Origin: Luteibacter yeojuensis
Lineage (GTDB): Bacteria > Pseudomonadota > Gammaproteobacteria > Xanthomonadales > Rhodanobacteraceae
Direction of reading: 5' to 3'
Length of the DNA stretch: 64,000 nucleotides
NCBI RefSeq assembly: GCF_011742875.1
Contig: NZ_JAAQTL010000001.1
Location: 2,728,001-2,792,000 of the forward strand
The notes under the pieces were generated by a model. The model saw nothing but the letters and a program-made list of their open reading frames with translations. It was not told the DNA's origin and made no database searches. Both the position numbers and the translations under genes were made by a program. Within the stretch, counting starts at the first letter, position 1, and every line of letters starts with the position of its first letter. Below are positions 1 through 64,000 of this stretch, piece after piece.

Positions 1-962
1 TGCCCGCCGCGACCATGCTGCGCATCCACTTCATGCAGCAGTGGTACGCGCTGAGCGATCCGGCGATGGAGGATGCGCTGTACGAGATCGAGTCGATGCG
101 CCGCTTCGCCGAACTGGAGTTGAACGAGGACGCGATTCCGGACGAGACGACGATCCTGAAGTTCCGCCGCTTTCTGGAGCAGCACGGCCTGGCGGTGAAG
201 ATCCTCGAGACGGTCAATGCGCACCTGGGTCAGCAGGGTCTGCTGCTGCGCCAGGGCACGATCGTGGATGCCACGATCATCCAGGCGCCGTCGTCGACCA
301 AGAACCGCGACAAGCAGCGCGATCCGGACATGCGCCAGACCAAGAAGGGCCAGCAGTGGTATTTCGGCATGAAGGCGCACATCGGCGTGGATGTGGAGTC
401 GGGGCTGGTGCACACGGTGACCACGACACCGGCCAACGTGGCCGACGTGACGGAAGTGGAGAAGTTGTTGCACGGCCGGGAGCAGACCGTGCACGCCGAT
501 GCCGGCTACCAGGGAGCTGAGAAACGCGCGCCCAAGCGCGGTCGCCGGTGGTACATCGCCGCCAAGCGCGGCAGCGTCAAGGCGATGCCCGAAGGCGCGT
601 TGAAGGACGCGGTCAAGCACACCGAACACATGAAGGCCGCGGTTCGCGCCAAGGTGGAGCACCCGTTCCGGGTGGTGAAGCGGCAGTTCGGCTATCAGAA
701 GGTGCGCTTCAAGGGGTTGCTCAAGAATACGGCGCAGGTGCTGACACTGTTTGCCCTGTCGAACCTGTGGATGGCGCGACGAACGTTGCTGGCTTCTGCA
801 GGAGGGGTGCGCCTGTGAGGCGGAGAATCGAGGTGATCGGAGGTAAATCGGCGCGGCGATGGCGGCGGTCCATCTTCACTGCCACCTTTTTATCGTAGCA
901 AGTCCGGCGTTTTCGCACGGCCGTCTGGGCGGCCATTTTGAACTCAATTGCTCAGAGCATCC
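1..962 (+). mobile_element. IS5-family insertion sequence, 3' part (5' end outside window)
   Basis: The transposase reading frame is open from the first bases of the window, so the left end lies upstream. The right end is placed at 962, where a sequence read inward as GGATGCTCTGAGCAATT ends against TTAG. TTAG fits the YTAR target that IS5 elements duplicate. The GGA-type terminus resembles IS5 inverted repeats by eye. The left inverted repeat is not available, so the exact boundary is an inference. Confidence 0.75.
3..818 (+). CDS. IS5-family DDE transposase, 5'-truncated by the window edge
   Basis: DNA transposase that moves its IS by a DDE (RNase H fold) mechanism. The visible part is about 271 residues. 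It shows the first acidic residue in TIVDATIIQAP, the second in HADAGYQG, and the C-terminal block VEHPFRVVKRQFGYQKVR, which carries the third acidic residue and matches the Y-R-E signature of IS5 transposases. An N-terminal IS5 DUF772-like segment (MEDALYEIESMRRFA) is also recognisable. The frame continues upstream of the first ATG at 15 through codons for P-A-A-T, so the true start is outside the window. No internal frameshift was seen, so the visible part looks intact. Family assignment is firm; the subgroup is not determined. Confidence 0.92.
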   Translation, partial: PAATMLRIHFMQQWYALSDPAMEDALYEIESMRRFAELELNEDAIPDETTILKFRRFLEQHGLAVKILETVNAHLGQQGLLLRQGTIVDATIIQAPSSTKNRDKQRDPDMRQTKKGQQWYFGMKAHIGVDVESGLVHTVTTTPANVADVTEVEKLLHGREQTVHADAGYQGAEKRAPKRGRRWYIAAKRGSVKAMPEGALKDAVKHTEHMKAAVRAKVEHPFRVVKRQFGYQKVRFKGLLKNTAQVLTLFALSNLWMARRTLLASAGGVRL

Positions 963-966
963 TTAG
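946..966. repeat. Candidate right terminal inverted repeat of the IS plus 4-bp target TTAG
   Basis: Positions 946-962 read outward-in as GGATGCTCTGAGCAATT and are followed directly by TTAG at 963-966, which matches the YTAR target of IS5. Composition also changes here from GC-rich to AT-richer sequence. The matching left end and second TTAG copy are outside the window. Confidence 0.5.
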
Positions 967-1004
967 GTGAGCAACATAATCACATATCAATGACAGGGAA
1001 TTGT

Positions 1005-1604
1005 ATGGGTGAACTCGGCTCTGATGTTGTATCCATCCTGACGAACCTGATGCCGGGCTTTGTCTTCGCTTGGATATTTTACGCGCTTACGACTCATCGC
1101 AAACCGAATCAGTTCGATCAAGTGGTCTACGCCCTCATCGCCACAGCGGTACTACATGCCGTCGTGGTGATTGAATCGGTCATCCTCATCTGGATCGGAA
1201 AATGGCAAGCCCTTGGACCGTGGACGATGGATTCAGAGCTAATAGCTTCTTTCGCCACTGCAATCGTGGCCGGCCTTGCCACCTCTCAGCTTGCAAGGCG
1301 TGATGCTATTTTCAGAATGCTTCGACGAATGGGACTAACTACTCGAAATCACAATACGTCAGAGTGGTGCACAGTATTTGAGCAATCCGACCTAAATGTA
1401 GTACTGCATCTGAAGGGTGAGCGACGCATCTATGGATGGCCGCTTCACTGGCCATCAGATCACAAGCAAGGTCATTTCTATTTAGCTGACGCCGAATGGC
1501 TCGATGATGAGAACAACCGCTACCCCCTATCAGGAGTTGAAGGTATTCTTATCAACGCCGAAGACGTAGAAATGGTCGAGTGCATCGAAGGAGATAAAGC
1601 GTGA
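1005..1604 (+). CDS. DUF6338-like membrane protein
   Basis: A 199-residue protein of unknown function. The N-terminal half is hydrophobic, with about three predicted membrane segments: around residues 10-28 (NLMPGFVFAWIFYAL), 42-65 and 80-98. A polar, presumably cytoplasmic C-terminal domain of about 100 residues follows, containing WCTVFEQ, RRIYGWPLHWPSD and FYLADAEWLDD. The PGFVFAWIFYALT opening and this layout fit DUF6338; that is recognition by eye. ATG 1005 is preferred over upstream ATGs because AGGGAA sits just before it and because the longest ORF would begin inside the IS end. Base composition is clearly less GC-rich than the neighbours, suggesting acquired DNA. It overlaps the next small ORF by 4 bp (GTGA), so the two are probably co-translated. 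Confidence 0.7.
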   Translation: MGELGSDVVSILTNLMPGFVFAWIFYALTTHRKPNQFDQVVYALIATAVLHAVVVIESVILIWIGKWQALGPWTMDSELIASFATAIVAGLATSQLARRDAIFRMLRRMGLTTRNHNTSEWCTVFEQSDLNVVLHLKGERRIYGWPLHWPSDHKQGHFYLADAEWLDDENNRYPLSGVEGILINAEDVEMVECIEGDKA

Positions 1605-1732
1605 CAAAGCCGATCGAAGCAAAACCCATAGCGGTAACACGGGTTACCCGGGACGGTGCCAATACGAAGCCACTGCCCATTCAGAACGTCAAGCCAAGCC
1701 CACCTCCTGCGCCGCCCCCGAAGAAGAAGTAA
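1601..1732 (+). CDS. Small Pro/Lys-rich protein (43 aa), coupled to DUF6338 gene
   Basis: A short ORF starting with GTG 1601 that overlaps the TGA of the DUF6338 gene. A very strong Shine-Dalgarno sequence (AAGGAGATAAAG) precedes it. The product is basic and low-complexity, ending in a run of prolines and three lysines (PPPAPPPKKK). It has no membrane segment or recognised domain. The spacing and ribosome site argue that it is translated. It may be a partner or accessory peptide of the membrane protein, but its function is unknown. Confidence 0.6.
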   Translation: MTKPIEAKPIAVTRVTRDGANTKPLPIQNVKPSPPPAPPPKKK

Positions 1733-1783
1733 AAGGAGTCTTGCTCTACTGACGTCGTGCTTCAGCGTCTATCTCAATCTCAA

Positions 1784-1801
1784 CAAGCATTTTATTGCTT
1801 G
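1784..1801. terminator. Possible weak bidirectional terminator hairpin
   Basis: CAAGCA and TGCTTG form a 6-bp stem around a 6-nt T-rich loop, between the convergent small ORF and the LysR gene. The stem is short and the T-tract is poor on both strands. Confidence 0.3.
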
Positions 1802-1810
1802 AATAGAGAC

Positions 1811-2827
1811 TTATCGCCCCGAATGTCCCGACTCATCGTAGTCGCGATGCGTCAACAGGCCGGGGCGGATCAGGTCGATGAACGCGCGCGCTTCGGCGCT
1901 CAGGAACTTGCCTTTACGCATCACCACGCCATAGCTGCGTTGCGGAAAGTATCGGCGCAGGTTGCGCACGACCAGACGTTCCTTGTCCGCCTCCGTGATG
2001 CAGATGCCGGTGACGATGGAAATGCCCAGGCCCATGGCGACATATTGCTTGATGACGTCCCAGCCGCCGACCTCGATCGCCACCGTGTACGGCACATGCC
2101 GCTGCTGGAACACCATGTCGACGAGACGGAAAGTGGTCAAGCGCTGTGGCGGGAGAATGAGCCCGTAGGGAGAAAGATCTTCGAGGCGGATGTCGTCCTT
2201 CGCGGCCAGTGGATGCTCCGGCGGCATGATCAGCATCGGGTCGTAGTGGTAGACCGGTGCCCAGGCAATGTCCTGCGGCACGTCGAGCATCGAGCCAATG
2301 GCGATATCGGCTTCGTCGGCACGCAGCAACGCCAGCCCATCCTTGCCGGTTACGTTCGCCAGTTGCAGGTGCACCGATGGATAGCGCTCGCGGTAGGCCT
2401 TCACCAGATCGGGCAGCAGGTACTGGATGGTCGACGAGCCCGCGGCGACGGTGAGTTTTGCCGCGTGACTGCCCCGGGTCCTGGCCTGGAACTCGCGGTC
2501 GAGGTTTTCGAACCCCTCCACGAGGGGGCGCGCGATCTCGTACAAGGCCTCGCCGGCATCGGTGAGGGTCACGCGCCGCCGGGTCCGTTCGAGCAAGGGC
2601 ATGCCCAGCTCCCTCTCCAGCGCCTTGAGTTGGAGACTCACCGAGGGCTGCGAAAGGAACAGCGCTTCGGCGGCCCGGCTCAGGGTGCCCAAACGGGTGA
2701 TATAGACAAAAGCCCGCAGCTGCTTGAGGCGGTTGCCCTTGTAATAGAAACGACCGCCGTCGTCGCTCGACGTGCCGCGGTTGGTTTTCGTCGACGGCTT
2801 CGACCGCATATTCAGCTTGCGCTGCAT
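1811..2827 (-). CDS. LysR-family transcriptional regulator (CysB-like), likely controls aceBA
   Basis: DNA-binding regulator of 338 residues. A helix-turn-helix lies at about residues 33-92 (LKQLRAFVYITRLGTLSRAA, then SQPSVSLQLKALE). It is followed by a periplasmic-binding-protein-like effector domain at about 115-325 with GLGISIVTG. The N-terminal extension of about 30 polar residues is longer than in typical LysR proteins (about 300 aa). ATG at residue 7 (2809) is an alternative start, and neither site has a strong ribosome site. The gene is divergent from aceB across a 134-bp AT-rich region containing two perfect short palindromes, so control of the glyoxylate bypass and autoregulation are inferred from position. 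The regulated target and the ligand are not shown by the sequence. Confidence 0.9.
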   Translation of the reverse strand: MQRKLNMRSKPSTKTNRGTSSDDGGRFYYKGNRLKQLRAFVYITRLGTLSRAAEALFLSQPSVSLQLKALERELGMPLLERTRRRVTLTDAGEALYEIARPLVEGFENLDREFQARTRGSHAAKLTVAAGSSTIQYLLPDLVKAYRERYPSVHLQLANVTGKDGLALLRADEADIAIGSMLDVPQDIAWAPVYHYDPMLIMPPEHPLAAKDDIRLEDLSPYGLILPPQRLTTFRLVDMVFQQRHVPYTVAIEVGGWDVIKQYVAMGLGISIVTGICITEADKERLVVRNLRRYFPQRSYGVVMRKGKFLSAEARAFIDLIRPGLLTHRDYDESGHSGR

Positions 2828-2863
2828 GATTTTATGCCAGCAATTTCAATAGGTTATTTCTAT

Positions 2864-2915
2864 CATTAAAGTTATTAATGTTAATCTTTGAAACATATGC
2901 TTTGTCAAAAGCATA
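2864..2915. promoter_or_regulatory. LysR-aceB divergent control region with two palindromes
   Basis: CATTAA/TTAATG arms (2864-2869 and 2875-2880) and TATGCTTT/AAAGCATA arms (2896-2903 and 2908-2915, 4-nt spacer) lie in an AT-rich island. The second palindrome overlaps a possible -35 TTGTCA (2902-2907) for aceB. Such dyads are typical LysR-type sites. The assignment to this regulator is inference. Confidence 0.55.
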
Positions 2916-2961
2916 GCTCCGATCGTAGCGTGGACTCCACACCCGCACCGGAGCAGTGGCA

Positions 2962-4557
2962 ATGGCAGTTCCCCAGCGCGCGATCGATCCCCTGTCCGGC
3001 GTCCGCTTTCAAGGCGGCGAGGTCTATCCGGACATCCTGACCCCGGCGGCCATGACCTTGGTGGCGGACCTCCATCGGCGTTTCGATGCCCGGCGCCTCG
3101 GCCTGCTGGCGGAGCGGACCGCACGCCAGCAGCGCTATGACGCCGGCGAGCTTCCCGATTTTCGCGCCGATACCGTGGCGATCCGCGAGGGCGAGTGGTC
3201 GGTGGCCCCGATCCCGGCGGCGCTGCAGGACCGCCGCGTCGAGATCACGGGTCCCGTGGAACGCAAGATGATCATCAACGCGCTGAATTCCGGGGCGAAG
3301 GTGTTCATGGCCGACTTCGAGGATTCGAGCGCGCCCACCTGGGCCAACCAGATGGACGGCCAGCGCAACCTGCGCGATGCCGTCGATGGCAGCATCGAAT
3401 TCACCAGCGCGGAGGGCAAGGCGTATCGCGTGGGTGCGACACCGGCCGCGCTCGTCGTCCGGCCCCGTGGCTGGCACCTGCCCGAGCGTCATGTCGAGGT
3501 CGACGGCGACGTGGTGTCGGGCGCGCTGGTCGATTTCGGCCTCTTCGCCTTTCACAACGCGAAAGCGCTGCAGGCCCGCGATCGCGGCCCGTATTTCTAC
3601 CTGCCGAAACTGCAAAGCATGGAAGAAGCCGCGCTGTGGAACGACGCGATGTCGCATGCCGAAGTCGCGCTCGGCCTGCCCCACGGCACGATGAAGGCGA
3701 CGGTGCTCATCGAGACGCTGCCGGCCGTGTTCCAGATGCACGAGATCCTGCACGCACTGCGCGAGCGCGTCGTCGGTCTCAACTGCGGTCGCTGGGATTA
3801 CATCTTCTCCTACCTGAAGACCTTCCGTGCACACGCAGACCGCCTGCTCCCGGAACGTGGCCAGGTCACCATGAGCGTGCCGTTCCTGAAGGCCTATTCG
3901 GAACTGCTGATCCGCACCTGCCATCGCCGTGGCGCATTCGCGATGGGCGGCATGGCAGCACAGATTCCCATCAAGGGCGACGACGCGGCCAACGAGGCCG
4001 CCATGGCCAAGGTCCGGGCGGACAAGCTGCGCGAAGTCGGCGCCGGCCACGACGGTACATGGGTGGCGCATCCCGCGCTCGTCCCGGTCGCGCAGGCGAT
4101 CTTCGACGAGCACATGCCCACGCCCAACCAGTTGCACGTGCTGCGCGAAGACGTGGACGTATCGCGCGACACGCTGATCGCACCGGCCATCGGGACGATC
4201 ACGCGGCAGGGTTTCGACAACAACGTCGAGGTGTGCCTGCGCTACACGGCCGCTTGGCTCGACGGCCTCGGCTGCGTGCCCATCCACCACCTGATGGAAG
4301 ACGCCGCCACCGCCGAGATCGCGCGCGCCCAGTTGTGGCAGTGGCTGCATCACGGACCGCTGGAGTTCAGCGACCACGCCGACGTGAACTTCGCGCTGTT
4401 CGACCAGGCTCTCGCCGCGCACTGCCACCGGCTGCGCGGGAGCGAGTTGCCCGGCGCACGCCGCGCCGATGAAGCGGCCGCGCTCATCCATGCGCTCACG
4501 CATGCGGACGAACTGCGCGATTTCCTCACCCTCCCCGCCTACGAGCACCTGTCCTGA
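2962..4557 (+). CDS. aceB: Malate synthase A
   Basis: Condenses glyoxylate and acetyl-CoA to malate, the second step of the glyoxylate bypass, in the cytoplasm. The 531-residue length matches AceB of enterobacteria (533). The family signature is present around residues 267-280 ([13 protein letters not shown]), and the N-terminal half contains [13 protein letters not shown] 2962 is preferred to GTG 2956 because CCGGAG lies 8 nt upstream of it. aceA follows after 16 bp, forming an aceBA operon that would allow growth on acetate or fatty acids. A LysR gene is divergent upstream. No aceK kinase gene is seen downstream. Confidence 0.97.
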
Positions 4558-4573
4558 ACCCCGGAGCACGACG

Positions 4574-5863
4574 ATGAAGACGCAGACCGCCGAACAGATC
4601 ACGCTCGACTGGAAGAACAACGACCGCTGGGAGGGCGTCCGGCGTCCCTATGCCGCGGAAGACGTGCTGCGCCTGCGCGGCTCCGTGCAGGTCGAGTACA
4701 CGCTCGCCCGCCGCGGTGCGGAGCGCCTGTGGCGTTCGCTTCAGGACGAGCCGTATGTCAATGCGCTGGGCGCGCTCACCGGCAATCAGGCAATGCAGCA
4801 GGTGAAGGCCGGCTTGCAGGCCATCTACCTCTCGGGCTGGCAGGTCGCCGCCGATGCGAATACCGCCGGCACGATGTATCCCGACCAGTCGCTCTACCCC
4901 GTCGACTCGGTGCCGAACGTGGTGCGCAAGATCAACAAGACCCTGCTGCGCGCGGACCAGATCCACCACGCCGAAGGAAGGGACGGCATCGACTGGCTGG
5001 TGCCGATCGTCGCCGATGCGGAAGCGGGTTTCGGCGGCGTGCTCAACGCGTACGAGCTGATGGCGCACATGATCGAGGCAGGCGCGGCGGGCGTGCATTT
5101 CGAGGACCAGCTGGCCAGTGCGAAGAAGTGCGGGCACATGGGCGGCAAGGTGCTGGTGCCGACGCAGGAGGCCGTGCAGAAGCTCGTGGCCGCGCGACTG
5201 GCCGCCGACGTCGCCGGCGTCCCGACCCTCATCGTGGCACGTACCGATGCCATGGGTGCGGGACTGGTCACCTCGGACATCGACGACCTCGACAAGCCGT
5301 TCCTGACCGGCAAGCGCACGGTCGAAGGTTTCCATGAATCGCGCCAGGGCATCGAGCAGGCGATCGCGCGCGGCCTTGCCTATGCACCGTATGCCGACCT
5401 GATCTGGTGCGAGACGGCCACGCCGGACCTGGAACAGGCGCGCCGCTTCGCCGAGGCGATCCATGCCGTGTTCCCTGGCAAGAAGCTCGCGTACAACTGC
5501 TCGCCCAGTTTCAACTGGAAGAAGAACCTGGACGAGAAGACGATCGCGGCATTCCAGAAGCGCCTGGGCGAGATGGGTTACGCCTTCCAGTTCATCACGC
5601 TGGCCGGCTTCCATGCGCTCAACTATTCGATGTTCCAACTGGCACGTGGCTACCGCGACCGGCAGATGGCCGCCTACGTCGAACTGCAGGAAGCCGAGTT
5701 CGCGGCCGAGAAGGACGGTTACACGGCGGCGAAACATCAGCGCGAAGTCGGCACGGGTTACTTCGATACTGTGAACCAGGTGATCGCCGGCTCGTTGAGT
5801 TCGCTGTCGGCGCTGAGCGGCTCTACCGAGGAACAGCAGTTCCATCCGGCCTCGGCGGCATGA
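4574..5863 (+). CDS. aceA: Isocitrate lyase
   Basis: Cleaves isocitrate to succinate and glyoxylate, the first step of the glyoxylate bypass. The protein has 429 residues; E. coli AceA has 434. The signature KKCGHMGGK is at residues 184-192 with catalytic Cys186. Other conserved blocks are NIN-type loops such as [13 protein letters not shown] and the C-terminal [14 protein letters not shown]. The start at 4574 is supported by GGAG 8 nt upstream; the longer ORF overlapping aceB has no family similarity in its extension. It is the second gene of the aceBA operon and converges with the thioredoxin-like gene at 5951. Confidence 0.97.
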
Positions 5864-5910
5864 TCGAGGCGTCCCGGTTCGCCTCCCGCCTGGCCGCTTC
5901 GCAAGCCTCG

Positions 5911-5932
5911 CCGTTGGGCTGATGCCCGACGG
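5911..5932. terminator. Hairpin between convergent aceA and thioredoxin-like gene
   Basis: CCGTTGGGC pairs with GCCCGACGG (9 bp including one G-U) around loop TGAT. It sits in the gap between two convergent genes, but no T-tract follows on either strand. Confidence 0.35.
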
Positions 5933-5950
5933 CGGATGGCTTCGCGCAAA

Positions 5951-6970
5951 TCATGTGCCGCCCGGGCTCAGGCGCGCCGCGCGCGCGACCAGCGCGGGCA
6001 GCGCGCTCATGTCGCTCGTAAGACGCTGCACTTCCTTACCGTCGGCGTCGACGAGGATCACCGTGGGAATGCGCTTCACGCCATAGCGGCGGAACACGTC
6101 GCCGCTCGTGTCGATGGCCAGCGGCAGCCTCACCTTGTTCTTCGTGCGATAGGCACCGAGGGCTTCGCTGTCGGACCAGAGCCCGGAGGCGATGCCGAGC
6201 CACTGCGCGCCGGAATGCACACTGAGCTTCTCGGACTGCTCGCGTGCCGAGCGGCATTGCGCGCCCGTGGTGGGTTGGCTCTGCGCGAGGTAACCCTCGC
6301 ACCATGGCGACATGAACACGAGGATGCGCGGCTTCCGGCTCGCCGAGACGCCAAGCTCGAAGGACTCGCCGTCGAGGGTGGTCAGTCGATCCGGCGCACC
6401 GCGGCTACCCTCGCGACCCGTTTTCCGCCCAGCGAGCCCGTCGGGGCTCTTGCCGCCAGCGAGTGCGGCCTCCAGCGAGGCGTTGATGAGATGACCGACG
6501 TAAGCGACCCGTCCATCCCGGCCGATTACCACATGTTGAGGCGTTACCCGCAGGTGGAATGCCTCGGCGAGCCTGCCGTCGTCCATCACGATGGGCATCT
6601 TCAGCCCGAATTTCCTGCGGAAAGTATCGACCCCTTCCCTGGTTTCGTTGAAGTTCGTGTTGATCGCGATCACCACGGTGTCCGGACCCGCCGTTTCGAA
6701 TGCGTGTTCGAGATGCGGCATCTGCTCGCGGCAGGGGGCGCACCACGTCGCCCAGAATTTCAAGTAGACGATCTTGTGGCCGTAGAGCTTGCCAAGATCG
6801 ATGGTCTGGCCATCGATCGTCGTCACGGTCAGGGCCGGTGCGGGCTTGCCGACCAGGGTGGAGGCGACTTCCTTTGCGTATTTCTCGCCACCGTCGTCCT
6901 GGCTCGCGAAGGCGACCGAGGGTCCCGCGAGCGCGAGGCAAAGCATGAAGCATGCGAACAACTTAGGCAC
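5951..6970 (-). CDS. Exported protein with two thioredoxin-like (TlpA/ResA) domains
   Basis: Probable periplasmic thiol-disulfide protein of 339 residues. GTG 6970 is chosen because AAAGAGG precedes it and the product then begins with a clean signal peptide (PKLFACFMLCLALAGPSVAFA, cleavage near residue 22). ATG 7000 or 7054 would add a basic extension. Domain 1 (about 40-175) is TlpA/AhpC-TSA-like with active site WCAPC at Cys77/Cys80 and a cis-proline region (RVTPQHVVI). Domain 2 (about 215-335) has a second fold with RIPTVILVDADG, but its active-site region reads PWCEGYLAQ with another Cys some 15 residues on, so no CxxC is present. It may therefore be redox-inactive or use a non-standard pair. 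The substrate is unknown. Confidence 0.8.
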   Translation of the reverse strand: MPKLFACFMLCLALAGPSVAFASQDDGGEKYAKEVASTLVGKPAPALTVTTIDGQTIDLGKLYGHKIVYLKFWATWCAPCREQMPHLEHAFETAGPDTVVIAINTNFNETREGVDTFRRKFGLKMPIVMDDGRLAEAFHLRVTPQHVVIGRDGRVAYVGHLINASLEAALAGGKSPDGLAGRKTGREGSRGAPDRLTTLDGESFELGVSASRKPRILVFMSPWCEGYLAQSQPTTGAQCRSAREQSEKLSVHSGAQWLGIASGLWSDSEALGAYRTKNKVRLPLAIDTSGDVFRRYGVKRIPTVILVDADGKEVQRLTSDMSALPALVARAARLSPGGT

Positions 6971-7062
6971 GGGCCGGCGCCTCTTTCGAATAGGAGGCAT
7001 TAGCGTGCGGGTGGAAGTGGTCCGTGACGAGGGCCGGATCGAAAAATATCGCATGGTCCAAT

Positions 7063-8526
7063 TTAGGCGCCGCCCGCCACCTCCGCGATGGCCTGGCAGA
7101 GCTGCTCGACGCCCCGCTCCACGTCCTCCACCCCGATCATGCCGATACCCAACACGAGACCGCTGCAGCGGCCTTCGAGCCGGTAGGCACCGAGGTCTCG
7201 CACCGCCACCCCGCGAATCGCGGCCGCAGCGACGACGGCGTCGGCGGGCAGGTCCTCGCGGAGGTGCGCGGCCATATGCAGGCCCACATCCGTGTGGACC
7301 GGCGAAAGCCACGCGGTGCCATGACGGGCGATGGCCTGCTCCAGCGCCGCGCGGCGTTCTCCGTAGACGCGGCGCGCCCTGCGTACGTGCCGGGCGAGGT
7401 GGCCCTCGCGGATGAAGGCGGCTAGCGTCAGCTGTTCGAGCGAAGGGTTGTGTCCGTTGCCGAGCCGCTTGGCCCCCACCAGCGCCGGCACCGCCCAGGA
7501 AGGCGGAACGATGTAGCCGAGCCGCAACGCCGGAAACAGGCTCTTGGAAAACGTGCCTACGTAGAAAACGGCGTGACGCTCGTCGACAGTGCGCAGGGCA
7601 TCGAGCGGGCGCCCGCCGAAACGGAACTCGCCGTCGTAATCGTCCTCGACCACCGCCATCCGATGCGCGTGCGCGAAATCCAGCAACTCGGCGCGCCTGC
7701 GCTGGGACATCACCGTGCCGAGCGGAAACTGGTGGGATGGCGTCGTCAGGATCACGCCCACATCCGCCGGTATGCAGTCGACGCGCAGGCCATCGGCGTC
7801 CATCGGCACCGTGACGAGCCGCGCGCCGGCCGCCGCGAAAGCGTCCCGCGCAGGCGGATAACCCGGATCTTCCACCGCGACACGCGTCGTGCCCGGTTCG
7901 ACCAGGATGCGCGCGATCAGGTCGAAGGCCTGCTGCGCGCCACTGGTGACGACCACGTCCGCGTCGTCGCACGCGATCGCACGCGCGAACGACACATGGG
8001 CGGCAATCGCCTGGCGGAGCTCGGGCCGTCCGGCGACGTCGGCGTAATCCGTCCTCTCCTTCGAGAGGCTGCGCATCGCGGCGCAGGCGAGCCGGCGCCA
8101 GGTTTCGTGCGGAAAGAGCTGGGTATCCGGAAGTCCCACCCTGAAGTCGAACCGGTGCGCACGGAGCGGCGCCCGCGCCGGCTGGGCTACGCGATGTTGC
8201 CAGTAGGTGTTCAGCCGTCCGGCCATCCGGGCGGCGGCATCGCCACAGGCATCTCCGGGACGCACGGGCAGGTGATCGGCGACGAAGGTACCCGAGCCCT
8301 GCCGGGCGACGAGGTAGCCCTGACTGAAAAGCAGGTCGAAGGCGGACACCACGCTGTTGCGCGAAATGCCCAGCTCCTCCGCGAGCTTTCGCGTCGGCGG
8401 CATGCGGAAACCCGGCTGGAGCCGTCCGTCGAGGATGGCGCCTTGCAGTTGCCGGTGCAGCGACCGGACAAGATCGCGTTGCCTTTCGGCAGGCAGGTCG
8501 ATCGCCAGAGGGAGAATTGGCTCCAT
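7063..8526 (-). CDS. MocR/PdxR-type regulator (GntR HTH fused to aminotransferase-like domain)
   Basis: Transcription factor of 487 residues. An N-terminal winged helix (about 10-85) contains PPTRKLAEELGISRNSVVSA and GYLVARQGSGTF. The C-terminal domain (about 120-480) is fold-type I aminotransferase-like, with the PLP-lysine motif TFSKSLFPALRLGY (Lys328). In this family PLP or an amine adduct is sensed, and members control vitamin B6, GABA or taurine genes. No such target is adjacent, so the regulon is unknown. ATG 8526 is used because GAAGAG precedes it and upstream residues lack family character. A palindrome 15 bp upstream may be an operator. Confidence 0.9.
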   Translation of the reverse strand: MEPILPLAIDLPAERQRDLVRSLHRQLQGAILDGRLQPGFRMPPTRKLAEELGISRNSVVSAFDLLFSQGYLVARQGSGTFVADHLPVRPGDACGDAAARMAGRLNTYWQHRVAQPARAPLRAHRFDFRVGLPDTQLFPHETWRRLACAAMRSLSKERTDYADVAGRPELRQAIAAHVSFARAIACDDADVVVTSGAQQAFDLIARILVEPGTTRVAVEDPGYPPARDAFAAAGARLVTVPMDADGLRVDCIPADVGVILTTPSHQFPLGTVMSQRRRAELLDFAHAHRMAVVEDDYDGEFRFGGRPLDALRTVDERHAVFYVGTFSKSLFPALRLGYIVPPSWAVPALVGAKRLGNGHNPSLEQLTLAAFIREGHLARHVRRARRVYGERRAALEQAIARHGTAWLSPVHTDVGLHMAAHLREDLPADAVVAAAAIRGVAVRDLGAYRLEGRCSGLVLGIGMIGVEDVERGVEQLCQAIAEVAGGA

Positions 8527-8540
8527 GAAACTCTTCGTTC

Positions 8541-8561
8541 GCGGACCTTTTGAAAGTCCGC
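8541..8561. promoter_or_regulatory. Palindrome upstream of the MocR-type gene
   Basis: GCGGAC and GTCCGC flank a centre that also pairs (TTT/AAA, one bulged base), 15 bp upstream of the ATG at 8526. It could be an autoregulatory operator or a 5' leader hairpin. MocR proteins often bind direct repeats, so the assignment is tentative. Confidence 0.35.
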
Positions 8562-8781
8562 ATTGAAGCACACGGCGCGGTTCCCGCGCCGATGGCGCAT
8601 ACCCCGGGAGCAAATGACGTGGCTCGTCCTATCCGTCCGATGGATGACCGCGAAGCAGCCCGACCGGCGCATCACCACCATGCACGGCCGCCAGCGCCGG
8701 ACGAAGGAAAATCGGCCAACGCCATACAAGGCGGGCCGATGCGCGGGAAATGGGTGAAGCGCCGCTGGAAGAAGGCCGGGC

Positions 8782-8824
8782 CCCGGTGCTGGAGCGGGGG
8801 GAGGGAGGGGTATCCAGCACCGGG
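8782..8824. repeat. 12-bp perfect inverted repeat with G-rich loop
   Basis: CCCGGTGCTGGA (8782-8793) pairs perfectly with TCCAGCACCGGG (8813-8824). The 19-nt loop contains GGGGGGAGGGAGGGG, enough G-runs for a possible quadruplex on the plus strand. There is no T-tract, so it is not a canonical terminator. It could be part of a small RNA or a regulatory structure. Confidence 0.5.
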
Positions 8825-8989
8825 ACGGGGCGGGCAGCCCATTAAGAGAACCGCCTGGTACAGAATTCTCCGCCCGGACCCTCTATTTGTCAACTAGTGA
8901 GTACATGAAATAAGTATTAACTCTTAAGGGGGTGCATCCGATGGAGCACCCAGACGGACGCGCGAGCTCAAGCCGGGTACGAGAATGAC

Positions 8990-9709
8990 TCACGCAGCCC
9001 TGCCCAACGAACCGCCACCATCGACGAACAGGGTCTGCCCCGTTACGAAGCTCGCTCCTTCCGACATGAAGAACTGCACGGCGGCGGCAATCTCGTCGGG
9101 GGTGCCCAGGCGTCCCATGGGAATGTCGCGAATGAATTCCGCCTCGGCATCGCTGCCCACCGGAGAATTGCTGCGGAACAGCTCCGTCGCGATCGGCCCT
9201 GGGGCGACGGAGTTCACCGTGATGCCACTCCGCGCGAACTCGAGCGCCCAGTTTCGGGTGAGGCTGTCCACGGCGGCTTTCGTCGCGGCATAAGCCGAAC
9301 GCTTCGGGCGGCCTAGCACCGTAAGACTCGAGATGTTGACGATGCGGCCCCAGCCGTTCGACAGCATATGGGGCAGCGCCGCCTGGACCGCATGAATGGC
9401 GCCATGAAGGTTCAGCCGCAACATGTGGTCGAGATCGTCGATGTCGATCCTGCCAGGCTCCTGCATGCGCGCCACACCGGCGTTATTGACGACGCCATCG
9501 ATGGCGTACCTCCGCGCCAACTCCTCGAAGCCAGCCTTAGCGGCGGCGCTGTCGCTGACGTCGACCGAGTGGAGTTCTCCGGGGAACCCGGTATCGCCCC
9601 CGCGGGCCACCCCCACTACGAGGTGACCGGCCTCCACGAGCCGTTCGGAAATCGCCCTGCCGATGCCCTTGGTTGCGCCGGTCACCAGGAATGTTCGTTG
9701 CGTGGTCAT
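8990..9709 (-). CDS. Short-chain dehydrogenase/reductase (FabG-like SDR)
   Basis: NAD(P)-dependent oxidoreductase of 239 residues, a classical SDR. The nucleotide motif TGATKGIG is at residues 10-17, NNAG at 75-78, catalytic Ser near 127 and YxxxK at Tyr140/Lys144. The C-terminal VTGQTLFVDGGGSLG is typical. ATG 9709 overlaps the stop codon of the upstream tetR gene (ATGA), showing translational coupling. The natural substrate is unknown; FabG-type 3-oxoacyl reduction is possible from the length and motifs. The neighbouring TetR protein probably controls this gene in response to a small molecule. Confidence 0.9.
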   Translation of the reverse strand: MTTQRTFLVTGATKGIGRAISERLVEAGHLVVGVARGGDTGFPGELHSVDVSDSAAAKAGFEELARRYAIDGVVNNAGVARMQEPGRIDIDDLDHMLRLNLHGAIHAVQAALPHMLSNGWGRIVNISSLTVLGRPKRSAYAATKAAVDSLTRNWALEFARSGITVNSVAPGPIATELFRSNSPVGSDAEAEFIRDIPMGRLGTPDEIAAAVQFFMSEGASFVTGQTLFVDGGGSLGRAA

Positions 9710-10323
9710 GCTTTTGCCTCTTGGGAAGTCTTCGAGAATGGGATACCCACCGAGGCGAGGCCTTCCCGCACGGCATCGGTCAGCAAGTCCCGGTCGGCGC
9801 GGATGCGAGCCAGCACGCGAATGCCCAGCAGCAACGTAAGCAGGTGCCGCGAGGACCGTGCCGGCGAGATAGTCGCCGCGATCTCGCCGGTGCGTCGCGC
9901 GCGCGCGAGATGGCGCTCGAAGAACGACTCGATGGCCGAAAACTCGTCCGCAATCGCTTGGCGCACCTTCGTGTCGTCGGACGAGGACTGGATCGAGGAG
10001 TTGATGAGCATGCATCCGCGCATTTCGGGATCGCCGACGCTTCGCTCGACGATGTCGGCGAAGAAATCGCGGATCGCGGCGGAAGGCGAGTCGACGAGGT
10101 CGAGGTGTTCGATTCGCGCTCGGAGGGTTGTGGTCAGGTAATGGTCCAGCGCTCGATGGAACAGCTCGCGCTTGTCGCCGAAGGCCGCATAGATGCTGGA
10201 CGCCGTGAGTCCGGTGTGCGCCGAGAGGTCGCGCGTGGACGCGCCCTCGTAGCCCTTCGCCCAGAAGACGTCTGCCGCCGCGGCCAGCACCTTTGTTTCG
10301 TCGTACTCACGTGGACGCGCCAT
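9706..10323 (-). CDS. TetR-family transcriptional repressor
   Basis: Repressor of 205 residues. The N-terminal HTH (about 8-55) contains VFWAKGYEGASTRDLSAHTG and SSIYAAFGDKRELF, typical of the YcdC/AcrR-like TetR group. The C-terminal ligand domain has the CMLINSS segment seen in one TetR_C subfamily. The gene forms an operon with the SDR gene through a 4-bp overlap. A long near-perfect dyad of two 20-bp pseudo-palindromes lies only 22 bp upstream of its start codon, the expected place for autoregulation. The ligand is unknown; in related pairs the SDR substrate often is the inducer. Confidence 0.92.
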   Translation of the reverse strand: MARPREYDETKVLAAAADVFWAKGYEGASTRDLSAHTGLTASSIYAAFGDKRELFHRALDHYLTTTLRARIEHLDLVDSPSAAIRDFFADIVERSVGDPEMRGCMLINSSIQSSSDDTKVRQAIADEFSAIESFFERHLARARRTGEIAATISPARSSRHLLTLLLGIRVLARIRADRDLLTDAVREGLASVGIPFSKTSQEAKA

Positions 10324-10344
10324 GCCGGGCCCCTCGTCGCTCTA

Positions 10345-10398
10345 GATTATGTATCGATCGCTCCATAACCAGTATTATGGAGCGACCGATACATAATC
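10345..10398. promoter_or_regulatory. Double TetR-type operator upstream of the tetR-SDR operon
   Basis: Two 24-bp arms (10345-10368 and 10375-10398) are inverted copies with one mismatch, separated by CCAGTA. Each arm contains a 20-bp pseudo-palindrome, TATG-N12-CATA around CGATCG or CGACCG, matching its own complement at 16 of 20 positions in the left arm. That is the size and symmetry of TetR-family operators. Binding by the adjacent TetR protein is inferred. Confidence 0.7.
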
Positions 10399-10406
10399 AC
10401 AAGACC

Positions 10407-11906
10407 CTAGAACCGCCGGTAATGCAGCGCCTCCGCAAGGTGCCCCTGCTCCACGCACCCCGTACCGCCTTCGAGATCGGCGATGGTGCGGGCCACCCGC
10501 AGGATGCGGTGATAGGCCCGGGCGGAGGCGCCGAGTTTGTCCAGCGACGTCTGCAACCACTCGCGCTCGGCGTGCGGAAGCGCGCAGTCGCGCTCGAGGT
10601 TGACCACGCTGAGTTCGGCATTCGCCTGGCCCGCCCGGAGCAAGGCTTTCTCGCGCGCCGCGATCACCCGCTGGCGTACCGTGGCGCTGTCGTCGTCGTG
10701 CGGACCGCGCGCGGCGGCCAGGTCCGCGATCGGCACGCGCGGGACTTCCACGCACAGGTCGATGCGGTCGAGCAGCGGGCCCGAGATGCGTCCGCGGTAA
10801 CGCTGCACCTGGTCGGGCGTGCAACGGCACTCGTGCAACGGGTCGCCGGCATAGCCGCATGGGCAGGGATTCATCGCGGCGACGAGCTGGAACTCGGCCG
10901 GGAACGTCGACTGGCGGGCGGCGCGCGAAATCACGATCCGCCCGGACTCCAGCGGTTCGCGCAGCACTTCGAGCACGTGTCGGCTGAACTCGGGAAGTTC
11001 GTCGAGGAAGAGCACGCCGTTGTGCGCCAGCGAGATCTCGCCGGGGCGTGGCGACGAGCCCCCGCCGACGAGGGCGACGCCCGATGCGGTGTGGTGCGGC
11101 GCACGAAACGGACGGCGGCGCCAGCAGCGCGGATCGATGTCCTCGCCGGAGAGCGAACGGATGGCGCAGCTCTCCAGCGCCTCGGATTCGGTCATGGGCG
11201 GCAGGATGCCGGGGAGGCGTTCGGCCAGCATCGTCTTGCCGGTACCCGGCGGTCCGATCAGGAGCAGGTGGTGTCCGCCCGCGGCGGCGATTTCGAGGGC
11301 GCGGCGCGCCTGCAACTGCCCGCGGATGTCGAGCATGTCCGGCCCGCACGACGGCATGCTGTAGAAATCCGCGCTTTCCGGCCCCGCCAGGTCGGCCTGG
11401 CCGCTCAACCAGGCGCAGACCTCGGCCAGGCTGTCGGCGAGCAGCACGTCGCCCTCGCCGATCAAGGCCGCCTCGGCGGCGTTGGCGCGCGGAACCACGA
11501 TGCGGCGGCCGCTGCGCCGGGCCCGGATGAGGGCCGGGAGAATCCCGGGAACCGCGCGAAGCTCGCCGGACAGCGCCAGCTCGCCGAGGAATTCGCAATC
11601 GTCCAGGCGCTCCCGCGGCACCTGCGATCCGGCGGCCAGGATGCCCAGGGCAATGGCGAGGTCGAACCGCCCGCCGTCCTTCGGCAACTCGGCCGGGGCC
11701 AGGTTCACGGTGACCCGGCGGTTCGGATACTCGAAGGCGGTGTTCTGGATGGCGACGCGGACGCGGTCACGAGCTTCGCGCACCGCCGCTTCGGGCAGTC
11801 CCACGATGGAGGTGGATGGCAACCCGCCGGACAGGTGCACTTCAACGACGACCTGAGGGGCCGCGACACCTTCCTGCGCGCGCGAAAGCGTGACGGCGAG
11901 GCTCAT
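10407..11906 (-). CDS. comM: ComM/YifB family Mg-chelatase-like AAA+ ATPase
   Basis: ATPase of 499 residues that in naturally competent bacteria acts as a helicase promoting branch migration during DNA uptake and recombination. An N-terminal Lon-protease-like fold domain (about 1-170, with VEVHLSGGLPSTSIVGLP) is followed by the Mg-chelatase AAA+ domain with Walker A GPPGTGKTML and a Walker B-like VLFLDELPEF. A cysteine cluster NPCPCGYAG...CRC and a C-terminal four-helix domain complete the family layout. Length and motifs are standard. The competence gene dprA also occurs in this window, 43 kb away. The tetR operon follows on the same strand. Confidence 0.95.
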   Translation of the reverse strand: MSLAVTLSRAQEGVAAPQVVVEVHLSGGLPSTSIVGLPEAAVREARDRVRVAIQNTAFEYPNRRVTVNLAPAELPKDGGRFDLAIALGILAAGSQVPRERLDDCEFLGELALSGELRAVPGILPALIRARRSGRRIVVPRANAAEAALIGEGDVLLADSLAEVCAWLSGQADLAGPESADFYSMPSCGPDMLDIRGQLQARRALEIAAAGGHHLLLIGPPGTGKTMLAERLPGILPPMTESEALESCAIRSLSGEDIDPRCWRRRPFRAPHHTASGVALVGGGSSPRPGEISLAHNGVLFLDELPEFSRHVLEVLREPLESGRIVISRAARQSTFPAEFQLVAAMNPCPCGYAGDPLHECRCTPDQVQRYRGRISGPLLDRIDLCVEVPRVPIADLAAARGPHDDDSATVRQRVIAAREKALLRAGQANAELSVVNLERDCALPHAEREWLQTSLDKLGASARAYHRILRVARTIADLEGGTGCVEQGHLAEALHYRRF

Positions 11907-12003
11907 GACGGACGGTATCGTAACCGGTAACGGATATCGACCGGAGGCAGGCGCTTACGATCCGTGCTGGATCCGCTCTGCATGCGCACTCCTTTGCGAT
12001 CGC

Positions 12004-12061
12004 TGGGAAAAATAACCGCCCCCGACCGCTCTCGGGGTGAGGGTGACGGATCGGGGGCGGT
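12004..12061 (-). terminator. Probable rho-independent terminator after ubiK
   Basis: On the minus strand an 11-bp perfect stem (ACCGCCCCCGA with TCGGGGGCGGT, 25-nt loop) is followed by TTATTTTTCCC. It begins about 20 bp past the ubiK stop codon. The loop is large but could fold internally. Confidence 0.6.
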
Positions 12062-12081
12062 CCCGGGACGTGCGGCCGTCC

Positions 12082-12336
12082 TTACTGGCCGCGTTGCGCC
12101 GCGCTGATTTCCAGGTCGGCGAGGCGTTTCTCCAAAAGCTCGAGCCGTTCGCGCGTACGCGCCAGAACCTGGCTCTGAACATCGAATTCTTCGCGGGTTA
12201 CGAGATCGAGGCGGCGTAGTCCTTGCGCCAGAATATCTTTGAAGTTGGCCTGCAGATCCTCACGCGCTTGCGCCAACCCTGGCGGAACCAACGATGCCAA
12301 TCGCTGTGCGAGTTGATCGATACCCTGCACATCCAT
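12082..12336 (-). CDS. ubiK: Ubiquinone biosynthesis accessory factor UbiK
   Basis: Small coiled-coil protein (84 residues) of the BMFP/YqiC family that assists the cytoplasmic Ubi complex in aerobic ubiquinone synthesis. Helical regions LAQRLASLVP and ILAQGLRRLDLVTREEFDVQ, then a C-terminal coiled coil (ARTRERLELLEKRLADLE), match the family. ATG 12336 is preferred because GAGG lies about 9 nt upstream; GTG 12345 would add three residues. A terminator follows. The P-II gene is divergent upstream. Confidence 0.9.
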   Translation of the reverse strand: MDVQGIDQLAQRLASLVPPGLAQAREDLQANFKDILAQGLRRLDLVTREEFDVQSQVLARTRERLELLEKRLADLEISAAQRGQ

Positions 12337-12373
12337 CTTGCGCACCTCGATGTCGTGAATGAAGTTTAGGTGA

Positions 12374-12847
<474 letters not shown>

Positions 12848-12868
12848 GCGAGGGCGTCCCGGACGGCC

Positions 12869-13402
12869 TCAGGCGGCCTGCAAGGCCCGCTTGTAGCGGC
12901 GGTGGTGCACCAGGATGCCGCTGTAATAAGCCAGGTAGTAGCCGATCGTGAGGCCCACGATCGCCATCGTCAGCGGGCTGTTGCCCGGCGCAGGGCCTTG
13001 GGCGTCCGTCAGCGCGCCGCCCGCCATGGCCGGCGCCAGCAGCAGGAAGCGCCAGGCCAGACGGCCCAGCAGCAGCGCGCTCAGCGCGCCGCCCATCCAC
13101 GGGTTCGGAATGTAATAGTCCGCACCGTCGCCGCCGATCTCGAATCGGGTCAGCCGCAAGCCCAGCAGGATCGCCAGGGCCGCGCCGGCCACCGCGCCGC
13201 CGAGGGCGCCTTCCGCCAGGCGGATGTCCTGCAGGCCCGAGAGCATCGTCAGTCCGATCACGATCGCGAAGATGACCACACGGACCGTCATCCGCTTCGT
13301 GCGGATCGGCTGCCGGCCGAAACTGCCGCGCACGCGGCGATACACGGCGAACGCCATCAGCGGGACGGTGAAAATGAACGACAGAGCGGACGGGGCCAGC
13401 AT
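12869..13402 (-). CDS. CcdC/DUF1453-like integral membrane protein
   Basis: A 177-residue membrane protein of uncertain function. About four to five hydrophobic segments are visible: LSFIFTVPLMAFAVYRRV near the N-terminus, VRVVIFAIVIGLTMLSG, AVAGAALAILLGL, LSALLLGRLAWRFLLLAP and IVGLTIGYYLAYYSG. The polar motifs FGRQPIRTKRM and FEIGGDGADYYIPNPWMG fit the CcdC/DUF1453 family. ATG 13402 has AGAGG 8 nt upstream, and the longer ORF has no hydrophobic start. It lies between the P-II gene (convergent) and gpmA (same strand). Confidence 0.65.
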   Translation of the reverse strand: MLAPSALSFIFTVPLMAFAVYRRVRGSFGRQPIRTKRMTVRVVIFAIVIGLTMLSGLQDIRLAEGALGGAVAGAALAILLGLRLTRFEIGGDGADYYIPNPWMGGALSALLLGRLAWRFLLLAPAMAGGALTDAQGPAPGNSPLTMAIVGLTIGYYLAYYSGILVHHRRYKRALQAA

Positions 13403-13502
13403 GGCGGAGCCTCTTGGGTCGGTGTGAGGCCAGATTAGCGAAACGGCGTCACCGTTCGAGGGGCGCTTGTGACCCATCGGGGATGACGCCTGTCATACGC
13501 CG

Positions 13503-14237
13503 CTACTTCGCCTTGCCCTGGTTGGCGACGGCGGCCATCTTGGCCTCGATCTCGGTCTGGTCGCCCAGGTAGTAGTGCTTCACGGGACGCAGCTCGGCGT
13601 CGAACTCGTACACCAGCGGAATGCCGTTGGGGATATTGAGCTCGGCGATGTCGTCGTCGGAGATGTTGTCGAAGAACTTCACCAGCGCACGCATGGAGTT
13701 GCCGTGGGCCGCCATGAGAACGTTGTTGCCGGCGCGGATGGCCGGGGCGAGCACCTCGTGCCAGTACGGCAGCACGCGGGCCACCGTGTCCTTCAGGCAC
13801 TCGGTCAGCGGCACGTCGATGCCCTTGTAACGGTCGTCGTCGGCGAAGGACGTCGCGCCTGCTTCGAGGGCCGGTGGCGGCGTGTCGTAGCTGCGGCGCC
13901 AGATGTGGACCTGTTCGTTGCCGTACTTGGCGGCGGTCTCGGCCTTGTTGAGGCCGGTCAACGCGCCGTAGTGGCGCTCGTTGAGGCGCCAGTCGGTCAC
14001 CACGGGGATCCACATCAGGTCCATCTCGTCCTGGACGTGCCAGAGCGTGCGCACGGCGCGCTTCAGGTACGAGGTATGGGCCAGGTCGAAGGTGAAGCCG
14101 GCGTCCTTGAGGAGGCGCCCCGCTTCGCGGGCCTCGGCCACGCCCTGCTCGCTGAGGTCCACGTCGGCCCAGCCGCTGAAGCGGTTTTCGAGGTTCCAGG
14201 CCGACTGGCCGTGGCGAATCATCACGAGCTTGTACAT
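13503..14237 (-). CDS. gpmA: 2,3-bisphosphoglycerate-dependent phosphoglycerate mutase
   Basis: Interconverts 3- and 2-phosphoglycerate in glycolysis and gluconeogenesis. The protein has 244 residues, close to E. coli GpmA (250). The phospho-histidine motif IRHGQSAWN is at the N-terminus (His9), followed by [24 protein letters not shown] and the second active-site block [13 protein letters not shown]. The start [10 protein letters not shown] at 14237 is the standard family start; a TTG three codons upstream is unlikely. It is transcribed as a single gene. Confidence 0.97.
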
Positions 14238-14386
14238 GGCGTCCAAGGGGCAGGGAAAAATCCGATGGTGGAGCGTGGCCCCGGAGCCGTCAACTTCGCC
14301 CGCGGAGGCCCCCTGTCGTCAGTCACGCTAAACCTTCCCCCCGATCGGTGCATCCTAGGGGCTCATTCCACCCGCGGAGTCCCGCA

Positions 14387-15040
14387 ATGCGTCGCACCCT
14401 CCTTTCCCTCCTCATCGCCCTCTCCGTGTCCGGCGCGGCCCTCGCGCAGGAGGACGTCAGCAAGGTCAACGGCACCGCCTCGGTCGAGGACGGCCAGCAC
14501 GCGGGCGATGTCCACACCGTCAACGGCTCGGTACGCATCGGCGAGCGCGCCGTGGTGCAGAAAGCCAGCACCGTCAACGGCTCGGTCGACATCGGCGAGG
14601 GCGCCACCGCCACCAGCGTCAAGACCGTGAACGGCGCCGTGACCCTCAACGAGAAGGCACGGGTGTCCGGCGACCTCGAGAACGTGAACGGCAGGGTCCG
14701 CCTCGAGTCGGGTGCCGAGGTGAAGGGCCACCTGTCGAACGTCAACGGGCAGATCAGCCTCGAGCGCGCCCATGTCGGTGGCGGCATCGAAACGACCAAT
14801 GCCGACGTCACGATCGGCGAGGACTCCAAGGTCGAAGGCGGCCTCCTGGTGAAAAAGCCTTCGTGGGGCTGGTTCAACAGCGGCAGCGACCGCGTGCCGA
14901 AGATCGTCATCGGCCCGCACGCGGTCGTCCAGGGTACGCTGACCTTCGAGCGCGACGTGGAACTCTATGTCAGCGATTCCGCCACGGTCGGCAAGATCGA
15001 GGGCGCCACGGCGAAGAAGTTCTCCGGAAGCACTCCGTAA
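14387..15040 (+). CDS. Exported beta-helical repeat protein (bactofilin-like), hypothetical
   Basis: A 217-residue protein with an N-terminal signal peptide (RRTLLSLLIALSVSGAALA). About eight imperfect repeats of roughly 18 residues with the core V-N-G-S/A/R-V follow (VNGTAS, VNGSVRIGE, VNGSVDIGE, VNGAVTL, VNGRVRLE, VNGQISLE). This pattern predicts a short right-handed beta-helix like the polymer-forming bactofilins or DUF4097-type proteins, but here it is exported. The start at 14387 is chosen for the signal peptide. Function is unknown, perhaps a cell-envelope structural or adhesin-like role. A REP half-element follows the gene. Confidence 0.7.
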   Translation: MRRTLLSLLIALSVSGAALAQEDVSKVNGTASVEDGQHAGDVHTVNGSVRIGERAVVQKASTVNGSVDIGEGATATSVKTVNGAVTLNEKARVSGDLENVNGRVRLESGAEVKGHLSNVNGQISLERAHVGGGIETTNADVTIGEDSKVEGGLLVKKPSWGWFNSGSDRVPKIVIGPHAVVQGTLTFERDVELYVSDSATVGKIEGATAKKFSGSTP

Positions 15041-15052
15041 GGACCTCGAACC

Positions 15053-15101
15053 TGTGGGGGCCGCTATAGCGGCGAGAAGCCAACGAAGCGGCGATGCCGC
15101 A
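15053..15101. repeat. REP-like element, single half
   Basis: Contains GCCGCTATAGCGGC preceded by TGTGGGG and followed by GAGAAGCCAACG. It equals one inverted half of the doublets found elsewhere in the window. It lies between the convergent ends of the beta-helical gene and hemF. Confidence 0.8.
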
Positions 15102-15118
15102 ACGCCGACTTCGGCAGG

Positions 15119-16063
<945 letters not shown>

Positions 16064-16068
16064 TTAGC

Positions 16069-16779
16069 TCAGGAAATCCGCGTCGCCATCCGCCGGTTCC
16101 CGGTCAGGGCCGCCCAGCGCATGCCGGTATCGATCCACATCAGGTAGCCGGCCTCCATCAGCAGGCGGGTCACGTAGCGGCGGCCGAGCGGCAGGCGCTC
16201 CTCGGCGGCAAGGGGCGCGGCGTCGAATCCGAGCCGACGGGCGAGGTAGAGGCAGCGTGCCAGGTGGTAGCGGCTGGTCACCAGCCACACCGGCGGAAGG
16301 GGCGCCTCGCTCCGCTCCCGCAACAACACGCGGGCATGGCGGAGGTTTTCGAGGGAGTCGATGGAGGCCTGCTCCAGTTCCAGCGGCACGGCGGGTGGCC
16401 AGCCTTCGGCCATCAGCCAGCGGCGCCCGGCCTCGGCTTCGCTGATGGAGCCGCCGCTGTAGCCGCCCAGCAGCAGGACCCGATCGGCGAACCCCGCGAG
16501 CGCATCGGTGCGGCCACGGGCAAGGCGGCCGAGGAAATCCGCTTCCGGACAATCGCCGACGAGCCGGCGGCCGAATATCAGCATCGCCCGGCGGCCGGCG
16601 GCCCGCGCGGGCGTGCGCGCGGCGAGCCAGCAGACGCGCGCGAGGTGCGCGGCATACACCAGCCCCAGGCTGGCGACGAAGACGACGGCGGTGACGAAGG
16701 CCGCGACGAGGATGTCGCGATCGCTGAGGTAACGCCATACGCCGCGGCGGAGGATTTTCGGAGCCTGGATACCGGACAT
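16069..16779 (-). CDS. YdcF/ElyC-like DUF218 membrane protein
   Basis: A 236-residue protein with one N-terminal membrane segment (DILVAAFVTAVVFVASLGLVYAA, about residues 22-44) and a DUF218 domain. The latter shows LLLGGYSGGSISEAEAGRRWL, SIDSLENLRHARVLL and VWLVTSRYHLARC, the pattern of YdcF/SanA/ElyC proteins linked to envelope homeostasis. The start at 16779 is a compromise: ATG 16827 would add 16 residues, and neither has a strong ribosome site. It precedes hemF on the same strand and is divergent from the pigment ketosynthase operon. Confidence 0.75.
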   Translation of the reverse strand: MSGIQAPKILRRGVWRYLSDRDILVAAFVTAVVFVASLGLVYAAHLARVCWLAARTPARAAGRRAMLIFGRRLVGDCPEADFLGRLARGRTDALAGFADRVLLLGGYSGGSISEAEAGRRWLMAEGWPPAVPLELEQASIDSLENLRHARVLLRERSEAPLPPVWLVTSRYHLARCLYLARRLGFDAAPLAAEERLPLGRRYVTRLLMEAGYLMWIDTGMRWAALTGNRRMATRIS

Positions 16780-16866
16780 GGAAGCATCCCGAAGAAAGCG
16801 CAGTATCGCCTGAACGCACGTCTGCATTCACGCGACGCTGCGGATCAAAAAGGATAGGCTCGCCGC

Positions 16867-18069
16867 ATGCCGCATCCCATGACACCGTTGGCCATCCGCG
16901 CCTACACCACCACCTCCGCCCTCGGCCGCGGTCTCCAGGCCCACGCCGATGCCCTTTCCGCCCCGCGCGGCGGCCTTGCGCCGAACGATTTCAGCGTGGC
17001 CCCGCTGGATTGCTGGATCGGCCGTGTCGCCGGCGTGGAAGACGAGCCGCTTCCGCCGGAGCTGGCCGAGTGGGACTGCCGGAACAACCGGCTCGCCTGG
17101 ATCGCCTTGCGGCAGGACGGCTTCGCCGAGGCCATGCGCGCGGCGCGCGAGCGGTATGGCGCATCGCGCGTGGCCGTGCTGCTCGGCACGTCGACGGCGA
17201 GCATCGGGGCCACCGAGGAAGGCTACCGCCGCCTCGACCATGGCCGCATGCCGGCGGACCTGCACCGGCCGGTGCTGCATACGCCGCACTCGCTCGCGAG
17301 CTTCGTCGCGGCGGCGTTCGCCCTGGAAGGCCCCTGCCTCACGGTGGCCACCGCATGCTCGTCCAGCGCGAAGGTGTTCGCCAACGCGGAGCGCATGATC
17401 CGGCTCGGCCTGGTCGATGCCGCGATCGTCGGCGGCACCGACACCCTTTGCGACAGCGTGCTGTTCGGTTTCAATTCGCTCGAACTGGTCTCGCCCGAGC
17501 CGTGCCGTCCGTTCGATGCCGCCCGCAGCGGCATTTCGATCGGGGAGGCCGCCGGCTTCGCCATCCTCGAACGCGTGGAAGCGGCGATGGACGCGCCCTT
17601 GCTCATCGGTTACGGCGAAGCCAGCGACGCCCACCACATGTCCACGCCCCACCCTGAAGGCCTGGGGGCGGAGCTCGCGCTGAACGACGCGCTGGCCCGC
17701 GCGGGCATCGCGCCCGACGACGTCGACTACATCAACCTGCACGGCACCGCCAGCCAGAAGAACGACGAAGTCGAGGCCGCGCTCGTCGCGCGGACCTTCC
17801 CCGCCTCGACCCGCGCCAGCTCGACGAAGGGCTTCACCGGGCACACCCTCGGCGCCGCGGGCATCCTCGAGGCCGCGATCACGCTCCTGTCGATGCGCGA
17901 CGGCCGCGTTCCCGCCAACCTCGGTGCCGAAACGCCGGACCCGCTGTGCGGACCGCAGATGGCCTGGCGGCCGGAAGCGGCGGATATCCGCATCGCCCTC
18001 AGCAACTCCTTCGGCTTCGGCGGCAACAACGCGTGCCTCGCCTTCGCCCGCGCGGGGCGTCACGCATGA
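16867..18069 (+). CDS. Beta-ketoacyl-ACP synthase of the aryl-polyene (xanthomonadin-type) pathway
   Basis: Claisen-condensing enzyme of 400 residues. All three catalytic elements are present: Cys164 in TACSSSA, His292 in NLHGTAS and His326 in KGFTGHTLGAAG. The FabF-like fold ends in SNSFGFGGNNA. It is the first gene of a plus-strand operon with a chain-length-factor-like partner, a glycosyltransferase and a halogenase-like enzyme, each overlapping or close. By context it elongates an aryl starter (3-hydroxybenzoyl) with malonyl units into a polyene. A general fatty-acid role is less likely because of the dedicated neighbours. It is divergent from the DUF218 gene. Confidence 0.93.
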   Translation: MPHPMTPLAIRAYTTTSALGRGLQAHADALSAPRGGLAPNDFSVAPLDCWIGRVAGVEDEPLPPELAEWDCRNNRLAWIALRQDGFAEAMRAARERYGASRVAVLLGTSTASIGATEEGYRRLDHGRMPADLHRPVLHTPHSLASFVAAAFALEGPCLTVATACSSSAKVFANAERMIRLGLVDAAIVGGTDTLCDSVLFGFNSLELVSPEPCRPFDAARSGISIGEAAGFAILERVEAAMDAPLLIGYGEASDAHHMSTPHPEGLGAELALNDALARAGIAPDDVDYINLHGTASQKNDEVEAALVARTFPASTRASSTKGFTGHTLGAAGILEAAITLLSMRDGRVPANLGAETPDPLCGPQMAWRPEAADIRIALSNSFGFGGNNACLAFARAGRHA

Positions 18070-18866
18070 GCGCCGCGCTGTCGGTCTGGGTGAGCGGCAT
18101 CGGCCTCTGGGCACCGGGGGCCGCCGACTGGCACGCCTTCAGCGAGATCGCCACGGGCGCGGCCACGCCGGGTGCGACGGAGCGGCCGCTCGCCGAGGTG
18201 CTTCCGCCGAACGAGCGGCGACGCGCACCGGAAAGCGTCTTGCTGGCGGCCGCGGCCGCCGGCCAGGCCGTGCGCATGAGTGGCCGCGACGCAGCCACCC
18301 TGCCCTGCGTGTTCGCCTCCGCGCATGGCGACCAGGTCATCACCGACTACATGTGCGAAACGCTGGCCAGCCACCCGCGCGAACTGTCGCCGACGAAGTT
18401 CCACAACTCCGTGCACAACGCACCGGCGGGCTACTGGACCATCGCCACGCACTGCCGTGCATCGTCGAGCGCCGTCTCTGGTGGCGAGGAAGCATTCGGC
18501 GCAGGCTTGCTCGAAGCCGCCACGCTGGCGGTGGCCGACGACCGCGACGTGCTGCTGGCGAGCTACGACATCGCCGGGACGGGGCCGCTCGGCGACATGA
18601 CCAGCACCACCGGTCCGTTCGCCGTCGCGCTCGTGCTCTCCCCTCGCGCCGACGGCGCGGCCGTACGGCTCGACATCACGCCGGAGCGCGGCAACAGTGG
18701 CATCGAGGCACTCGGCGATGCCTGGCTCGACGGGCTTGTCGCGACCAATCCCTCCGCACGCGCGGTGCCGTTGATGCGCGCGCTCGCGCTCGCCCGCCCA
18801 GCGGCGCTGCGCGTGCCCGCGGCGCGGGGGCTCGACCTGCACATCGACATCGGCGTGGCCGCATGA
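18066..18866 (+). CDS. Ketosynthase-like chain-length factor
   Basis: A 266-residue protein with only the N-terminal ketoacyl-synthase half (Ketoacyl-synt_2-like). It shows VSGIGLWAPGAADWHAFSE and a degenerate active-site region THCRASSSA around residues 128-136. Compared with TACSSSA of the upstream KS, the nucleophile is displaced or lost, and no His pair is seen. Such proteins act as non-catalytic partners of the KS in aryl-polyene synthesis and influence chain length. Its ATG overlaps the KS stop (ATGA), and its own stop overlaps the next start, so 1:1 co-translation is likely. Confidence 0.85.
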   Translation: MSAALSVWVSGIGLWAPGAADWHAFSEIATGAATPGATERPLAEVLPPNERRRAPESVLLAAAAAGQAVRMSGRDAATLPCVFASAHGDQVITDYMCETLASHPRELSPTKFHNSVHNAPAGYWTIATHCRASSSAVSGGEEAFGAGLLEAATLAVADDRDVLLASYDIAGTGPLGDMTSTTGPFAVALVLSPRADGAAVRLDITPERGNSGIEALGDAWLDGLVATNPSARAVPLMRALALARPAALRVPAARGLDLHIDIGVAA

Positions 18867-19615
18867 GCATCGCCACGCCTCGCTACTGCATCCTCATCCC
18901 CTGCCTCAATGAGGAACAGGCGATCGGACGCGTCGTGGGCGAGGCCCTCGCGCTCGGGCTTCCCGTCATCGTCGTCGACGACGGTTCGGACGACCGCACC
19001 CCGGACATCGTGGGCGCCATGCCGGTCACCCTGCTCCGCCATGCGACACGCCGGGGCAAGGGCGAGGCGTTGCGCACCGGTTTCCGCGAAGTGCGCCGCC
19101 TGGGTTACGACGCCGTGGTGACGATGGATGGCGACGGCCAGCACCTCGCATCGGACATCCCCGCCATCATCGCCGCAGCCGAACGTTACCCGGGCTGCAT
19201 CGTCATCGGCGCGCGCCTGCTCGATCGCGAACAGCAGCCCAGCGGACGGCGACGCGCCAACGCGGTCGCCGACTGGGGCATCTCCTGGGCATGCGGCCGC
19301 CCGATCGCCGACACGCAGAGCGGTCAGCGGCTCTATCCGCGCGAGACGCTGGACCTGGCCGATCTTCCGGCCGAACATTTCGTCTTCGAGGCCGCCGTGC
19401 TCATCACCGCCTGCCGCGAGCGCGGCATCGGCGTAGTCTCGGTACCCATCGCGTCGCGTTACCACGGCGAGTTCCGACTCAGCCATTTCCATCCCGTGCG
19501 CGACGTCACCAGGATCACCACCTACACGATCGGCCGGGTGATCCATTACGGAAGTATCCTCGCCAGCTACCGCCGGTCGCGGGCCCATCCCACGATCGTC
19601 GACGAGACACACTGA
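18863..19615 (+). CDS. Family 2 glycosyltransferase in the pigment cluster
   Basis: A 250-residue GT-A enzyme. The nucleotide-sugar-binding motif is VVDDGSDDRT (about residues 37-46), and a DxD-type motif is TMDGDGQHL (about 88-96). It resembles dolichol-phosphate mannosyltransferase-like GT2 proteins but has no C-terminal membrane helices. It overlaps the upstream gene by ATGA and is followed after 28 bp by the halogenase-like gene. It may glycosylate the polyene or a lipid carrier; the acceptor cannot be read from the sequence. Confidence 0.85.
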   Translation: MSIATPRYCILIPCLNEEQAIGRVVGEALALGLPVIVVDDGSDDRTPDIVGAMPVTLLRHATRRGKGEALRTGFREVRRLGYDAVVTMDGDGQHLASDIPAIIAAAERYPGCIVIGARLLDREQQPSGRRRANAVADWGISWACGRPIADTQSGQRLYPRETLDLADLPAEHFVFEAAVLITACRERGIGVVSVPIASRYHGEFRLSHFHPVRDVTRITTYTIGRVIHYGSILASYRRSRAHPTIVDETH

Positions 19616-19643
19616 AAAGAGCGCTTGAAGGGGAGTCGAACCG

Positions 19644-21239
19644 ATGGACCGCAAGATGCACGATGTCGTCATCCTCGGTGGGGGCCTTGCCGGGCTCACG
19701 CTGGCCATGCAGCTCAAGGGCGCCTATCCCGACCTGACCGTCGTCGTGCTGGAGCGACAGGTGCGGCCGTTGCCCGAGGCGGCCCACAAGGTGGGCGAGT
19801 CCACCGTCGAGATCGCCGCGCATTATTTCGGCCACACCATCGGACTGCTCCCGCACCTCGAAGAAGCGCACATCCGGAAGTTCGGATTCCGCTTCTTTTT
19901 CTCCGAAGGCAGGGAGGACCTCGAGGACGTCGCCGAACTCGGCGTGAGCGCGGTGCTTCCCACACCCAGCTACCAGATCGACCGCGGCATCCTGGAAAAC
20001 TTCCTCGGCGAGGAGTCGCGCCGCCGCGGCATCGACTTCCGCGAAGGCGTGACGGTACGCGGCTTCGACATAGGCGCGGGCGAGGAACCGCACACGGTTC
20101 GCTACACGGACGGCGAAGGCGAGCAAACCCTGCAAGCCCGCTGGATGGTGGACGCGTCCGGCCGCGCGGGACTCATCCGCCGCAAGCTGGACCTCACGCG
20201 CGACAACGGTCATCACGCCAATGCCGTGTGGTTCCGCATCGGCGAGCGCCTGGCGATCGACGACTGGTGCGACGACGCGGAATGGAAAGAACGTTGCCAT
20301 CCGCCGGAACGCTGGCGTTCCACCAACCACCTCGTCGGACCCGGCTATTGGGTGTGGCTGATTCCCCTCTCGTCCGGCGCGCATTCGGTCGGCATCGTCG
20401 CCGACGCCGGGATGCACCCGCTGGAGGGCATGAAGACCTTCGACCTCGCCCTGGCCTGGCTGGAAGAACACCAGCCCGTCGTCGCGAGGCATGTCGCCGC
20501 GCATCGCGACAAACTGCTCGATTTCGCCTTCTTCCGGAATTTCTCCTACGGCTGCTCGCGGATGTTCTCGTCCGATCGCTGGGCACTCACCGGCGAAGCG
20601 GGCGCGTTCCTCGATCCGTTCTATTCCCCTGGCAGCGATTTCATCGCGATCGCCAATACCTACATCACGCTACTGGTCGGCATCGACCGGCGCGGCGACA
20701 GGCTGGCATCGTATGCGCGCCACTACGAACGGATGTTCTTCTCGTTCTACGAAGGCACGCTGAAGATGTACCGCGGGCAGTACAACCTGTTCGGCGATCC
20801 GGAAGTCATGCCGGTGAAGGTGATCTGGGATTACGCGTACTACTGGGGCGTGCTCTGCCAGATCGTCTTCCAGAACCGCCTCGGCGACGATGCGTTCATC
20901 ACCCGCATGGGCCCGGAGTTCCAGTGCTGCGCCGAGCTCAACACGGCGATGCAGGCGTTCTTCCAGCGCTGGCATGCGCTGTCGGAGCGCCGCAACGGAA
21001 GGGCCATGCTGGACCAGCGCGACCTCGCCTGGTTCGCCGACATGAACGCAACGCTGCACGATAGCCTCGACGACGACTCGCTTGCCGGGCGCCTGCGCGA
21101 CAACATGCGCATGATGCAGGCGCTGGCCTCGAGCATCGTCGAGCGTGCGGCCGCGGACTATCCGTCGGTGGTGGAGGGGTACGGGCACCTCGTCGGCCCC
21201 GAGGGACAGCGCATGGATCTGTTCGAGCAGGTAGCCTGA
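19644..21239 (+). CDS. Flavin-dependent halogenase-like enzyme of the pigment cluster
   Basis: A 531-residue FAD protein. The N-terminal Rossmann motif is GGGLAGLT (residues 12-19), KVGESTVE (49-56) corresponds to the conserved VGEST region, and Lys79 in HIRKFGF sits where halogenases carry their catalytic lysine (alignment by eye). The halogenase motif WxWxIP is exact as WVWLIP at 236-241, and a further flavin motif is GEAGAFLDPFYSPG. This supports a flavin-dependent halogenase rather than a monooxygenase. Xanthomonadins are brominated aryl polyenes, so bromination of the aryl head or chain is the likely job; that is inference. GGGG upstream of ATG 19644 serves as a ribosome site. It is the last gene of the operon. 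Confidence 0.82.
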   Translation: MDRKMHDVVILGGGLAGLTLAMQLKGAYPDLTVVVLERQVRPLPEAAHKVGESTVEIAAHYFGHTIGLLPHLEEAHIRKFGFRFFFSEGREDLEDVAELGVSAVLPTPSYQIDRGILENFLGEESRRRGIDFREGVTVRGFDIGAGEEPHTVRYTDGEGEQTLQARWMVDASGRAGLIRRKLDLTRDNGHHANAVWFRIGERLAIDDWCDDAEWKERCHPPERWRSTNHLVGPGYWVWLIPLSSGAHSVGIVADAGMHPLEGMKTFDLALAWLEEHQPVVARHVAAHRDKLLDFAFFRNFSYGCSRMFSSDRWALTGEAGAFLDPFYSPGSDFIAIANTYITLLVGIDRRGDRLASYARHYERMFFSFYEGTLKMYRGQYNLFGDPEVMPVKVIWDYAYYWGVLCQIVFQNRLGDDAFITRMGPEFQCCAELNTAMQAFFQRWHALSERRNGRAMLDQRDLAWFADMNATLHDSLDDDSLAGRLRDNMRMMQALASSIVERAAADYPSVVEGYGHLVGPEGQRMDLFEQVA

Positions 21240-21241
21240 GG

Positions 21242-21275
21242 CCGAGACCCCTGTATGGCGGGCGTCTCGGTCTTT
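21242..21275 (+). terminator. Terminator hairpin after the plus-strand pigment operon
   Basis: CCGAGAC (21242-21248) pairs with GTCTCGG (21264-21270), with extra CCC/GGG pairing inside, followed by TCTTT. It starts three bases after the halogenase stop codon. Confidence 0.55.
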
Positions 21276-21305
21276 GAGACGGCCGGCGGGCAGACTGTTT
21301 CCCGT

Positions 21306-21367
21306 CGACCCGGAGGGGCCGGTCAGGCTCCTCATCAGTCACCCTTTCGCGCTGTCCCTCCGGGTCG
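21306..21367. repeat. 12-bp inverted repeat between convergent pigment operons
   Basis: CGACCCGGAGGG (21306-21317) and CCCTCCGGGTCG (21356-21367) are perfect complements 38 nt apart. They may form a long-loop hairpin that separates the convergent transcripts. No T-tract is present. Confidence 0.45.
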
Positions 21368-21385
21368 TCGACATACCCTCGGTGG

Positions 21386-21820
21386 CTACGCGTCCCGATA
21401 GAGCACGGCGGCGCGGCCGGATGCGATCTCCCGCCCGCGGTGCAGGATGCGGAAGCCATACTGCGCGCCGCTGCCGTCGGCGATCAGGCATTCCGCGTGT
21501 ACATCGAGCGGACCCTGCAACGTATCCACGCGATCCACAGCGAGCTTCACGCCGCGCAGGCTGACCAGCATGCCGGCGCGCGGCCGGGTGCGTCCCTGTT
21601 CGCGCGCGAGCAGCGCCCCGTGCACGGCCATCGCCTGTGCCCCGTATTCGGCCAGATGCACCGCGTGCAGTCCCTCTTCGCCGCGCAGCGGGTGCGCGAC
21701 CAGCACATGGCTCGTGCTGACCGCATGGATCGTCGTGGCGTCCCAGGCCTGCACGCCGTCCAGCAGGCACATGTCGCCCGCATGAGGGATGAGGTCAACG
21801 AACTCGGTCTTGGGCAGCAT
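21386..21820 (-). CDS. Hot-dog fold 3-hydroxyacyl-ACP dehydratase-like protein (ApeP-type)
   Basis: A 144-residue single hot-dog domain. The N-terminal LIPHAGDMCLLD carries the conserved histidine (His13) and corresponds to the FabA/FabZ P-H motif. The helix EYGAQAMAVHGAL and the strands MLVSLRGVKL and QYGFRILHRG match ApeP-type dehydratases of aryl-polyene loci. It likely dehydrates 3-hydroxyacyl-ACP intermediates to make the conjugated double bonds. It overlaps the MMPL gene by 26 bp and is last in the minus-strand operon. Confidence 0.82.
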   Translation of the reverse strand: MLPKTEFVDLIPHAGDMCLLDGVQAWDATTIHAVSTSHVLVAHPLRGEEGLHAVHLAEYGAQAMAVHGALLAREQGRTRPRAGMLVSLRGVKLAVDRVDTLQGPLDVHAECLIADGSGAQYGFRILHRGREIASGRAAVLYRDA

Positions 21821-24134
21821 GCGGAGCCATCAGGATCGAAAGGCAGAAGTGGAAGGCGACGCCCAGCGCCACCGTGAGGCCGATCGCGCGGAGCACGGGA
21901 ATCGACGACCAGGCGAGCATGCCGAACACGAGCAGTGCCGCGATGACGCAGACCACCGTGGCATGCAGCGTACGCCGCTGCTCGGCAGGGTCGCCGGTGT
22001 CGCGCTCGAAGAACAGCGCATAGTGCAAACCCAGGCCCGCGGCGAGGATCAAGGCCACGAGGTGGAACAGCGAGATGGGAATGCCCGCCATGCGCTCCAC
22101 CGCCAGCACGAGGAAGGTGGCGAGCGTCATCGGCGCGAGCACGTGCCACGCACGGCGGATGCTGCGTAACGCCAGCGTGATGGTGAGGAACAGCAGTGCG
22201 GCGGCGGCAAGCACGGCGTGAAGGATGCGCGTGCGATACGCGGCCACGAGCGACTCCGAGGCCTCTTTCAGGTCGAGCAGGCGCGCGCCTGGATCGGCAG
22301 CGGCCACGGCCGCCGCGACGGCGGCCGCGTCATGCACGCCGCTCAGGGTCGACAGACCCACCCAGTGGTCGCCACGCGGCAGCAGCATCGCGGCAAGGCG
22401 CTGGCCGAGCGGCGACCGGGCGAACACCTCGGGCGTGAGCAACGGCGCGCTGCGCGCCGTTTCGACGTCGTCGACGAAGGGCGCGAACAGGTCCTTGCGG
22501 AACGGCATGCCGTCGAGGGCCTTCGTCAGCGAGGCGTCGAGCGTCGCGCGATCCGGCAGTTTCGCCTGGCGTGCGCGTTGCGTCGCCAGGTCGGGAAGGT
22601 AGATCGACGGCAGTTCGAAGCCATCGAGCGCCTTTGCCGCCACCTGCCCGCGCAGGCGCGGTTCCAGCTTCGCCGAGGCGGCGAGCACGCCATCGGCCGT
22701 CTTTGCCTGCACGATCAGGAGGTAGCGGACATCCGGCGCACCAAGCTCGCCGCGCAGGCGCGCGTCCGTCATCAACAGATCGCGCGGCAACGGCGTGAGC
22801 GCCGAGAGGTCGTTCTGCCAGAACGGGCCGGGGGCGAACGCGATCATCGCGACCACCGCCGCGGCGATGGGAACGGGCAGCCAGCGCGGACGCGGCAAGG
22901 CGTCGAGCCAGCCACGGAAGGCCGCGAGGCCCGGCATGCGCGCGACGTCGCGCGCGTGCTCGGGGAGCAGGTAGGGCAAGGCATAGCGCGTGCTGAACCC
23001 CGCGGCGAGCAGGCCGGCGATCGTGAACACGGCCAGCTGCTGCAACCCTCCGACGCCCGACGCATAGAAAGCGAGGTAGGCGATACAGGCCGAAGCGATG
23101 GCCGTGAGCAGCAGCGGCCACAATCCACGCACGCTCGCCACGGCGGATTCGCCCTCGCGGCGATGGCTCAGCAGGCGGATGGGGTATTCCTGCGCCACGC
23201 CCAGCAGCGTGAAGCCGAAGGCCAGCGTGATGCCATGCACCTCGGCAAAGCACACCGTCAACAACGCGATGCCCGCGAGCGCGCCGGTCGCGACCGGCAA
23301 CGCGCCGAGCAACAGGCTGCGCACACTGCGATAGGCGACCAGCATCAGCACGATGAAGCCGATGGTCGAGATACGGCCGATCCAGTCGGCCTGATCGCGC
23401 GTCTGCGCATTCACCACCACGGTGAAATAGCCGGGGCCGCTGATCGTCAGGTGCGCCGCGGCGCTGCCCGGCAATGCCGCGAAGGCCGCGCGGAGGCGGC
23501 CGATGGCGTCCTCCTGCGCGCCCGGATCGAAACCCGCACCGCGCGTCTGCGCGAGCAGCAGGGCTTCCCCGCGCGACGAAAACCATACGCCATCGCGCAC
23601 CTCGGGCGAGCGGACCGGCGTCCAGCGCTCGGCCAGCTTCAGCGTTTCGAGCGTGGGGTCGCGCGGCAGCAGGCCCTTGAGCAGGGTGGCCGCGGGCGAG
23701 CCGAGGTCGTCGAGGCGCTGCTGCAACTCGTCGGCCAGGTAGCCCTCGTCGAGCGAACCGGTGTCGAGCGTCGGCGAAAGCAGGTAGCGGTAAGGCAGCA
23801 GCGCGCTGTCCAGCATGCCGAGGTCGAAATCGCCATTCACCACCTGGGTGAATGCCGGATCCTTGCGCAGGGCAAGCGCCAGGCCGCGGCTGAGAGCCGC
23901 CTTCGCCGTGTCGTCGCCGCCGTCGATCGCGACGAGCAGCAGGCGGGAACCGGGCCCCTCGCCCACCTGCTCCATCAGCAGCTTCTGGTCCGGCGTGGTC
24001 GGTGCGGGCATGAAGCTGCGCAGGTCGGTGCCGACCTTCAGCTGCGTGGCGACCAGCGTGCCGAGCAGCGCGAGGACGAGGATCCAGGCGACGAGCAGGG
24101 CGAGGCGCGCGCCCCTCACATCGCGCCGCCGCAC
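21795..24134 (-). CDS. MMPL/RND-family exporter of the pigment cluster
   Basis: A 779-residue inner-membrane transporter. It has an N-terminal helix (LALLVAWILVLALLGTLVATQ), then a periplasmic domain and two repeats of about five to six membrane helices (about 240-390 and 620-770), the RND/MMPL layout. The first repeat contains GFIVLMLVAYRSV and TLLGVAQEYPIRLLSHRREG; the second contains LHYALFFERDTGD. Homologous proteins in aryl-polyene and xanthomonadin loci are thought to move the lipid-linked pigment out of the inner membrane. It overlaps the LolA-like gene by 19 bp, suggesting stoichiometric production with that periplasmic partner. Confidence 0.9.
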   Translation of the reverse strand: MRRRDVRGARLALLVAWILVLALLGTLVATQLKVGTDLRSFMPAPTTPDQKLLMEQVGEGPGSRLLLVAIDGGDDTAKAALSRGLALALRKDPAFTQVVNGDFDLGMLDSALLPYRYLLSPTLDTGSLDEGYLADELQQRLDDLGSPAATLLKGLLPRDPTLETLKLAERWTPVRSPEVRDGVWFSSRGEALLLAQTRGAGFDPGAQEDAIGRLRAAFAALPGSAAAHLTISGPGYFTVVVNAQTRDQADWIGRISTIGFIVLMLVAYRSVRSLLLGALPVATGALAGIALLTVCFAEVHGITLAFGFTLLGVAQEYPIRLLSHRREGESAVASVRGLWPLLLTAIASACIAYLAFYASGVGGLQQLAVFTIAGLLAAGFSTRYALPYLLPEHARDVARMPGLAAFRGWLDALPRPRWLPVPIAAAVVAMIAFAPGPFWQNDLSALTPLPRDLLMTDARLRGELGAPDVRYLLIVQAKTADGVLAASAKLEPRLRGQVAAKALDGFELPSIYLPDLATQRARQAKLPDRATLDASLTKALDGMPFRKDLFAPFVDDVETARSAPLLTPEVFARSPLGQRLAAMLLPRGDHWVGLSTLSGVHDAAAVAAAVAAADPGARLLDLKEASESLVAAYRTRILHAVLAAAALLFLTITLALRSIRRAWHVLAPMTLATFLVLAVERMAGIPISLFHLVALILAAGLGLHYALFFERDTGDPAEQRRTLHATVVCVIAALLVFGMLAWSSIPVLRAIGLTVALGVAFHFCLSILMAPHAAQDRVR

Positions 24135-24763
24135 TGTGCGATGAGGCCCTCGCGGGTCGGCGCCGCCGGCATCGCGGCGGCGAGGTCGCCGAGCAGGTCG
24201 ATCGAGGTGTCGCCGTCGCTTTCGTCCATGCGCATGCAGCGGGCGAGTTGTCCGCTGCCGTAGACGTGGATGCCGGCGATCTGCTTCGCGACGCGTGCGT
24301 CGCGCGGGGTCAGGGTGAGCTGCCAGCGGTCGGCGTCGCGACCCAGCCTGACCTCGAACGATTCGCCGAGCCGCGACGGGTCGCCGGCGAGCAGGGCGAC
24401 GAAGCTGTCGAGCAGCACCTGCAATTGCGGAGCGCGCTTCAGCGAGAAGCTGCGTGGCTTCCTCCCCTCGCGCTCCTGCGTCACCTCGCCGTCGGCGATC
24501 GTGGAGACTTCCTTCGCGGGCTTCTCCACCCGGCGCTCGAGGCGATCGCCGCCGAGCCAGGCGAGTTCGCCCGAAACCACCAGCGGCTTCTCCAGCACAC
24601 GCATGAAGCGCGCTTCCGCGAAGGGCGTGCGCGCGGGTGCCGGGCGATGCAGGCTGGCGATCAGCGCGTTTGCGTCATCCGCGTCAGGCGTCGGAGTGGC
24701 TGGGCACGCGAGCGGCAGCAGCAGGCTCGTCAGCAGCAGGGCCAGTTTCTTGCCAGAAGTCAT
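24116..24763 (-). CDS. LolA-like outer-membrane lipoprotein carrier family protein
   Basis: A 215-residue exported protein. The start MTSGKKLALLLTSLLLPLAC at 24763 gives a signal peptide; a Cys follows, but the residue three before it is Pro, so a lipoprotein is doubtful. The domain shows FMRVLEKPLVVSGELAWLG and a C-terminal GDAD-type strand pattern (RLGRDADRWQLTLTPRD) as in LolA_like/DUF1439-type carriers of aryl-polyene loci. It probably shuttles the lipid-bound pigment across the periplasm. Its start lies 80 bp inside the upstream acyltransferase gene, an unusually long overlap. Confidence 0.8.
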   Translation of the reverse strand: MTSGKKLALLLTSLLLPLACPATPTPDADDANALIASLHRPAPARTPFAEARFMRVLEKPLVVSGELAWLGGDRLERRVEKPAKEVSTIADGEVTQEREGRKPRSFSLKRAPQLQVLLDSFVALLAGDPSRLGESFEVRLGRDADRWQLTLTPRDARVAKQIAGIHVYGSGQLARCMRMDESDGDTSIDLLGDLAAAMPAAPTREGLIAQCGGAM

Positions 24764-25634
24764 AGAAATTGAACCAGTTGAAGGGATACAGGCGGGCGTA
24801 ATGCTCCACGCGCGCGGCATAGCGGGCGACAAGGCCGTCCAGCGCGGCCGCACGCTCCGCGCGCGGCACGTCGATGCCGTCCGAAAAGGCCTCGAAGATC
24901 AGCCGGTAGCGATTGCCGCCGAGGTAGATGCCCATGCACAGCACGACGGGAATCTTCAGCGCGGATGCGAGGTGCCATGGGCCGACGGGGAACGGTGCCG
25001 GCCGGCCGAGGAAGGGAACCCGGCGGGTGGCCTCGTTGCGGTGGCCGCGGTCGGCCAGCAAGGCCACCATGCCGCCCTGGGCGGCGCCCTCGGCCATGGC
25101 CAAGGCCACGGAGGCGCCCCCGCGCGACGCGTCGATCACGGCCGCGCCCACGTCCGGCGCCAGCGCCTCCAGGACCGCGGTGAGCGCCGGGGTCTTCTGC
25201 TTGTCCAGCACGACGCGCAAGGGGACATCCGGACGACGGGCGCCGAGCGCGCGCAGGGCCTCGAAGCTGCCCTGGTGCGAACCGATCAGCAGGACACCTT
25301 TGCCGGCGTCGATGCAACGGTCGAGCTCCTGCAGCCCCTCCACGTCCACCGCGAAGTCGCGTTCCCCGTGCGCCAGGAAGAACAGGCGATCGAGCAGGGT
25401 CGCGGCGAACATGTGGATATGCCGGAACACGTCGTAGTTCGTGACCGGACGGTTCAATACCCGCGCGAGGTAGGTACGCGAGGCCAGCCGTTCGTCCGCG
25501 CGGCGCAGGAAGAAGTACAAGGCGATGGGATACAGCAGCACGCGTGCCACGCCACGGCCCAGCCGCAGCGCGATCGTGCGGATCAGCCAGATGGCGAACC
25601 AACCGCCGCCTTCGCGTTGCTTCCAATGGCTCAT
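24684..25634 (-). CDS. LpxL/HtrB-like acyltransferase of the pigment cluster
   Basis: A 316-residue inner-membrane acyltransferase of the lipid A lauroyl/myristoyl transferase superfamily. It has an N-terminal membrane-anchoring region (FAIWLIRTIALRLG, VLLYPIALYFFLRR), the catalytic Hx4E motif SHQGSFE at His120/Glu125, and DRGHRNEATRRVPFLGRPAPFPVGPWHLA further on. In this context it should esterify the polyene chain to a glycerol-lipid acceptor. Its start overlaps the stop of the ApeI-like gene (ATGA), and its 3' end overlaps the LolA-like gene by 80 bp. Confidence 0.87.
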   Translation of the reverse strand: MSHWKQREGGGWFAIWLIRTIALRLGRGVARVLLYPIALYFFLRRADERLASRTYLARVLNRPVTNYDVFRHIHMFAATLLDRLFFLAHGERDFAVDVEGLQELDRCIDAGKGVLLIGSHQGSFEALRALGARRPDVPLRVVLDKQKTPALTAVLEALAPDVGAAVIDASRGGASVALAMAEGAAQGGMVALLADRGHRNEATRRVPFLGRPAPFPVGPWHLASALKIPVVLCMGIYLGGNRYRLIFEAFSDGIDVPRAERAAALDGLVARYAARVEHYARLYPFNWFNFYDFWQETGPAADEPAAAARVPSHSDA

Positions 25635-25960
25635 GCGCCCTCCAGCGTGCCGCGGAGCAGCGTATCCGGGCCGCGGCGAACAGTGAAGCGGAAGCGCGTG
25701 TCGTCCAGCGCCACGAGTTCGAGTTCCGCGTCCTCGTCGGGCAGGAGCGGGGCCACGAATTTCGCGTCGACGACCTGCCGCACCGCGAGCCCGCGCCAGC
25801 TTCGCAGCGCCAGCGCCGCGGCCTCAAGCAGGAGCACGCCGGCCACGACGGGGCGACCGGGAAAGTGACCGGCAAAACTCGGATGCGCCGCGGCGAAACG
25901 CAGCGGACGCACGAACGGCGCGGACTCTGACTCGGTCATCGACATCTCCGGGCGAAGCAA
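25631..25960 (-). CDS. Small FabZ-like dehydratase (ApeI-type)
   Basis: A 109-residue hot-dog protein. The motif AHPSFAGHFPGRPVVAGVLLLE contains the catalytic His32 and the FPGRP turn of FabZ/ApeI dehydratases. Strands VDAKFVAPLLPDEDAELEL and RFRFTVRRG follow. Aryl-polyene loci usually encode two dehydratases of unequal size, as here. ATG at residue 7-8 (about 25942) is an alternative start. It is coupled to the acyltransferase by a 4-bp overlap and lies 34 bp after the ACP gene. Confidence 0.85.
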   Translation of the reverse strand: MLRPEMSMTESESAPFVRPLRFAAAHPSFAGHFPGRPVVAGVLLLEAAALALRSWRGLAVRQVVDAKFVAPLLPDEDAELELVALDDTRFRFTVRRGPDTLLRGTLEGA

Positions 25961-25994
25961 AGCACGCTCCGGGCCAGTACGGCCTGAACGACGA

Positions 25995-26267
25995 TCAGGC
26001 GGTGGCGCGATGCTGTTCGATATGCGCGGACAGCGTGCTCAGGTTTGTGAAGATGGCGCGATTGTCCGGGTTGTCGGACTTCAGCTGGAAGCCGTAACGC
26101 TTGGACACGGCCAGCGCGATTTCCAGCGCGTCGATGGAATCGAGGCCCAGGTCGCCGCCGAACAGCGGGGCTTCCGGGTCGATCTCGGTGGGCTTCACCG
26201 ATTCGAGGTTCAGGCTGGTGACGATGAGTTCGGCCAGTTCTTTCTGTGCTGCGGTCTGCGTTGCCAT
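25995..26267 (-). CDS. Acyl carrier protein of the aryl-polyene cluster
   Basis: A 90-residue four-helix carrier protein. The phosphopantetheine site is Ser44 in GLDSIDALE, preceded by DPEAPLFGGDLG. It is the first gene of the minus-strand operon and diverges from the chorismatase gene across a 145-bp gap that must hold both promoters. It should carry the 3-hydroxybenzoyl starter and growing polyene. A second ACP, usual in aryl-polyene loci, was not found in the window. Confidence 0.9.
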   Translation of the reverse strand: MATQTAAQKELAELIVTSLNLESVKPTEIDPEAPLFGGDLGLDSIDALEIALAVSKRYGFQLKSDNPDNRAIFTNLSTLSAHIEQHRATA

Positions 26268-26412
26268 GGGTGTTTCCAGGTCCTGGATGTTCCTGCCTCC
26301 CCCCGGATGGCAGCGGGCGCGGAGTTTAGCACAGGGGTCGTTGGACCACCTTCGGAACGGTTCAGACTGGTGAAGACCGGACGTTCACGCCGCGGCCCGG
26401 CGAGGGGACGAT

Positions 26413-27438
26413 ATGATGGCGCGACCGCGTTGGACGGAAGACCCGATGCTCCCAGGAAGCGAAATGCGCCAGCCCGCGCCACAGGCCACCCATGCACGCA
26501 CCGCGCCGCGCGTGCGCTACACACACGAATCCGGCGGGCTTTCGTCGTCCACATTGGCCGCCTTCGACTTTGGCGCATCCGCCCCCGCCTTCGACGATCC
26601 CCGGCGCTTCCGGGTGGCGCTGGAACCCTTCGGCGAAGCGCTGAGCGAAGTCTGGGAGGTGGACGGCGAGGTATGCAGCGGGCGCGAAGGCGAGCTGCGC
26701 TGGTCGCGCGGCGGCGGCTGGCTGTTCGCCGCGGTGGAGTGCCGGGAGGACGAGCACGGCGGCACCGAGGGTGCCGCAAGGCATGCCTATGGCCTGCTCT
26801 CGGGTCTTGTCGGCGGCGCGCCGGAGCAGCACGTGCAGCGGATCTGGAATTACCTCGGCGCGATCAACGCGGGGGACGACGACGACGAGCGCTACAAGCA
26901 TTTCTGCACGGGACGCATCGGCGGCATGGGCGAGATTTTCGCCCAGGGCTTTCCCGCGGCGACAGCGATCGGACACCACGCGGATCCCACGCTGCTCCAG
27001 GTGTACCTGCTGGCCACGGACCGTCCCGGCACGCGTGTGGAGAATCCTCGCCAGGTAAGCGCCTGGCGCTATCCCCGGCAATACGGGCGCACGCCGCCGA
27101 GCTTCGCGCGGGCCACGCTGCTGCCCGCCGGCGACGTGCTCGCCATCTCGGGAACGGCGGCGGTCGTCGGGCACGCGTCGGCGCATGCGGGTGACATCGA
27201 CGCGCAGCTGGCCGAGACGCTGCGCAATCTCGAGGCGCTCCTGGCCGCCGGTGGCCTGCCGGCCGGACTCGGACATCTTGCGCCAATGAAGGCTTACGTG
27301 CGCCATCCGGAACATGTGGCGACGGTGCGCGCTTTCGCCGCGAAGCACTTTCCCGAAGCGCCGTTGCTGGTATTGCATGGCGACATCTGCCGCGCCGAAC
27401 TGCTGATCGAAATCGACGGCTGGCGCTATCGCGGCTGA
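26413..27438 (+). CDS. XanB2-like chorismatase (3-/4-hydroxybenzoate synthase)
   Basis: A 341-residue protein similar to XanB2 and the FkbO/Hyg5 chorismatase family. XanB2 of Xanthomonas converts chorismate to 3- and 4-hydroxybenzoate, feeding xanthomonadin and ubiquinone. Visible family blocks are AFDFGASAPAFDDPRRF, YLGAINAGDDDDERYKHFC, ISGTAAVVGHASAHAGD and the C-terminal active-site strand DICRAELLIEIDGWRY. GAGGGG lies 7 nt before ATG 26413; downstream ATGs at 26446 and 26464 also have ribosome-like sites. In this locus it replaces the ammonia-lyase that makes the aryl starter in other aryl-polyene clusters. A REP doublet starts 5 bp after the stop. Confidence 0.88.
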   Translation: MMARPRWTEDPMLPGSEMRQPAPQATHARTAPRVRYTHESGGLSSSTLAAFDFGASAPAFDDPRRFRVALEPFGEALSEVWEVDGEVCSGREGELRWSRGGGWLFAAVECREDEHGGTEGAARHAYGLLSGLVGGAPEQHVQRIWNYLGAINAGDDDDERYKHFCTGRIGGMGEIFAQGFPAATAIGHHADPTLLQVYLLATDRPGTRVENPRQVSAWRYPRQYGRTPPSFARATLLPAGDVLAISGTAAVVGHASAHAGDIDAQLAETLRNLEALLAAGGLPAGLGHLAPMKAYVRHPEHVATVRAFAAKHFPEAPLLVLHGDICRAELLIEIDGWRYRG

Positions 27439-27442
27439 TTCC

Positions 27443-27526
27443 GTAGGAGCCGCTATAGCGGCGAGGGGCGCTTGCCCCGCCGCTTCATCGCTTTGTCGGC
27501 TTCTCGCCGCTATAGCGGCTCCCACA
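27443..27526. repeat. REP-like doublet (inverted pair)
   Basis: Outer arms GTAGGAGCCGCTATAGCGGC and its near complement ending GGCTCCCACA flank about 35 nt. It lies between the convergent chorismatase and glmU genes. Confidence 0.88.
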
Positions 27527-27533
27527 ACAGCAG

Positions 27534-28910
27534 CTATTTCTTCGTGGGGCGGTGCCAGCCTTCGATGGTCGTCTGCCGGCCGCGCGCGACGGTCAGCGCA
27601 TCCGCCGGCGCGTCCTTCGTGATCACCGAACCCGCGCCGATGGTGGCACCCGCGCGTAACGTCACCGGCGCCACCAGCGAGCTGTTGGAGCCGACGAAGA
27701 CACCATCCTCGATGGTGGTGCGGCTCTTGTTCACGCCGTCGTAGTTGCAGGTGATCGTGCCGGCACCGATGTTCACCTTGCTGCCGATGACCGTGTCGCC
27801 GAGGTAAGTCAGGTGGTTCGCCTTCGAGCCGGCGGCGATGACCGCGTTCTTCGTCTCGACGAAATTGCCGATGTGCACGCCGGCCGCCAGGTCGGTACCG
27901 GGACGCAGGCGCGCGAACGGGCCGATCGTGCACGGACCATGGGTCACCACGCCGTCCAGGTCGCAATGCGCGAGCACCACGGTGCCGGCCGCGAGCTTCG
28001 CGTTGCGCACGCGGGTGAAGGGGCCGATGCGCACGTCGTCGCCCAGCACCACGTCGCCTTCGAAGATCACGTTCACGTCCACCTCGACGTCGCGGCCCGC
28101 GACGACCTTGCCGCGGATGTCGAGACGGCGCGGGTCGGCCAGGCGTACGCCGGCGAGGGCCAGCGCGCGGGCGCTGCGTTCGCGGTACAGGGCCTCCAGG
28201 CCGGCGAGCTGCCAGGGATCGTTGGCGCCCGAGGCCTCGGTGGCTTCGCAGTCGACGCAGGCGGCCGGTGCGCCTTCGTCGGCGGCCATCTCGAAGACGT
28301 CGGTGAGGTAGTACTCGCCCTGCGCATTGCTGTTGCCGAGACGCTGCGCCCACGCGAGGAGGCGCATCGCGTCGGCGGCGACGATGCCGGTGTTCACGAG
28401 GTCGATGGCGCGCTGCGCGGCGCTCGCGTCCTTCTCTTCGACGATATGGCGCACGCGGCCGGCGGCATCCAGCACGACGCGGCCGTAGCCCCTCGGGTCG
28501 GCCAGGCGTGTCGCCAGCATCGACAGGCCTTCGCGGGTCGAGACCAGGGCGGACAGCGTCTCCGGGCGGATCAGCGGCACGTCGCCATAAAGCACCAGCA
28601 CGCGTCCCTCGAGGCCGCCCTGCGCCTGCAGGGTTTCGAGGGCCGTGCGCACCGCGTGGCCCGTGCCAAGGCGCTCGCGCTGTTCGATCCAGCCCAGGGC
28701 GGTATCGGCGGCGAAGGCGTCGCGTACCTGTTCGCCGTTATGGCCGTACACCACATGTACGCCGGCGGGCTCCAGGGTCCGGGCCGCTTCGATCACATGC
28801 GCCAGCAACGGGCGCCCCGCGAGCGGCATGAGCACCTTGGCCGACGCGGACTTCATCCGCTTGCCCTCGCCGGCGGCGAGGATGAGGACGTGGAGGGGCG
28901 TCGCTGTCAT
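27534..28910 (-). CDS. glmU: Bifunctional UDP-N-acetylglucosamine pyrophosphorylase / glucosamine-1-phosphate N-acetyltransferase
   Basis: Makes UDP-GlcNAc for peptidoglycan and LPS. With the start at 28910 it has 458 residues, as against 456 in E. coli. The uridylyltransferase domain (1 to about 230) opens with [12 protein letters not shown] and contains [10 protein letters not shown] and LYGDVPLI. A left-handed beta-helix acetyltransferase domain follows with hexapeptide repeats, ending in [26 protein letters not shown] and GRQTTIEGW. ATGs at 28919 and 28946 are alternatives that only add residues. glmU follows the atp operon as in many gammaproteobacteria, here with a DUF748 gene in between. 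Confidence 0.97.
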
Positions 28911-28998
28911 GGAGTCCATTGCCTGCTGCGGATGGGGCCTGAACATATCGCAAGAGTACGGGGTCAGGAAGAGCCGAGGCGCGCCTGCAGGGCGCGGG

Positions 28999-30132
28999 TC
29001 AATCGTCCTTGGGCCGCTCGGTCAGGTGTTCGAGGTTCGGTTTGTACGCCTCCACGAAGGCATTGCGCAGGATGCCGGCGATCGCCTCGAAGGGCGAGAC
29101 ACTCTTGTCGTCGATGGTCCCGGAGATGGGGACGCGGGTGGCGAACTGATCCTTGGACTGGTTCTTGAAGATCTTCGTGACGCCTTCGGCCACGGCCTCG
29201 TAGGCGAGCTTGAGGGGATTCTTCTTTTCCTGCTCCACGTCCTGCTTCCAGCTGAAGATCTTCAGGCCATGGAACAGCGGCTTGGCGTAACCGCTGAGGT
29301 GCCGGTCCCGCGCCTGCAACTCCATGAAGAAGTCGCCTTCGCCACCCGCGAAGTCGAGCCCGCTGTAGGCGCGGGCCAGGTCGTTCGCCTTCACCAGCTT
29401 GATATCGCGGATGCTCAGTTCGTAGCGGAAGTCGCCGGTGCGCTCGAGGGGATCGAACTCCGCGCGCGTTTCCAGCGGCGCATCGCCCAGCACCTTCGCC
29501 GTGGCATGCATGTGCGCCACGCGCGAGCCGCCTTCGCGCTGCACGTTCGTGAGGTTGGTGGCGGTGCCGTTCACCCCGGTCATCTTGAGGTCGACCTTCG
29601 GACTCGACACGAAGTTGTGGAAGGTGATGGTGCCGTCCATGACGTTAACCTCATCGAGTCGCGTCGGCACCAGGGCGCGGAGCTGGGCACGCCAGTCGAC
29701 GCCCTTACCGGTCTGCGTATCGCCTTCGCCGCGGCCGTCGACGAAGTTCACCACGGGGTGGTAGAAGTCGATCTTGCCGCGCAGGCGGCCACGGGCGATC
29801 GCCCGCCAGCTCAGGGAGATATCGGCCCGGTCGGTGTCGAAGAGCGGCACGGGCACCTTGCCGTCCACCTTCTCGATGGTGAGCCGGTCGATGGAATACG
29901 CACCGCGCCAGAGATGGATGTCGATGTCGGCGATATGACCCGAGTACGCGCCCATGCGCGAAAGGCGGCCATTGAGATAATCGAGCACCGCGTAGGGCAG
30001 CACGATGCGCCCGACGATGAGCACGACGGCGACGACACCTGTTATCCAGAGGCTGCGGCGGTAGCGGGTTCGCATGGCTGACATACCGGGTAACGAGCGC
30101 CCAGTGTCGCCCGCCGCGAGTCGTCGTTTCAT
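28999..30132 (-). CDS. DUF748 (AsmA-like) envelope protein
   Basis: A 377-residue protein with one N-terminal membrane segment ([23 protein letters not shown], about residues 27-49) and a long periplasmic beta-rich DUF748 region: [35 protein letters not shown] and [20 protein letters not shown]. It belongs to the wider AsmA/TamB group, thought to help lipid traffic or envelope maintenance. Starts at residues 17 and 20 (30084, 30075) are plausible alternatives. It lies between the atp operon terminator and glmU. Confidence 0.82.
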
Positions 30133-30154
30133 GAACGAGACTGCCCCAGTCTCT

Positions 30155-30238
30155 TGTAGGAGCCGCTATAGCGGCGAGGGAAACTTACCTGGCCGCTTCA
30201 TCGCCCGTAGGCTTCTCGCCGCTATAGCGGCTCCTACA
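30155..30238. repeat. REP-like doublet (inverted pair)
   Basis: Arms TGTAGGAGCCGCTATAGCGG and CCGCTATAGCGGCTCCTACA are exact complements around a 36-nt centre. It lies between the atpC terminator and the DUF748 start. Confidence 0.9.
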
Positions 30239-30240
30239 TA

Positions 30241-30270
30241 AAAGGACCCCTCCGGAAGGAGGGGTCCTTT
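30241..30270 (-). terminator. Rho-independent terminator of the atp operon
   Basis: A perfect 13-bp stem, AAAGGACCCCTCC with GGAGGGGTCCTTT, and a GGAA/TTCC tetraloop, begins 4 bp after the atpC stop codon. On the minus strand the stem ends in CCTTT followed by TAT. Confidence 0.9.
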
Positions 30271-30274
30271 TCGA

Positions 30275-30700
30275 TCAGTGCTTGAGCGTCTTGCGCATGC
30301 GCTCCAGGGCCTGGAGCTGGGCGAGGGCCTCGGCCAGCTTGGCCTGGGCTTCGGACACGTCCATCTGGGGGCCACGGTTCGCCAGGGCGGCCTCGGCTTC
30401 TTCCTTCGCCTTGAGGGCGGCGGCCTCGTCGAGGTCGGCCGCACGGGCCGCGGTATCGGCGAGGATGGTCACCACCTGCGGCTGCACCTCGAGGATGCCG
30501 CCGGAGACGAAGAACTGCTGGCGCTCGCCGTTGGCGGCGACCACATCGACGTGGCCGGGCTTCAGGCGGGTGATCAGCGGAGCGTGACGCGGCGCGATGC
30601 CCAGCTCGCCAAGCTCACCGGTGGCGACCACGAGCGTGGCTTCGCCGGAGTAGATCTCGGCTTCGGCGCTGACGATGTCGACGCGGATGGTATGGGTCAT
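30275..30700 (-). CDS. atpC: F1F0 ATP synthase subunit epsilon
   Basis: A 141-residue central-stalk subunit; E. coli AtpC has 139. The N-terminal beta-sandwich shows [17 protein letters not shown] and [19 protein letters not shown], followed by an alpha-helical hairpin rich in Ala and Glu ([13 protein letters not shown]). It is last in the atpIBEFHAGDC operon and is followed by a strong terminator. Confidence 0.97.
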
Positions 30701-30741
30701 GGGCTGGTCTTCCGTCGGTCGGGGGATGGGTCAGAAGAGGC

Positions 30742-32223
<1,482 letters not shown>

Positions 32224-33132
32224 TTAGACCGCGGCGGCGCCGCCGACGATTTCCGAGATTTCCTGGGTGATCGCCGCCTGGCGGGCCTTGTTGTAGACCA
32301 GCGTCAGTTCGCCGATGACCTTGCTGGCGTTGTCCGACGCGGCCTTCATGGCCACCATGCGCGCGGCGTGCTCGCTGGCGAGGTTCTCCAGCGCCGCCTG
32401 GTACACCACCGACTCGATGTAGCGCGTCATCAGATGCTCGAGCACCGTACGCGCGTCCGGTTCGTAGATGTAATCCCAGTCGTGGGTCTGCTCCACCTTC
32501 ACGCCTTCCGACGCGGCACCGCCGGCATGTTCCAGCTCGGTGGCCACCAGCGACAGCGGCAGCAGCGCCGCAATGGCCGGCTTCTGCACGATGGTGTTCA
32601 CGAAGTCGTTGTAGGCCAGGAAGACGCGGTCCAGACGGTTGTCCGAGTATGCGTCGAGCACGACCTTGATGACGCCGATGAGGTCTTCGAGCTTCGGCTT
32701 CTCGCCGAGGTGCGTCGCCGAGCCGATCAGGTTCACGCCCTTGATGCGGCGGAAGAACTGCACGGCCTTCTGGCCCACGGCCACGATGTCGATCTCGGCG
32801 CCCTTGCCCTGCCACTCGCGGATGTTGGCGAGCGTGCGGCGGAACAGGTTGGAGTTGAGGCCGCCGGCGAGACCGCGGTCGGTCGACACCACGATGAAGC
32901 CCACGCGCGCGACGTTGCCGCGCTCGGTGAGGAACGGATGGGTGAAGTCGGTGCTGGCCTGGGCGACGTGCGCGATGACCTTGCGCATCAGGCGCGCGTA
33001 GGGGCGCGAGGCCTTCATCAGGTCCTGCGCTTTGCGGATCTTCGACGCCGAGACCATTTCGAGCGCGCGCGTCACCTTGCGCATGTTCTGCGTGCTCTTG
33101 ATCTTGGTTTTGATTTCGCGGCCGCTTGCCAT
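32224..33132 (-). CDS. atpG: F1F0 ATP synthase subunit gamma
   Basis: Rotor shaft subunit of 302 residues, about 15 longer than in E. coli (287). The N-terminal helix [24 protein letters not shown] and the C-terminal helix [25 protein letters not shown] are the conserved coiled-coil parts. An internal stretch of about 15 residues ([22 protein letters not shown]) may account for the extra length. Confidence 0.97.
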
Positions 33133-33206
33133 GGCTTACTCGTCTTTGAAAGGTGTCGCCAGCTCGCGGGACGGGCGTTGCCGCCGGCGTCCCGCGCGTT
33201 TCGCTC

Positions 33207-34757
<1,551 letters not shown>

Positions 34758-34776
34758 GGTCGGTTCCTATATGAAA

Positions 34777-35310
34777 TCAGTGCGTCAGCGCGCCGGCCAG
34801 CCGCTGGAGGCGGCCGCGCGCCGAACCGTCGATGACCTGCTCGCCCGTGTCGATGACGACACCGCCGAGCAACGCCGGATCGACGTGCGTATCCAGTTCG
34901 ATCTCACGCTTGAAGCGGCGCTTCAGCGAGGCGCGCAGCGTTTCGGTCTGCGCCGCGTCGAGATCCAGCGCGCTCGTGACCTTGACCTTCAGGGTCGACT
35001 CCGACTCCAGCTTGTACTGGTCGTAGAGCGCGGCGATTTCGGGCAGCAGGTGCATGCGGCCGTTTTCCGCCAGTTCCTCGAGGAAACGGGCGAACGGCGC
35101 ATCGGCAGCCATGCCTTGCGGAAGATGGAGGGCGACGAGCTGCGCCGGCAGCACGCGCGGATCGTTGCCGAGCCCGGCGACCTGGGGGTCGGCCGCGACC
35201 GCGGCGGCGAATCCGAGCGCCGCCGACCAGTCGGCGAGCGCACCCGACGCATGCGCCACTTCGAAAGCGGCGCGTGCGTACGGGCGGGCGAGTGTGAGCG
35301 CCTGGGCCAT
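34777..35310 (-). CDS. atpH: F1F0 ATP synthase subunit delta
   Basis: Peripheral-stalk subunit of 177 residues. The N-terminal ALTLARPYARAAFEVA and C-terminal DTHVDPALLGGVVIDTGEQVIDGSARGRL signature are clear. It starts 2 bp after the atpF stop. Confidence 0.97.
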   Translation of the reverse strand: MAQALTLARPYARAAFEVAHASGALADWSAALGFAAAVAADPQVAGLGNDPRVLPAQLVALHLPQGMAADAPFARFLEELAENGRMHLLPEIAALYDQYKLESESTLKVKVTSALDLDAAQTETLRASLKRRFKREIELDTHVDPALLGGVVIDTGEQVIDGSARGRLQRLAGALTH

Positions 35311-35312
35311 GG

Positions 35313-35783
35313 TCAGATCTCGGCAGCGAGCTGATCGAGCAGCGCCTTGTGGGCCGCCGGATCGATTTCACGCTGGACGATCTTCTCCGCACCCTTCACG
35401 GCCAGCGCGCCCACCTGCTCACGCAGCTGCTCGCGCGCCCGCTGCGCCATCGACGCGATCTCGTCCTGGGCCTGGGCCTTCAGACGGTTGATCTCGGCGG
35501 TGGCTTCGGCACGGGCCTTGTCCAGCATCTGGTTGGCCTGCTGCTGGGCCTTGTCGATGATCTCGGTCGCCTGCAGGCGGGCCTGCTTGATCTCGGTGGC
35601 GACCTTGGCGTCGGCATCCTTGAGCTCGGCGCGCGCGCGCTCGGCGGCAGCGAGACCCTCGGCCACCTTCTTCTGGCGCTCCTCGATGGCACCGTTGAGC
35701 TGGGGCCAGATGAACTTGGTGGTGAACCAGACCAGGATCGCAAAAGAGATCATCTGGCCCAGGAAGGTCATGTTGATTTCCAT
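35313..35783 (-). CDS. atpF: F1F0 ATP synthase subunit b
   Basis: Stator subunit of 156 residues, the same length as E. coli AtpF. One N-terminal membrane helix ([21 protein letters not shown]) is followed by a long charged coiled coil that dimerises. Confidence 0.97.
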
Positions 35784-35865
35784 GATCTCTCCGAAAGACT
35801 CCGAACGCTTGGGTACTGACGATCGCCGTGACCGCTGGGGTCACGGCGACAAGACGAACGCTTGC

Positions 35866-37077
<1,212 letters not shown>

Positions 37078-37443
37078 TCAACCCTTGAATCTGAATGCAA
37101 ATACGTTGACCGCGTAGCCGGCCACCAATCCCGCCAGTGCGGGCAAGGGTGGCAGCTTCCACTGAACCAGGATGAGAGCCAGTCCACCGATGAGGACGAT
37201 CCAGCGAAGGATCATGCCCACGAGGAACCGCATGAACGTTGCTCCCGCCCCACCCAGCGCGCTGAACGCTCGCGCGGCAAGCAGCGCGGTAGCGATAGCG
37301 ACGATCAGGGCGCCCCCGAAGGCGGCCAGCGCGGCTGGACGTCCCTGCAGGGAGAAAGCGAGCCCCGCGACGACAGCCACCACCAGCTGCGCGATGACGA
37401 CGCGCGTGGCTAAGTGACGACCGGCGGCAAGACTGTTAAGCAA
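37078..37443 (-). CDS. atpI: ATP synthase subunit I (AtpI)
   Basis: A 121-residue membrane protein with four hydrophobic segments (VVIAQLVVAVVAGLAFSL, AALAAFGGALIVAIATALLA, FLVGMILRWIVLIGGLALIL and LPALAGLVAGYAVNVFAFRF). The size and its place as the first gene of the atp operon identify AtpI, which assists c-ring assembly. Sequence conservation is low in this family, so position is the main evidence. Confidence 0.9.
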   Translation of the reverse strand: MLNSLAAGRHLATRVVIAQLVVAVVAGLAFSLQGRPAALAAFGGALIVAIATALLAARAFSALGGAGATFMRFLVGMILRWIVLIGGLALILVQWKLPPLPALAGLVAGYAVNVFAFRFKG

Positions 37444-37513
37444 CGCGAGGCTCCCGTGGTTTCGCTCGAAGGCGGCACCAGATGGTTCAACGGGCCACGG
37501 TTTAATCTGGAAA

Positions 37514-37543
37514 AGTATACCAGCGGCGTAAACGGCGGGACAA
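37514..37543 (-). promoter_or_regulatory. Candidate sigma-70 promoter of the atp operon
   Basis: On the minus strand TTGTCC (37543-37538) is followed after 18 bp by TATACT (37519-37514), with TGG directly before the -10 (extended -10). It lies about 70 bp upstream of the atpI start codon. Confidence 0.6.
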
Positions 37544-37612
37544 GCTGCGAAAGGCCGTAACCACCCGTCGGCGCGACCGTGCGTCGCGTCGTTGGCGAGG
37601 CAGCGCTGGCGG

Positions 37613-37837
37613 TCAGGCCCGGGCGGGCGGACCTGCCAGCGTGCCGAACGACGTGGCCGTCTGCATGGCGACAGTCATCGCATCGGCAATCAGTCCGCTG
37701 GCGGCGCGCGCCTGTCCTTCCATCGCCTGCCACTGCAGGTCGGCCACGCGCTCCATCCCGCGCCAGGCCAGGGCCTGGGCGGCGGCGGCCTGACCCAAGA
37801 ATCGGGCGAGGTCGGCGTAACCGTTTACTTCGGACAT
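37613..37837 (-). CDS. Small amphipathic helical (phasin-like) hypothetical protein
   Basis: A 74-residue protein starting MSEVNGYADLARFLGQ at 37837. It is alanine-rich and predicted to be almost wholly helical (AAAAQALAWRGMERVADLQWQAMEGQARAA), reminiscent of short phasin-like proteins. No ribosome site is obvious (TCCTCCC precedes the ATG), so expression is uncertain. It sits upstream of the atp promoter on the same strand. Function is unknown. Confidence 0.45.
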   Translation of the reverse strand: MSEVNGYADLARFLGQAAAAQALAWRGMERVADLQWQAMEGQARAASGLIADAMTVAMQTATSFGTLAGPPARA

Positions 37838-37952
37838 CGGGAGGACCGCCGGGGAACGGGGGAGGCCGGAGTGTAGTCCCGCACGCCGCAACGCAGCAAC
37901 CGCGAATTGTTGCGATGACAGCTATTCGAAGCCGCGGGAGCTGCCGCAGTCT

Positions 37953-38036
37953 TGTAGGAGCCGCTATAGCGGCGAGGGAACCTGCCTCGCCGCTTCATCG
38001 CTCCGTTGGCTTCTCGCCGCTATAGCGGCTCCCACA
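37953..38036. repeat. REP-like doublet (inverted pair)
   Basis: TGTAGGAGCCGCTATAGCGG at the left and CCGCTATAGCGGCTCCCACA at the right flank about 36 nt. It is followed after 13 bp by a further half-element. Confidence 0.9.
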
Positions 38037-38049
38037 GTTACGGCTAGAC

Positions 38050-38075
38050 GGCTCGCCGCCATAGCGGCCCCTACA
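38050..38075. repeat. REP-like half-element overlapping the queD stop codon
   Basis: GGCTCGCCGCCATAGCGGCC followed by CCTACA is a diverged half of the same family. The queD stop codon (38071-38073, minus strand) lies inside it. Confidence 0.7.
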
Positions 38076-38433
38076 GCGGGGCGGCGGTGAACTCGGCGCC
38101 GGAGGTGCAGGTTTCATGCACCACCACCTTCGCCAGCCCCGGCACATCCGGGCTCAGCCGCTCGAAGATCCAGCGGGCGAGGTTCTCGCTCGTGGGATTC
38201 TCCAGGCCTTCGATGTCGTTGAGGTAGTGGTGATCGAGGCGGTCGTACAGCGGCTGGAACCGAGCCTTGAGGTCGCCGAAGTCCATGACCCAGCCGAGCA
38301 CCGGATCAATGGGGCCTTCCACGTGCAGCTCCACCCGGAAGGAGTGGCCGTGCAGCCTCGAGCACTTGTGCCCCTGGGGCACATTCGGCAAGCGGTGGGC
38401 CGCTTCGATATTGAAGGTCTTGAAGATGCGCAT
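38071..38433 (-). CDS. queD: 6-carboxy-5,6,7,8-tetrahydropterin synthase
   Basis: Converts dihydroneopterin triphosphate to 6-carboxytetrahydropterin in queuosine (preQ0) synthesis. It has 120 residues starting [16 protein letters not shown]. coli QueD has 121. Zinc ligands His13, His28 and His30 lie in AAHRLP and LHGHSF, and the catalytic Cys24 is in [12 protein letters not shown]-terminal [10 protein letters not shown] block carries the last active-site residues. No queC, queE or queF neighbour is present. Confidence 0.95.
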
Positions 38434-38619
38434 GGGACCCATTGTAGCGGACGCGTCGCGGCCGGCTCCGCACGCGGGCATTCACGACGGCGTTCGCAGT
38501 TCGGCACATCCGGCGGGCGGATTCATGGACTTTTCATCGACGAACCGTTGCAGTGGTAACTACCGGCGCGACGCGGTGGGCTGTCCGTCGGCTTCCATGC
38601 GTACGACCAGGAGGCATCG

Positions 38620-39231
38620 ATGTGCCTTGCTCGTGATCCACTCGACGGCTCGCATACCTGCGGGCTGGCCGAGGAAGTGTTCGCCGCGCTGCCGTGGCCC
38701 TGCGTCGTCTGGCGCCTCGACGGGCAACGCGCCGTGATGGTGAATGAGGCGTTCCGGCGCGAATTCGGCACCGCGCGGGGACGCGCCGGCCCGGCCTGGC
38801 TCGACAGCCACCTCCAGCCCACCGGCACCGCGGACGAGTTCGTCCTGTGCGACGCGCACGCGCCACCCCGCCGCTACCGGATGACGCGACAGCTGCTCGA
38901 CGTGCCGCCGGAGGCCTTCCACGCCGTCTTCCTCATGCCCCTGCCCGACGACGACCCCGGCGACGAGCCCGCCGCGAGCAGCTTCGCCGCGCTGCGGCCC
39001 GACGTGTCGCTCACCCGACGCGAGTCGCAAGTGCTGGAGGGGATCATGTGCGGCAAGCTCAACAAGGTCATCGCCAGCGAGCTCTGCATCAGCCCGAAGA
39101 CCGTGGAACTGCACCGCGCGAACCTCATGGCGAAGCTGCGCGTGCACAACGTGGTGGAACTGGCGCGCGCGGTGCTCGATCTGTCGCCTCGACAGGACGA
39201 TATGGCTACCTCCCTGCAGGAGCCGCTATAG
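38620..39231 (+). CDS. LuxR-type regulator with N-terminal PAS-like domain
   Basis: A 203-residue orphan regulator. Residues about 15-115 look like a PAS-type sensor (VFAALPWPCVVWRLDGQRAVMVNEAFRREFG). Residues about 130-190 form a LuxR/FixJ helix-turn-helix (LTRRESQVLEGIMCGKLNKVIASELCISPKTVELHR). No receiver-domain phospho-acceptor is seen. The last five residues (LQEPL) and the stop codon are encoded by the REP element starting at 39215, so the original C-terminus may have been altered. The signal and targets are unknown. Confidence 0.85.
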   Translation: MCLARDPLDGSHTCGLAEEVFAALPWPCVVWRLDGQRAVMVNEAFRREFGTARGRAGPAWLDSHLQPTGTADEFVLCDAHAPPRRYRMTRQLLDVPPEAFHAVFLMPLPDDDPGDEPAASSFAALRPDVSLTRRESQVLEGIMCGKLNKVIASELCISPKTVELHRANLMAKLRVHNVVELARAVLDLSPRQDDMATSLQEPL

Positions 39232-39299
39232 CGGCGAGGGGAACCTACCTCGCCGCTTCGTCGGTCCGCGGGCTTCTCGCCGCTATAGCGGCCCCCACA
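39215..39299. repeat. REP-like doublet overlapping the luxR-type gene end
   Basis: TGCAGGAGCCGCTATAGCGG at the left and CCGCTATAGCGGCCCCCACA at the right. The left half contains the TAG stop codon (39229-39231) of the regulator. Confidence 0.9.
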
Positions 39300-39301
39300 A
39301 A

Positions 39302-39330
39302 AAAAGCCGCGCCCTCAGGGCGCGGCTTTT
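39302..39330 (-). terminator. Rho-independent terminator after tRNA-Met
   Basis: A 13-bp perfect stem, AAAAGCCGCGCCC with GGGCGCGGCTTTT, and a 3-nt loop. On the minus strand it starts 5 bp beyond the CCA end of the tRNA and ends in TTTTT. Being symmetrical, it can also end plus-strand transcription from the LuxR-type gene. Confidence 0.85.
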
Positions 39331-39335
39331 CGTCT

Positions 39336-39412
39336 TGGTGGCTAGAGGCGGGCTCGAACCGCCGACCTCAGCATTATGAGTGCCGCGCTCTGACCAGCTG
39401 AGCTACCTAGCC
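39336..39412 (-). tRNA. tRNA-Met (CAT), elongator type
   Basis: A 77-nt cloverleaf on the minus strand with encoded CCA. The acceptor stem is GGCTAGG/TCTAGCC, the D-loop AGCTCAGCTGGTCAGAGC, the anticodon loop CTCATAA (CAT) and the T-arm GGCGGTTCGAGCCCGCC. The acceptor and anticodon arms match elongator tRNA-Met rather than initiator, which has an unpaired 1-72. A CAT anticodon could also be a lysidine tRNA-Ile2, but the overall sequence is nearer E. coli metT. Confidence 0.93.
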
Positions 39413-39575
39413 GTGAAACCTGGTCGTCCGCGGGCTTCAGCCGCGAAGGCCGGGCAGTTTAATCGCGGCTGGCTCTCCATTCAAGTAGCGCCTTGCCCGC
39501 GCTTCTCGCGCTGTGGTTGAATCGGGCCGAACGAGCGTCCCGGCCTTTCGCCGGAAGCGTGCTCGCGGAGGGCGG

Positions 39576-40121
39576 ATGATCGACGCTGATGGCTATCGAC
39601 CGAACGTGGGGATCGTGCTCCTGAACGGAGACGGCCGCCTGTTCTGGGCGCGCCGCGTCAACCGCGATGGCTGGCAGTTCCCCCAGGGCGGCATGCGCAG
39701 CGACGAAACGCCGCTGGAAGCCATGTACCGCGAGCTGGAGGAGGAAACCGGCCTTCTCGCCCAGCACGTGGAGGTCCTCGCGGAAACCCGCGGCTGGCTC
39801 CGCTACCGCCTGCCGAACCGCTTCGTCCGCCACCACCAGCGGCCCACCTGCATCGGGCAGAAGCAGGTCTGGTTCCTCGTCCGTCTCACCTGCGGCGAAG
39901 ACGCCTTCCGGCTGGACGCCTGCGAGAAGCCCGAGTTCGACCTCTGGCGCTGGGTCGATTTCTGGTATCCGGCCCATCACGTCGTCAACTTCAAGCGTCA
40001 GGTCTACGAGAGGGCGCTGCGCCAGTTCGCCCCGACGGTCGAGACGGTGTGCCGGGTCGAGGTCGGCCGCTGCCCCCAGCAGGCCGAAGCGCCGCGCCAG
40101 GCCGGGGAAGCCGGCGGCTGA
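39576..40121 (+). CDS. rppH: RNA pyrophosphohydrolase
   Basis: Nudix enzyme of 181 residues that removes pyrophosphate from 5' triphosphate mRNA to start decay. It opens [17 protein letters not shown], with WQFPQGGM and a full Nudix box from Gly38 to Leu60 ([20 protein letters not shown]). The C-terminal [13 protein letters not shown] is typical. ATG 39576 follows GCGGAGGGCGG. Length is slightly above E. coli RppH (176). Confidence 0.96.
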
Positions 40122-40143
40122 ACGCCCGCCCGTCCTCGTATTT

Positions 40144-40162
40144 GACAATCGTTCGCATTCGC
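40144..40162. promoter_or_regulatory. Possible Fur box upstream of bfd
   Basis: GACAATCGTTCGCATTCGC matches the 19-bp Fur consensus at about 11 positions by hand count and lies 15 bp before the bfd start. Iron control of bfd is well known in related bacteria; the match itself is modest. Confidence 0.4.
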
Positions 40163-40177
40163 GTTCGAATACGCTCC

Positions 40178-40381
40178 ATGTACATCTGCATGTGCAATGC
40201 CGTCACCGATCACGCCATCCGCCGCGCCGTGGCCGAGGGTGTGGAGACGTTTGCCGAGCTCCAGGCCCGGACGGGCTGCTCGGACTGCTGCGGCGCTTGC
40301 GAGCCGGAGGCCCGCCAGTGCCTGCGCGAGGCCCTAGAAACCAAGCGCCCGGTGCTGACGTTCCTGCCCTCCCCGGCCTGA
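40178..40381 (+). CDS. bfd: Bacterioferritin-associated ferredoxin
   Basis: A 67-residue [2Fe-2S] protein that reduces heme in bacterioferritin to release stored iron. Cysteines are at positions 4 and 6 (MYICMC) and 34, 37, 38 and 41 (CSDCCGAC). The fold is BFD-like, with AVTDHAIRRAVAEGVETFAEL in between. The bacterioferritin gene follows after about 105 bp on the same strand. Confidence 0.93.
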   Translation: MYICMCNAVTDHAIRRAVAEGVETFAELQARTGCSDCCGACEPEARQCLREALETKRPVLTFLPSPA

Positions 40382-40486
40382 CGTCCTCCGCGCCAGTCGC
40401 GGACGCGAAACACCTTCATTCTCGTTACGTCATGGCCGTCCCGGCCGACGTATAGTCGTGCCCTGCACAATCAGGGAGATCCCCCC

Positions 40487-40966
40487 ATGAAGGGCGACGC
40501 GAAGGTCATCGAATACCTCAACAAGGTCCTCTACAACGAGCTGGCCGCCATCAACCAGTACTTCCTCCATTACAGGATGTTCAAGGACTGGGGATACAAC
40601 GAACTCGCCAAGCACGAGTACGAGGAATCCATCGAGGAGATGAAGCATGCGGACAAGCTGATCGAGCGCATCCTGTTCCTCGACGGCCTGCCGAACCTCC
40701 AGCACCTGGGCAAGCTGCGCATCGGCGAGAACGTGGTGGAGGCCCTGCAGGGCGACCTCGACCTCGAACTCCTGGCCACGAAGAACCTGCGCGAAGCCAT
40801 CGCCTACAGCGAAGGCATCCACGACTTCGTCAGCCGCGACCTCTTCAAGTTCATCCTTGGCCAGGAGGAAGAGCACATCGACTGGCTGGAAACCCAGTTC
40901 AGCCTGATTTCCGACATCGGCCCCGAGCGCTACATGCTCAGCAAGGTCGGTTCGCTGCACGATTGA
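40487..40966 (+). CDS. bfr: Bacterioferritin
   Basis: Heme-containing iron-storage 24-mer subunit of 159 residues (E. coli 158). Ferroxidase ligands Glu18, Glu51, His54, Glu94, Glu127 and His130 and the heme ligand Met52 ([14 protein letters not shown]) are present. It ends in LSKVGSLHD. The ribosome site GGGAG precedes the ATG. It is paired with bfd and ended by a hairpin. Confidence 0.97.
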
Positions 40967-40970
40967 CCGG

Positions 40971-40990
40971 AGGCCGCCGCAAGGCGGCCT
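40971..40990 (+). terminator. Terminator after bfr
   Basis: AGGCCGCC pairs with GGCGGCCT (8 bp) around loop GCAA, followed by TTCCTC, 4 bp after the bfr stop. Confidence 0.7.
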
Positions 40991-41079
40991 TTCCTCGTTC
41001 TGGGGAACGGTTCCTTGACCATTGAAGGAATCGGGGGCTATACCATCGCGGTCTTCACGCCTCCTCCACGGACACCGCC

Positions 41080-41823
41080 ATGGCTTCACGCCCACCGCCA
41101 CGGTTCGTCGTGCGCACGCTCGACGACGCGGCCAGCCAGCGCCGGAAGCGCCTCCTCCTGGTGGGCGGGTGGGCGCTCAGCCTGCTCCTGGTGGGTATCG
41201 GCGCCTGGTTCGCGGCGGCCCGCATTCCCGCGGCGGTGATCGATCGCGGCGCCGTCCGGCAGCTGAAAGCCGACAACGAGGACCTCCGCCAGCAGGTGGC
41301 CAACCTCCAACGGGCCGGCCAGGTCGCCGACGTGGCTGCGAAAGAACTCAAGCGCAACCTCGCCGAGCGCGACGAGGAAATCAGCGGCCTGCGCACCGAC
41401 CTCGCCTTCTATTCCCGCCTTGTGGGCGGCGGCGGCCAGCGCGACGGACTCAAGATCCAGGGCGCGCGCAGCACGCCCGTGAAGGGTACTGCCAACGCGT
41501 GGAACCTCGTCGTGACGCTTACCCAGAACGCCCGTCGCGGCGAGGTGGTCAAGGGCTCGCTGAAGTTCGCGGTCGAGGGCATCCAGGGGAACAAGGTCGT
41601 CACCCTCGAGGGTGCGGCGCTCGGCCAGGGCAGCCAATCCACCGATCTTCCCTTCTCTTTCAAGTATTTCCAGCAGATCCAGGGCAGCTTCACCCTGCCG
41701 GCCGGCTTCAAGCCGACCCGGCTGCGACTGGTCGCCGATGTCACAGGCGATCCATCGGTGACGGGTACGGTGACGTGGAGCGACGCCCTGCGTAACGACG
41801 AGGCCAACGATGTTCAGCAATAA
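41080..41823 (+). CDS. DUF6776-like membrane-anchored coiled-coil protein
   Basis: A 247-residue protein. A basic N-terminus is followed by one membrane helix (LLLVGGWALSLLLVGIGAWFAA, about 24-46), a coiled coil (QLKADNEDLRQQVANLQRAG, about 61-110), and a C-terminal beta-rich domain (LKIQGARSTPVKGTANAWNLVVTLTQ). This layout fits DUF6776, which commonly sits beside bactofilin genes in Xanthomonadales. Its 3' end overlaps the bactofilin start by 14 bp, suggesting the two act together at the inner membrane. Confidence 0.8.
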   Translation: MASRPPPRFVVRTLDDAASQRRKRLLLVGGWALSLLLVGIGAWFAAARIPAAVIDRGAVRQLKADNEDLRQQVANLQRAGQVADVAAKELKRNLAERDEEISGLRTDLAFYSRLVGGGGQRDGLKIQGARSTPVKGTANAWNLVVTLTQNARRGEVVKGSLKFAVEGIQGNKVVTLEGAALGQGSQSTDLPFSFKYFQQIQGSFTLPAGFKPTRLRLVADVTGDPSVTGTVTWSDALRNDEANDVQQ

Positions 41824-42244
41824 CCGGAAGAACCAGGCGCCCTCCGTCAGCGCCGCCGCCACCAGCCTCATTGCCCGTGGCGTCACGCTGCGCGGCGACG
41901 TCCTGTTCAGCGGCGCGCTCCACCTCGACGGCACCGTCGAGGGCTCCATCCATGCCGATGCCGGCAGCGACGGCATGCTCACCATCAGCGAGACCGGCCG
42001 CGTCGTCGGTCGCATCGAGGTGCCCCATGCCGTGATCAACGGCGGCGTCACGGGCGACGTCCATGTCGCCGAGCGGCTCGAGCTGGCCCCATTGGCCCGG
42101 GTCGACGGCGACGTCCACTACCAGGTGCTGGAAATGACCGCCGGGGCCCAGGTGAACGGCAAGATGGTCCACCAGGCGCCGCAGACCATCCGTCAGCTGA
42201 CCCAGGCCGCCATCGCGGCGGCCCCGGCGCTCGACGAGGCTTGA
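41810..42244 (+). CDS. Bactofilin (polymer-forming cytoskeletal protein)
   Basis: A 144-residue DUF583/bactofilin protein. A flexible N-terminus is followed by a right-handed beta-helix core ([63 protein letters not shown]). Such proteins assemble nucleotide-free filaments involved in shape or wall-enzyme positioning. It overlaps the upstream DUF6776 gene, and erpA follows after 22 bp. Confidence 0.93.
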
Positions 42245-42266
42245 CCTGTCCCGGAACGGCGCCATT

Positions 42267-42659
42267 ATGGTCGGTATGAACAACCCATTCCCCATGGCCC
42301 CGAGCGGCGCGCCCGATTACCGCTCGGGAACGGCACCGCTGGTCTTCACCGAGGCCGCCGCCCGCAAGGTGCACGAGCTGATCGAAGAGGAAGGCAACCC
42401 CGGCCTCAAGCTCCGCGTGTACATCAGCGGTGGTGGCTGTTCCGGCTTCCAGTACGGCTTCACCTTCGACGAAGAGCAAGCCGAGGACGACCTCGCCGTG
42501 GCGCGCGAAGGCGTGACGCTTCTCGTCGACCCGCTTTCGCTGCAATACCTGACGGGCGCCGAAATCGACTACGCCGAATCGTTCAGCGGCTCGCAGTTCG
42601 TCATTCGCAATCCCAACGCGAAGACGACCTGCGGCTGCGGCTCCTCGTTCAGCGCATGA
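42267..42659 (+). CDS. erpA: Iron-sulfur cluster insertion protein ErpA
   Basis: An A-type Fe-S carrier of 130 residues. The three ligand cysteines are in [12 protein letters not shown] (Cys58) and the C-terminal TCGCGSSF (two Cys). [27 protein letters not shown] is the family core. A start at residue 4 (42276) is possible. Clustering with a bactofilin gene is common in this lineage. Confidence 0.94.
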
Positions 42660-42669
42660 GCGAGGGAGC

Positions 42670-43653
42670 GTGAGCGTCGAACAGGAGCGCGACAAGGCCG
42701 CGGCAACGCGCGCCCGCGAGAACGTCTTCGCCGGCATCGACATCGACCGCATGGCGGAGCGCCGCGAAGACCGGCTCTGGGTGGAAGAACAGGAGCGGCA
42801 TCCCGACACGCGTTTCCTGGTCCTCGACGCCGAAGGCAATGCGTTCGTCCGCGCCGATGCCGAATCGCCGCAATGGATGTCGCCCACGATGCGCGCCGAG
42901 CGCTTCGGCGACATTCCCTCGACCCTGCTGGGCATCGCCGGCGGTACTGCCTGGTTCACCCTCGTCGCCGATGAGGCGCAAGCCGAACTCTTCGTATCCC
43001 TGAGCGGCGCGCGGCGCATGTCGTTGCGCGAGGCCGGCCTCCTGTTCGGCGCGTTCGAAGCCGGGTTGTTCGCTTACGCGAAGGGCATCACGCATTGGCA
43101 GCGCCAGACGCGTTTCTGCAGCCAGTGCGGCGCACCGACCCTCGTGCTGGCCTCCGGCCATCGCATGCAGTGCACGAACCCCGACGGCGCCCATCTGCAT
43201 TTTCCGCGCACCGACGCGGCGATCATCGTCATCGTCGAGGACGGCGACGCCTGCCTGCTCGGTCGCCAGCGCGGCTGGCCGCCGGGCCGCTATTCCACGC
43301 TCGCGGGCTTCATCGAGCCGGGCGAATCGCTCGAGGACGCCGTGCGGCGCGAGGTTCGCGAGGAATCGGGCGTCGAAGTGCTGCATGCCACGTATCACTC
43401 CTCCCAGCCCTGGCCGCTTCCGGCTTCGCTGATGGTGGGCTTCACCGCCACCGCGAAGACCCGCGAGATCCGGTTGCGCGACGACGAACTGGAAGACGCC
43501 CGCTGGTTCACGGTGGACGATATCGTGCAGGGCATGGCGTCGGGCACGCTGGGGGTGCCGCCACCCCTTTCCGTGTCATACCGCCTCATCGAGCATTGGC
43601 TCCGTTCGCGCGGCGTGGACCTGGACGAGTTGACCGCCGCCACACGCCGCTGA
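42670..43653 (+). CDS. nudC: NAD(+)/NADH pyrophosphatase NudC (also RNA deNADding)
   Basis: A 327-residue Nudix enzyme that hydrolyses NAD(H) and removes NAD caps from RNA. The zinc ribbon CSQCGAPT...C, the Nudix box GFIEPGESLEDAVRREVREE and the NudC-specific SQPWPLPASLM are all present. It starts with GTG 42670 after GAGGGAGC. The N-terminal 130 residues form the usual less-conserved domain. Confidence 0.94.
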   Translation: MSVEQERDKAAATRARENVFAGIDIDRMAERREDRLWVEEQERHPDTRFLVLDAEGNAFVRADAESPQWMSPTMRAERFGDIPSTLLGIAGGTAWFTLVADEAQAELFVSLSGARRMSLREAGLLFGAFEAGLFAYAKGITHWQRQTRFCSQCGAPTLVLASGHRMQCTNPDGAHLHFPRTDAAIIVIVEDGDACLLGRQRGWPPGRYSTLAGFIEPGESLEDAVRREVREESGVEVLHATYHSSQPWPLPASLMVGFTATAKTREIRLRDDELEDARWFTVDDIVQGMASGTLGVPPPLSVSYRLIEHWLRSRGVDLDELTAATRR

Positions 43654-43744
43654 TCGCTCCCAGGGGTCCTGCCTGGCATTGCGGCCACAGGTAGCCGCCG
43701 GCTTCGCCTACAATCGGGCCATCGACCCGCGGATCGTGTCTGTC

Positions 43745-44611
43745 ATGGCCTTACGTCTTTTCGCCGTACTCGTCGCCCTCGTCATCGTCTGGAGCGTGCC
43801 GCAACTGGCGCGCTGGCGCGACGAACGCTGGTTCCGCCTGTGGGTGGACCGGCTGACGGACCTCTCCGGCCCCGGGCGGGTGGCGGTCGTGCTCCTTGTA
43901 CCCGTCGTCGCCTGCGCCCTTATCGCGGGCATTCTCCGTTCACTGCCCTTCTTCGACCTCGGCTGGCTGGTCTTCGCGATCGCCGTGCTGGTCTATGCCC
44001 TGGGCCCACGCGAGATCGAAAGCGACATCGACGCGGTCCTGCACGCGCGCGATACCCTGCGCCGCGATGAGGCCGTGGCCGCGCTGCGCCACGACGACGC
44101 GCCCTTGGGCTGGTTCGCGCCGGTGCTCGTCGAAGCCGCTTTCTACGGCGCGCTGCGCCGCCGTTTCGGCGTGCTGTTCTGGTTCTTCCTGCTTGGCCCT
44201 TCCGGTGCGCTGGGCTACCGCCTCGCCCAGATCCTCGCGCGCGACGCCGCGCTGGCGATCGATGCCGCCACGCGCGCCGTGGCACGTCGCGTGGCCGACG
44301 CACTCGACTGGCTCCCGGCGCACCTCATGGTGTTCGCCATGGCGCTGGTCTCCGACTTCGATGCCGTCATGGGTGCGTGGAAGCAATGGCACCGCAATTC
44401 GGGCAGCCCGCGCTCGCGCCTGGAACCGGATTTCCTGGGTGCCGTGGCACGCGCGGGCGTCGATGCCGACGTGGAAGCCGGCGACGGCTACGTGCAGGAC
44501 GTGAGCGACCCCATCGCCGAACTGGAAGATGCCCGCCGCGTCATCCGCCGCGTGCTGATCGTCTGGCTGGCCGTCGTCGCCGTGATCGTCCTGGCGGCCT
44601 GGTTCGCCTGA
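43745..44611 (+). CDS. ampE: AmpE-like membrane regulatory protein
   Basis: A 288-residue inner-membrane protein of the AmpE/CobD-like family, linked to beta-lactamase regulation with AmpD. It has about four membrane segments (LFAVLVALVIVWSVPQL, VAVVLLVPVVACALIAGIL, FFDLGWLVFAIAVLVYALG and a C-terminal VLIVWLAVVAVIVLAAWF). Conserved motifs are EAAFYGALRRRFGVLFWFFLLGP and FAMALVSDFDAVMGAW. ATG 43745 is the only start that fits the family. No ampD is adjacent. Confidence 0.88.
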   Translation: MALRLFAVLVALVIVWSVPQLARWRDERWFRLWVDRLTDLSGPGRVAVVLLVPVVACALIAGILRSLPFFDLGWLVFAIAVLVYALGPREIESDIDAVLHARDTLRRDEAVAALRHDDAPLGWFAPVLVEAAFYGALRRRFGVLFWFFLLGPSGALGYRLAQILARDAALAIDAATRAVARRVADALDWLPAHLMVFAMALVSDFDAVMGAWKQWHRNSGSPRSRLEPDFLGAVARAGVDADVEAGDGYVQDVSDPIAELEDARRVIRRVLIVWLAVVAVIVLAAWFA

Positions 44612-44633
44612 GGTTGCAGGAGCAACTGTCCCT

Positions 44634-44716
44634 GTGGGAGCCGCCTCAGCGGCGAGGGAAGCTCGGGGCGCGCCGGCCCGCTGCCGCGGGATCGCCGGCA
44701 TAGCCGGCTCCCACAA
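44634..44716. repeat. Diverged REP-like doublet
   Basis: TGTGGGAGCCGCCTCAGCGG at the left and CCGGCATAGCCGGCTCCCACA-type sequence at the right. The central palindromes differ from the other copies, but the outer arms are the same. It lies between convergent ampE and the MFS-acyltransferase gene. Confidence 0.75.
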
Positions 44717-44733
44717 ACCTGCACCGCCGGCGC

Positions 44734-46608
44734 TCAGGCCTTGTCGCCGCGCAGTTCCGAAACGCGCGCTTCGAGCGCCGCCGCATTCGCATCGCCTGCC
44801 GCCAGCGGCGCGCCGCCGACCAGCTCGATCCTCGACCAGAACCGACGCGGCAGCCGTGCGCGGCGCAATGCGCTGTCGCGACGGCTGAAGATGCTGCCCC
44901 ACATGCCGCGCAACGCCAGCGGCACCACCGGCACCGGGCGGCGGGCGAGGATGCGGTCCACCCCCGGACGGAAGTTCTGGATGCTGCCGTCGCGCGTGAT
45001 GCCACCCTCCGGGAAGATGCAGACCAGCTCGCCGTTGGCCAGCGCCTCGTCCACGAGCTCGAACGCGCGCTCCAGCAGGGCCGGATCTTCCTGCCGCCCC
45101 GCGATGGGTATGGCTTTCGCCGTCCGGAAAACGAAACGCAGCACGGGAATGTCATAAATCCGGTGATGCATCACGAAGCGCATCGGCCGGCGCACGCTCG
45201 CCATGAGGATCAACGGATCCATGAAGCTCACATGGTTGCAGACCACCAGTGCCGCGCCTTCGTCGGGGACATTCTTCAGGCCATCCACACGCACGCGGTA
45301 AAGCGTGTTCACCAGCACCCAGGTGACGAAACGCATCAGGAACTCGGGCACGAGGGTGAAGATGTAGACGGCCACCGCGACGTTGAGGATACCCGTGATC
45401 AGGAAGATCGTCGGAGCCTCCAGCCCAAGCGCGGTCAAGCCGATGCCGAAGGCCGACGCGATGCAGATGAGCAACGCATTGACGATGTTGTTGCCCGCGA
45501 TGATCCGCGACAGCCGTTCGCGCGGCGCGCGGCTTTGCACGAAGGCGAACAGCGGCACCACGTAGAAACCGGCGAACGCGCCGATCATGGTGAGGTCGAG
45601 CATCGCACGCCACGCACCCGGCACGGCGAGGAAGGCGGTCCAGTTCAGCGCGACGCCCGCCGTCACCGCGGGACGCGCGAAATACAGGTCCACGGCAAAC
45701 ACGGTGAGGCCGAACGCGCCCATCGGCACGAGGCCGATTTCGACACGCCGGCGGGACAGCCGCTCGCACATCAGCGAACCGATGCCGGTACCCAGGGAAA
45801 ACAGGGTGAGCACCAGTGTATTGACCGAGCCGTCGCCCCCCAGCACATGGCGCGTGTAGGTCGGCAGCTGCGCGATCATCACCGTGCCGAAGAACCAGAA
45901 CCAGGAAATGCCCAGCACCGCGTTGAATACCGCGCGGTCCTCGTGGGTGATCCTCAGCACGCGCCAGGTTTCGCTCAGCGGATTCCAGTTGAAACGAAGC
46001 CCGGGCGCCGTTGCCGGCGCGGGAGGAATCGCGCGACTGGCGAGGTAGCCCATGCAGGCGATACCGATGGTCGTCAGCGACGCGGCGAGCGTGCCGTAGC
46101 CGGCGATCAGCATCAGTGAGTTGCCCACGATCATGCCGATCAGCATCGCAAGCTGCGTGCCGGTTTCCACCAGCGCGTTGCCGCCGACCAGCTCGCCGCG
46201 TTCCAGCGCCTGCGGCAGGATCGAATACTTGATCGGACCGAACACGGTGGAATGCACGCCCATGAGGAACAGCACCACGAGCAGCAGCGACACGTGATGG
46301 GTGAAGAAGCCGAATGCCGCGATCGACATGGCCGCGATCTCGAACAGCTTCACGTAGCGGATGATCCGCGTCTTCTCGAACTTCTCCGCCAGCTGGCCCG
46401 CGGTCGCGGAGAACAGGAAATAAGGGAGGATGAAGAGCGCGGGCGCCAGGTTCGTGTAGAGCGACACCTGGGCGTCGGGCAAGGCCATCTGGAACGCCAC
46501 GAGCATGATCATCGCGTTGCGGAACGCGTTGTCGTTGAAGGCACCCAGTGCCTGGGTCCAGAAGAATGGGGCGAACCTGCGCCTGGCGAGTAGGGAGAAC
46601 TGCGACAT
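44734..46608 (-). CDS. MFS transporter fused to PlsC-type acyltransferase (LplT-Aas-like)
   Basis: A 624-residue fusion. Residues 1 to about 410 form a 12-helix MFS module like LplT, starting FAPFFWTQALGAFNDNAFRN. Residues about 425-624 form a 1-acyl-glycerophosphate acyltransferase domain with NHVSFMDPLIL (NHx4D) and FPEGGITRDG. Related proteins flip lysophospholipid inward and re-acylate it. The acyl-ACP synthetase domain present in full-length Aas-type fusions is absent here. The start MSQFSLLARRRF at 46608 is chosen for the MFS N-terminus; the longest ORF adds an unlikely leader. Confidence 0.87.
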   Translation of the reverse strand: MSQFSLLARRRFAPFFWTQALGAFNDNAFRNAMIMLVAFQMALPDAQVSLYTNLAPALFILPYFLFSATAGQLAEKFEKTRIIRYVKLFEIAAMSIAAFGFFTHHVSLLLVVLFLMGVHSTVFGPIKYSILPQALERGELVGGNALVETGTQLAMLIGMIVGNSLMLIAGYGTLAASLTTIGIACMGYLASRAIPPAPATAPGLRFNWNPLSETWRVLRITHEDRAVFNAVLGISWFWFFGTVMIAQLPTYTRHVLGGDGSVNTLVLTLFSLGTGIGSLMCERLSRRRVEIGLVPMGAFGLTVFAVDLYFARPAVTAGVALNWTAFLAVPGAWRAMLDLTMIGAFAGFYVVPLFAFVQSRAPRERLSRIIAGNNIVNALLICIASAFGIGLTALGLEAPTIFLITGILNVAVAVYIFTLVPEFLMRFVTWVLVNTLYRVRVDGLKNVPDEGAALVVCNHVSFMDPLILMASVRRPMRFVMHHRIYDIPVLRFVFRTAKAIPIAGRQEDPALLERAFELVDEALANGELVCIFPEGGITRDGSIQNFRPGVDRILARRPVPVVPLALRGMWGSIFSRRDSALRRARLPRRFWSRIELVGGAPLAAGDANAAALEARVSELRGDKA

Positions 46609-46805
46609 TCTCTGTCGATCCTTGTTTTTTCCCCACAGTGTAGCGGACCACTTCCAAGCATAGCCCCCCGGAAACATTCGACGATCCCGTCACGCGACGA
46701 GGTTGTTCAGCACAGCCTTTCGTCAAATTCAGCGTGCGCCTACAGCGAGCCGTGGGCGCGCCCGGCAAATTGGCGCCTCCCCCCTCGCCAAGGACATGGC
46801 AACCC

Positions 46806-48755
46806 ATGCAACTCCGTTATCTCGTGCTCTCCCTCGCCATCGCGACCACCGGCCTGTCGTTCCCCACCGACGGCTCGGCGATCCCGGCGCTCCCACAGCC
46901 CCATGAACTTTCCGCCGTGCTGGCGGCCCCGCACATCGACATGCAGGGCGCGCGCCCGCCTTCGACGCCCGGTGCCATGAACGTCACATGGGTCCAGCGC
47001 GGCGAGCTTTCGTCGCTGGACGTCCGCAACCGCGTCAGCGACGAACTCGGCCGGGGCCATGCGATCCTCGTTACCGGCCCCCGTCCGGAAGACGACGAGG
47101 AAGACGGCGAATCGGCGATATTCGGCTACCGGGCCTCGGGAGAGAGCTCGCTGTACTGGCGCTCCCCCCAGGGGCAGCTCGAGGTGATCACGGTCGGCGC
47201 CGAACTTCCGCTCGACGAGGCCGGCGCCGCTTTCAGGGCATGGCTGGAAGCCCGGCGCAACACGCGGCGCGCGGCGGTCGCGCCGTGGCAGCCCGTTATC
47301 GCGGGCCGGAGCCTGGGCACCGCCCGCAGCCTGGGCGTCGCCCGAAGTGCCCAGGCACCGTCCGCCGGTTACGTCCCTCGCATCGAAATCATCGAGGACC
47401 GGACATTTGCAGGCGGACGTGCCATCCGCCACCGCATCGTGGTACTGCGCGATGTCGATGCCAGCACCGACGACAAGGTCGTCATCGTGACCGCCGAAGC
47501 GGACCAGGCGCCGTCGAAGAACGGCGCACTCTGGAACGGCAAGTTCCTGTCCCAGGGCAAGGGCTACCAGCTCTTCATCCCGGACCGGTACGTGCTCACG
47601 ACCCAGCTGGCCGGCGTGGGTGCGACCGTGCCGCTGACCCTGGAGAACTACGAACCGAAGACCGACGGTGCCTCGGAGCGCAACATCCAGGAAACCGTGA
47701 CGGTCAGGACCACCACGAGCGCCGGGGCGAACTTCGAGATCCTCAATGGACTGGAGAAGAACGACGCCCCGCACCTCGGCAAGATCGCCCTGGACTTCAG
47801 GTACGAAAAAGAACGCGTCGAGGAGACGAGCGTATCGATGACGCTGAAGGATTACTCGGTCGAAGCATTGACGCGCGTGAGGGAGCATACCCGGACCGTC
47901 GATTGGGTGTTCCCGCTGGCGCAGGATATCGCGAGCAAGATCGATTACTTTGAAGACGGCCACAACATCCATGGCGCGCTCAACTCGACCACCCGGATGA
48001 CGCCTATGATGCGCCGGGCCAACCTGCGCGGCGTGTCGGTATGGCGCATTCCCGGAAGTTATGAAGGTCGCCTCGACGTGACGACGCAGGCCACCGTCGC
48101 GCTGCGCGTCTACGATTCGCTCGCGGAGACCGTGGACCGCGGTCCGGATGCCGGCGCTCGCGTCGCCTTCAATTCGCGCATCGACCTCGGCTCGCCGCAC
48201 CTCACCCGCCAGCCTACCGTGCGGCTGCAATCGTTGCAGGGCTCGGGCAAGTGCCTGTCGCAACCGGATCCAAAGGCGCCGGCGCTGGTCCTGGAAACAT
48301 GCGAAAAAGGCACGGGCGGAAAGGCACAGCACTGGTACCTGGAACTCGACAACACGTACCGCAACCGCGGTAGCCGGCAATGCCTGACGACGGATCCCGC
48401 CGACGGCCGGATGTTCGCGGCCTCATGCGATGGCGCGCCGCTCACCCAGCAATGGAAGTGGCTGGCCGATCGCATCCATTCGCTTTACATGGGCGGCGGC
48501 ACATGGCGCCTGCATGTTCGCGACGGCGGCACGCTGAGCGCGAAGTTCGATCCGGCACGGCACCAGCCGCTCGTCTCGAACCAGTACCACTCGCTGCTGC
48601 GCCCGTGGTCGTCCTATCCCAACAAGCCAAGCAGGGGCGACGTCATCCCTAACCTGGGCGGCGTGTCGCCGCAGATTCCCGAGAGCTACCTCGGCTTCGG
48701 CGCGGTGGGTGTCGACGAGCGCTGGCAGCCCCTGCCGTTGCGCGAGGGGCTGTAA
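46806..48755 (+). CDS. Secreted protein resembling leukocidin/cytolysin pore-forming toxins with beta-trefoil lectin domain
   Basis: A 649-residue exported protein. The signal peptide is MQLRYLVLSLAIATTGLSF... with cleavage near residue 24. Residues about 30-190 are a variable N-terminal region. Residues about 195-460 are beta-rich with alternating polar strands (ETVTVRTTTSAGANFEI, RYEKERVEETSVSMTLKDYS, RTVDWVFPLAQD, SYEGRLDVTTQATVALRVYD), reminiscent of the leukocidin/Vibrio cytolysin core. Residues about 470-575 form a ricin-type beta-trefoil with QxW-like repeats (GKCLSQP, QHWYLE, SRQCLTTDP, QQWKWL). The order cytolysin then trefoil matches Vibrio cytolysin. The lectin part is fairly clear; the toxin assignment is tentative. 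ATG 46806 follows AAGGA at long spacing. The gene stands alone. Confidence 0.55.
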   Translation: MQLRYLVLSLAIATTGLSFPTDGSAIPALPQPHELSAVLAAPHIDMQGARPPSTPGAMNVTWVQRGELSSLDVRNRVSDELGRGHAILVTGPRPEDDEEDGESAIFGYRASGESSLYWRSPQGQLEVITVGAELPLDEAGAAFRAWLEARRNTRRAAVAPWQPVIAGRSLGTARSLGVARSAQAPSAGYVPRIEIIEDRTFAGGRAIRHRIVVLRDVDASTDDKVVIVTAEADQAPSKNGALWNGKFLSQGKGYQLFIPDRYVLTTQLAGVGATVPLTLENYEPKTDGASERNIQETVTVRTTTSAGANFEILNGLEKNDAPHLGKIALDFRYEKERVEETSVSMTLKDYSVEALTRVREHTRTVDWVFPLAQDIASKIDYFEDGHNIHGALNSTTRMTPMMRRANLRGVSVWRIPGSYEGRLDVTTQATVALRVYDSLAETVDRGPDAGARVAFNSRIDLGSPHLTRQPTVRLQSLQGSGKCLSQPDPKAPALVLETCEKGTGGKAQHWYLELDNTYRNRGSRQCLTTDPADGRMFAASCDGAPLTQQWKWLADRIHSLYMGGGTWRLHVRDGGTLSAKFDPARHQPLVSNQYHSLLRPWSSYPNKPSRGDVIPNLGGVSPQIPESYLGFGAVGVDERWQPLPLREGL

Positions 48756-48761
48756 CGCGGC

Positions 48762-50045
48762 TCACCGCCGCGACAGCGCCCGATGGGCGATGTCGCGGCG
48801 GTGGAACGCACCCTCGAAGCGGATGGCTTCCAGGGCCTCGTAGGCGCGCTCGCGAGCGGCCGCCAGGTCGTCCCCGAGCGCGCAAACCGCGAGCACCCGG
48901 CCGCCTGCCGTCACCGGGCGGCCGTCGGCTCCCAGCCCCGTGCCGGCGTGAAACACCTTCACGTCCGCGCCAAAATCGGTGTCGGTGCCATCGATCGGAT
49001 CGCCCGCGCGAACCTTGCCCGGGTAGCCGCCCGCCGCCACCACCACGCCGATGGCCGGACGCGGATCCCATGCCGCCCGCGCTGCGTCGATGCGGCCGTC
49101 CAGCGCGGCCTCGACAAGATCGACGAGGTCCGACTTCAGGCGCAGCATGATCGGCTGGGTTTCCGGATCGCCGAAGCGCACGTTGAACTCGATGACCTTG
49201 GGCGCGCCGCTGTTGTCGATCATCAGTCCGGCATAGAGGAAGCCCGTGAACGGCATGCCGTCCGCCGCCATCCCGGCGAGGGTGGGTTCGACGATCTCGC
49301 GCATGACCCGCGCCGAGACGTCGTCGGTCACCACCGGGGCCGGCGAGTACGCACCCATGCCGCCCGTGTTCGGGCCCTTGTCGCCCTCGTCGCGACGCTT
49401 GTGGTCCTGGCTGGTCGCCATCGGCAGGGCATGTTTGCCGTCGGCGATGACGATGAAGCTGGCTTCCTCGCCGTCGAGGAACTCCTCGATCACCACGCGC
49501 GACGACGCATCGCCGAAGGTCTTCCCGCCAAGCATGTCCGCGAGCGCCGCTTCGGCCTCGTCCAGCGTCATCGCCACGATCACACCCTTGCCGGCAGCGA
49601 GGCCGTCGGCCTTGATGACGATCGGCGCGCCCTTTTCGCGAACATGGGCCAGCGCGGGATCGAGTTCGGTGAACACCGCGTAATGCGCGGTGGGGATCCG
49701 GTGACGGGCGAGGAAATCCTTCGCGAAGGCCTTGCTCCCTTCAAGCTGGGCCGCCGCGGCGGTCGGTCCGAAGCAGCGCAGCCCTTCGCGCGCGAAACGA
49801 TCCACCACGCCCGCGACCAACGGCACTTCGGGGCCGACGACGGTCAGCCCGACGTCCTCGCGGTGCGCCAGCGCCACCAGGCCGTCGATGTCGGTCACGG
49901 CGACATCGGCGTTCCTCATCCCCGGCTCCCGGGCCGTGCCGGCATTGCCCGGCGCCACGATGACCTCGTCCACGCGCGGGGACTGGCCGAGCTTCCAGGC
50001 CAGCGCATGTTCGCGCCCGCCGCCGCCGATGACGAGGACTTTCAT
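48762..50045 (-). CDS. purD: Phosphoribosylamine-glycine ligase
   Basis: Second step of purine synthesis: ATP-dependent joining of glycine to phosphoribosylamine. The protein has 427 residues (E. coli 429). It shows the ATP-grasp order MKVLVIGGGGREHALAWKL, RFAREGLRCFGP, PIVIKADGLAAGKGV and RFGDPETQPIMLRLKSDL. It converges with the toxin-like gene, 6 bp apart. purH is not adjacent. Confidence 0.97.
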   Translation of the reverse strand: MKVLVIGGGGREHALAWKLGQSPRVDEVIVAPGNAGTAREPGMRNADVAVTDIDGLVALAHREDVGLTVVGPEVPLVAGVVDRFAREGLRCFGPTAAAAQLEGSKAFAKDFLARHRIPTAHYAVFTELDPALAHVREKGAPIVIKADGLAAGKGVIVAMTLDEAEAALADMLGGKTFGDASSRVVIEEFLDGEEASFIVIADGKHALPMATSQDHKRRDEGDKGPNTGGMGAYSPAPVVTDDVSARVMREIVEPTLAGMAADGMPFTGFLYAGLMIDNSGAPKVIEFNVRFGDPETQPIMLRLKSDLVDLVEAALDGRIDAARAAWDPRPAIGVVVAAGGYPGKVRAGDPIDGTDTDFGADVKVFHAGTGLGADGRPVTAGGRVLAVCALGDDLAAARERAYEALEAIRFEGAFHRRDIAHRALSRR

Positions 50046-50122
50046 GGGATTCTCCGGGTGTCGAACCGCTCATTCTAACCCGAGGCCCCGCCTTCGGCGC
50101 TGCGCCGCGGACGTTCCCGGGA

Positions 50123-51496
50123 TCAGAGACCCGGGCTGACGAGGGCGAGCAATTCGCCGCGGGGCAACTTGCCGGTTTCGTTTCGCGGCAGCGCGTCGAC
50201 CATGCGCAGCGGGCGCGGCAGGAACACCGGGTCCATCGCCTGGCGCAGCGCGGACAGCACCGCCTGCTCGCTCATACCCGGCGCGACGACCAGGCCCGCG
50301 ATGCGGCGCACGCCGGACGCGTCGCTCTCGTCGAGCTGGAACAGCACGCCGTCGCGTACACCGTCGATGGCCAGCAGGCGGCGGTTGAGGTCGCCGAGCG
50401 AGGCGCGCTTGCCGGCGATCTCGAGGAGGTCGGTGTTGCGGCCGCGCAGGCGGAAGCGGCGGCCTTCGTCGTGCAGCGTGACGATGTCGGCGAGGGCGAT
50501 GGGCTCGGCCAGCTGCGGCGCGTCGACGAGCGTGCCGTCCGGTTGCGGATGCAGCGTCACGCCATCGTAGAGCGCCCAATCCTCTTCGACCGAGGTACGC
50601 CGGCTGGCGAAGACGCAGGTTTCCGTCGAGCCGAAGACTTCGTAGAGCGGTGCGCCGAAGCGCTGTTCCGCCGCCGCGGCGAGCTCCACCGGCATCGGCG
50701 CGGTGGCCGACACGAAGGCGGCGAGGGTCGGGAGGACGACACCCGATTCCACAATGGCACGGAGGTGCACGGGCGTGATGACGAGCACGCGCGGCTCGGG
50801 CATCGTGCCCAGCGCGGCGGCGACATCCGCCGGAAAGAAGGGACGCCCGGCATGCACGCTGACTTCGGAGAGCAGCGGCATCAGCACGGACATCTCCATG
50901 CCGTACATGTGTTGCGGCGGAACGGTGGCGACGAGATCGAACGATCCGCCGATCGCCCTGCCGAGCATGTCCGCGTTGCCGGCGTTGCTGGCGACGAAGG
51001 CGCCCCAGGTCTTGACGTTCGGCTTGGGCCTGCCGGTGGAGCCCGAGGTGTAGCCGATGGCGACCACCGTGTCCGCGGGAATCGTCGGTACCGCGTCGCC
51101 CGGCGCGACCTCGTCGTCGAGCGACGGCATGCGCAGGTAACCGGCCGGCGCGGGTGCCAGCGCCAGCTCGCCGATGGCGTAGGAACCGGGATGCCCCGCC
51201 ATCACCTCGTCGACGGCATGCGGGGCGCGCGAGGGCGGGAGCAGGTTGGCCTGCCCTCGCACGATCAGCGCGGCGAAGGCTACCAGGAAGGCATAGCGGT
51301 CCTCGCAAAGATTGACCGCGCTGTCGGCATCGGGAAGCAGGGACGCCACCCGGCGGACATGACCCAGGAAGGTGGCGGCGCTGACCGGGCGGCCGTCGCG
51401 CCATGCGACGGGCCGGGACAACGCACCGACGAGCAACGGCAAGGGCGCGCCGGCCAGGCGCCCGGTAATCTCATGAACGTTCGACGACAACGGCAA
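50123..51496 (-). CDS. AMP-dependent synthetase, likely aryl-acid:ACP ligase (XanA2-like)
   Basis: A 457-residue adenylate-forming enzyme. Core motifs are GYTSGSTGRPKPNVKTW (about 149-165), PQHMYGMEMSVLMPLL, EVFGSTETCVFASRR and the C-terminal lysine in PRNETGKLPRGEL. The protein is shorter than typical acyl-CoA synthetases and resembles the 3-hydroxybenzoate:ACP ligase XanA2 of the xanthomonadin pathway or ApeH. It would charge the ACP at 25995 with the product of the chorismatase at 26413. It is physically separate from that cluster and lies 12 bp after tsaC on the same strand. Substrate assignment is inference. Confidence 0.78.
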   Translation of the reverse strand: MPLSSNVHEITGRLAGAPLPLLVGALSRPVAWRDGRPVSAATFLGHVRRVASLLPDADSAVNLCEDRYAFLVAFAALIVRGQANLLPPSRAPHAVDEVMAGHPGSYAIGELALAPAPAGYLRMPSLDDEVAPGDAVPTIPADTVVAIGYTSGSTGRPKPNVKTWGAFVASNAGNADMLGRAIGGSFDLVATVPPQHMYGMEMSVLMPLLSEVSVHAGRPFFPADVAAALGTMPEPRVLVITPVHLRAIVESGVVLPTLAAFVSATAPMPVELAAAAEQRFGAPLYEVFGSTETCVFASRRTSVEEDWALYDGVTLHPQPDGTLVDAPQLAEPIALADIVTLHDEGRRFRLRGRNTDLLEIAGKRASLGDLNRRLLAIDGVRDGVLFQLDESDASGVRRIAGLVVAPGMSEQAVLSALRQAMDPVFLPRPLRMVDALPRNETGKLPRGELLALVSPGL

Positions 51497-51508
51497 ATCC
51501 CCCCTTCC

Positions 51509-52078
51509 TCAGGCGCGGATCATAGCGCCGCTGAGGGCGTCCCGGATGACCGTGGGCCGGTCGAGGCCGCCCAGCGGCGCGTCCAGCGCGGCATCGAGCC
51601 GTTCGCCGAAGTAGCGCTCGAGGGTGGGCAGGTCGCGGGCGGGGAGCTCGCCATGCGGGTTCGCGCTGGTCGATACCAGCGGCCGGCCGAAGGCGCGGCA
51701 GAGGGCGGCCGCCGGCTCGTGGGCGGTCACCCGCAGGGCAATGCCGGCGTGCGCGCCGGCGACCCAGTCCGGCACGCGCTCGCTGCGCGGGAATACCCAG
51801 GTATTCGGGCCAGGCCAGGACGCACGCACCTGCGCGAGCACGTCCGCGGGAACGGCGGCCAGGTCGATATAGGGTGCCACCTGCTCGAAGCTCGCGGCGA
51901 TCAGCAGGACCCCCTGCGTCGCCGGACGTCCCTTCAGCGCGAAGACGCGCTCGAAGGCGGCACGGTCGTGCGGGTCGCAGCCGAGACCGAACACCGCCTC
52001 GGTAGGATAGGCGAGAACACCGCCGTCGCGGAGGACCGCGGCGGCGGCGTCGATGGTGGACAGATCGAAGCGGCGCAT
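51509..52078 (-). CDS. tsaC: Threonylcarbamoyl-AMP synthase (YrdC/Sua5 family)
   Basis: A 189-residue enzyme making threonylcarbamoyl-AMP for tRNA t6A37. It shows GGVLAYPTEAVFGLGCDPHD, ALKGRPATQGVLLIA and RPLVSTSANPHGELPA. Length matches bacterial TsaC (190). It starts 1 bp after the topA stop on the same strand, so it is probably co-transcribed with topA. Confidence 0.94.
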   Translation of the reverse strand: MRRFDLSTIDAAAAVLRDGGVLAYPTEAVFGLGCDPHDRAAFERVFALKGRPATQGVLLIAASFEQVAPYIDLAAVPADVLAQVRASWPGPNTWVFPRSERVPDWVAGAHAGIALRVTAHEPAAALCRAFGRPLVSTSANPHGELPARDLPTLERYFGERLDAALDAPLGGLDRPTVIRDALSGAMIRA

Positions 52079-52079
52079 G

Positions 52080-54605
52080 TCAGTCGGCCGTGCGCGACAC
52101 CGTCTTCGCCGCCGCGGTCTTCTTCACGGCGGCCTTCTTCGCGGCTGTTTTCTTGGCGGCGGACTTCTTCGCCGTGGCCTTCTTCGCAGCCGTCTTCTTC
52201 GCGGTCTTCTTCGTCGCGGTCTTCTTCACGGCGGCCTTCTTCGCCGTCGCTTCCTTGGTCGCGACCTTTTTCGCCGCGGCTTTCTTGGTGGCCGTCTTCT
52301 TCGCCGCGCGGCCGCCGCGCGGCTTCTTCACCGGCGCCGCCGCGAGCAGTTCCGCGCATTCCGCCTCGGTGAGCGTCTTCGGGTCGCGGTCCTTCGGGAT
52401 GCGCGCGTTCTTCTCGCCGTCAGTGATGTACGGGCCATAGCGGCCGTTGAGCACCTGCACGCCATTGCCGAAGTCGAGGATCGTGCGGTTCGCGATGGCC
52501 TCGAGTTTTTCCTGCACCAGCTGCAGCGCGCGCGGCAGTTCGATGGTGTACGGATCGTCTTCGGCCTTGAGCGAGGCATACGTGCTGCCTTGCTTCACGA
52601 ACGGCCCGAAGCGGCCGATGCCCACGGTGACTTCTTCGCCCGCCTCGGACTGGCCGAGGGTGCGCGGCAGCTTGAACAGCTCCATCGCCTCGTCGAGGGT
52701 GATGGTATGCATGCTCTGCCCCGGGCGCAGGCTGGCGTAGGTCGGCTTGGCCTCGTCGTCCTTGCTGCCGATCTGCGCATAGGCGCCGTAGCGGCCGAGG
52801 CGCACCGATACCGGCTTGCCGCTCTTGGGGTCCGTGCCGAGTTCGCGCGCGCCGGTGGCCTCGCTGCGGTCGACGGATTCGGTCTTGTCGTCCACCAGCG
52901 TCTTGAACGGCAGCCAGAAGCGCTCGAGCAACGGCACCCAGGCTTCCTCGCCACGGCTGACGGCGTCCAGCTCGTCCTCGAGCCGCGCGGTGAAGTCGTA
53001 ATCCACGTACTGCTTGAAGTGTCCCGAAAGGAACTGGCTCACCGCACGACCGACGTCGGTCGGCTTGAAGCGGCGATTCTCGAGCAGTACGTACTCGCGG
53101 CTCAGCAGCACCTGGATGATGCTGGCATAGGTCGACGGACGCCCGATGCCGTATTCCTCCAGCGCCTTGACCAGGCTGGCTTCCGAGTAGCGCGGCGGCG
53201 GCTCGGTGAAATGCTGGTCGGCGGCGATCTGCGATACCGGCACCACGTCGCCCTGGGCGAGGCGCGGCAGGCGGCGCTGGTCGTCGTCGTCCTCGTTCTT
53301 CTGGTCGCGGCCTTCCTCGTAGACGGCCAGGAAGCCCGGATCGATGACCGTCGTACCGCTGGCGCGGAACGCGGAGTCGTCCACCGGAAACTCCACGGAG
53401 ACCGTGTTCATCGTGGCGTGGACCATCTGGCAGGCGACGGTGCGCTTCCAGATGAGTTCGTAGAGCTTGCGCTGGTCGTCGTTGAGGAACGAGGCAACGC
53501 TGCGCGGCGCGCGCATGGCCGAGGTCGGACGCACGGCTTCGTGCGCTTCCTGGGCGTTCTTGGACTTCGACTTGTAGACCTGCACACCCTCGGGCAACGC
53601 CGATTTGCCGTATTCGCGCCCGATCAGGTCGCGGAGCTCGGCCACGGCATCGTCGGAGAGCGCCACGGAGTCGGTACGCATATACGTAATGAGACCGACG
53701 TTGCCCTCGCTGCCCAGCGAGACGCCCTCGTAGAGACCCTGGGCCACGCGCATGGTGCGGCTGGTGGAAAAGCCCAGCTTGCGCGCGGCTTCCTGCTGCA
53801 ACGTGGAGGTGGTGAACGGCGGCGCCGGGCGGCGCTTGCGCTCGCGGCTGGTGACGTCGCCGACGGTGAAGCGGCCGCCCGCGGCCTTCTCCAGCGCCCC
53901 GCGCGCCGCCATGGCGTCGGCCTCGTTGGTCAGGTCGAACTGCTCGAACTTCTTGCCGTTGAGCTTCACCAGGCGGGCTTCGAAGGCCCCCTCCGGGTGC
54001 ATGAGGCTGGCCTGGATCGTCCAGTATTCGCGCGCCTTGAAGGCCTCGATCTCGAGCTCGCGCTCCACGATCATCCGCAGCGCCGGCGACTGCACGCGGC
54101 CGGCCGACAGGCCGCGCTGCACCTTGCGCCAGAGCACCGGCGACAGATTGAAGCCCACCAGGTAATCCAGGGCACGGCGGGCCTGCTGGGCGTCGACGAG
54201 GTCGTGCGAGAGCTTGCGTGGGTTCGCCACGGCCTCCTTGATCGCCTTCGGCGTGATCTCGCTGAAGACCACGCGCTGGACGTCCTTGCCCTCGAGCAGG
54301 CCGCGCTCGCGCAGGATCTCGCTGATGTGCCAGGAGATGGCCTCGCCTTCGCGATCCAAGTCGGTCGCGAGGTAGATGCTGCTGGCCGCGCGCGCCGCCT
54401 TGGCGATGGCGTCCACGTGCTTCTCGTTGCGGTCGATCACCTCGTAGGCCATGCGGAAGCCGTGCTCCGGATCGACCGCGCCCTCCTTCGGCCGCAGGTC
54501 GCGGACGTGGCCATACGACGCCAGCACCTGGAAGTCGGCTCCCAGGTACTTGTTGATCGTCTTGGCCTTGGCCGGCGATTCGACGATGAGGAGGTTCTTT
54601 GCCAT
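52080..54605 (-). CDS. topA: DNA topoisomerase I with lysine-rich C-terminal tail
   Basis: Relaxes negative supercoils; 841 residues. The N-terminal Toprim domain shows LLIVESPAKAKTINKYLG and the acidic triad DLDREGEAI. The catalytic tyrosine is in GLITYMRTDS, with the gate region GLSAGRVQSPAL. C-terminal repeats of the GRYGAYAQIG / GRFGPFVKQG / GRYGPYITDG type follow, without the Cys4 zinc ribbons of E. coli TopA. The final 80 residues (about 758-841) are a histone H1-like Ala/Lys/Thr tail (AAKKTATKKAAAKK-type repeats) that should bind DNA electrostatically. An AT-rich island lies just upstream. Confidence 0.97.
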   Translation of the reverse strand: MAKNLLIVESPAKAKTINKYLGADFQVLASYGHVRDLRPKEGAVDPEHGFRMAYEVIDRNEKHVDAIAKAARAASSIYLATDLDREGEAISWHISEILRERGLLEGKDVQRVVFSEITPKAIKEAVANPRKLSHDLVDAQQARRALDYLVGFNLSPVLWRKVQRGLSAGRVQSPALRMIVERELEIEAFKAREYWTIQASLMHPEGAFEARLVKLNGKKFEQFDLTNEADAMAARGALEKAAGGRFTVGDVTSRERKRRPAPPFTTSTLQQEAARKLGFSTSRTMRVAQGLYEGVSLGSEGNVGLITYMRTDSVALSDDAVAELRDLIGREYGKSALPEGVQVYKSKSKNAQEAHEAVRPTSAMRAPRSVASFLNDDQRKLYELIWKRTVACQMVHATMNTVSVEFPVDDSAFRASGTTVIDPGFLAVYEEGRDQKNEDDDDQRRLPRLAQGDVVPVSQIAADQHFTEPPPRYSEASLVKALEEYGIGRPSTYASIIQVLLSREYVLLENRRFKPTDVGRAVSQFLSGHFKQYVDYDFTARLEDELDAVSRGEEAWVPLLERFWLPFKTLVDDKTESVDRSEATGARELGTDPKSGKPVSVRLGRYGAYAQIGSKDDEAKPTYASLRPGQSMHTITLDEAMELFKLPRTLGQSEAGEEVTVGIGRFGPFVKQGSTYASLKAEDDPYTIELPRALQLVQEKLEAIANRTILDFGNGVQVLNGRYGPYITDGEKNARIPKDRDPKTLTEAECAELLAAAPVKKPRGGRAAKKTATKKAAAKKVATKEATAKKAAVKKTATKKTAKKTAAKKATAKKSAAKKTAAKKAAVKKTAAAKTVSRTAD

Positions 54606-54701
54606 GCGTTACCGATTCCGAGGAGCGCGGGGGCGAGTGAACCCCAGCGTATGTATATATTTAGTTGGAAACATATCGCCGTGACGGCTGTCAAGCCGCG
54701 G

Positions 54702-55847
54702 CTACCGGATCACCCGCTGGTAGCGGTTGCCGGGCAGGGCCGCGATTTCGCCTTCGAGTTCCAGTATCAGCAGCATCGACGACAGCGCCCCAGGGGAGAG
54801 GCCCGTCGTGCCCACAAGGGCGTCGAGGGAGGCGGGATCGTACCCCATGACGTCGAGCAGGCGGCGATATTCCTCATCCTGGCGCCAGTCGAACGGGCCT
54901 TTCTTGGGCTTAACACTCCTTTCGGCGCCCCCGCCCCCTTCCAGCCGGGCCCGCAATTCCGCGCCTAGCTCCATGGCGGCCGGCGCCAGCGCGGCCAGGA
55001 CCTCCTCCGGCCGCTGGACCAGCCGGGCTCCGTCGCCGATCAGGGCGTGGCAGCCTTCGGCCAGGGGGTTGTGGATCGACCCCGGGAGGGCGAAAACCTC
55101 GCGTCCCTGCTCGCCCGCATGGCGGGCCGTGATCAGCGAGCCGGAGCGCAGGCCGGCCTCGACCACGACCACTCCGAGGCTCAGGCCGGCGATGATCCGG
55201 TTCCGCTGGGGGAACTGATGGGCCAGGGCCGGGACGCCAGGCGGGTATTCGCTGACGATGGCCCCCTGCTCCGCGATGCGCCGGGCCAGGGCGTGATGCT
55301 TGCGGGGGTAGACCCGGTCCGGCCCCGTGGCGATCACGGCCACCGTCGGCTGGCCGGCGTCCAGGGCGGCCATGTGGGCCGCCCCGTCGACGCCGTCGGC
55401 CATGCCGCTGGTGACCAGCAGGCCGGCCGAAGCCAGTTCGGCGGCGAAGCGGCGGGCATTGGCAAGACCGGGCTCCTGGGCGCGCCGGGCGCCGACGATG
55501 GCCACCTGCGGGCGCAGCAGCAGTGCGGCATCGCCCTTCACGAACAGCGCGGCCGGCGGGTCCGGAACGGCCTCCAGCTGGGGCGGGAAGTCTTCCTCGG
55601 TGCAGCGGAGCATCCGTTGGTCCGCGCCGGCCAGCCAGGCGAGGTCGTGGGCGAGCGTGGCTTCGTCGGGCCGTTCGATCCAGGCCCGGCCCTCGTCGTC
55701 GAGCACGTCGAGATGGCGCGCCAGCCAACGCAGCAGGGCCGAGGGGCTGCCGCGGGCGACGAGCCCTTCGCGCAGGCGCCTCGCGCTGAAGCCGGGAAGG
55801 CGCAGGAGGATCAGCCAGTCGCGCAGGTCGTCGTCGGAATCGGTCAT
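54702..55847 (-). CDS. dprA: DNA-processing protein DprA (Smf)
   Basis: A 381-residue protein that protects incoming single-stranded DNA and loads RecA during transformation. The N-terminal helical part is followed by the Rossmann-like DprA core with VAIVGARRAQEPGLANA, SGMADGVDGAAHMAALDAG, FPQRNRIIAGLSLGVVVVEAG and SGSLITARHAGEQGREVFALPG. A C-terminal DML1-like winged helix (residues about 320-381) ends the protein. The smg/DUF494 gene that often separates dprA and topA is absent in the 96-bp gap. Confidence 0.96.
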   Translation of the reverse strand: MTDSDDDLRDWLILLRLPGFSARRLREGLVARGSPSALLRWLARHLDVLDDEGRAWIERPDEATLAHDLAWLAGADQRMLRCTEEDFPPQLEAVPDPPAALFVKGDAALLLRPQVAIVGARRAQEPGLANARRFAAELASAGLLVTSGMADGVDGAAHMAALDAGQPTVAVIATGPDRVYPRKHHALARRIAEQGAIVSEYPPGVPALAHQFPQRNRIIAGLSLGVVVVEAGLRSGSLITARHAGEQGREVFALPGSIHNPLAEGCHALIGDGARLVQRPEEVLAALAPAAMELGAELRARLEGGGGAERSVKPKKGPFDWRQDEEYRRLLDVMGYDPASLDALVGTTGLSPGALSSMLLILELEGEIAALPGNRYQRVIR

Positions 55848-55903
55848 CCGCGCAGTTTAGGGGGGCGAGCTGTCCGTCTTCTGTAGGGACGCCGAGCCGG
55901 ACA

Positions 55904-55981
55904 TGTAGGAGCCGCTATAGCGGCGAGGGCAATCTTGCGACGCTGTCGCGGGATTTTCTCGCCGCTATAGCGGCTCCTACA
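55904..55981. repeat. REP-like doublet (inverted pair)
   Basis: TGTAGGAGCCGCTATAGCGG at the left and CCGCTATAGCGGCTCCTACA at the right are exact complements, with a shorter and diverged centre. It lies between the LysM gene stop and the dprA start. Confidence 0.9.
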
Positions 55982-55993
55982 GCAGGCGCGGGA

Positions 55994-57148
55994 TTATTCC
56001 GGGGCGACCAGCTTGTCGCCCTTCTTCAGCGGGCGCAGCGCATCCATCACCAGCGCATAGCTCACGTGGTCGAAGGTGCGGAAGACCATGATGTGGCCGC
56101 CGTATTCGTCGGGCAGTTTCACATGGCGCGAGGTACCGCGGCGGTTGTAGTTGCCGCTGACCTCGTCGGCGATCGTCTCGCCCTGGCTCATCACCGTAAA
56201 GGTGGTGCCGTTGTCGACGCCGTCGGCCGAGCCGGCCGAGATGGACACCACCTGGCGGCTGCCCACCGCGTGGAGCGCGTCGGTGAAGCCAATGACGCGT
56301 CCGTCGGCGGGCACCGACTTCGGCGCGTGCGGATAGAAATAGGGGTCGTACGGCTTGTCGTCCACCTGCATCAGGCGGTCGCCCTTGCGCACTTCGAGGG
56401 TCGAGTCCACCAGCACCAGGCTGGCGACGTCGCCGTTGGTGGCGATGACTTCGGCCGTGCCGATCACCGAGACCTCGACGCCACGGTCCTCGCCCTTGCC
56501 GGTATGCGTGTCGTGGCGGGAGTCCTCGCGCCACGGGCTCGGCGCCATCGACACGTCGCTGTCCAGCTCGTCGGCCACGAAGGAGCCGTGCGAGGGGTTG
56601 TTCAGCATGTCGAAGCCGCCTTCGTTGCCACCGTGGTCGCGGAAGCGGTTGGTCGGACGAACGATGGCCCAGCGCTGGCCCGGCTGTGCGGCGTCGAGAT
56701 CGCGCGCGTAGATTTTGTTGCCCGGCGTGGCGCGCAGGTGCGCTTCCTCGAAGCCCACCAGATAGGGGGCCTGCTCGACCTCGTCGGCGTTCATGACCCG
56801 CAGCTCCTTGAGGAACATGCGCAACTCGCTGAGCGGGATGGCCGTGACCGGCTCCCCATCGGTGCGGACGCGCGGCTGCAGGCCGATGCGCGGGCCGCCG
56901 CCCAGCATCGACAGGTTGAGCACGTCGCCCGGGTAGATGAGGTGGGGGTTGCGGACCTGGGGATTCGCCTGCCAGATCTCCGGCCAGAGCCAGGGCTTGC
57001 TCAGGAAACGGGCCGAAATATCCCAAAGGGTGTCGCCCTTGCGCACCGTGTAGGTGTCCGGGTGGTCAGGACGAAGCTGCGACACTGCCGCGTAGGCAGC
57101 CACAGTGAAAAACATGCCGCCAAGCAGCATGGCGAACTTCTTGATCAT
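55994..57148 (-). CDS. LysM-domain exported protein
   Basis: A 384-residue envelope protein. The signal peptide is MIKKFAMLLGGMFFTVAAYA. One LysM peptidoglycan-binding domain at about 32-82 follows (DTYTVRKGDTLWDISARFL, WPEIWQANPQV, LIYPGDVLNL). A large C-terminal region of unknown fold contains VLVDSTLEVRKGDRLM and VMSQGETIADEVSG. Such a gene commonly lies between def and dprA in gammaproteobacteria. It is divergent from def across 183 bp. Confidence 0.92.
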   Translation of the reverse strand: MIKKFAMLLGGMFFTVAAYAAVSQLRPDHPDTYTVRKGDTLWDISARFLSKPWLWPEIWQANPQVRNPHLIYPGDVLNLSMLGGGPRIGLQPRVRTDGEPVTAIPLSELRMFLKELRVMNADEVEQAPYLVGFEEAHLRATPGNKIYARDLDAAQPGQRWAIVRPTNRFRDHGGNEGGFDMLNNPSHGSFVADELDSDVSMAPSPWREDSRHDTHTGKGEDRGVEVSVIGTAEVIATNGDVASLVLVDSTLEVRKGDRLMQVDDKPYDPYFYPHAPKSVPADGRVIGFTDALHAVGSRQVVSISAGSADGVDNGTTFTVMSQGETIADEVSGNYNRRGTSRHVKLPDEYGGHIMVFRTFDHVSYALVMDALRPLKKGDKLVAPE

Positions 57149-57200
57149 GGCGGGTTTTCCCCCTTCCCCGGTGCTGTCGCGAGTGTAACCGAATCGTTAA

Positions 57201-57229
57201 TGGGCACAATACGTGCCCCGCGCTAGAAT
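57201..57229 (+). promoter_or_regulatory. Candidate sigma-70 promoter for def-fmt-rsmB
   Basis: TGGGCA (57201-57206), a 17-bp spacer and TAGAAT (57224-57229), about 100 bp before def. A small dyad, GGGCAC-N5-GTGCCC (57202-57218), overlaps it. Confidence 0.55.
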
Positions 57230-57331
57230 ACGGGGGCATCCTACCTTCGCCGCTGCTTGGATTTCGCCGATTTGCCCGCAAATCCGCGGACGAGGCGCCG
57301 CATTCGGCCCGTGACGTTTCAAGGTGACACC

Positions 57332-57835
57332 GTGTCCACCCTCGCCATCCTCGAATTTCCCGATCCGCGCCTGCGCACCGTCGCCGCGCCGGTCACCGTC
57401 TTCGACGACGAACTGAAGCAGTTCGTGGCCGACATGTACGAGACCATGTATGCCGCCAACGGCGTGGGCCTCGCCGCCACCCAGGTCAACGTGCACAAGC
57501 GCGTGCTGGTCGCTGACATGAGCGACGACCGCAACGAGCCGATGGTGCTGATCAATCCCGAGATCCTCGAGAAGGACGGCCAGCAGGTCTACCAGGAAGG
57601 CTGCCTGTCGTTCCCCGGCATCTATGCCGATGTGACCCGCGCCCTGCACGTGAAGGTCCGTGCGCAGGACGTCGAGGGCAAGGCGATTCTCATCGAGGCC
57701 GAGGGGCCCCTCGCCGTCTGTATCCAGCACGAGATGGACCACCTCGCGGGCAAGGTCTTCGTGGACTACCTGTCTCCGCTGAAGCGCGGCATGCTGCTCA
57801 AGCGGATGGAAAAGCAGCGCAAGGCCAGCGCCTGA
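57332..57835 (+). CDS. def: Peptide deformylase
   Basis: Removes the N-formyl group from nascent proteins; 167 residues. The three motifs are GVGLAATQ (44-51), EGCLS with metal ligand Cys91, and QHEMDH with His133, Glu134 and His137. GTG 57332 is chosen because AAGGTGA lies just upstream and [14 protein letters not shown] is the usual N-terminus. fmt follows after 3 bp. Confidence 0.97.
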
Positions 57836-57838
57836 CCG

Positions 57839-58783
57839 ATGGCGAACCCTTCCCTGCGGGTGGCGTTCGCCGGAACGCCCGATTTCGCCGTCCCCTGTCT
57901 CGAAGCCTGCCGCGCCTCCGGCGCGGAGGTCGTAGCCGTCTATACCCAGCCCGACCGCCCGGCCGGGCGCGGCCGCAAGCTCGCCGCCAGTCCGGTGAAG
58001 GAAGCCGCCCTCGCCGCCGGCATCCCGGTCGAGCAGCCGGAATCGTTCAAGGCCGAGGCCGATCGCTCCCGCCTGGCCGCTTACGCGCCCGACCTCATGG
58101 TGGTCGTGGCCTACGGGTTGATCCTGCCGCGTAAGGTGCTCGCCATTCCCCGGCTCGGGTGCTGGAACGTGCACGCATCCCTGCTGCCGCGCTGGCGTGG
58201 CGCCGCGCCGATCCAGCGCGCCATTCTCGCGGGCGACGCCGAGTCCGGCGTCGATCTCATGCAGATGGAAGCCGGCCTCGATACCGGACCGGTGCTGGTC
58301 GAGAGGCGCACCCCCATCGCCGCCGACGAAACCGGCGGCAGCCTTCACGACCGCCTTTCCGCGCTCGGCGCCGATGCGCTCGCCGAAGGCCTGCGCCGGA
58401 CCCTGGCGGGCGAAACGCTCGCACCGCGTGCCCAGGCGGCCGAGGGCGTCGAATACGCGCACAAGCTCGACAAGGCCGAAGCGCGCCTCGACTTCACCCA
58501 ACCTGCCGCCGCGCTGGAGCGCAAGGTCCGCGCCTTCGATCCGTGGCCGGTGGCGGAAGCCGATATCGCCGGGGAACGCCTGCGCATCTGGTCGGCCCGC
58601 GCCGTGGCCGGTATCGCCGGTGCCGAGCCGGGCCGCATCCTCGCCGCGTCGCGCGACGGTATCGACGTGGCCTGCGGCGAGGGCGCCCTGAGGCTCACGG
58701 CGGTACAGCGCGCCGGGGGCCGCCGGATCGGGGTTGCGGATTATCTCAACGCCCGGCCGGAGCTGAAGCAGGCCTCGTCGTGA
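57839..58783 (+). CDS. fmt: Methionyl-tRNA formyltransferase
   Basis: Formylates initiator Met-tRNA using 10-formyl-tetrahydrofolate; 314 residues (E. coli 315). It shows [37 protein letters not shown] with the catalytic Asn-His, and [13 protein letters not shown]. The C-terminal OB-like domain begins at about 205. Its stop overlaps the rsmB GTG start. Confidence 0.97.
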
Positions 58784-60099
58784 GTCGCGCCCTTTCCGTG
58801 CGTGCGCTGGCTGCCGAGGCGCTGGCCGAGATCGCGCTCTCGGGCCATTCGCTGCGCGACGTGGCCGACCGCGCCCTGCCACGCCTTCCCGATGCGCGCG
58901 ATCGCGCACTGCTCACCGCGCTGCTCAACGATGGCGCGCGCTGGTGGCCGCGTTTCGACGCGGCGCTCGATCGCCTGCTCGACAAACCGATCCGGCGCAA
59001 CGAGCCGGCGATACATGCGCTGCTGGTCACCGGGCTGGTCCAGCTGGAAGTCCTCGAGCTGCCGGGCTATGCCGCCGTGGCGGCGACGGTCGAAGCGGTG
59101 CGCGAGTTGCGCCGTCCGCGCCTCGCCGGCCTGGTCAACGCCGTGCTGCGCCGCTGGCAGCGCGAGCGCGACGCGCTGTCGGCCGAACTCGATGCCATGC
59201 CCGCGACTCGCCACGCGCACCCGGCGTGGCTTGCCGAAGCCATCGCCCGCGACTGGCCGGCACAGGCCGAGGGCGTTCTGGCCGCCGCGAACACGGAACC
59301 GCCGCTCATGCTGCGCGCCAATAGGCGCCGCACGGATCGCGACGACCTCGCCGGGCGCCTGCGCGCCGCCGGACAGAATGCGGAACGCCACCCCTGGCTG
59401 GCCGATGCGCTCGTCCTGCCGCACAGCACCGATGTGACCCGGCTGCCCGGCTTCGACGAGGGCCATTTCGCCGTCCAGGACGGCGCCGCGCAGGTGCCGG
59501 CCGACCTGCTCGACCTTGCCGGGGGACAGCGTGTGCTCGACGCCTGCGCCGCGCCGGGCGGAAAGGCCTGTCACGCGCTCGAGCGGGCGAAGGTCGACCT
59601 GCTCGCGGTGGAATTCGAAGACAGGCGCGCACCCCGCATCCGGCAGAACCTCGTGCGCCTCGGCCTCGAGGCGGAGGTCGTCGTCGGCGACGCGGGCGAT
59701 GCGTCGGCGTGGTGGGATGGCCGCTTCTTCGATCGCGTGATGATCGACGCGCCCTGCTCGGCCACCGGCGTGATCCGCCGCCGCCCCGACGTGCGCCTGC
59801 ACCGCCGGGCGACGGACATCGATGCGCTGGTCGCGCAGCAGGCGCGCATTCTTGCGGCGTGCTGGGAAACGTTGGCGCCCGGCGGGCGCCTGCTCTACGT
59901 CACCTGTTCGCTGCTGCGCCGCGAGAACGAAGGCGTGGTCGGCGACTTCCTCGCGCGACACCCCGATGCCTCGGCCGTGCCGGTTGCTCTTCCGGTCGGG
60001 CAGCCGGCCGCCATCGGTTGGCAGATCCTCCCGGGCGACGGCGACCTCGACGGGATGTACTACGCCTTGCTGGAAAAATCGCGGACCAGCGCGGTATAG
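58780..60099 (+). CDS. rsmB: 16S rRNA (cytosine-967-C5)-methyltransferase
   Basis: SAM-dependent rRNA methyltransferase of 439 residues. The NusB-like N-terminal domain (about 1-135) contains [18 protein letters not shown]. The catalytic domain shows [14 protein letters not shown], the SAM region [10 protein letters not shown], the catalytic Cys motif [15 protein letters not shown] and [15 protein letters not shown] 58780 overlaps the fmt stop (GTGA). Its 3' end overlaps the convergent glycosyltransferase gene by 40 bp. Confidence 0.95.
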
Positions 60100-61196
60100 A
60101 CGGCCTCGGTCGCGTCCACGAAGCGCTCCATGCCGAATTCCGCTTCCGCGTGCCGCCGCGCGGCCCGCCCCATCGCGGGAAGCGCATCGCGCTCGTCCAG
60201 CAGGCGGCGCAAGGCGTCGGCGATCGCTTCGCGGTCGCGCGCCGGGACCACCCACCCGTCCTCGCCCTGCCGGATGTTTTCCGGCAGGCCCGCGTAGTCG
60301 CTGACCAGCACGGGCTTGCCCATCGCCATCATTTCGCGGCAGGCGAAAGAAATCGTCTCGACGTCCCAGGAAAGTACGAAGCCGGCGTCCAGCGCGGCGA
60401 CCATCGGCCGCACGTCGTCGAGCCGACCGGTGAAATGCACCTGCGCGGAAAGCCCCAGCGCCTCCACTCTGGCCAGGTCGTCCGCCTTGGGCAGGCCACC
60501 GGCCAGCACGACACGGAACCGCGCACGCTGGTCCCGCGCCAGCAGGGCGAGGGCCTCGACCAGGTCCATCCAGCCCTTGTAGCGCGCCGTTCCGGCATTG
60601 CTGCCGATGAGCAGGCGTTCGCCCGCCGCCGCCGGCTCGAGCCAGCCCGCGCGCCGCGCGGGGTCTGCGGCGAGGGGAGCGAAACGTCCGATGTCCACGC
60701 CGTTGAATACCGTCGCCACGCGGCAGCGCGCGTACGGCGAGGCCATGACCTGGCGCCGCACGAAGTCGCAGACGGCGATCACCTGGTCCGTCCCGAACCG
60801 CGAACGCCAGGCATGGCCGATGCCGGTCATGGGCTTGGAATTGTGCTTGGTGAGGACGACCGGCGGGCGGGGCCGCAGGCCACGGGCGGCCGACATGAGC
60901 AGCCGGTGGTCGGCCGAGCCGTTCACATGGACGAGATCGAAGCGCTCGCGGCGCAGGTAGCCCGCGAGCTGCCGCCGGGCGCGGCTCCGTGCCCGGAGAC
61001 GGCGCAGCCCGTTCGGGAACGGCTGGTCGAGCACCGTCACGCCGGGGATCGCGCGCGCTTCACGGTTGAGGCGACTGCCCGGCGGCGCCGCCACGTGCAC
61101 CTCGTGGCGCGCGGCGAGGCCCCGGGCCAGCCCGAGGATATAGGTGGTATGCCCGCCGCCGTCGCCGTCGTGAAAATTCGTGAAGAGGAGCTTCAT
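60060..61196 (-). CDS. GT4-type glycosyltransferase (surface polysaccharide)
   Basis: A 378-residue GT-B enzyme. The N-terminal acceptor domain starts MKLLFTNFHDGDGGGHTTYI and includes DLVHVNGSADHRLL. The C-terminal donor domain has IGSNAGTARYKGWMDLVEA and SFACREMMAMGKPVLVSDYAG, with the second acidic residue of an EX7E-like motif. The position of the GxGGH-type loop and the tail domain fit glycosyltransferases of LPS core or capsule. It is divergent from the O-antigen-ligase-like gene and tail-to-tail with rsmB. Confidence 0.87.
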   Translation of the reverse strand: MKLLFTNFHDGDGGGHTTYILGLARGLAARHEVHVAAPPGSRLNREARAIPGVTVLDQPFPNGLRRLRARSRARRQLAGYLRRERFDLVHVNGSADHRLLMSAARGLRPRPPVVLTKHNSKPMTGIGHAWRSRFGTDQVIAVCDFVRRQVMASPYARCRVATVFNGVDIGRFAPLAADPARRAGWLEPAAAGERLLIGSNAGTARYKGWMDLVEALALLARDQRARFRVVLAGGLPKADDLARVEALGLSAQVHFTGRLDDVRPMVAALDAGFVLSWDVETISFACREMMAMGKPVLVSDYAGLPENIRQGEDGWVVPARDREAIADALRRLLDERDALPAMGRAARRHAEAEFGMERFVDATEAVYTALVRDFSSKA

Positions 61197-61359
61197 CGGT
61201 CCTGGCTTGCGGGAGGAAAGCTGAATTCCGGCCTCCACGCCGGTCGGTCCCGGACGGCATTGGCCGTCAGTTAAAGTACCATGCCCTCGCGCTTGTCCGG
61301 CGGCCTGGGTCGCCGCAAGGCGTGGCCTCCGTGCCGTCCCGATCCAAGCAAGGTGCCGA

Positions 61360-62613
61360 GTGCTCGAAAAAACCAACCCGTGGCGCATGTGGATCGTCTC
61401 GCTGCTGCTCGCGGCCATGCCGCTCACGTTCGCGCTGCCGATCAAGGCGAAGTCGATACCCGCCGCCGTCCTGTTCCTCGCCGGCCTCTGGGCGCTGTTG
61501 CGCGACCCGGATACGCGGCGCGCCTACCGTCGTGCGGCCTGGGTGATCGGGCCCGCCGCGCTGGCGTTCGCCTTCTGGCTGACGAACGTGCTGGCCCATG
61601 GCATCGACATGCGCGCATTCGACGTCACCTCGCACATCCTGGCCTTCCTCGTCATCGCCGCCAACTTCGCCGCGCCGCTGCGCACGGCGGTATTGCGCGT
61701 CGGCTTCAGCGTGTCCGCCGGCGTGCTCGGCGCCATCTGCCTGGAGCAGCGCTACATCGAGGGGATCGACCGCGTCTACGGCATGAACAACGGTCTGTGG
61801 GGCGCCATCGAGTTCGGTATGTTCATCCTGGTGCTGTCGCTGATCGCGGTGGCCCAGGCACTGCGCGCCGAACTCAGCCGTGGCGAGCGCCTGCTGCATG
61901 GCTTCTGCGCGATCATCGGCCTGTACGGCGCGCTCCTGACGCAGAGCCGCGGCCCCCTGCTCGCCTTCCTGCCTGCCTTCGCGATCGTGGTGCTCTTCCA
62001 GTCGCGCCGGAGCGGGCGCTGGCGTGAAGGCCTGCTTCTGCTGGCGCTGGGCATCGGCGCCGCGATCGTCGCGGCCAGCACGCTGCATGGCGAGATGCTC
62101 GCCCGCTTCGCGGCCGTGACCGAGGAGATGTCCACCTACAGCGAGCAGGATGCGACCGGTGCCGTGCGCGAGCGCCTCGAGATGTGGCGCACCGCGAACA
62201 TGGCCATCGCCGAGCACCCCCTTGCCGGCGTGGGCCTCAACCAGTTCGGCGATTACGCCCGCGCCCGGATCGCCGAAGGCAAGGTGAACGCGACGGTGGA
62301 ACGCTACGACCATCCGCACAGCGAATACCTGGAATGGGCCGTGACGGGCGGCCTGCCTGGGCTGGCCGTACTCGTCCTGTTGTTCGGCGGCGCGCTGCTG
62401 TTCTTCGGCCGGCACGCGCTGAATCCCGACAACGCCGTTGCCATGCCGGCGACCGCGGGCCTCAGCACGGTCTGCATGTATGCGTTGTGCGGCCTGACCG
62501 ACAACGTGTTCTACCGCGCCATGCCGCACTCGCTCTACTTCTTCCTGACGCTGGGGCTGGCGGTGTACATCGGCCGCACCCTGAACACGCCACGGCCGCC
62601 GGCAGCGCATTGA
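61360..62613 (+). CDS. O-antigen ligase / polymerase family membrane protein (Wzy_C)
   Basis: A 417-residue protein with about ten to twelve membrane helices. The large periplasmic loop carries ERLEMWRTANMAIAEHPLAGVGLNQF and HPHSEYLEWAVTGGLPGL, the conserved Arg and His motifs of the WaaL/Wzy_C family. QSRGPLLAFLPAF is another family block. It could ligate O-antigen to lipid A-core or act in another polysaccharide or glycosylation route. GTG 61360 follows AAGGTG. The next gene starts 1 bp after its stop. Confidence 0.88.
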   Translation: MLEKTNPWRMWIVSLLLAAMPLTFALPIKAKSIPAAVLFLAGLWALLRDPDTRRAYRRAAWVIGPAALAFAFWLTNVLAHGIDMRAFDVTSHILAFLVIAANFAAPLRTAVLRVGFSVSAGVLGAICLEQRYIEGIDRVYGMNNGLWGAIEFGMFILVLSLIAVAQALRAELSRGERLLHGFCAIIGLYGALLTQSRGPLLAFLPAFAIVVLFQSRRSGRWREGLLLLALGIGAAIVAASTLHGEMLARFAAVTEEMSTYSEQDATGAVRERLEMWRTANMAIAEHPLAGVGLNQFGDYARARIAEGKVNATVERYDHPHSEYLEWAVTGGLPGLAVLVLLFGGALLFFGRHALNPDNAVAMPATAGLSTVCMYALCGLTDNVFYRAMPHSLYFFLTLGLAVYIGRTLNTPRPPAAH

Positions 62614-62614
62614 C

Positions 62615-63610
62615 GTGGCGTCCATCCACCTGATTGCCTGGAACAACGGGCGCGGCCTGAGCCACGACATCCGTCTGCTCGACGCCGCGCTGCGCGACCT
62701 GGGACATACCGTCACGATCACCGCCGTGCCGCGACGCAGCCGCGGCTTGCCGTGGCGGGCATGGGCGGCGGCGCTGCGCATGCACGCGCGCTGGCTGACC
62801 GGCCGCGGCCCACGCCGACACGACCTCGGCATCACGCTCGAGCACGTGCACACGGCCTACCTTCCGCTGGCCCGGCGCAACGCCTTCATCCCGAACCCGG
62901 AGTGGCTGTCGCGCCGCGACCGCCGGCATCTGCGCCGCTTCGACGCGATCCTCTGCAAGACGGCGATCGCGCGGGACACCTTCGCGGCGCAGGGCCTCCC
63001 GGTGCACCTCATCGGCTTCCAGAGCATCGATTGCCGGCGCGAGGGCGTGGTCCGCGATCGCACCTTCCTCCATCTGGCGGGTGCCAGCCGGATGAAGGGC
63101 ACGGAGCGTCTGCTCGATGTGTGGCGCCGCCATCCGGAGTGGCCGACGCTGCATGTGCTGCAGGCGCCGTCGACGGCGATACCCGACCGGCCGGCCGCGG
63201 CAGCGAACCTCGACCACCGCGTGACCTACGTGGACGATATCGAAACCATCCGCCGGCTGCAGAACGCCCATGCCTTCCATGTCTGTCTTTCCGAAGCCGA
63301 GGGCTGGGGGCATTACATCGTCGAGGCGATGAGCTGCGGGGCGGTGGTGCTGACCACGGACGCGGCGCCCATGAACGAACTGGTGCGGCCGGACCGCGGC
63401 CTGCTGGTGGCCGCGCACGAATGCGGCACGCTCAACCTCTCCGCGCTCTGGCGGTTCGACGAAGCCGCCCTGGAGGCCTGCGTCGAGCACGCGGCCGGCA
63501 TGAGCGACGACGAACTGCGCCGGCTGGGAGACGCCGCGCGGGCCTGGTACGCCTCGAACCAGGCCGGGTTCACGGAGCGACTGCGCGGCGCGGTCGACGC
63601 TCTGCTCTGA
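62615..63610 (+). CDS. GT-B glycosyltransferase (group 1-like)
   Basis: A 331-residue enzyme, start GTG 62615. The C-terminal half shows FLHLAGASRMKGTERLLDVW and SEAEGWGHYIVEAMSCGAVVLTTDAAP, an EX7E-type donor motif. The N-terminal half is less typical (HLIAWNNGRGLSHDIRLLDAAL). It is probably co-translated with the O-antigen-ligase-like gene. The sugar and linkage are unknown. Confidence 0.83.
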   Translation: MASIHLIAWNNGRGLSHDIRLLDAALRDLGHTVTITAVPRRSRGLPWRAWAAALRMHARWLTGRGPRRHDLGITLEHVHTAYLPLARRNAFIPNPEWLSRRDRRHLRRFDAILCKTAIARDTFAAQGLPVHLIGFQSIDCRREGVVRDRTFLHLAGASRMKGTERLLDVWRRHPEWPTLHVLQAPSTAIPDRPAAAANLDHRVTYVDDIETIRRLQNAHAFHVCLSEAEGWGHYIVEAMSCGAVVLTTDAAPMNELVRPDRGLLVAAHECGTLNLSALWRFDEAALEACVEHAAGMSDDELRRLGDAARAWYASNQAGFTERLRGAVDALL

Positions 63611-63655
63611 TATCGTGCGGCTAGAATTCATGATCCTTTAACGGTAACGACGCCC

Positions 63656-64000
63656 TTGTCCAACAGCGCCTATACCCGATCGGAACACCTTCGCGCCCTG
63701 TGGCCCTGGCTACCGCTGTGGGCCGCGATGGCCCTGCTCGCCATCTTCGCGCATGGCCCGATGCCGATGTTCTCCACGCGGACGCTCGCCGTCGCCTGGG
63801 AGATGTGGGCGCACGGGCACTGGCTCGTGCCGCATATCAACGGCGAGCCGTACAGCGAGAAGGTGCCGCTGCTGTTCTGGATGATCCATGCCGGCTGGGC
63901 CGTGTTCGGCGTCAGCGACGTGTGGCCGCGCATCCTCGAAGTGATCTTCGGCGGCGCGCAGCTGGTGATCGCCTCGGTGCTCGCCGCCCGTCTCTTCCCC
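63656..64000 (+). CDS. ArnT/GT39-like integral-membrane glycosyltransferase, 3'-truncated by the window
   Basis: An open frame from TTG 63656 to the window end (115 codons). It has two hydrophobic segments around a periplasmic loop. The loop reads MFSTRTLAVAWEMWAHGHW and VPHINGEPYSEKVPLLFWM, the acidic/aromatic first-loop pattern of ArnT, PMT and GT83 polyprenyl-phosphate-sugar transferases. The TTG start is the best fit to this frame; an ATG about 24 codons further in is an alternative. It continues the polysaccharide locus. Confidence 0.75.
   Translation, partial: MSNSAYTRSEHLRALWPWLPLWAAMALLAIFAHGPMPMFSTRTLAVAWEMWAHGHWLVPHINGEPYSEKVPLLFWMIHAGWAVFGVSDVWPRILEVIFGGAQLVIASVLAARLFP

Follow-up and report, generated by a model that had tools for sequence, protein, structure and literature searches.

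INTRODUCTION

Among the xanthomonadin-type loci discussed in passages of PMC3691225, those of Xanthomonas carry a halogenase gene and that of Lysobacter enzymogenes carries none, its pigment showing no bromine pattern; deletion of the ketoreductase (KR) gene turns L. enzymogenes white. Family 2 glycosyltransferase (GT2) genes are common in such loci in the portions of PMC3691225 and PMC3949708 available to us, the former calling the gene at the same position of other loci dolichyl-phosphate-mannose-synthase-like. In X. campestris, according to excerpts of PMC3949708, the ligase and xanB2 have the neighboring locus numbers Xcc4015 and Xcc4014. The same excerpts describe the arcuflavin loci of Azoarcus sp. 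BH72, a xanthomonadin-like pathway spread over two unlinked loci that are both required for pigment; most functions occur once over the two, and a DAR part is joined to them.

For Luteibacter, which is described as yellow, the xanthomonadin-like type has already been listed as an in silico prediction (parts of PMC9965599 and PMC11165876), and the locus described here, locus A, is of this known kind. Table 1 of PMC11165876 gives an "Arylpolyene (Xanthomonadin I-like)" cluster as well as an "Arylpolyene" cluster for five of five strains of Luteibacter mycovicinus, the same pair that we find here; the likeness is at the level of the cluster list, and the missing KR and the shared parts come from the present analysis. 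No earlier account of aryl-polyene loci that share parts or complement one another was found in titles, openings of abstracts, and some passages of the open-licence literature.

RESULTS

Locus A occupies positions 16867 to 27438 of the window (the whole 64,000-nucleotide stretch of DNA analyzed), in a chromosome that comparison with related genomes identifies as Luteibacter-like and that we take to belong to the same order as Xanthomonas. All 11 named genes are uninterrupted reading frames and have a codon-position GC typical of genes of the same genome. Open reading frames and Pfam and PDB matches bore out the gene inventory of the original prediction, as well as its layout of two convergent operons (16867 to 21239 on the plus strand and 26267 to 21386 on the minus strand) and one divergent gene. 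The gene set is conserved between hemF and glmU in the Luteibacter, Dyella, and most of the Rhodanobacter loci that we fetched, and it is therefore not a chance assembly.

The plus-strand operon starts with the ketosynthase gene KS-A (16867 to 18069; PF00109/PF02801), in which Cys164, His292, and His326 presumably have their usual motif roles. It adjoins the gene for CLF-A, a chain-length-factor-like half ketosynthase (18066 to 18866; PF13723, 1.2e-25), and the best PDB matches of the two proteins are the two chains of 6qsp (2e-71 and 4.2e-13). A GT2 gene follows (18863 to 19615; PF00535, matched on a longer enclosing frame); since such loci commonly contain GT2 genes, it is no sign of the distinct sugar that had been considered possible. 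The operon ends with HAL, a putative flavin-dependent halogenase gene (19644 to 21239; PF04820, 6e-14). In many kin, a Kef-type antiporter gene stands between GT2 and HAL. On the other side, a minus-strand DUF218 gene (16069 to 16827) is divergent from the KS gene; one also adjoins KS in L032, L050, L051, L052, and L055, without a hemF match there, and the gene is possibly part of locus A.

The minus-strand operon holds, from its distal end, an ApeP-like hot-dog dehydratase, DH1 (21386 to 21820; PF22817, 24.4 bits, just below the cutoff of 27; His13), an MMPL-family exporter (21795 to 24134; 21.2 bits, cutoff 20.5), a LolA-like carrier (24116 to 24763; LolA_3), an LpxL-like acyltransferase, LPLAT (24684 to 25634; Lip_A_acyltrans), a FabA-like hot-dog dehydratase, DH2 (25631 to 25945; 25.5 bits, cutoff 23; His27), and an acyl carrier protein, ACP (25995 to 26267; Pfam ACP match, Ser44 in GLDSIDALE). 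DH2 weakly matches the ApeI-like dehydratase of the second cluster described below (phmmer).

Divergent from the ACP gene on the plus strand lies the gene for the XanB2-like enzyme (26413 to 27438), which proved to be a chorismatase of the XanB2/Hyg5 type by its FkbO/Hyg5-like Pfam match and its best PDB match, 5ag3 (1.5e-40). Residue 326 is Cys, as in Hyg5, whereas FkbO has Ala, a difference that we assume to be meaningful; the enzyme is inferred to supply 3-hydroxybenzoate. Locus A has no ligase for loading this starter. The idea that the genome lacks one was rejected, since a ligase of the right family, with 3-hydroxybenzoate as its putative substrate, is encoded on the minus strand at 50123 to 51496, 23 kb from locus A within a topA-sua5-purD block (between sua5 at 51509 and purD at 48762), and shares 35 to 50% identity with the ligases found within seven further xanthomonadin-like loci.

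With paired KS and CLF, two hot-dog dehydratases, ACP, GT2, LPLAT, LolA, MMPL, a XanB2-type chorismatase, and halogenase motifs, the call of a xanthomonadin-like aryl-polyene locus was upheld. The pathway drawn from it was right in type but incomplete: the KR for the polyene cycle and the starter-loading ligase are encoded at other places in the genome. Locus A has every usual part but two, the KR and a small membrane protein, both of which are present in the loci of relatives. Where the KR gene sits in Rhodanobacter loci (e.g., L012 and L056), locus A has a gap of 146 bases (21240 to 21385). As it has no KR, we class locus A as a variant that works like a xanthomonadin locus rather than as a self-contained one.

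The closest comparison is the pig/xan-type locus of Lysobacter tolerans (L050), which has the order and strands of locus A: KS, CLF, GT2, HAL, KR, DH1, MMPL, LolA, LPLAT, DH2, membrane protein, ACP, HAL2, XanB2. Locus A differs from it in lacking the KR, the small membrane protein, and HAL2, a second halogenase-like FAD gene. The ligase is displaced from locus A, none appears in the stretch shown for L. tolerans, and that of X. campestris has a locus number next to that of xanB2 (PMC3949708, in part); our comparison with Xanthomonas rests on the available parts of PMC3691225 and PMC3949708 and on the L. tolerans locus, the locus set containing none from Xanthomonas itself.

About 1 Mb away lies a second aryl-polyene cluster of 17 genes, cluster B (G000:C1:1687533-1701485), with ApeI- and ApeP-like dehydratases, three KS, a CLF, two ACPs, a KR, a methyltransferase, an MMPL exporter, a LolA, and a membrane protein. 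This content resembles that of the APE clusters of E. coli and Xenorhabdus, which we take as its type. E. coli-type clusters carry a ligase; cluster B, unlike them, holds none of the six AMP-binding matches in the genome and was rejected as the source of the starter ligase. Of the 30 SDR matches to the Rhodanobacter KR of locus A, KR-A (E ≤ 0.001), the best (45% identical) is the KR of cluster B, KR-B (G000:C1:1700757-1701485), and the best outside it are 39 to 42% identical, so that the KR of locus A had not merely moved nearby. Pfam-scanned genes of the two loci included no DarA or DarB gene, in a scan that had no model for either.

The distribution of the two KR types among relatives follows the state of locus A. 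HAL was found in 54 of 147 family genomes. Seventeen of these had a B-type KR (82 to 100% identical) and none of the 17 had an A-like KR near HAL, whereas all 37 without a B-type KR had an A-like match (43 to 49% identical to KR-B), within 35 kb of HAL in 30 and farther away or on another contig in 7; types were scored from the best 19 candidates per genome in this HAL-chosen sample. Locus A could be read in 16 of the 17 and was KR-less in each; the exception is G170, whose contig breaks off after HAL, a gene that contains one stop in this genome. Among the named relatives, a B-type KR was present in all 13 genomes with a KR-less locus A and in 1 of the 16 remaining (G023, with both types); 27 of the 64 related loci were uninformative, showing neither a KR nor the stretch between HAL and DH1. 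Among the HAL-less genomes checked, G051 and G124 depart from the rule, having CLF-A but matching neither type of KR; the best KR matches of further HAL-less genomes are of 42 to 44%. CLF-B alone was rejected as a marker, because G007 and G011 retain KR-B without it.

We then scored paired functions in a matrix of 54 genomes having both loci. It was built from the 55 genomes with KR-B in the family sample, minus 8 (G170, contig end; G044, B not fetched; G031, A of another type with a 45% KS; G097, A region incomplete; G057, G069, G160, and G174, regions not fetched, with no KS-A at 1e-90 in G160), plus 7 known through named loci only (G003, G005, G007, G008, G009, G014, and G023). KR-B was the criterion of entry and most genomes were also picked because they match HAL, CLF, or KS from locus A; the presence of KR-B and of KS-A or CLF-A is therefore largely built in, and genomes that had lost A or B entirely drop out (e.g., G046, with no KS-A at 1e-90 and a broken KR-B). 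No function was absent from both loci in any genome. With the KR set aside, A lacked the function in 119 and B in 70 of 540 paired cells, absence of MMPL, LolA, dehydratases, and membrane protein being scored within the A and B regions; shuffling gave a mean of 13.75 double absences, and none of 20,000 shuffles was as low as the observed 0. Partial matches in A were counted as absent (G012 LolA; G018 MMPL, a fragment), those to the ApeI-like dehydratase of B as present (19 genomes), and the KR-A of G042, a two-piece remnant, as present. All 54 genomes retain the CLF, GT2, LPLAT, and ACP genes of A, and also KS, with KS or CLF partly through the choice of genomes; KR-A, membrane protein, MMPL, and LolA were missing from A in many.

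On a quick tree (22 of 53 inner branches open; a long G040 branch), Dollo counts gave nine MMPL losses in A and seven in B, and the two sets did not overlap; when the B losses were placed at random, overlap was likewise absent in 24 of 20,000 trials by branch length and in 18 of 20,000 with equal branches. The pattern of losses partly reflects shared descent, many matrix rows being near kin. In five genomes, what remains of a reduced cluster B corresponds exactly to the paired functions missing from A: KR alone in G011 and G090, KR and membrane protein in G081 and G096, and six genes for six missing functions in G167. Where KR-B stands by itself or almost so, the gene is whole, and with dN/dS values of 0.067 (G081/G096) and 0.133 and 0.139 (G011 versus G012 and G018) it looks conserved by selection.

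DISCUSSION

A second, distant gene set that supplies the two parts missing from locus A, as related genomes suggest, makes the two loci seem one pathway. We consider it likely that locus A specifies a xanthomonadin-type pathway now dependent on unlinked cluster B, with parts supplied in trans. XanB2 would convert chorismate to 3-hydroxybenzoate, the ligase at 50123 to 51496 would activate it, and KS-A with CLF-A would extend the chain on the ACP; reduction would fall to the KR of cluster B and dehydration to the dehydratases. The halogenase may brominate the ring or the chain, the LpxL-like acyltransferase would attach the polyene to a lipid, and transport of the product to the outer membrane would be by LolA and MMPL. 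The window by itself does not show merging, since cluster B is complete in this genome and MMPL and LolA are doubled. Across the family, A and B would form one pool of interchangeable parts, since, in the genomes compared, a part is absent from one locus only if its counterpart is kept by the other. On balance, we favor the broader proposal of a merger, across a large part of this family, the Rhodanobacteraceae, between two paralogous aryl-polyene pathways, unlinked and each complete, giving a shared assembly line in which KR, dehydratase, carrier, and export functions work across loci. The arcuflavin loci differ in having most functions once (PMC3949708, in part), whereas A and B would be paralogous clusters whose losses complement each other, and their Pfam-scanned genes include no DAR gene.

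Alternatively, the pathways could be independent, a housekeeping FabG replacing the lost KR of A while B produces a separate polyene; the matched losses would then reflect coincidence and shared descent. The 30 KR-A matches include candidates for such a FabG (those of 39 to 42% outside B), and the completeness of B here, the near kinship of many matrix rows, and the CLF-A kept by G051 and G124 with neither KR type are in keeping with it. We nevertheless consider it unlikely, because KR-B survives whole and with low dN/dS, alone or with one other gene, after the rest of B is lost, because G167 retains exactly the six paired functions absent from A, and because the losses of A and B avoid each other on the tree. 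That locus A is decaying and yields no pigment in KR-less lineages is very improbable: the functions gone from A and the remnants in G042, G018, and G170 would fit decay, but the core of A persists in all 54 matrix genomes, the HAL motifs are conserved in aligned kin, and Luteibacter is described as yellow (PMC9965599 and PMC11165876, in part).

A separate question from the sharing of parts is whether HAL is a halogenase. The FAD protein with a WxWxIP motif has WVWLIP at residues 236 to 241, GGGLAG as its GxGxxG motif, Lys79 as the catalytic lysine, and DPFYSPGSDF, the roles of GxGxxG, WxWxIP, and Lys79 being those that we assume. A different flavin enzyme, such as a hydroxylase, and an unhalogenated pigment have a small chance of being the answer: neither halide nor substrate can be read from sequence, and the halogenases of solved structure are remote matches (best E 3.6e-18), the runner-up being a flavoprotein named as a dehydrogenase. 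Set against this, the alignment of 62 kin shows Lys79 in 61 (the other has a gap) and WxWxIP in all 62, and in the available part of PMC3691225 a halogenase gene is reported for Xanthomonas loci and none for L. enzymogenes, whose pigment has no bromine pattern. The product of locus A is probably a brominated, yellow, xanthomonadin-type pigment.

If the two loci do form one shared pathway, either can shed modules that the other retains, until a single KR gene or an exact remnant of six genes is left, and the window would represent an early stage, in which A needs B for the KR and the membrane protein and the other paired parts are doubled. The 54 genomes would amount to natural module swaps in which KR, dehydratases, the MMPL-LolA exporter, and the membrane protein tolerate the partner from the other cluster, while the GT2, LPLAT, and ACP of locus A are always kept (as are KS and CLF, partly through genome choice). 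Cross-talk between aryl-polyene loci would be testable by single deletions. Annotation cluster by cluster yields two separate aryl-polyene clusters, one of them KR-less, where there may be a single pathway, which would be a caution against reading gene clusters as self-contained.

Gene content of the window locus

All 11 genes that the original prediction had named for a xanthomonadin-like aryl-polyene locus (locus A, 16867-27438) were found in the window, with open reading frames. The window occupies C1:2728001-2792000 of the 4.22-Mb Luteibacter yeojuensis genome (G000). Luteibacter jiangsuensis CGMCC 1.10133 (86% identity) and Luteibacter sp. SG786 (85% identity) are the nearest named kin at the flavin halogenase (HAL, 19644-21239), and both share the neighbors hemF and glmU with the window locus. 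The ketosynthase (KS) and the chain-length-factor-like protein (CLF) of the window found their best matches in the two chains of PDB entry 6qsp, which we take to be the Xenorhabdus aryl-polyene KS:CLF. The window chorismatase has Cys326, and the aligned residue is Cys in 5ag3 (presumably Hyg5) and Ala in FkbO (4bps). A Cys at this position is a mark of 3-hydroxybenzoate formers, and it was present in 49 of the 52 A regions with a match, the other three having no readable motif. Lys79 of the halogenase was kept in 61 of 62 aligned kin (the remaining one has a gap), and WxWxIP was kept in all 62. A DUF218 gene (16069-16827) lies divergent from KS, and a DUF218 gene also adjoins KS in five distant kin that showed no hemF match there (L032, L050, L051, L052, and L055). 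This gene may be part of the pigment locus.

Among 64 related loci compared for a ketoreductase (KR) within the fetched stretches, 24 had a match to KR-A, the locus A type; 13 had HAL and the hot-dog dehydratase gene DH1 without KR (nine Luteibacter, two Dyella, one Rhodanobacter, and one Lysobacterales MAG); and 27 had no KR and no HAL-DH1 stretch in view. HAL and DH1 of the window are separated by 146 bases. Also absent from the window locus is a small membrane protein, encoded between DH2 and ACP in other loci, for which Pfam gives no match and which we take to resemble COG4648. Fifteen relatives (L010, L017 to L020, L022 to L025, L029, L048, L053, L057, L059, and L063) have a Kef-type antiporter-like gene, labeled by eye, between GT2 and the halogenase gene; it is absent from the window locus and may be compared with the Na+/H+ antiporter (arcG) listed for the Azoarcus locus. 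A second halogenase-like FAD gene, HAL2, was seen in 14 of the 64 relatives (L022, L032, L039 to L041, L048, L050 to L052, L055, L060 to L062, and L065), near XanB2 where XanB2 was in view. Its product is ~450 amino acids long and 25 to 29% identical to HAL, with HIGESL replacing KVGEST; the window locus has none.

Locus A of the window likewise has no AMP ligase gene. One (PF00501) is encoded at 50123-51496, and most of its product aligns, at 35 to 50% identity, with ligases encoded within seven other xanthomonadin-like loci (L032, L039, L051, L052, L061, L062, and L065). When the six AMP-binding stretches of G000 (L076 to L081) were compared with these seven ligases, 50123-51496 was matched strongly and one other weakly. 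A ligase match (55 to 89%) was found in all 29 relatives searched; it is split in two in G017 and across two contigs in G025, and it contains one internal stop in both G019 and G021. The gene lay between sua5/topA and purD in all 12 fetched relatives.

Elsewhere in the window, the gene beside purD (46734-48755) encodes a 673-residue protein whose sole Pfam match is a ricin-type beta-trefoil lectin domain, and 44734-46677 joins an MFS transporter and a PlsC-type acyltransferase domain in one frame. A DDE transposase gene (15-818) stands at the window start, upstream of the malate synthase (2956-4557) and isocitrate lyase (4469-5863) genes.

A second cluster carries a ketoreductase

The best KR in G000 for a Rhodanobacter KR-A (45%) and the sole other PF13723 protein (215 bits) lie together at C1:1687533-1701485. 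This cluster B reads ACP1, GT2, LolA, MMPL, KS1, KS2, CLF, PlsC-type acyltransferase, ACP2, membrane protein, ApeI-like dehydratase, LpxL-like acyltransferase (LPLAT), hot-dog protein (a thioesterase by eye alone), methyltransferase, KS3, ApeP-like dehydratase, and KR (KR-B), followed by a FUSC protein. A and B counterparts are 25 to 44% identical where BLAST aligns them (KS-A/KS3, 41%; ACP/ACP2, 44%; CLF, 33%; MMPL, 28%; LolA, 25%), which makes them old paralogues rather than a recent copy. DH2 and ApeI gave only a weak phmmer match.

KR-B orthologues (82 to 94%) were found in 14 of the 29 genomes behind named loci, namely, every one of the 13 whose A locus is KR-less, plus G023, in which both KR types occur. 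In a family draw of 147 genomes, HAL (E ≤ 1e-100) was present in 54 and KR-B (at least 78%) in 55. Seventeen of the 54 HAL genomes carried KR-B and lacked an A-like KR match in the vicinity of HAL; read directly, 16 of these 17 had no KR in the A locus, and the contig of the other, G170, ends before the KR place. The remaining 37 were without KR-B, and every one had an A-like KR match (43 to 49% to KR-B), which lay no more than 35 kb from HAL in 30 genomes and elsewhere in the other 7. The seven unlinked matches are less sure because ordinary SDRs reach 44 to 45%. Exceptions outside the HAL set were G051 and G124, which have CLF-A without either KR type. A further exception, genome G046 (L117, G046:C1:3488000-3507999), has no KS-A match and a reduced cluster B with a broken KR, and may represent a lineage in which the pigment was abandoned. 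In G042, where residues 113 to about 192 of KR-A are gone, KR-A loss is under way.

Reciprocal loss of counterparts

We fetched the A and B regions of KR-B-bearing genomes and scored every gene (n = 54). MMPL and LolA were each in both loci in 14 genomes, in A only in 9, and in B only in 31; DH1/ApeP and DH2/ApeI each gave 44, 4, and 6, and the membrane protein gave 6, 3, and 45. GT2 was in both in 49 and in A only in 5, and KS, CLF, LPLAT, and ACP were each in both in 45 and in A only in 9, with none in B only. For no gene type was a genome found with neither copy. KR aside, locus A had 119 absences and locus B 70, with no double absence among them; in 20,000 shuffles of the B rows, which take no account of kinship, the mean was 13.75 and the minimum 2. 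With KR included, the observed result in the 23 genomes with HAL was equaled in 17 of 20,000 shuffles. Because the shuffles ignore kinship, losses were also placed on a quick tree. The seven B-MMPL losses, placed at random 20,000 times, avoided the A losses altogether in 24 placings weighted by branch length and in 18 with branches equal; the corresponding numbers for the three B losses of the membrane protein were 175 and 41 of 20,000.

The strongest cases are as follows. In G011, which is a MAG, and in G090, which shares the window's genus code and has no HAL, KR is the sole paired gene missing from locus A, and it is also all that remains of B between the usual flanks. The sisters G081 and G096 (no HAL) lack KR and the membrane protein in A, and their B consists of exactly these two. 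In G167 (no HAL), A is without KR, both dehydratases, MMPL, LolA, and the membrane protein, and B retains exactly KR, ApeP, ApeI (a partial match), MMPL, LolA, and the membrane protein. KR-B of these five shrunken clusters has no stops and keeps YSASK, with dN/dS values of 0.067 (G081/G096), 0.133 (G011/G012), 0.055 (G090/G008), and 0.155 (G167/G110). In G007, G062, and G139, which have HAL, B retains the KR, MMPL, LolA, and membrane protein that A lacks and is without CLF, KS3, ACP2, LPLAT, and the methyltransferase, all of which except the methyltransferase have a counterpart in A.

A proposed pathway drawing on both loci

From the named families and two papers (PMC3691225 and PMC3949708), we drew a pathway in which XanB2 would supply 3-hydroxybenzoate, the AMP ligase would activate it, KS/CLF would carry out extension, KR and the dehydratases would form the polyene, the halogenase would brominate it, and the acyltransferase, LolA, and MMPL would deliver it to the membrane. 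According to PMC3691225, L. enzymogenes cells are white when KS, ACP, or KR is deleted, and deleting the xanB2 homologue lowers pigment by ~90%, which 3-hydroxybenzoate restores. Because KR is needed in L. enzymogenes and locus A has none here, the simplest reading, and one that the loss patterns support, is that KR-B serves locus A in trans. FabG could conceivably take the place of KR instead.

Xanthomonadin-like loci have been published for Xanthomonas, Lysobacter, Variovorax, Azoarcus, and others; both cluster types are listed in five strains of Luteibacter mycovicinus (PMC11165876), xanthomonadin is predicted for L. flocculans, and two Rhodanobacter species have two aryl-polyene clusters each. 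In this literature, searched mostly at listing level, we found no account of A- and B-type loci sharing parts. A locus of this kind is nothing unusual here; what is new is the complementary thinning of the two loci.
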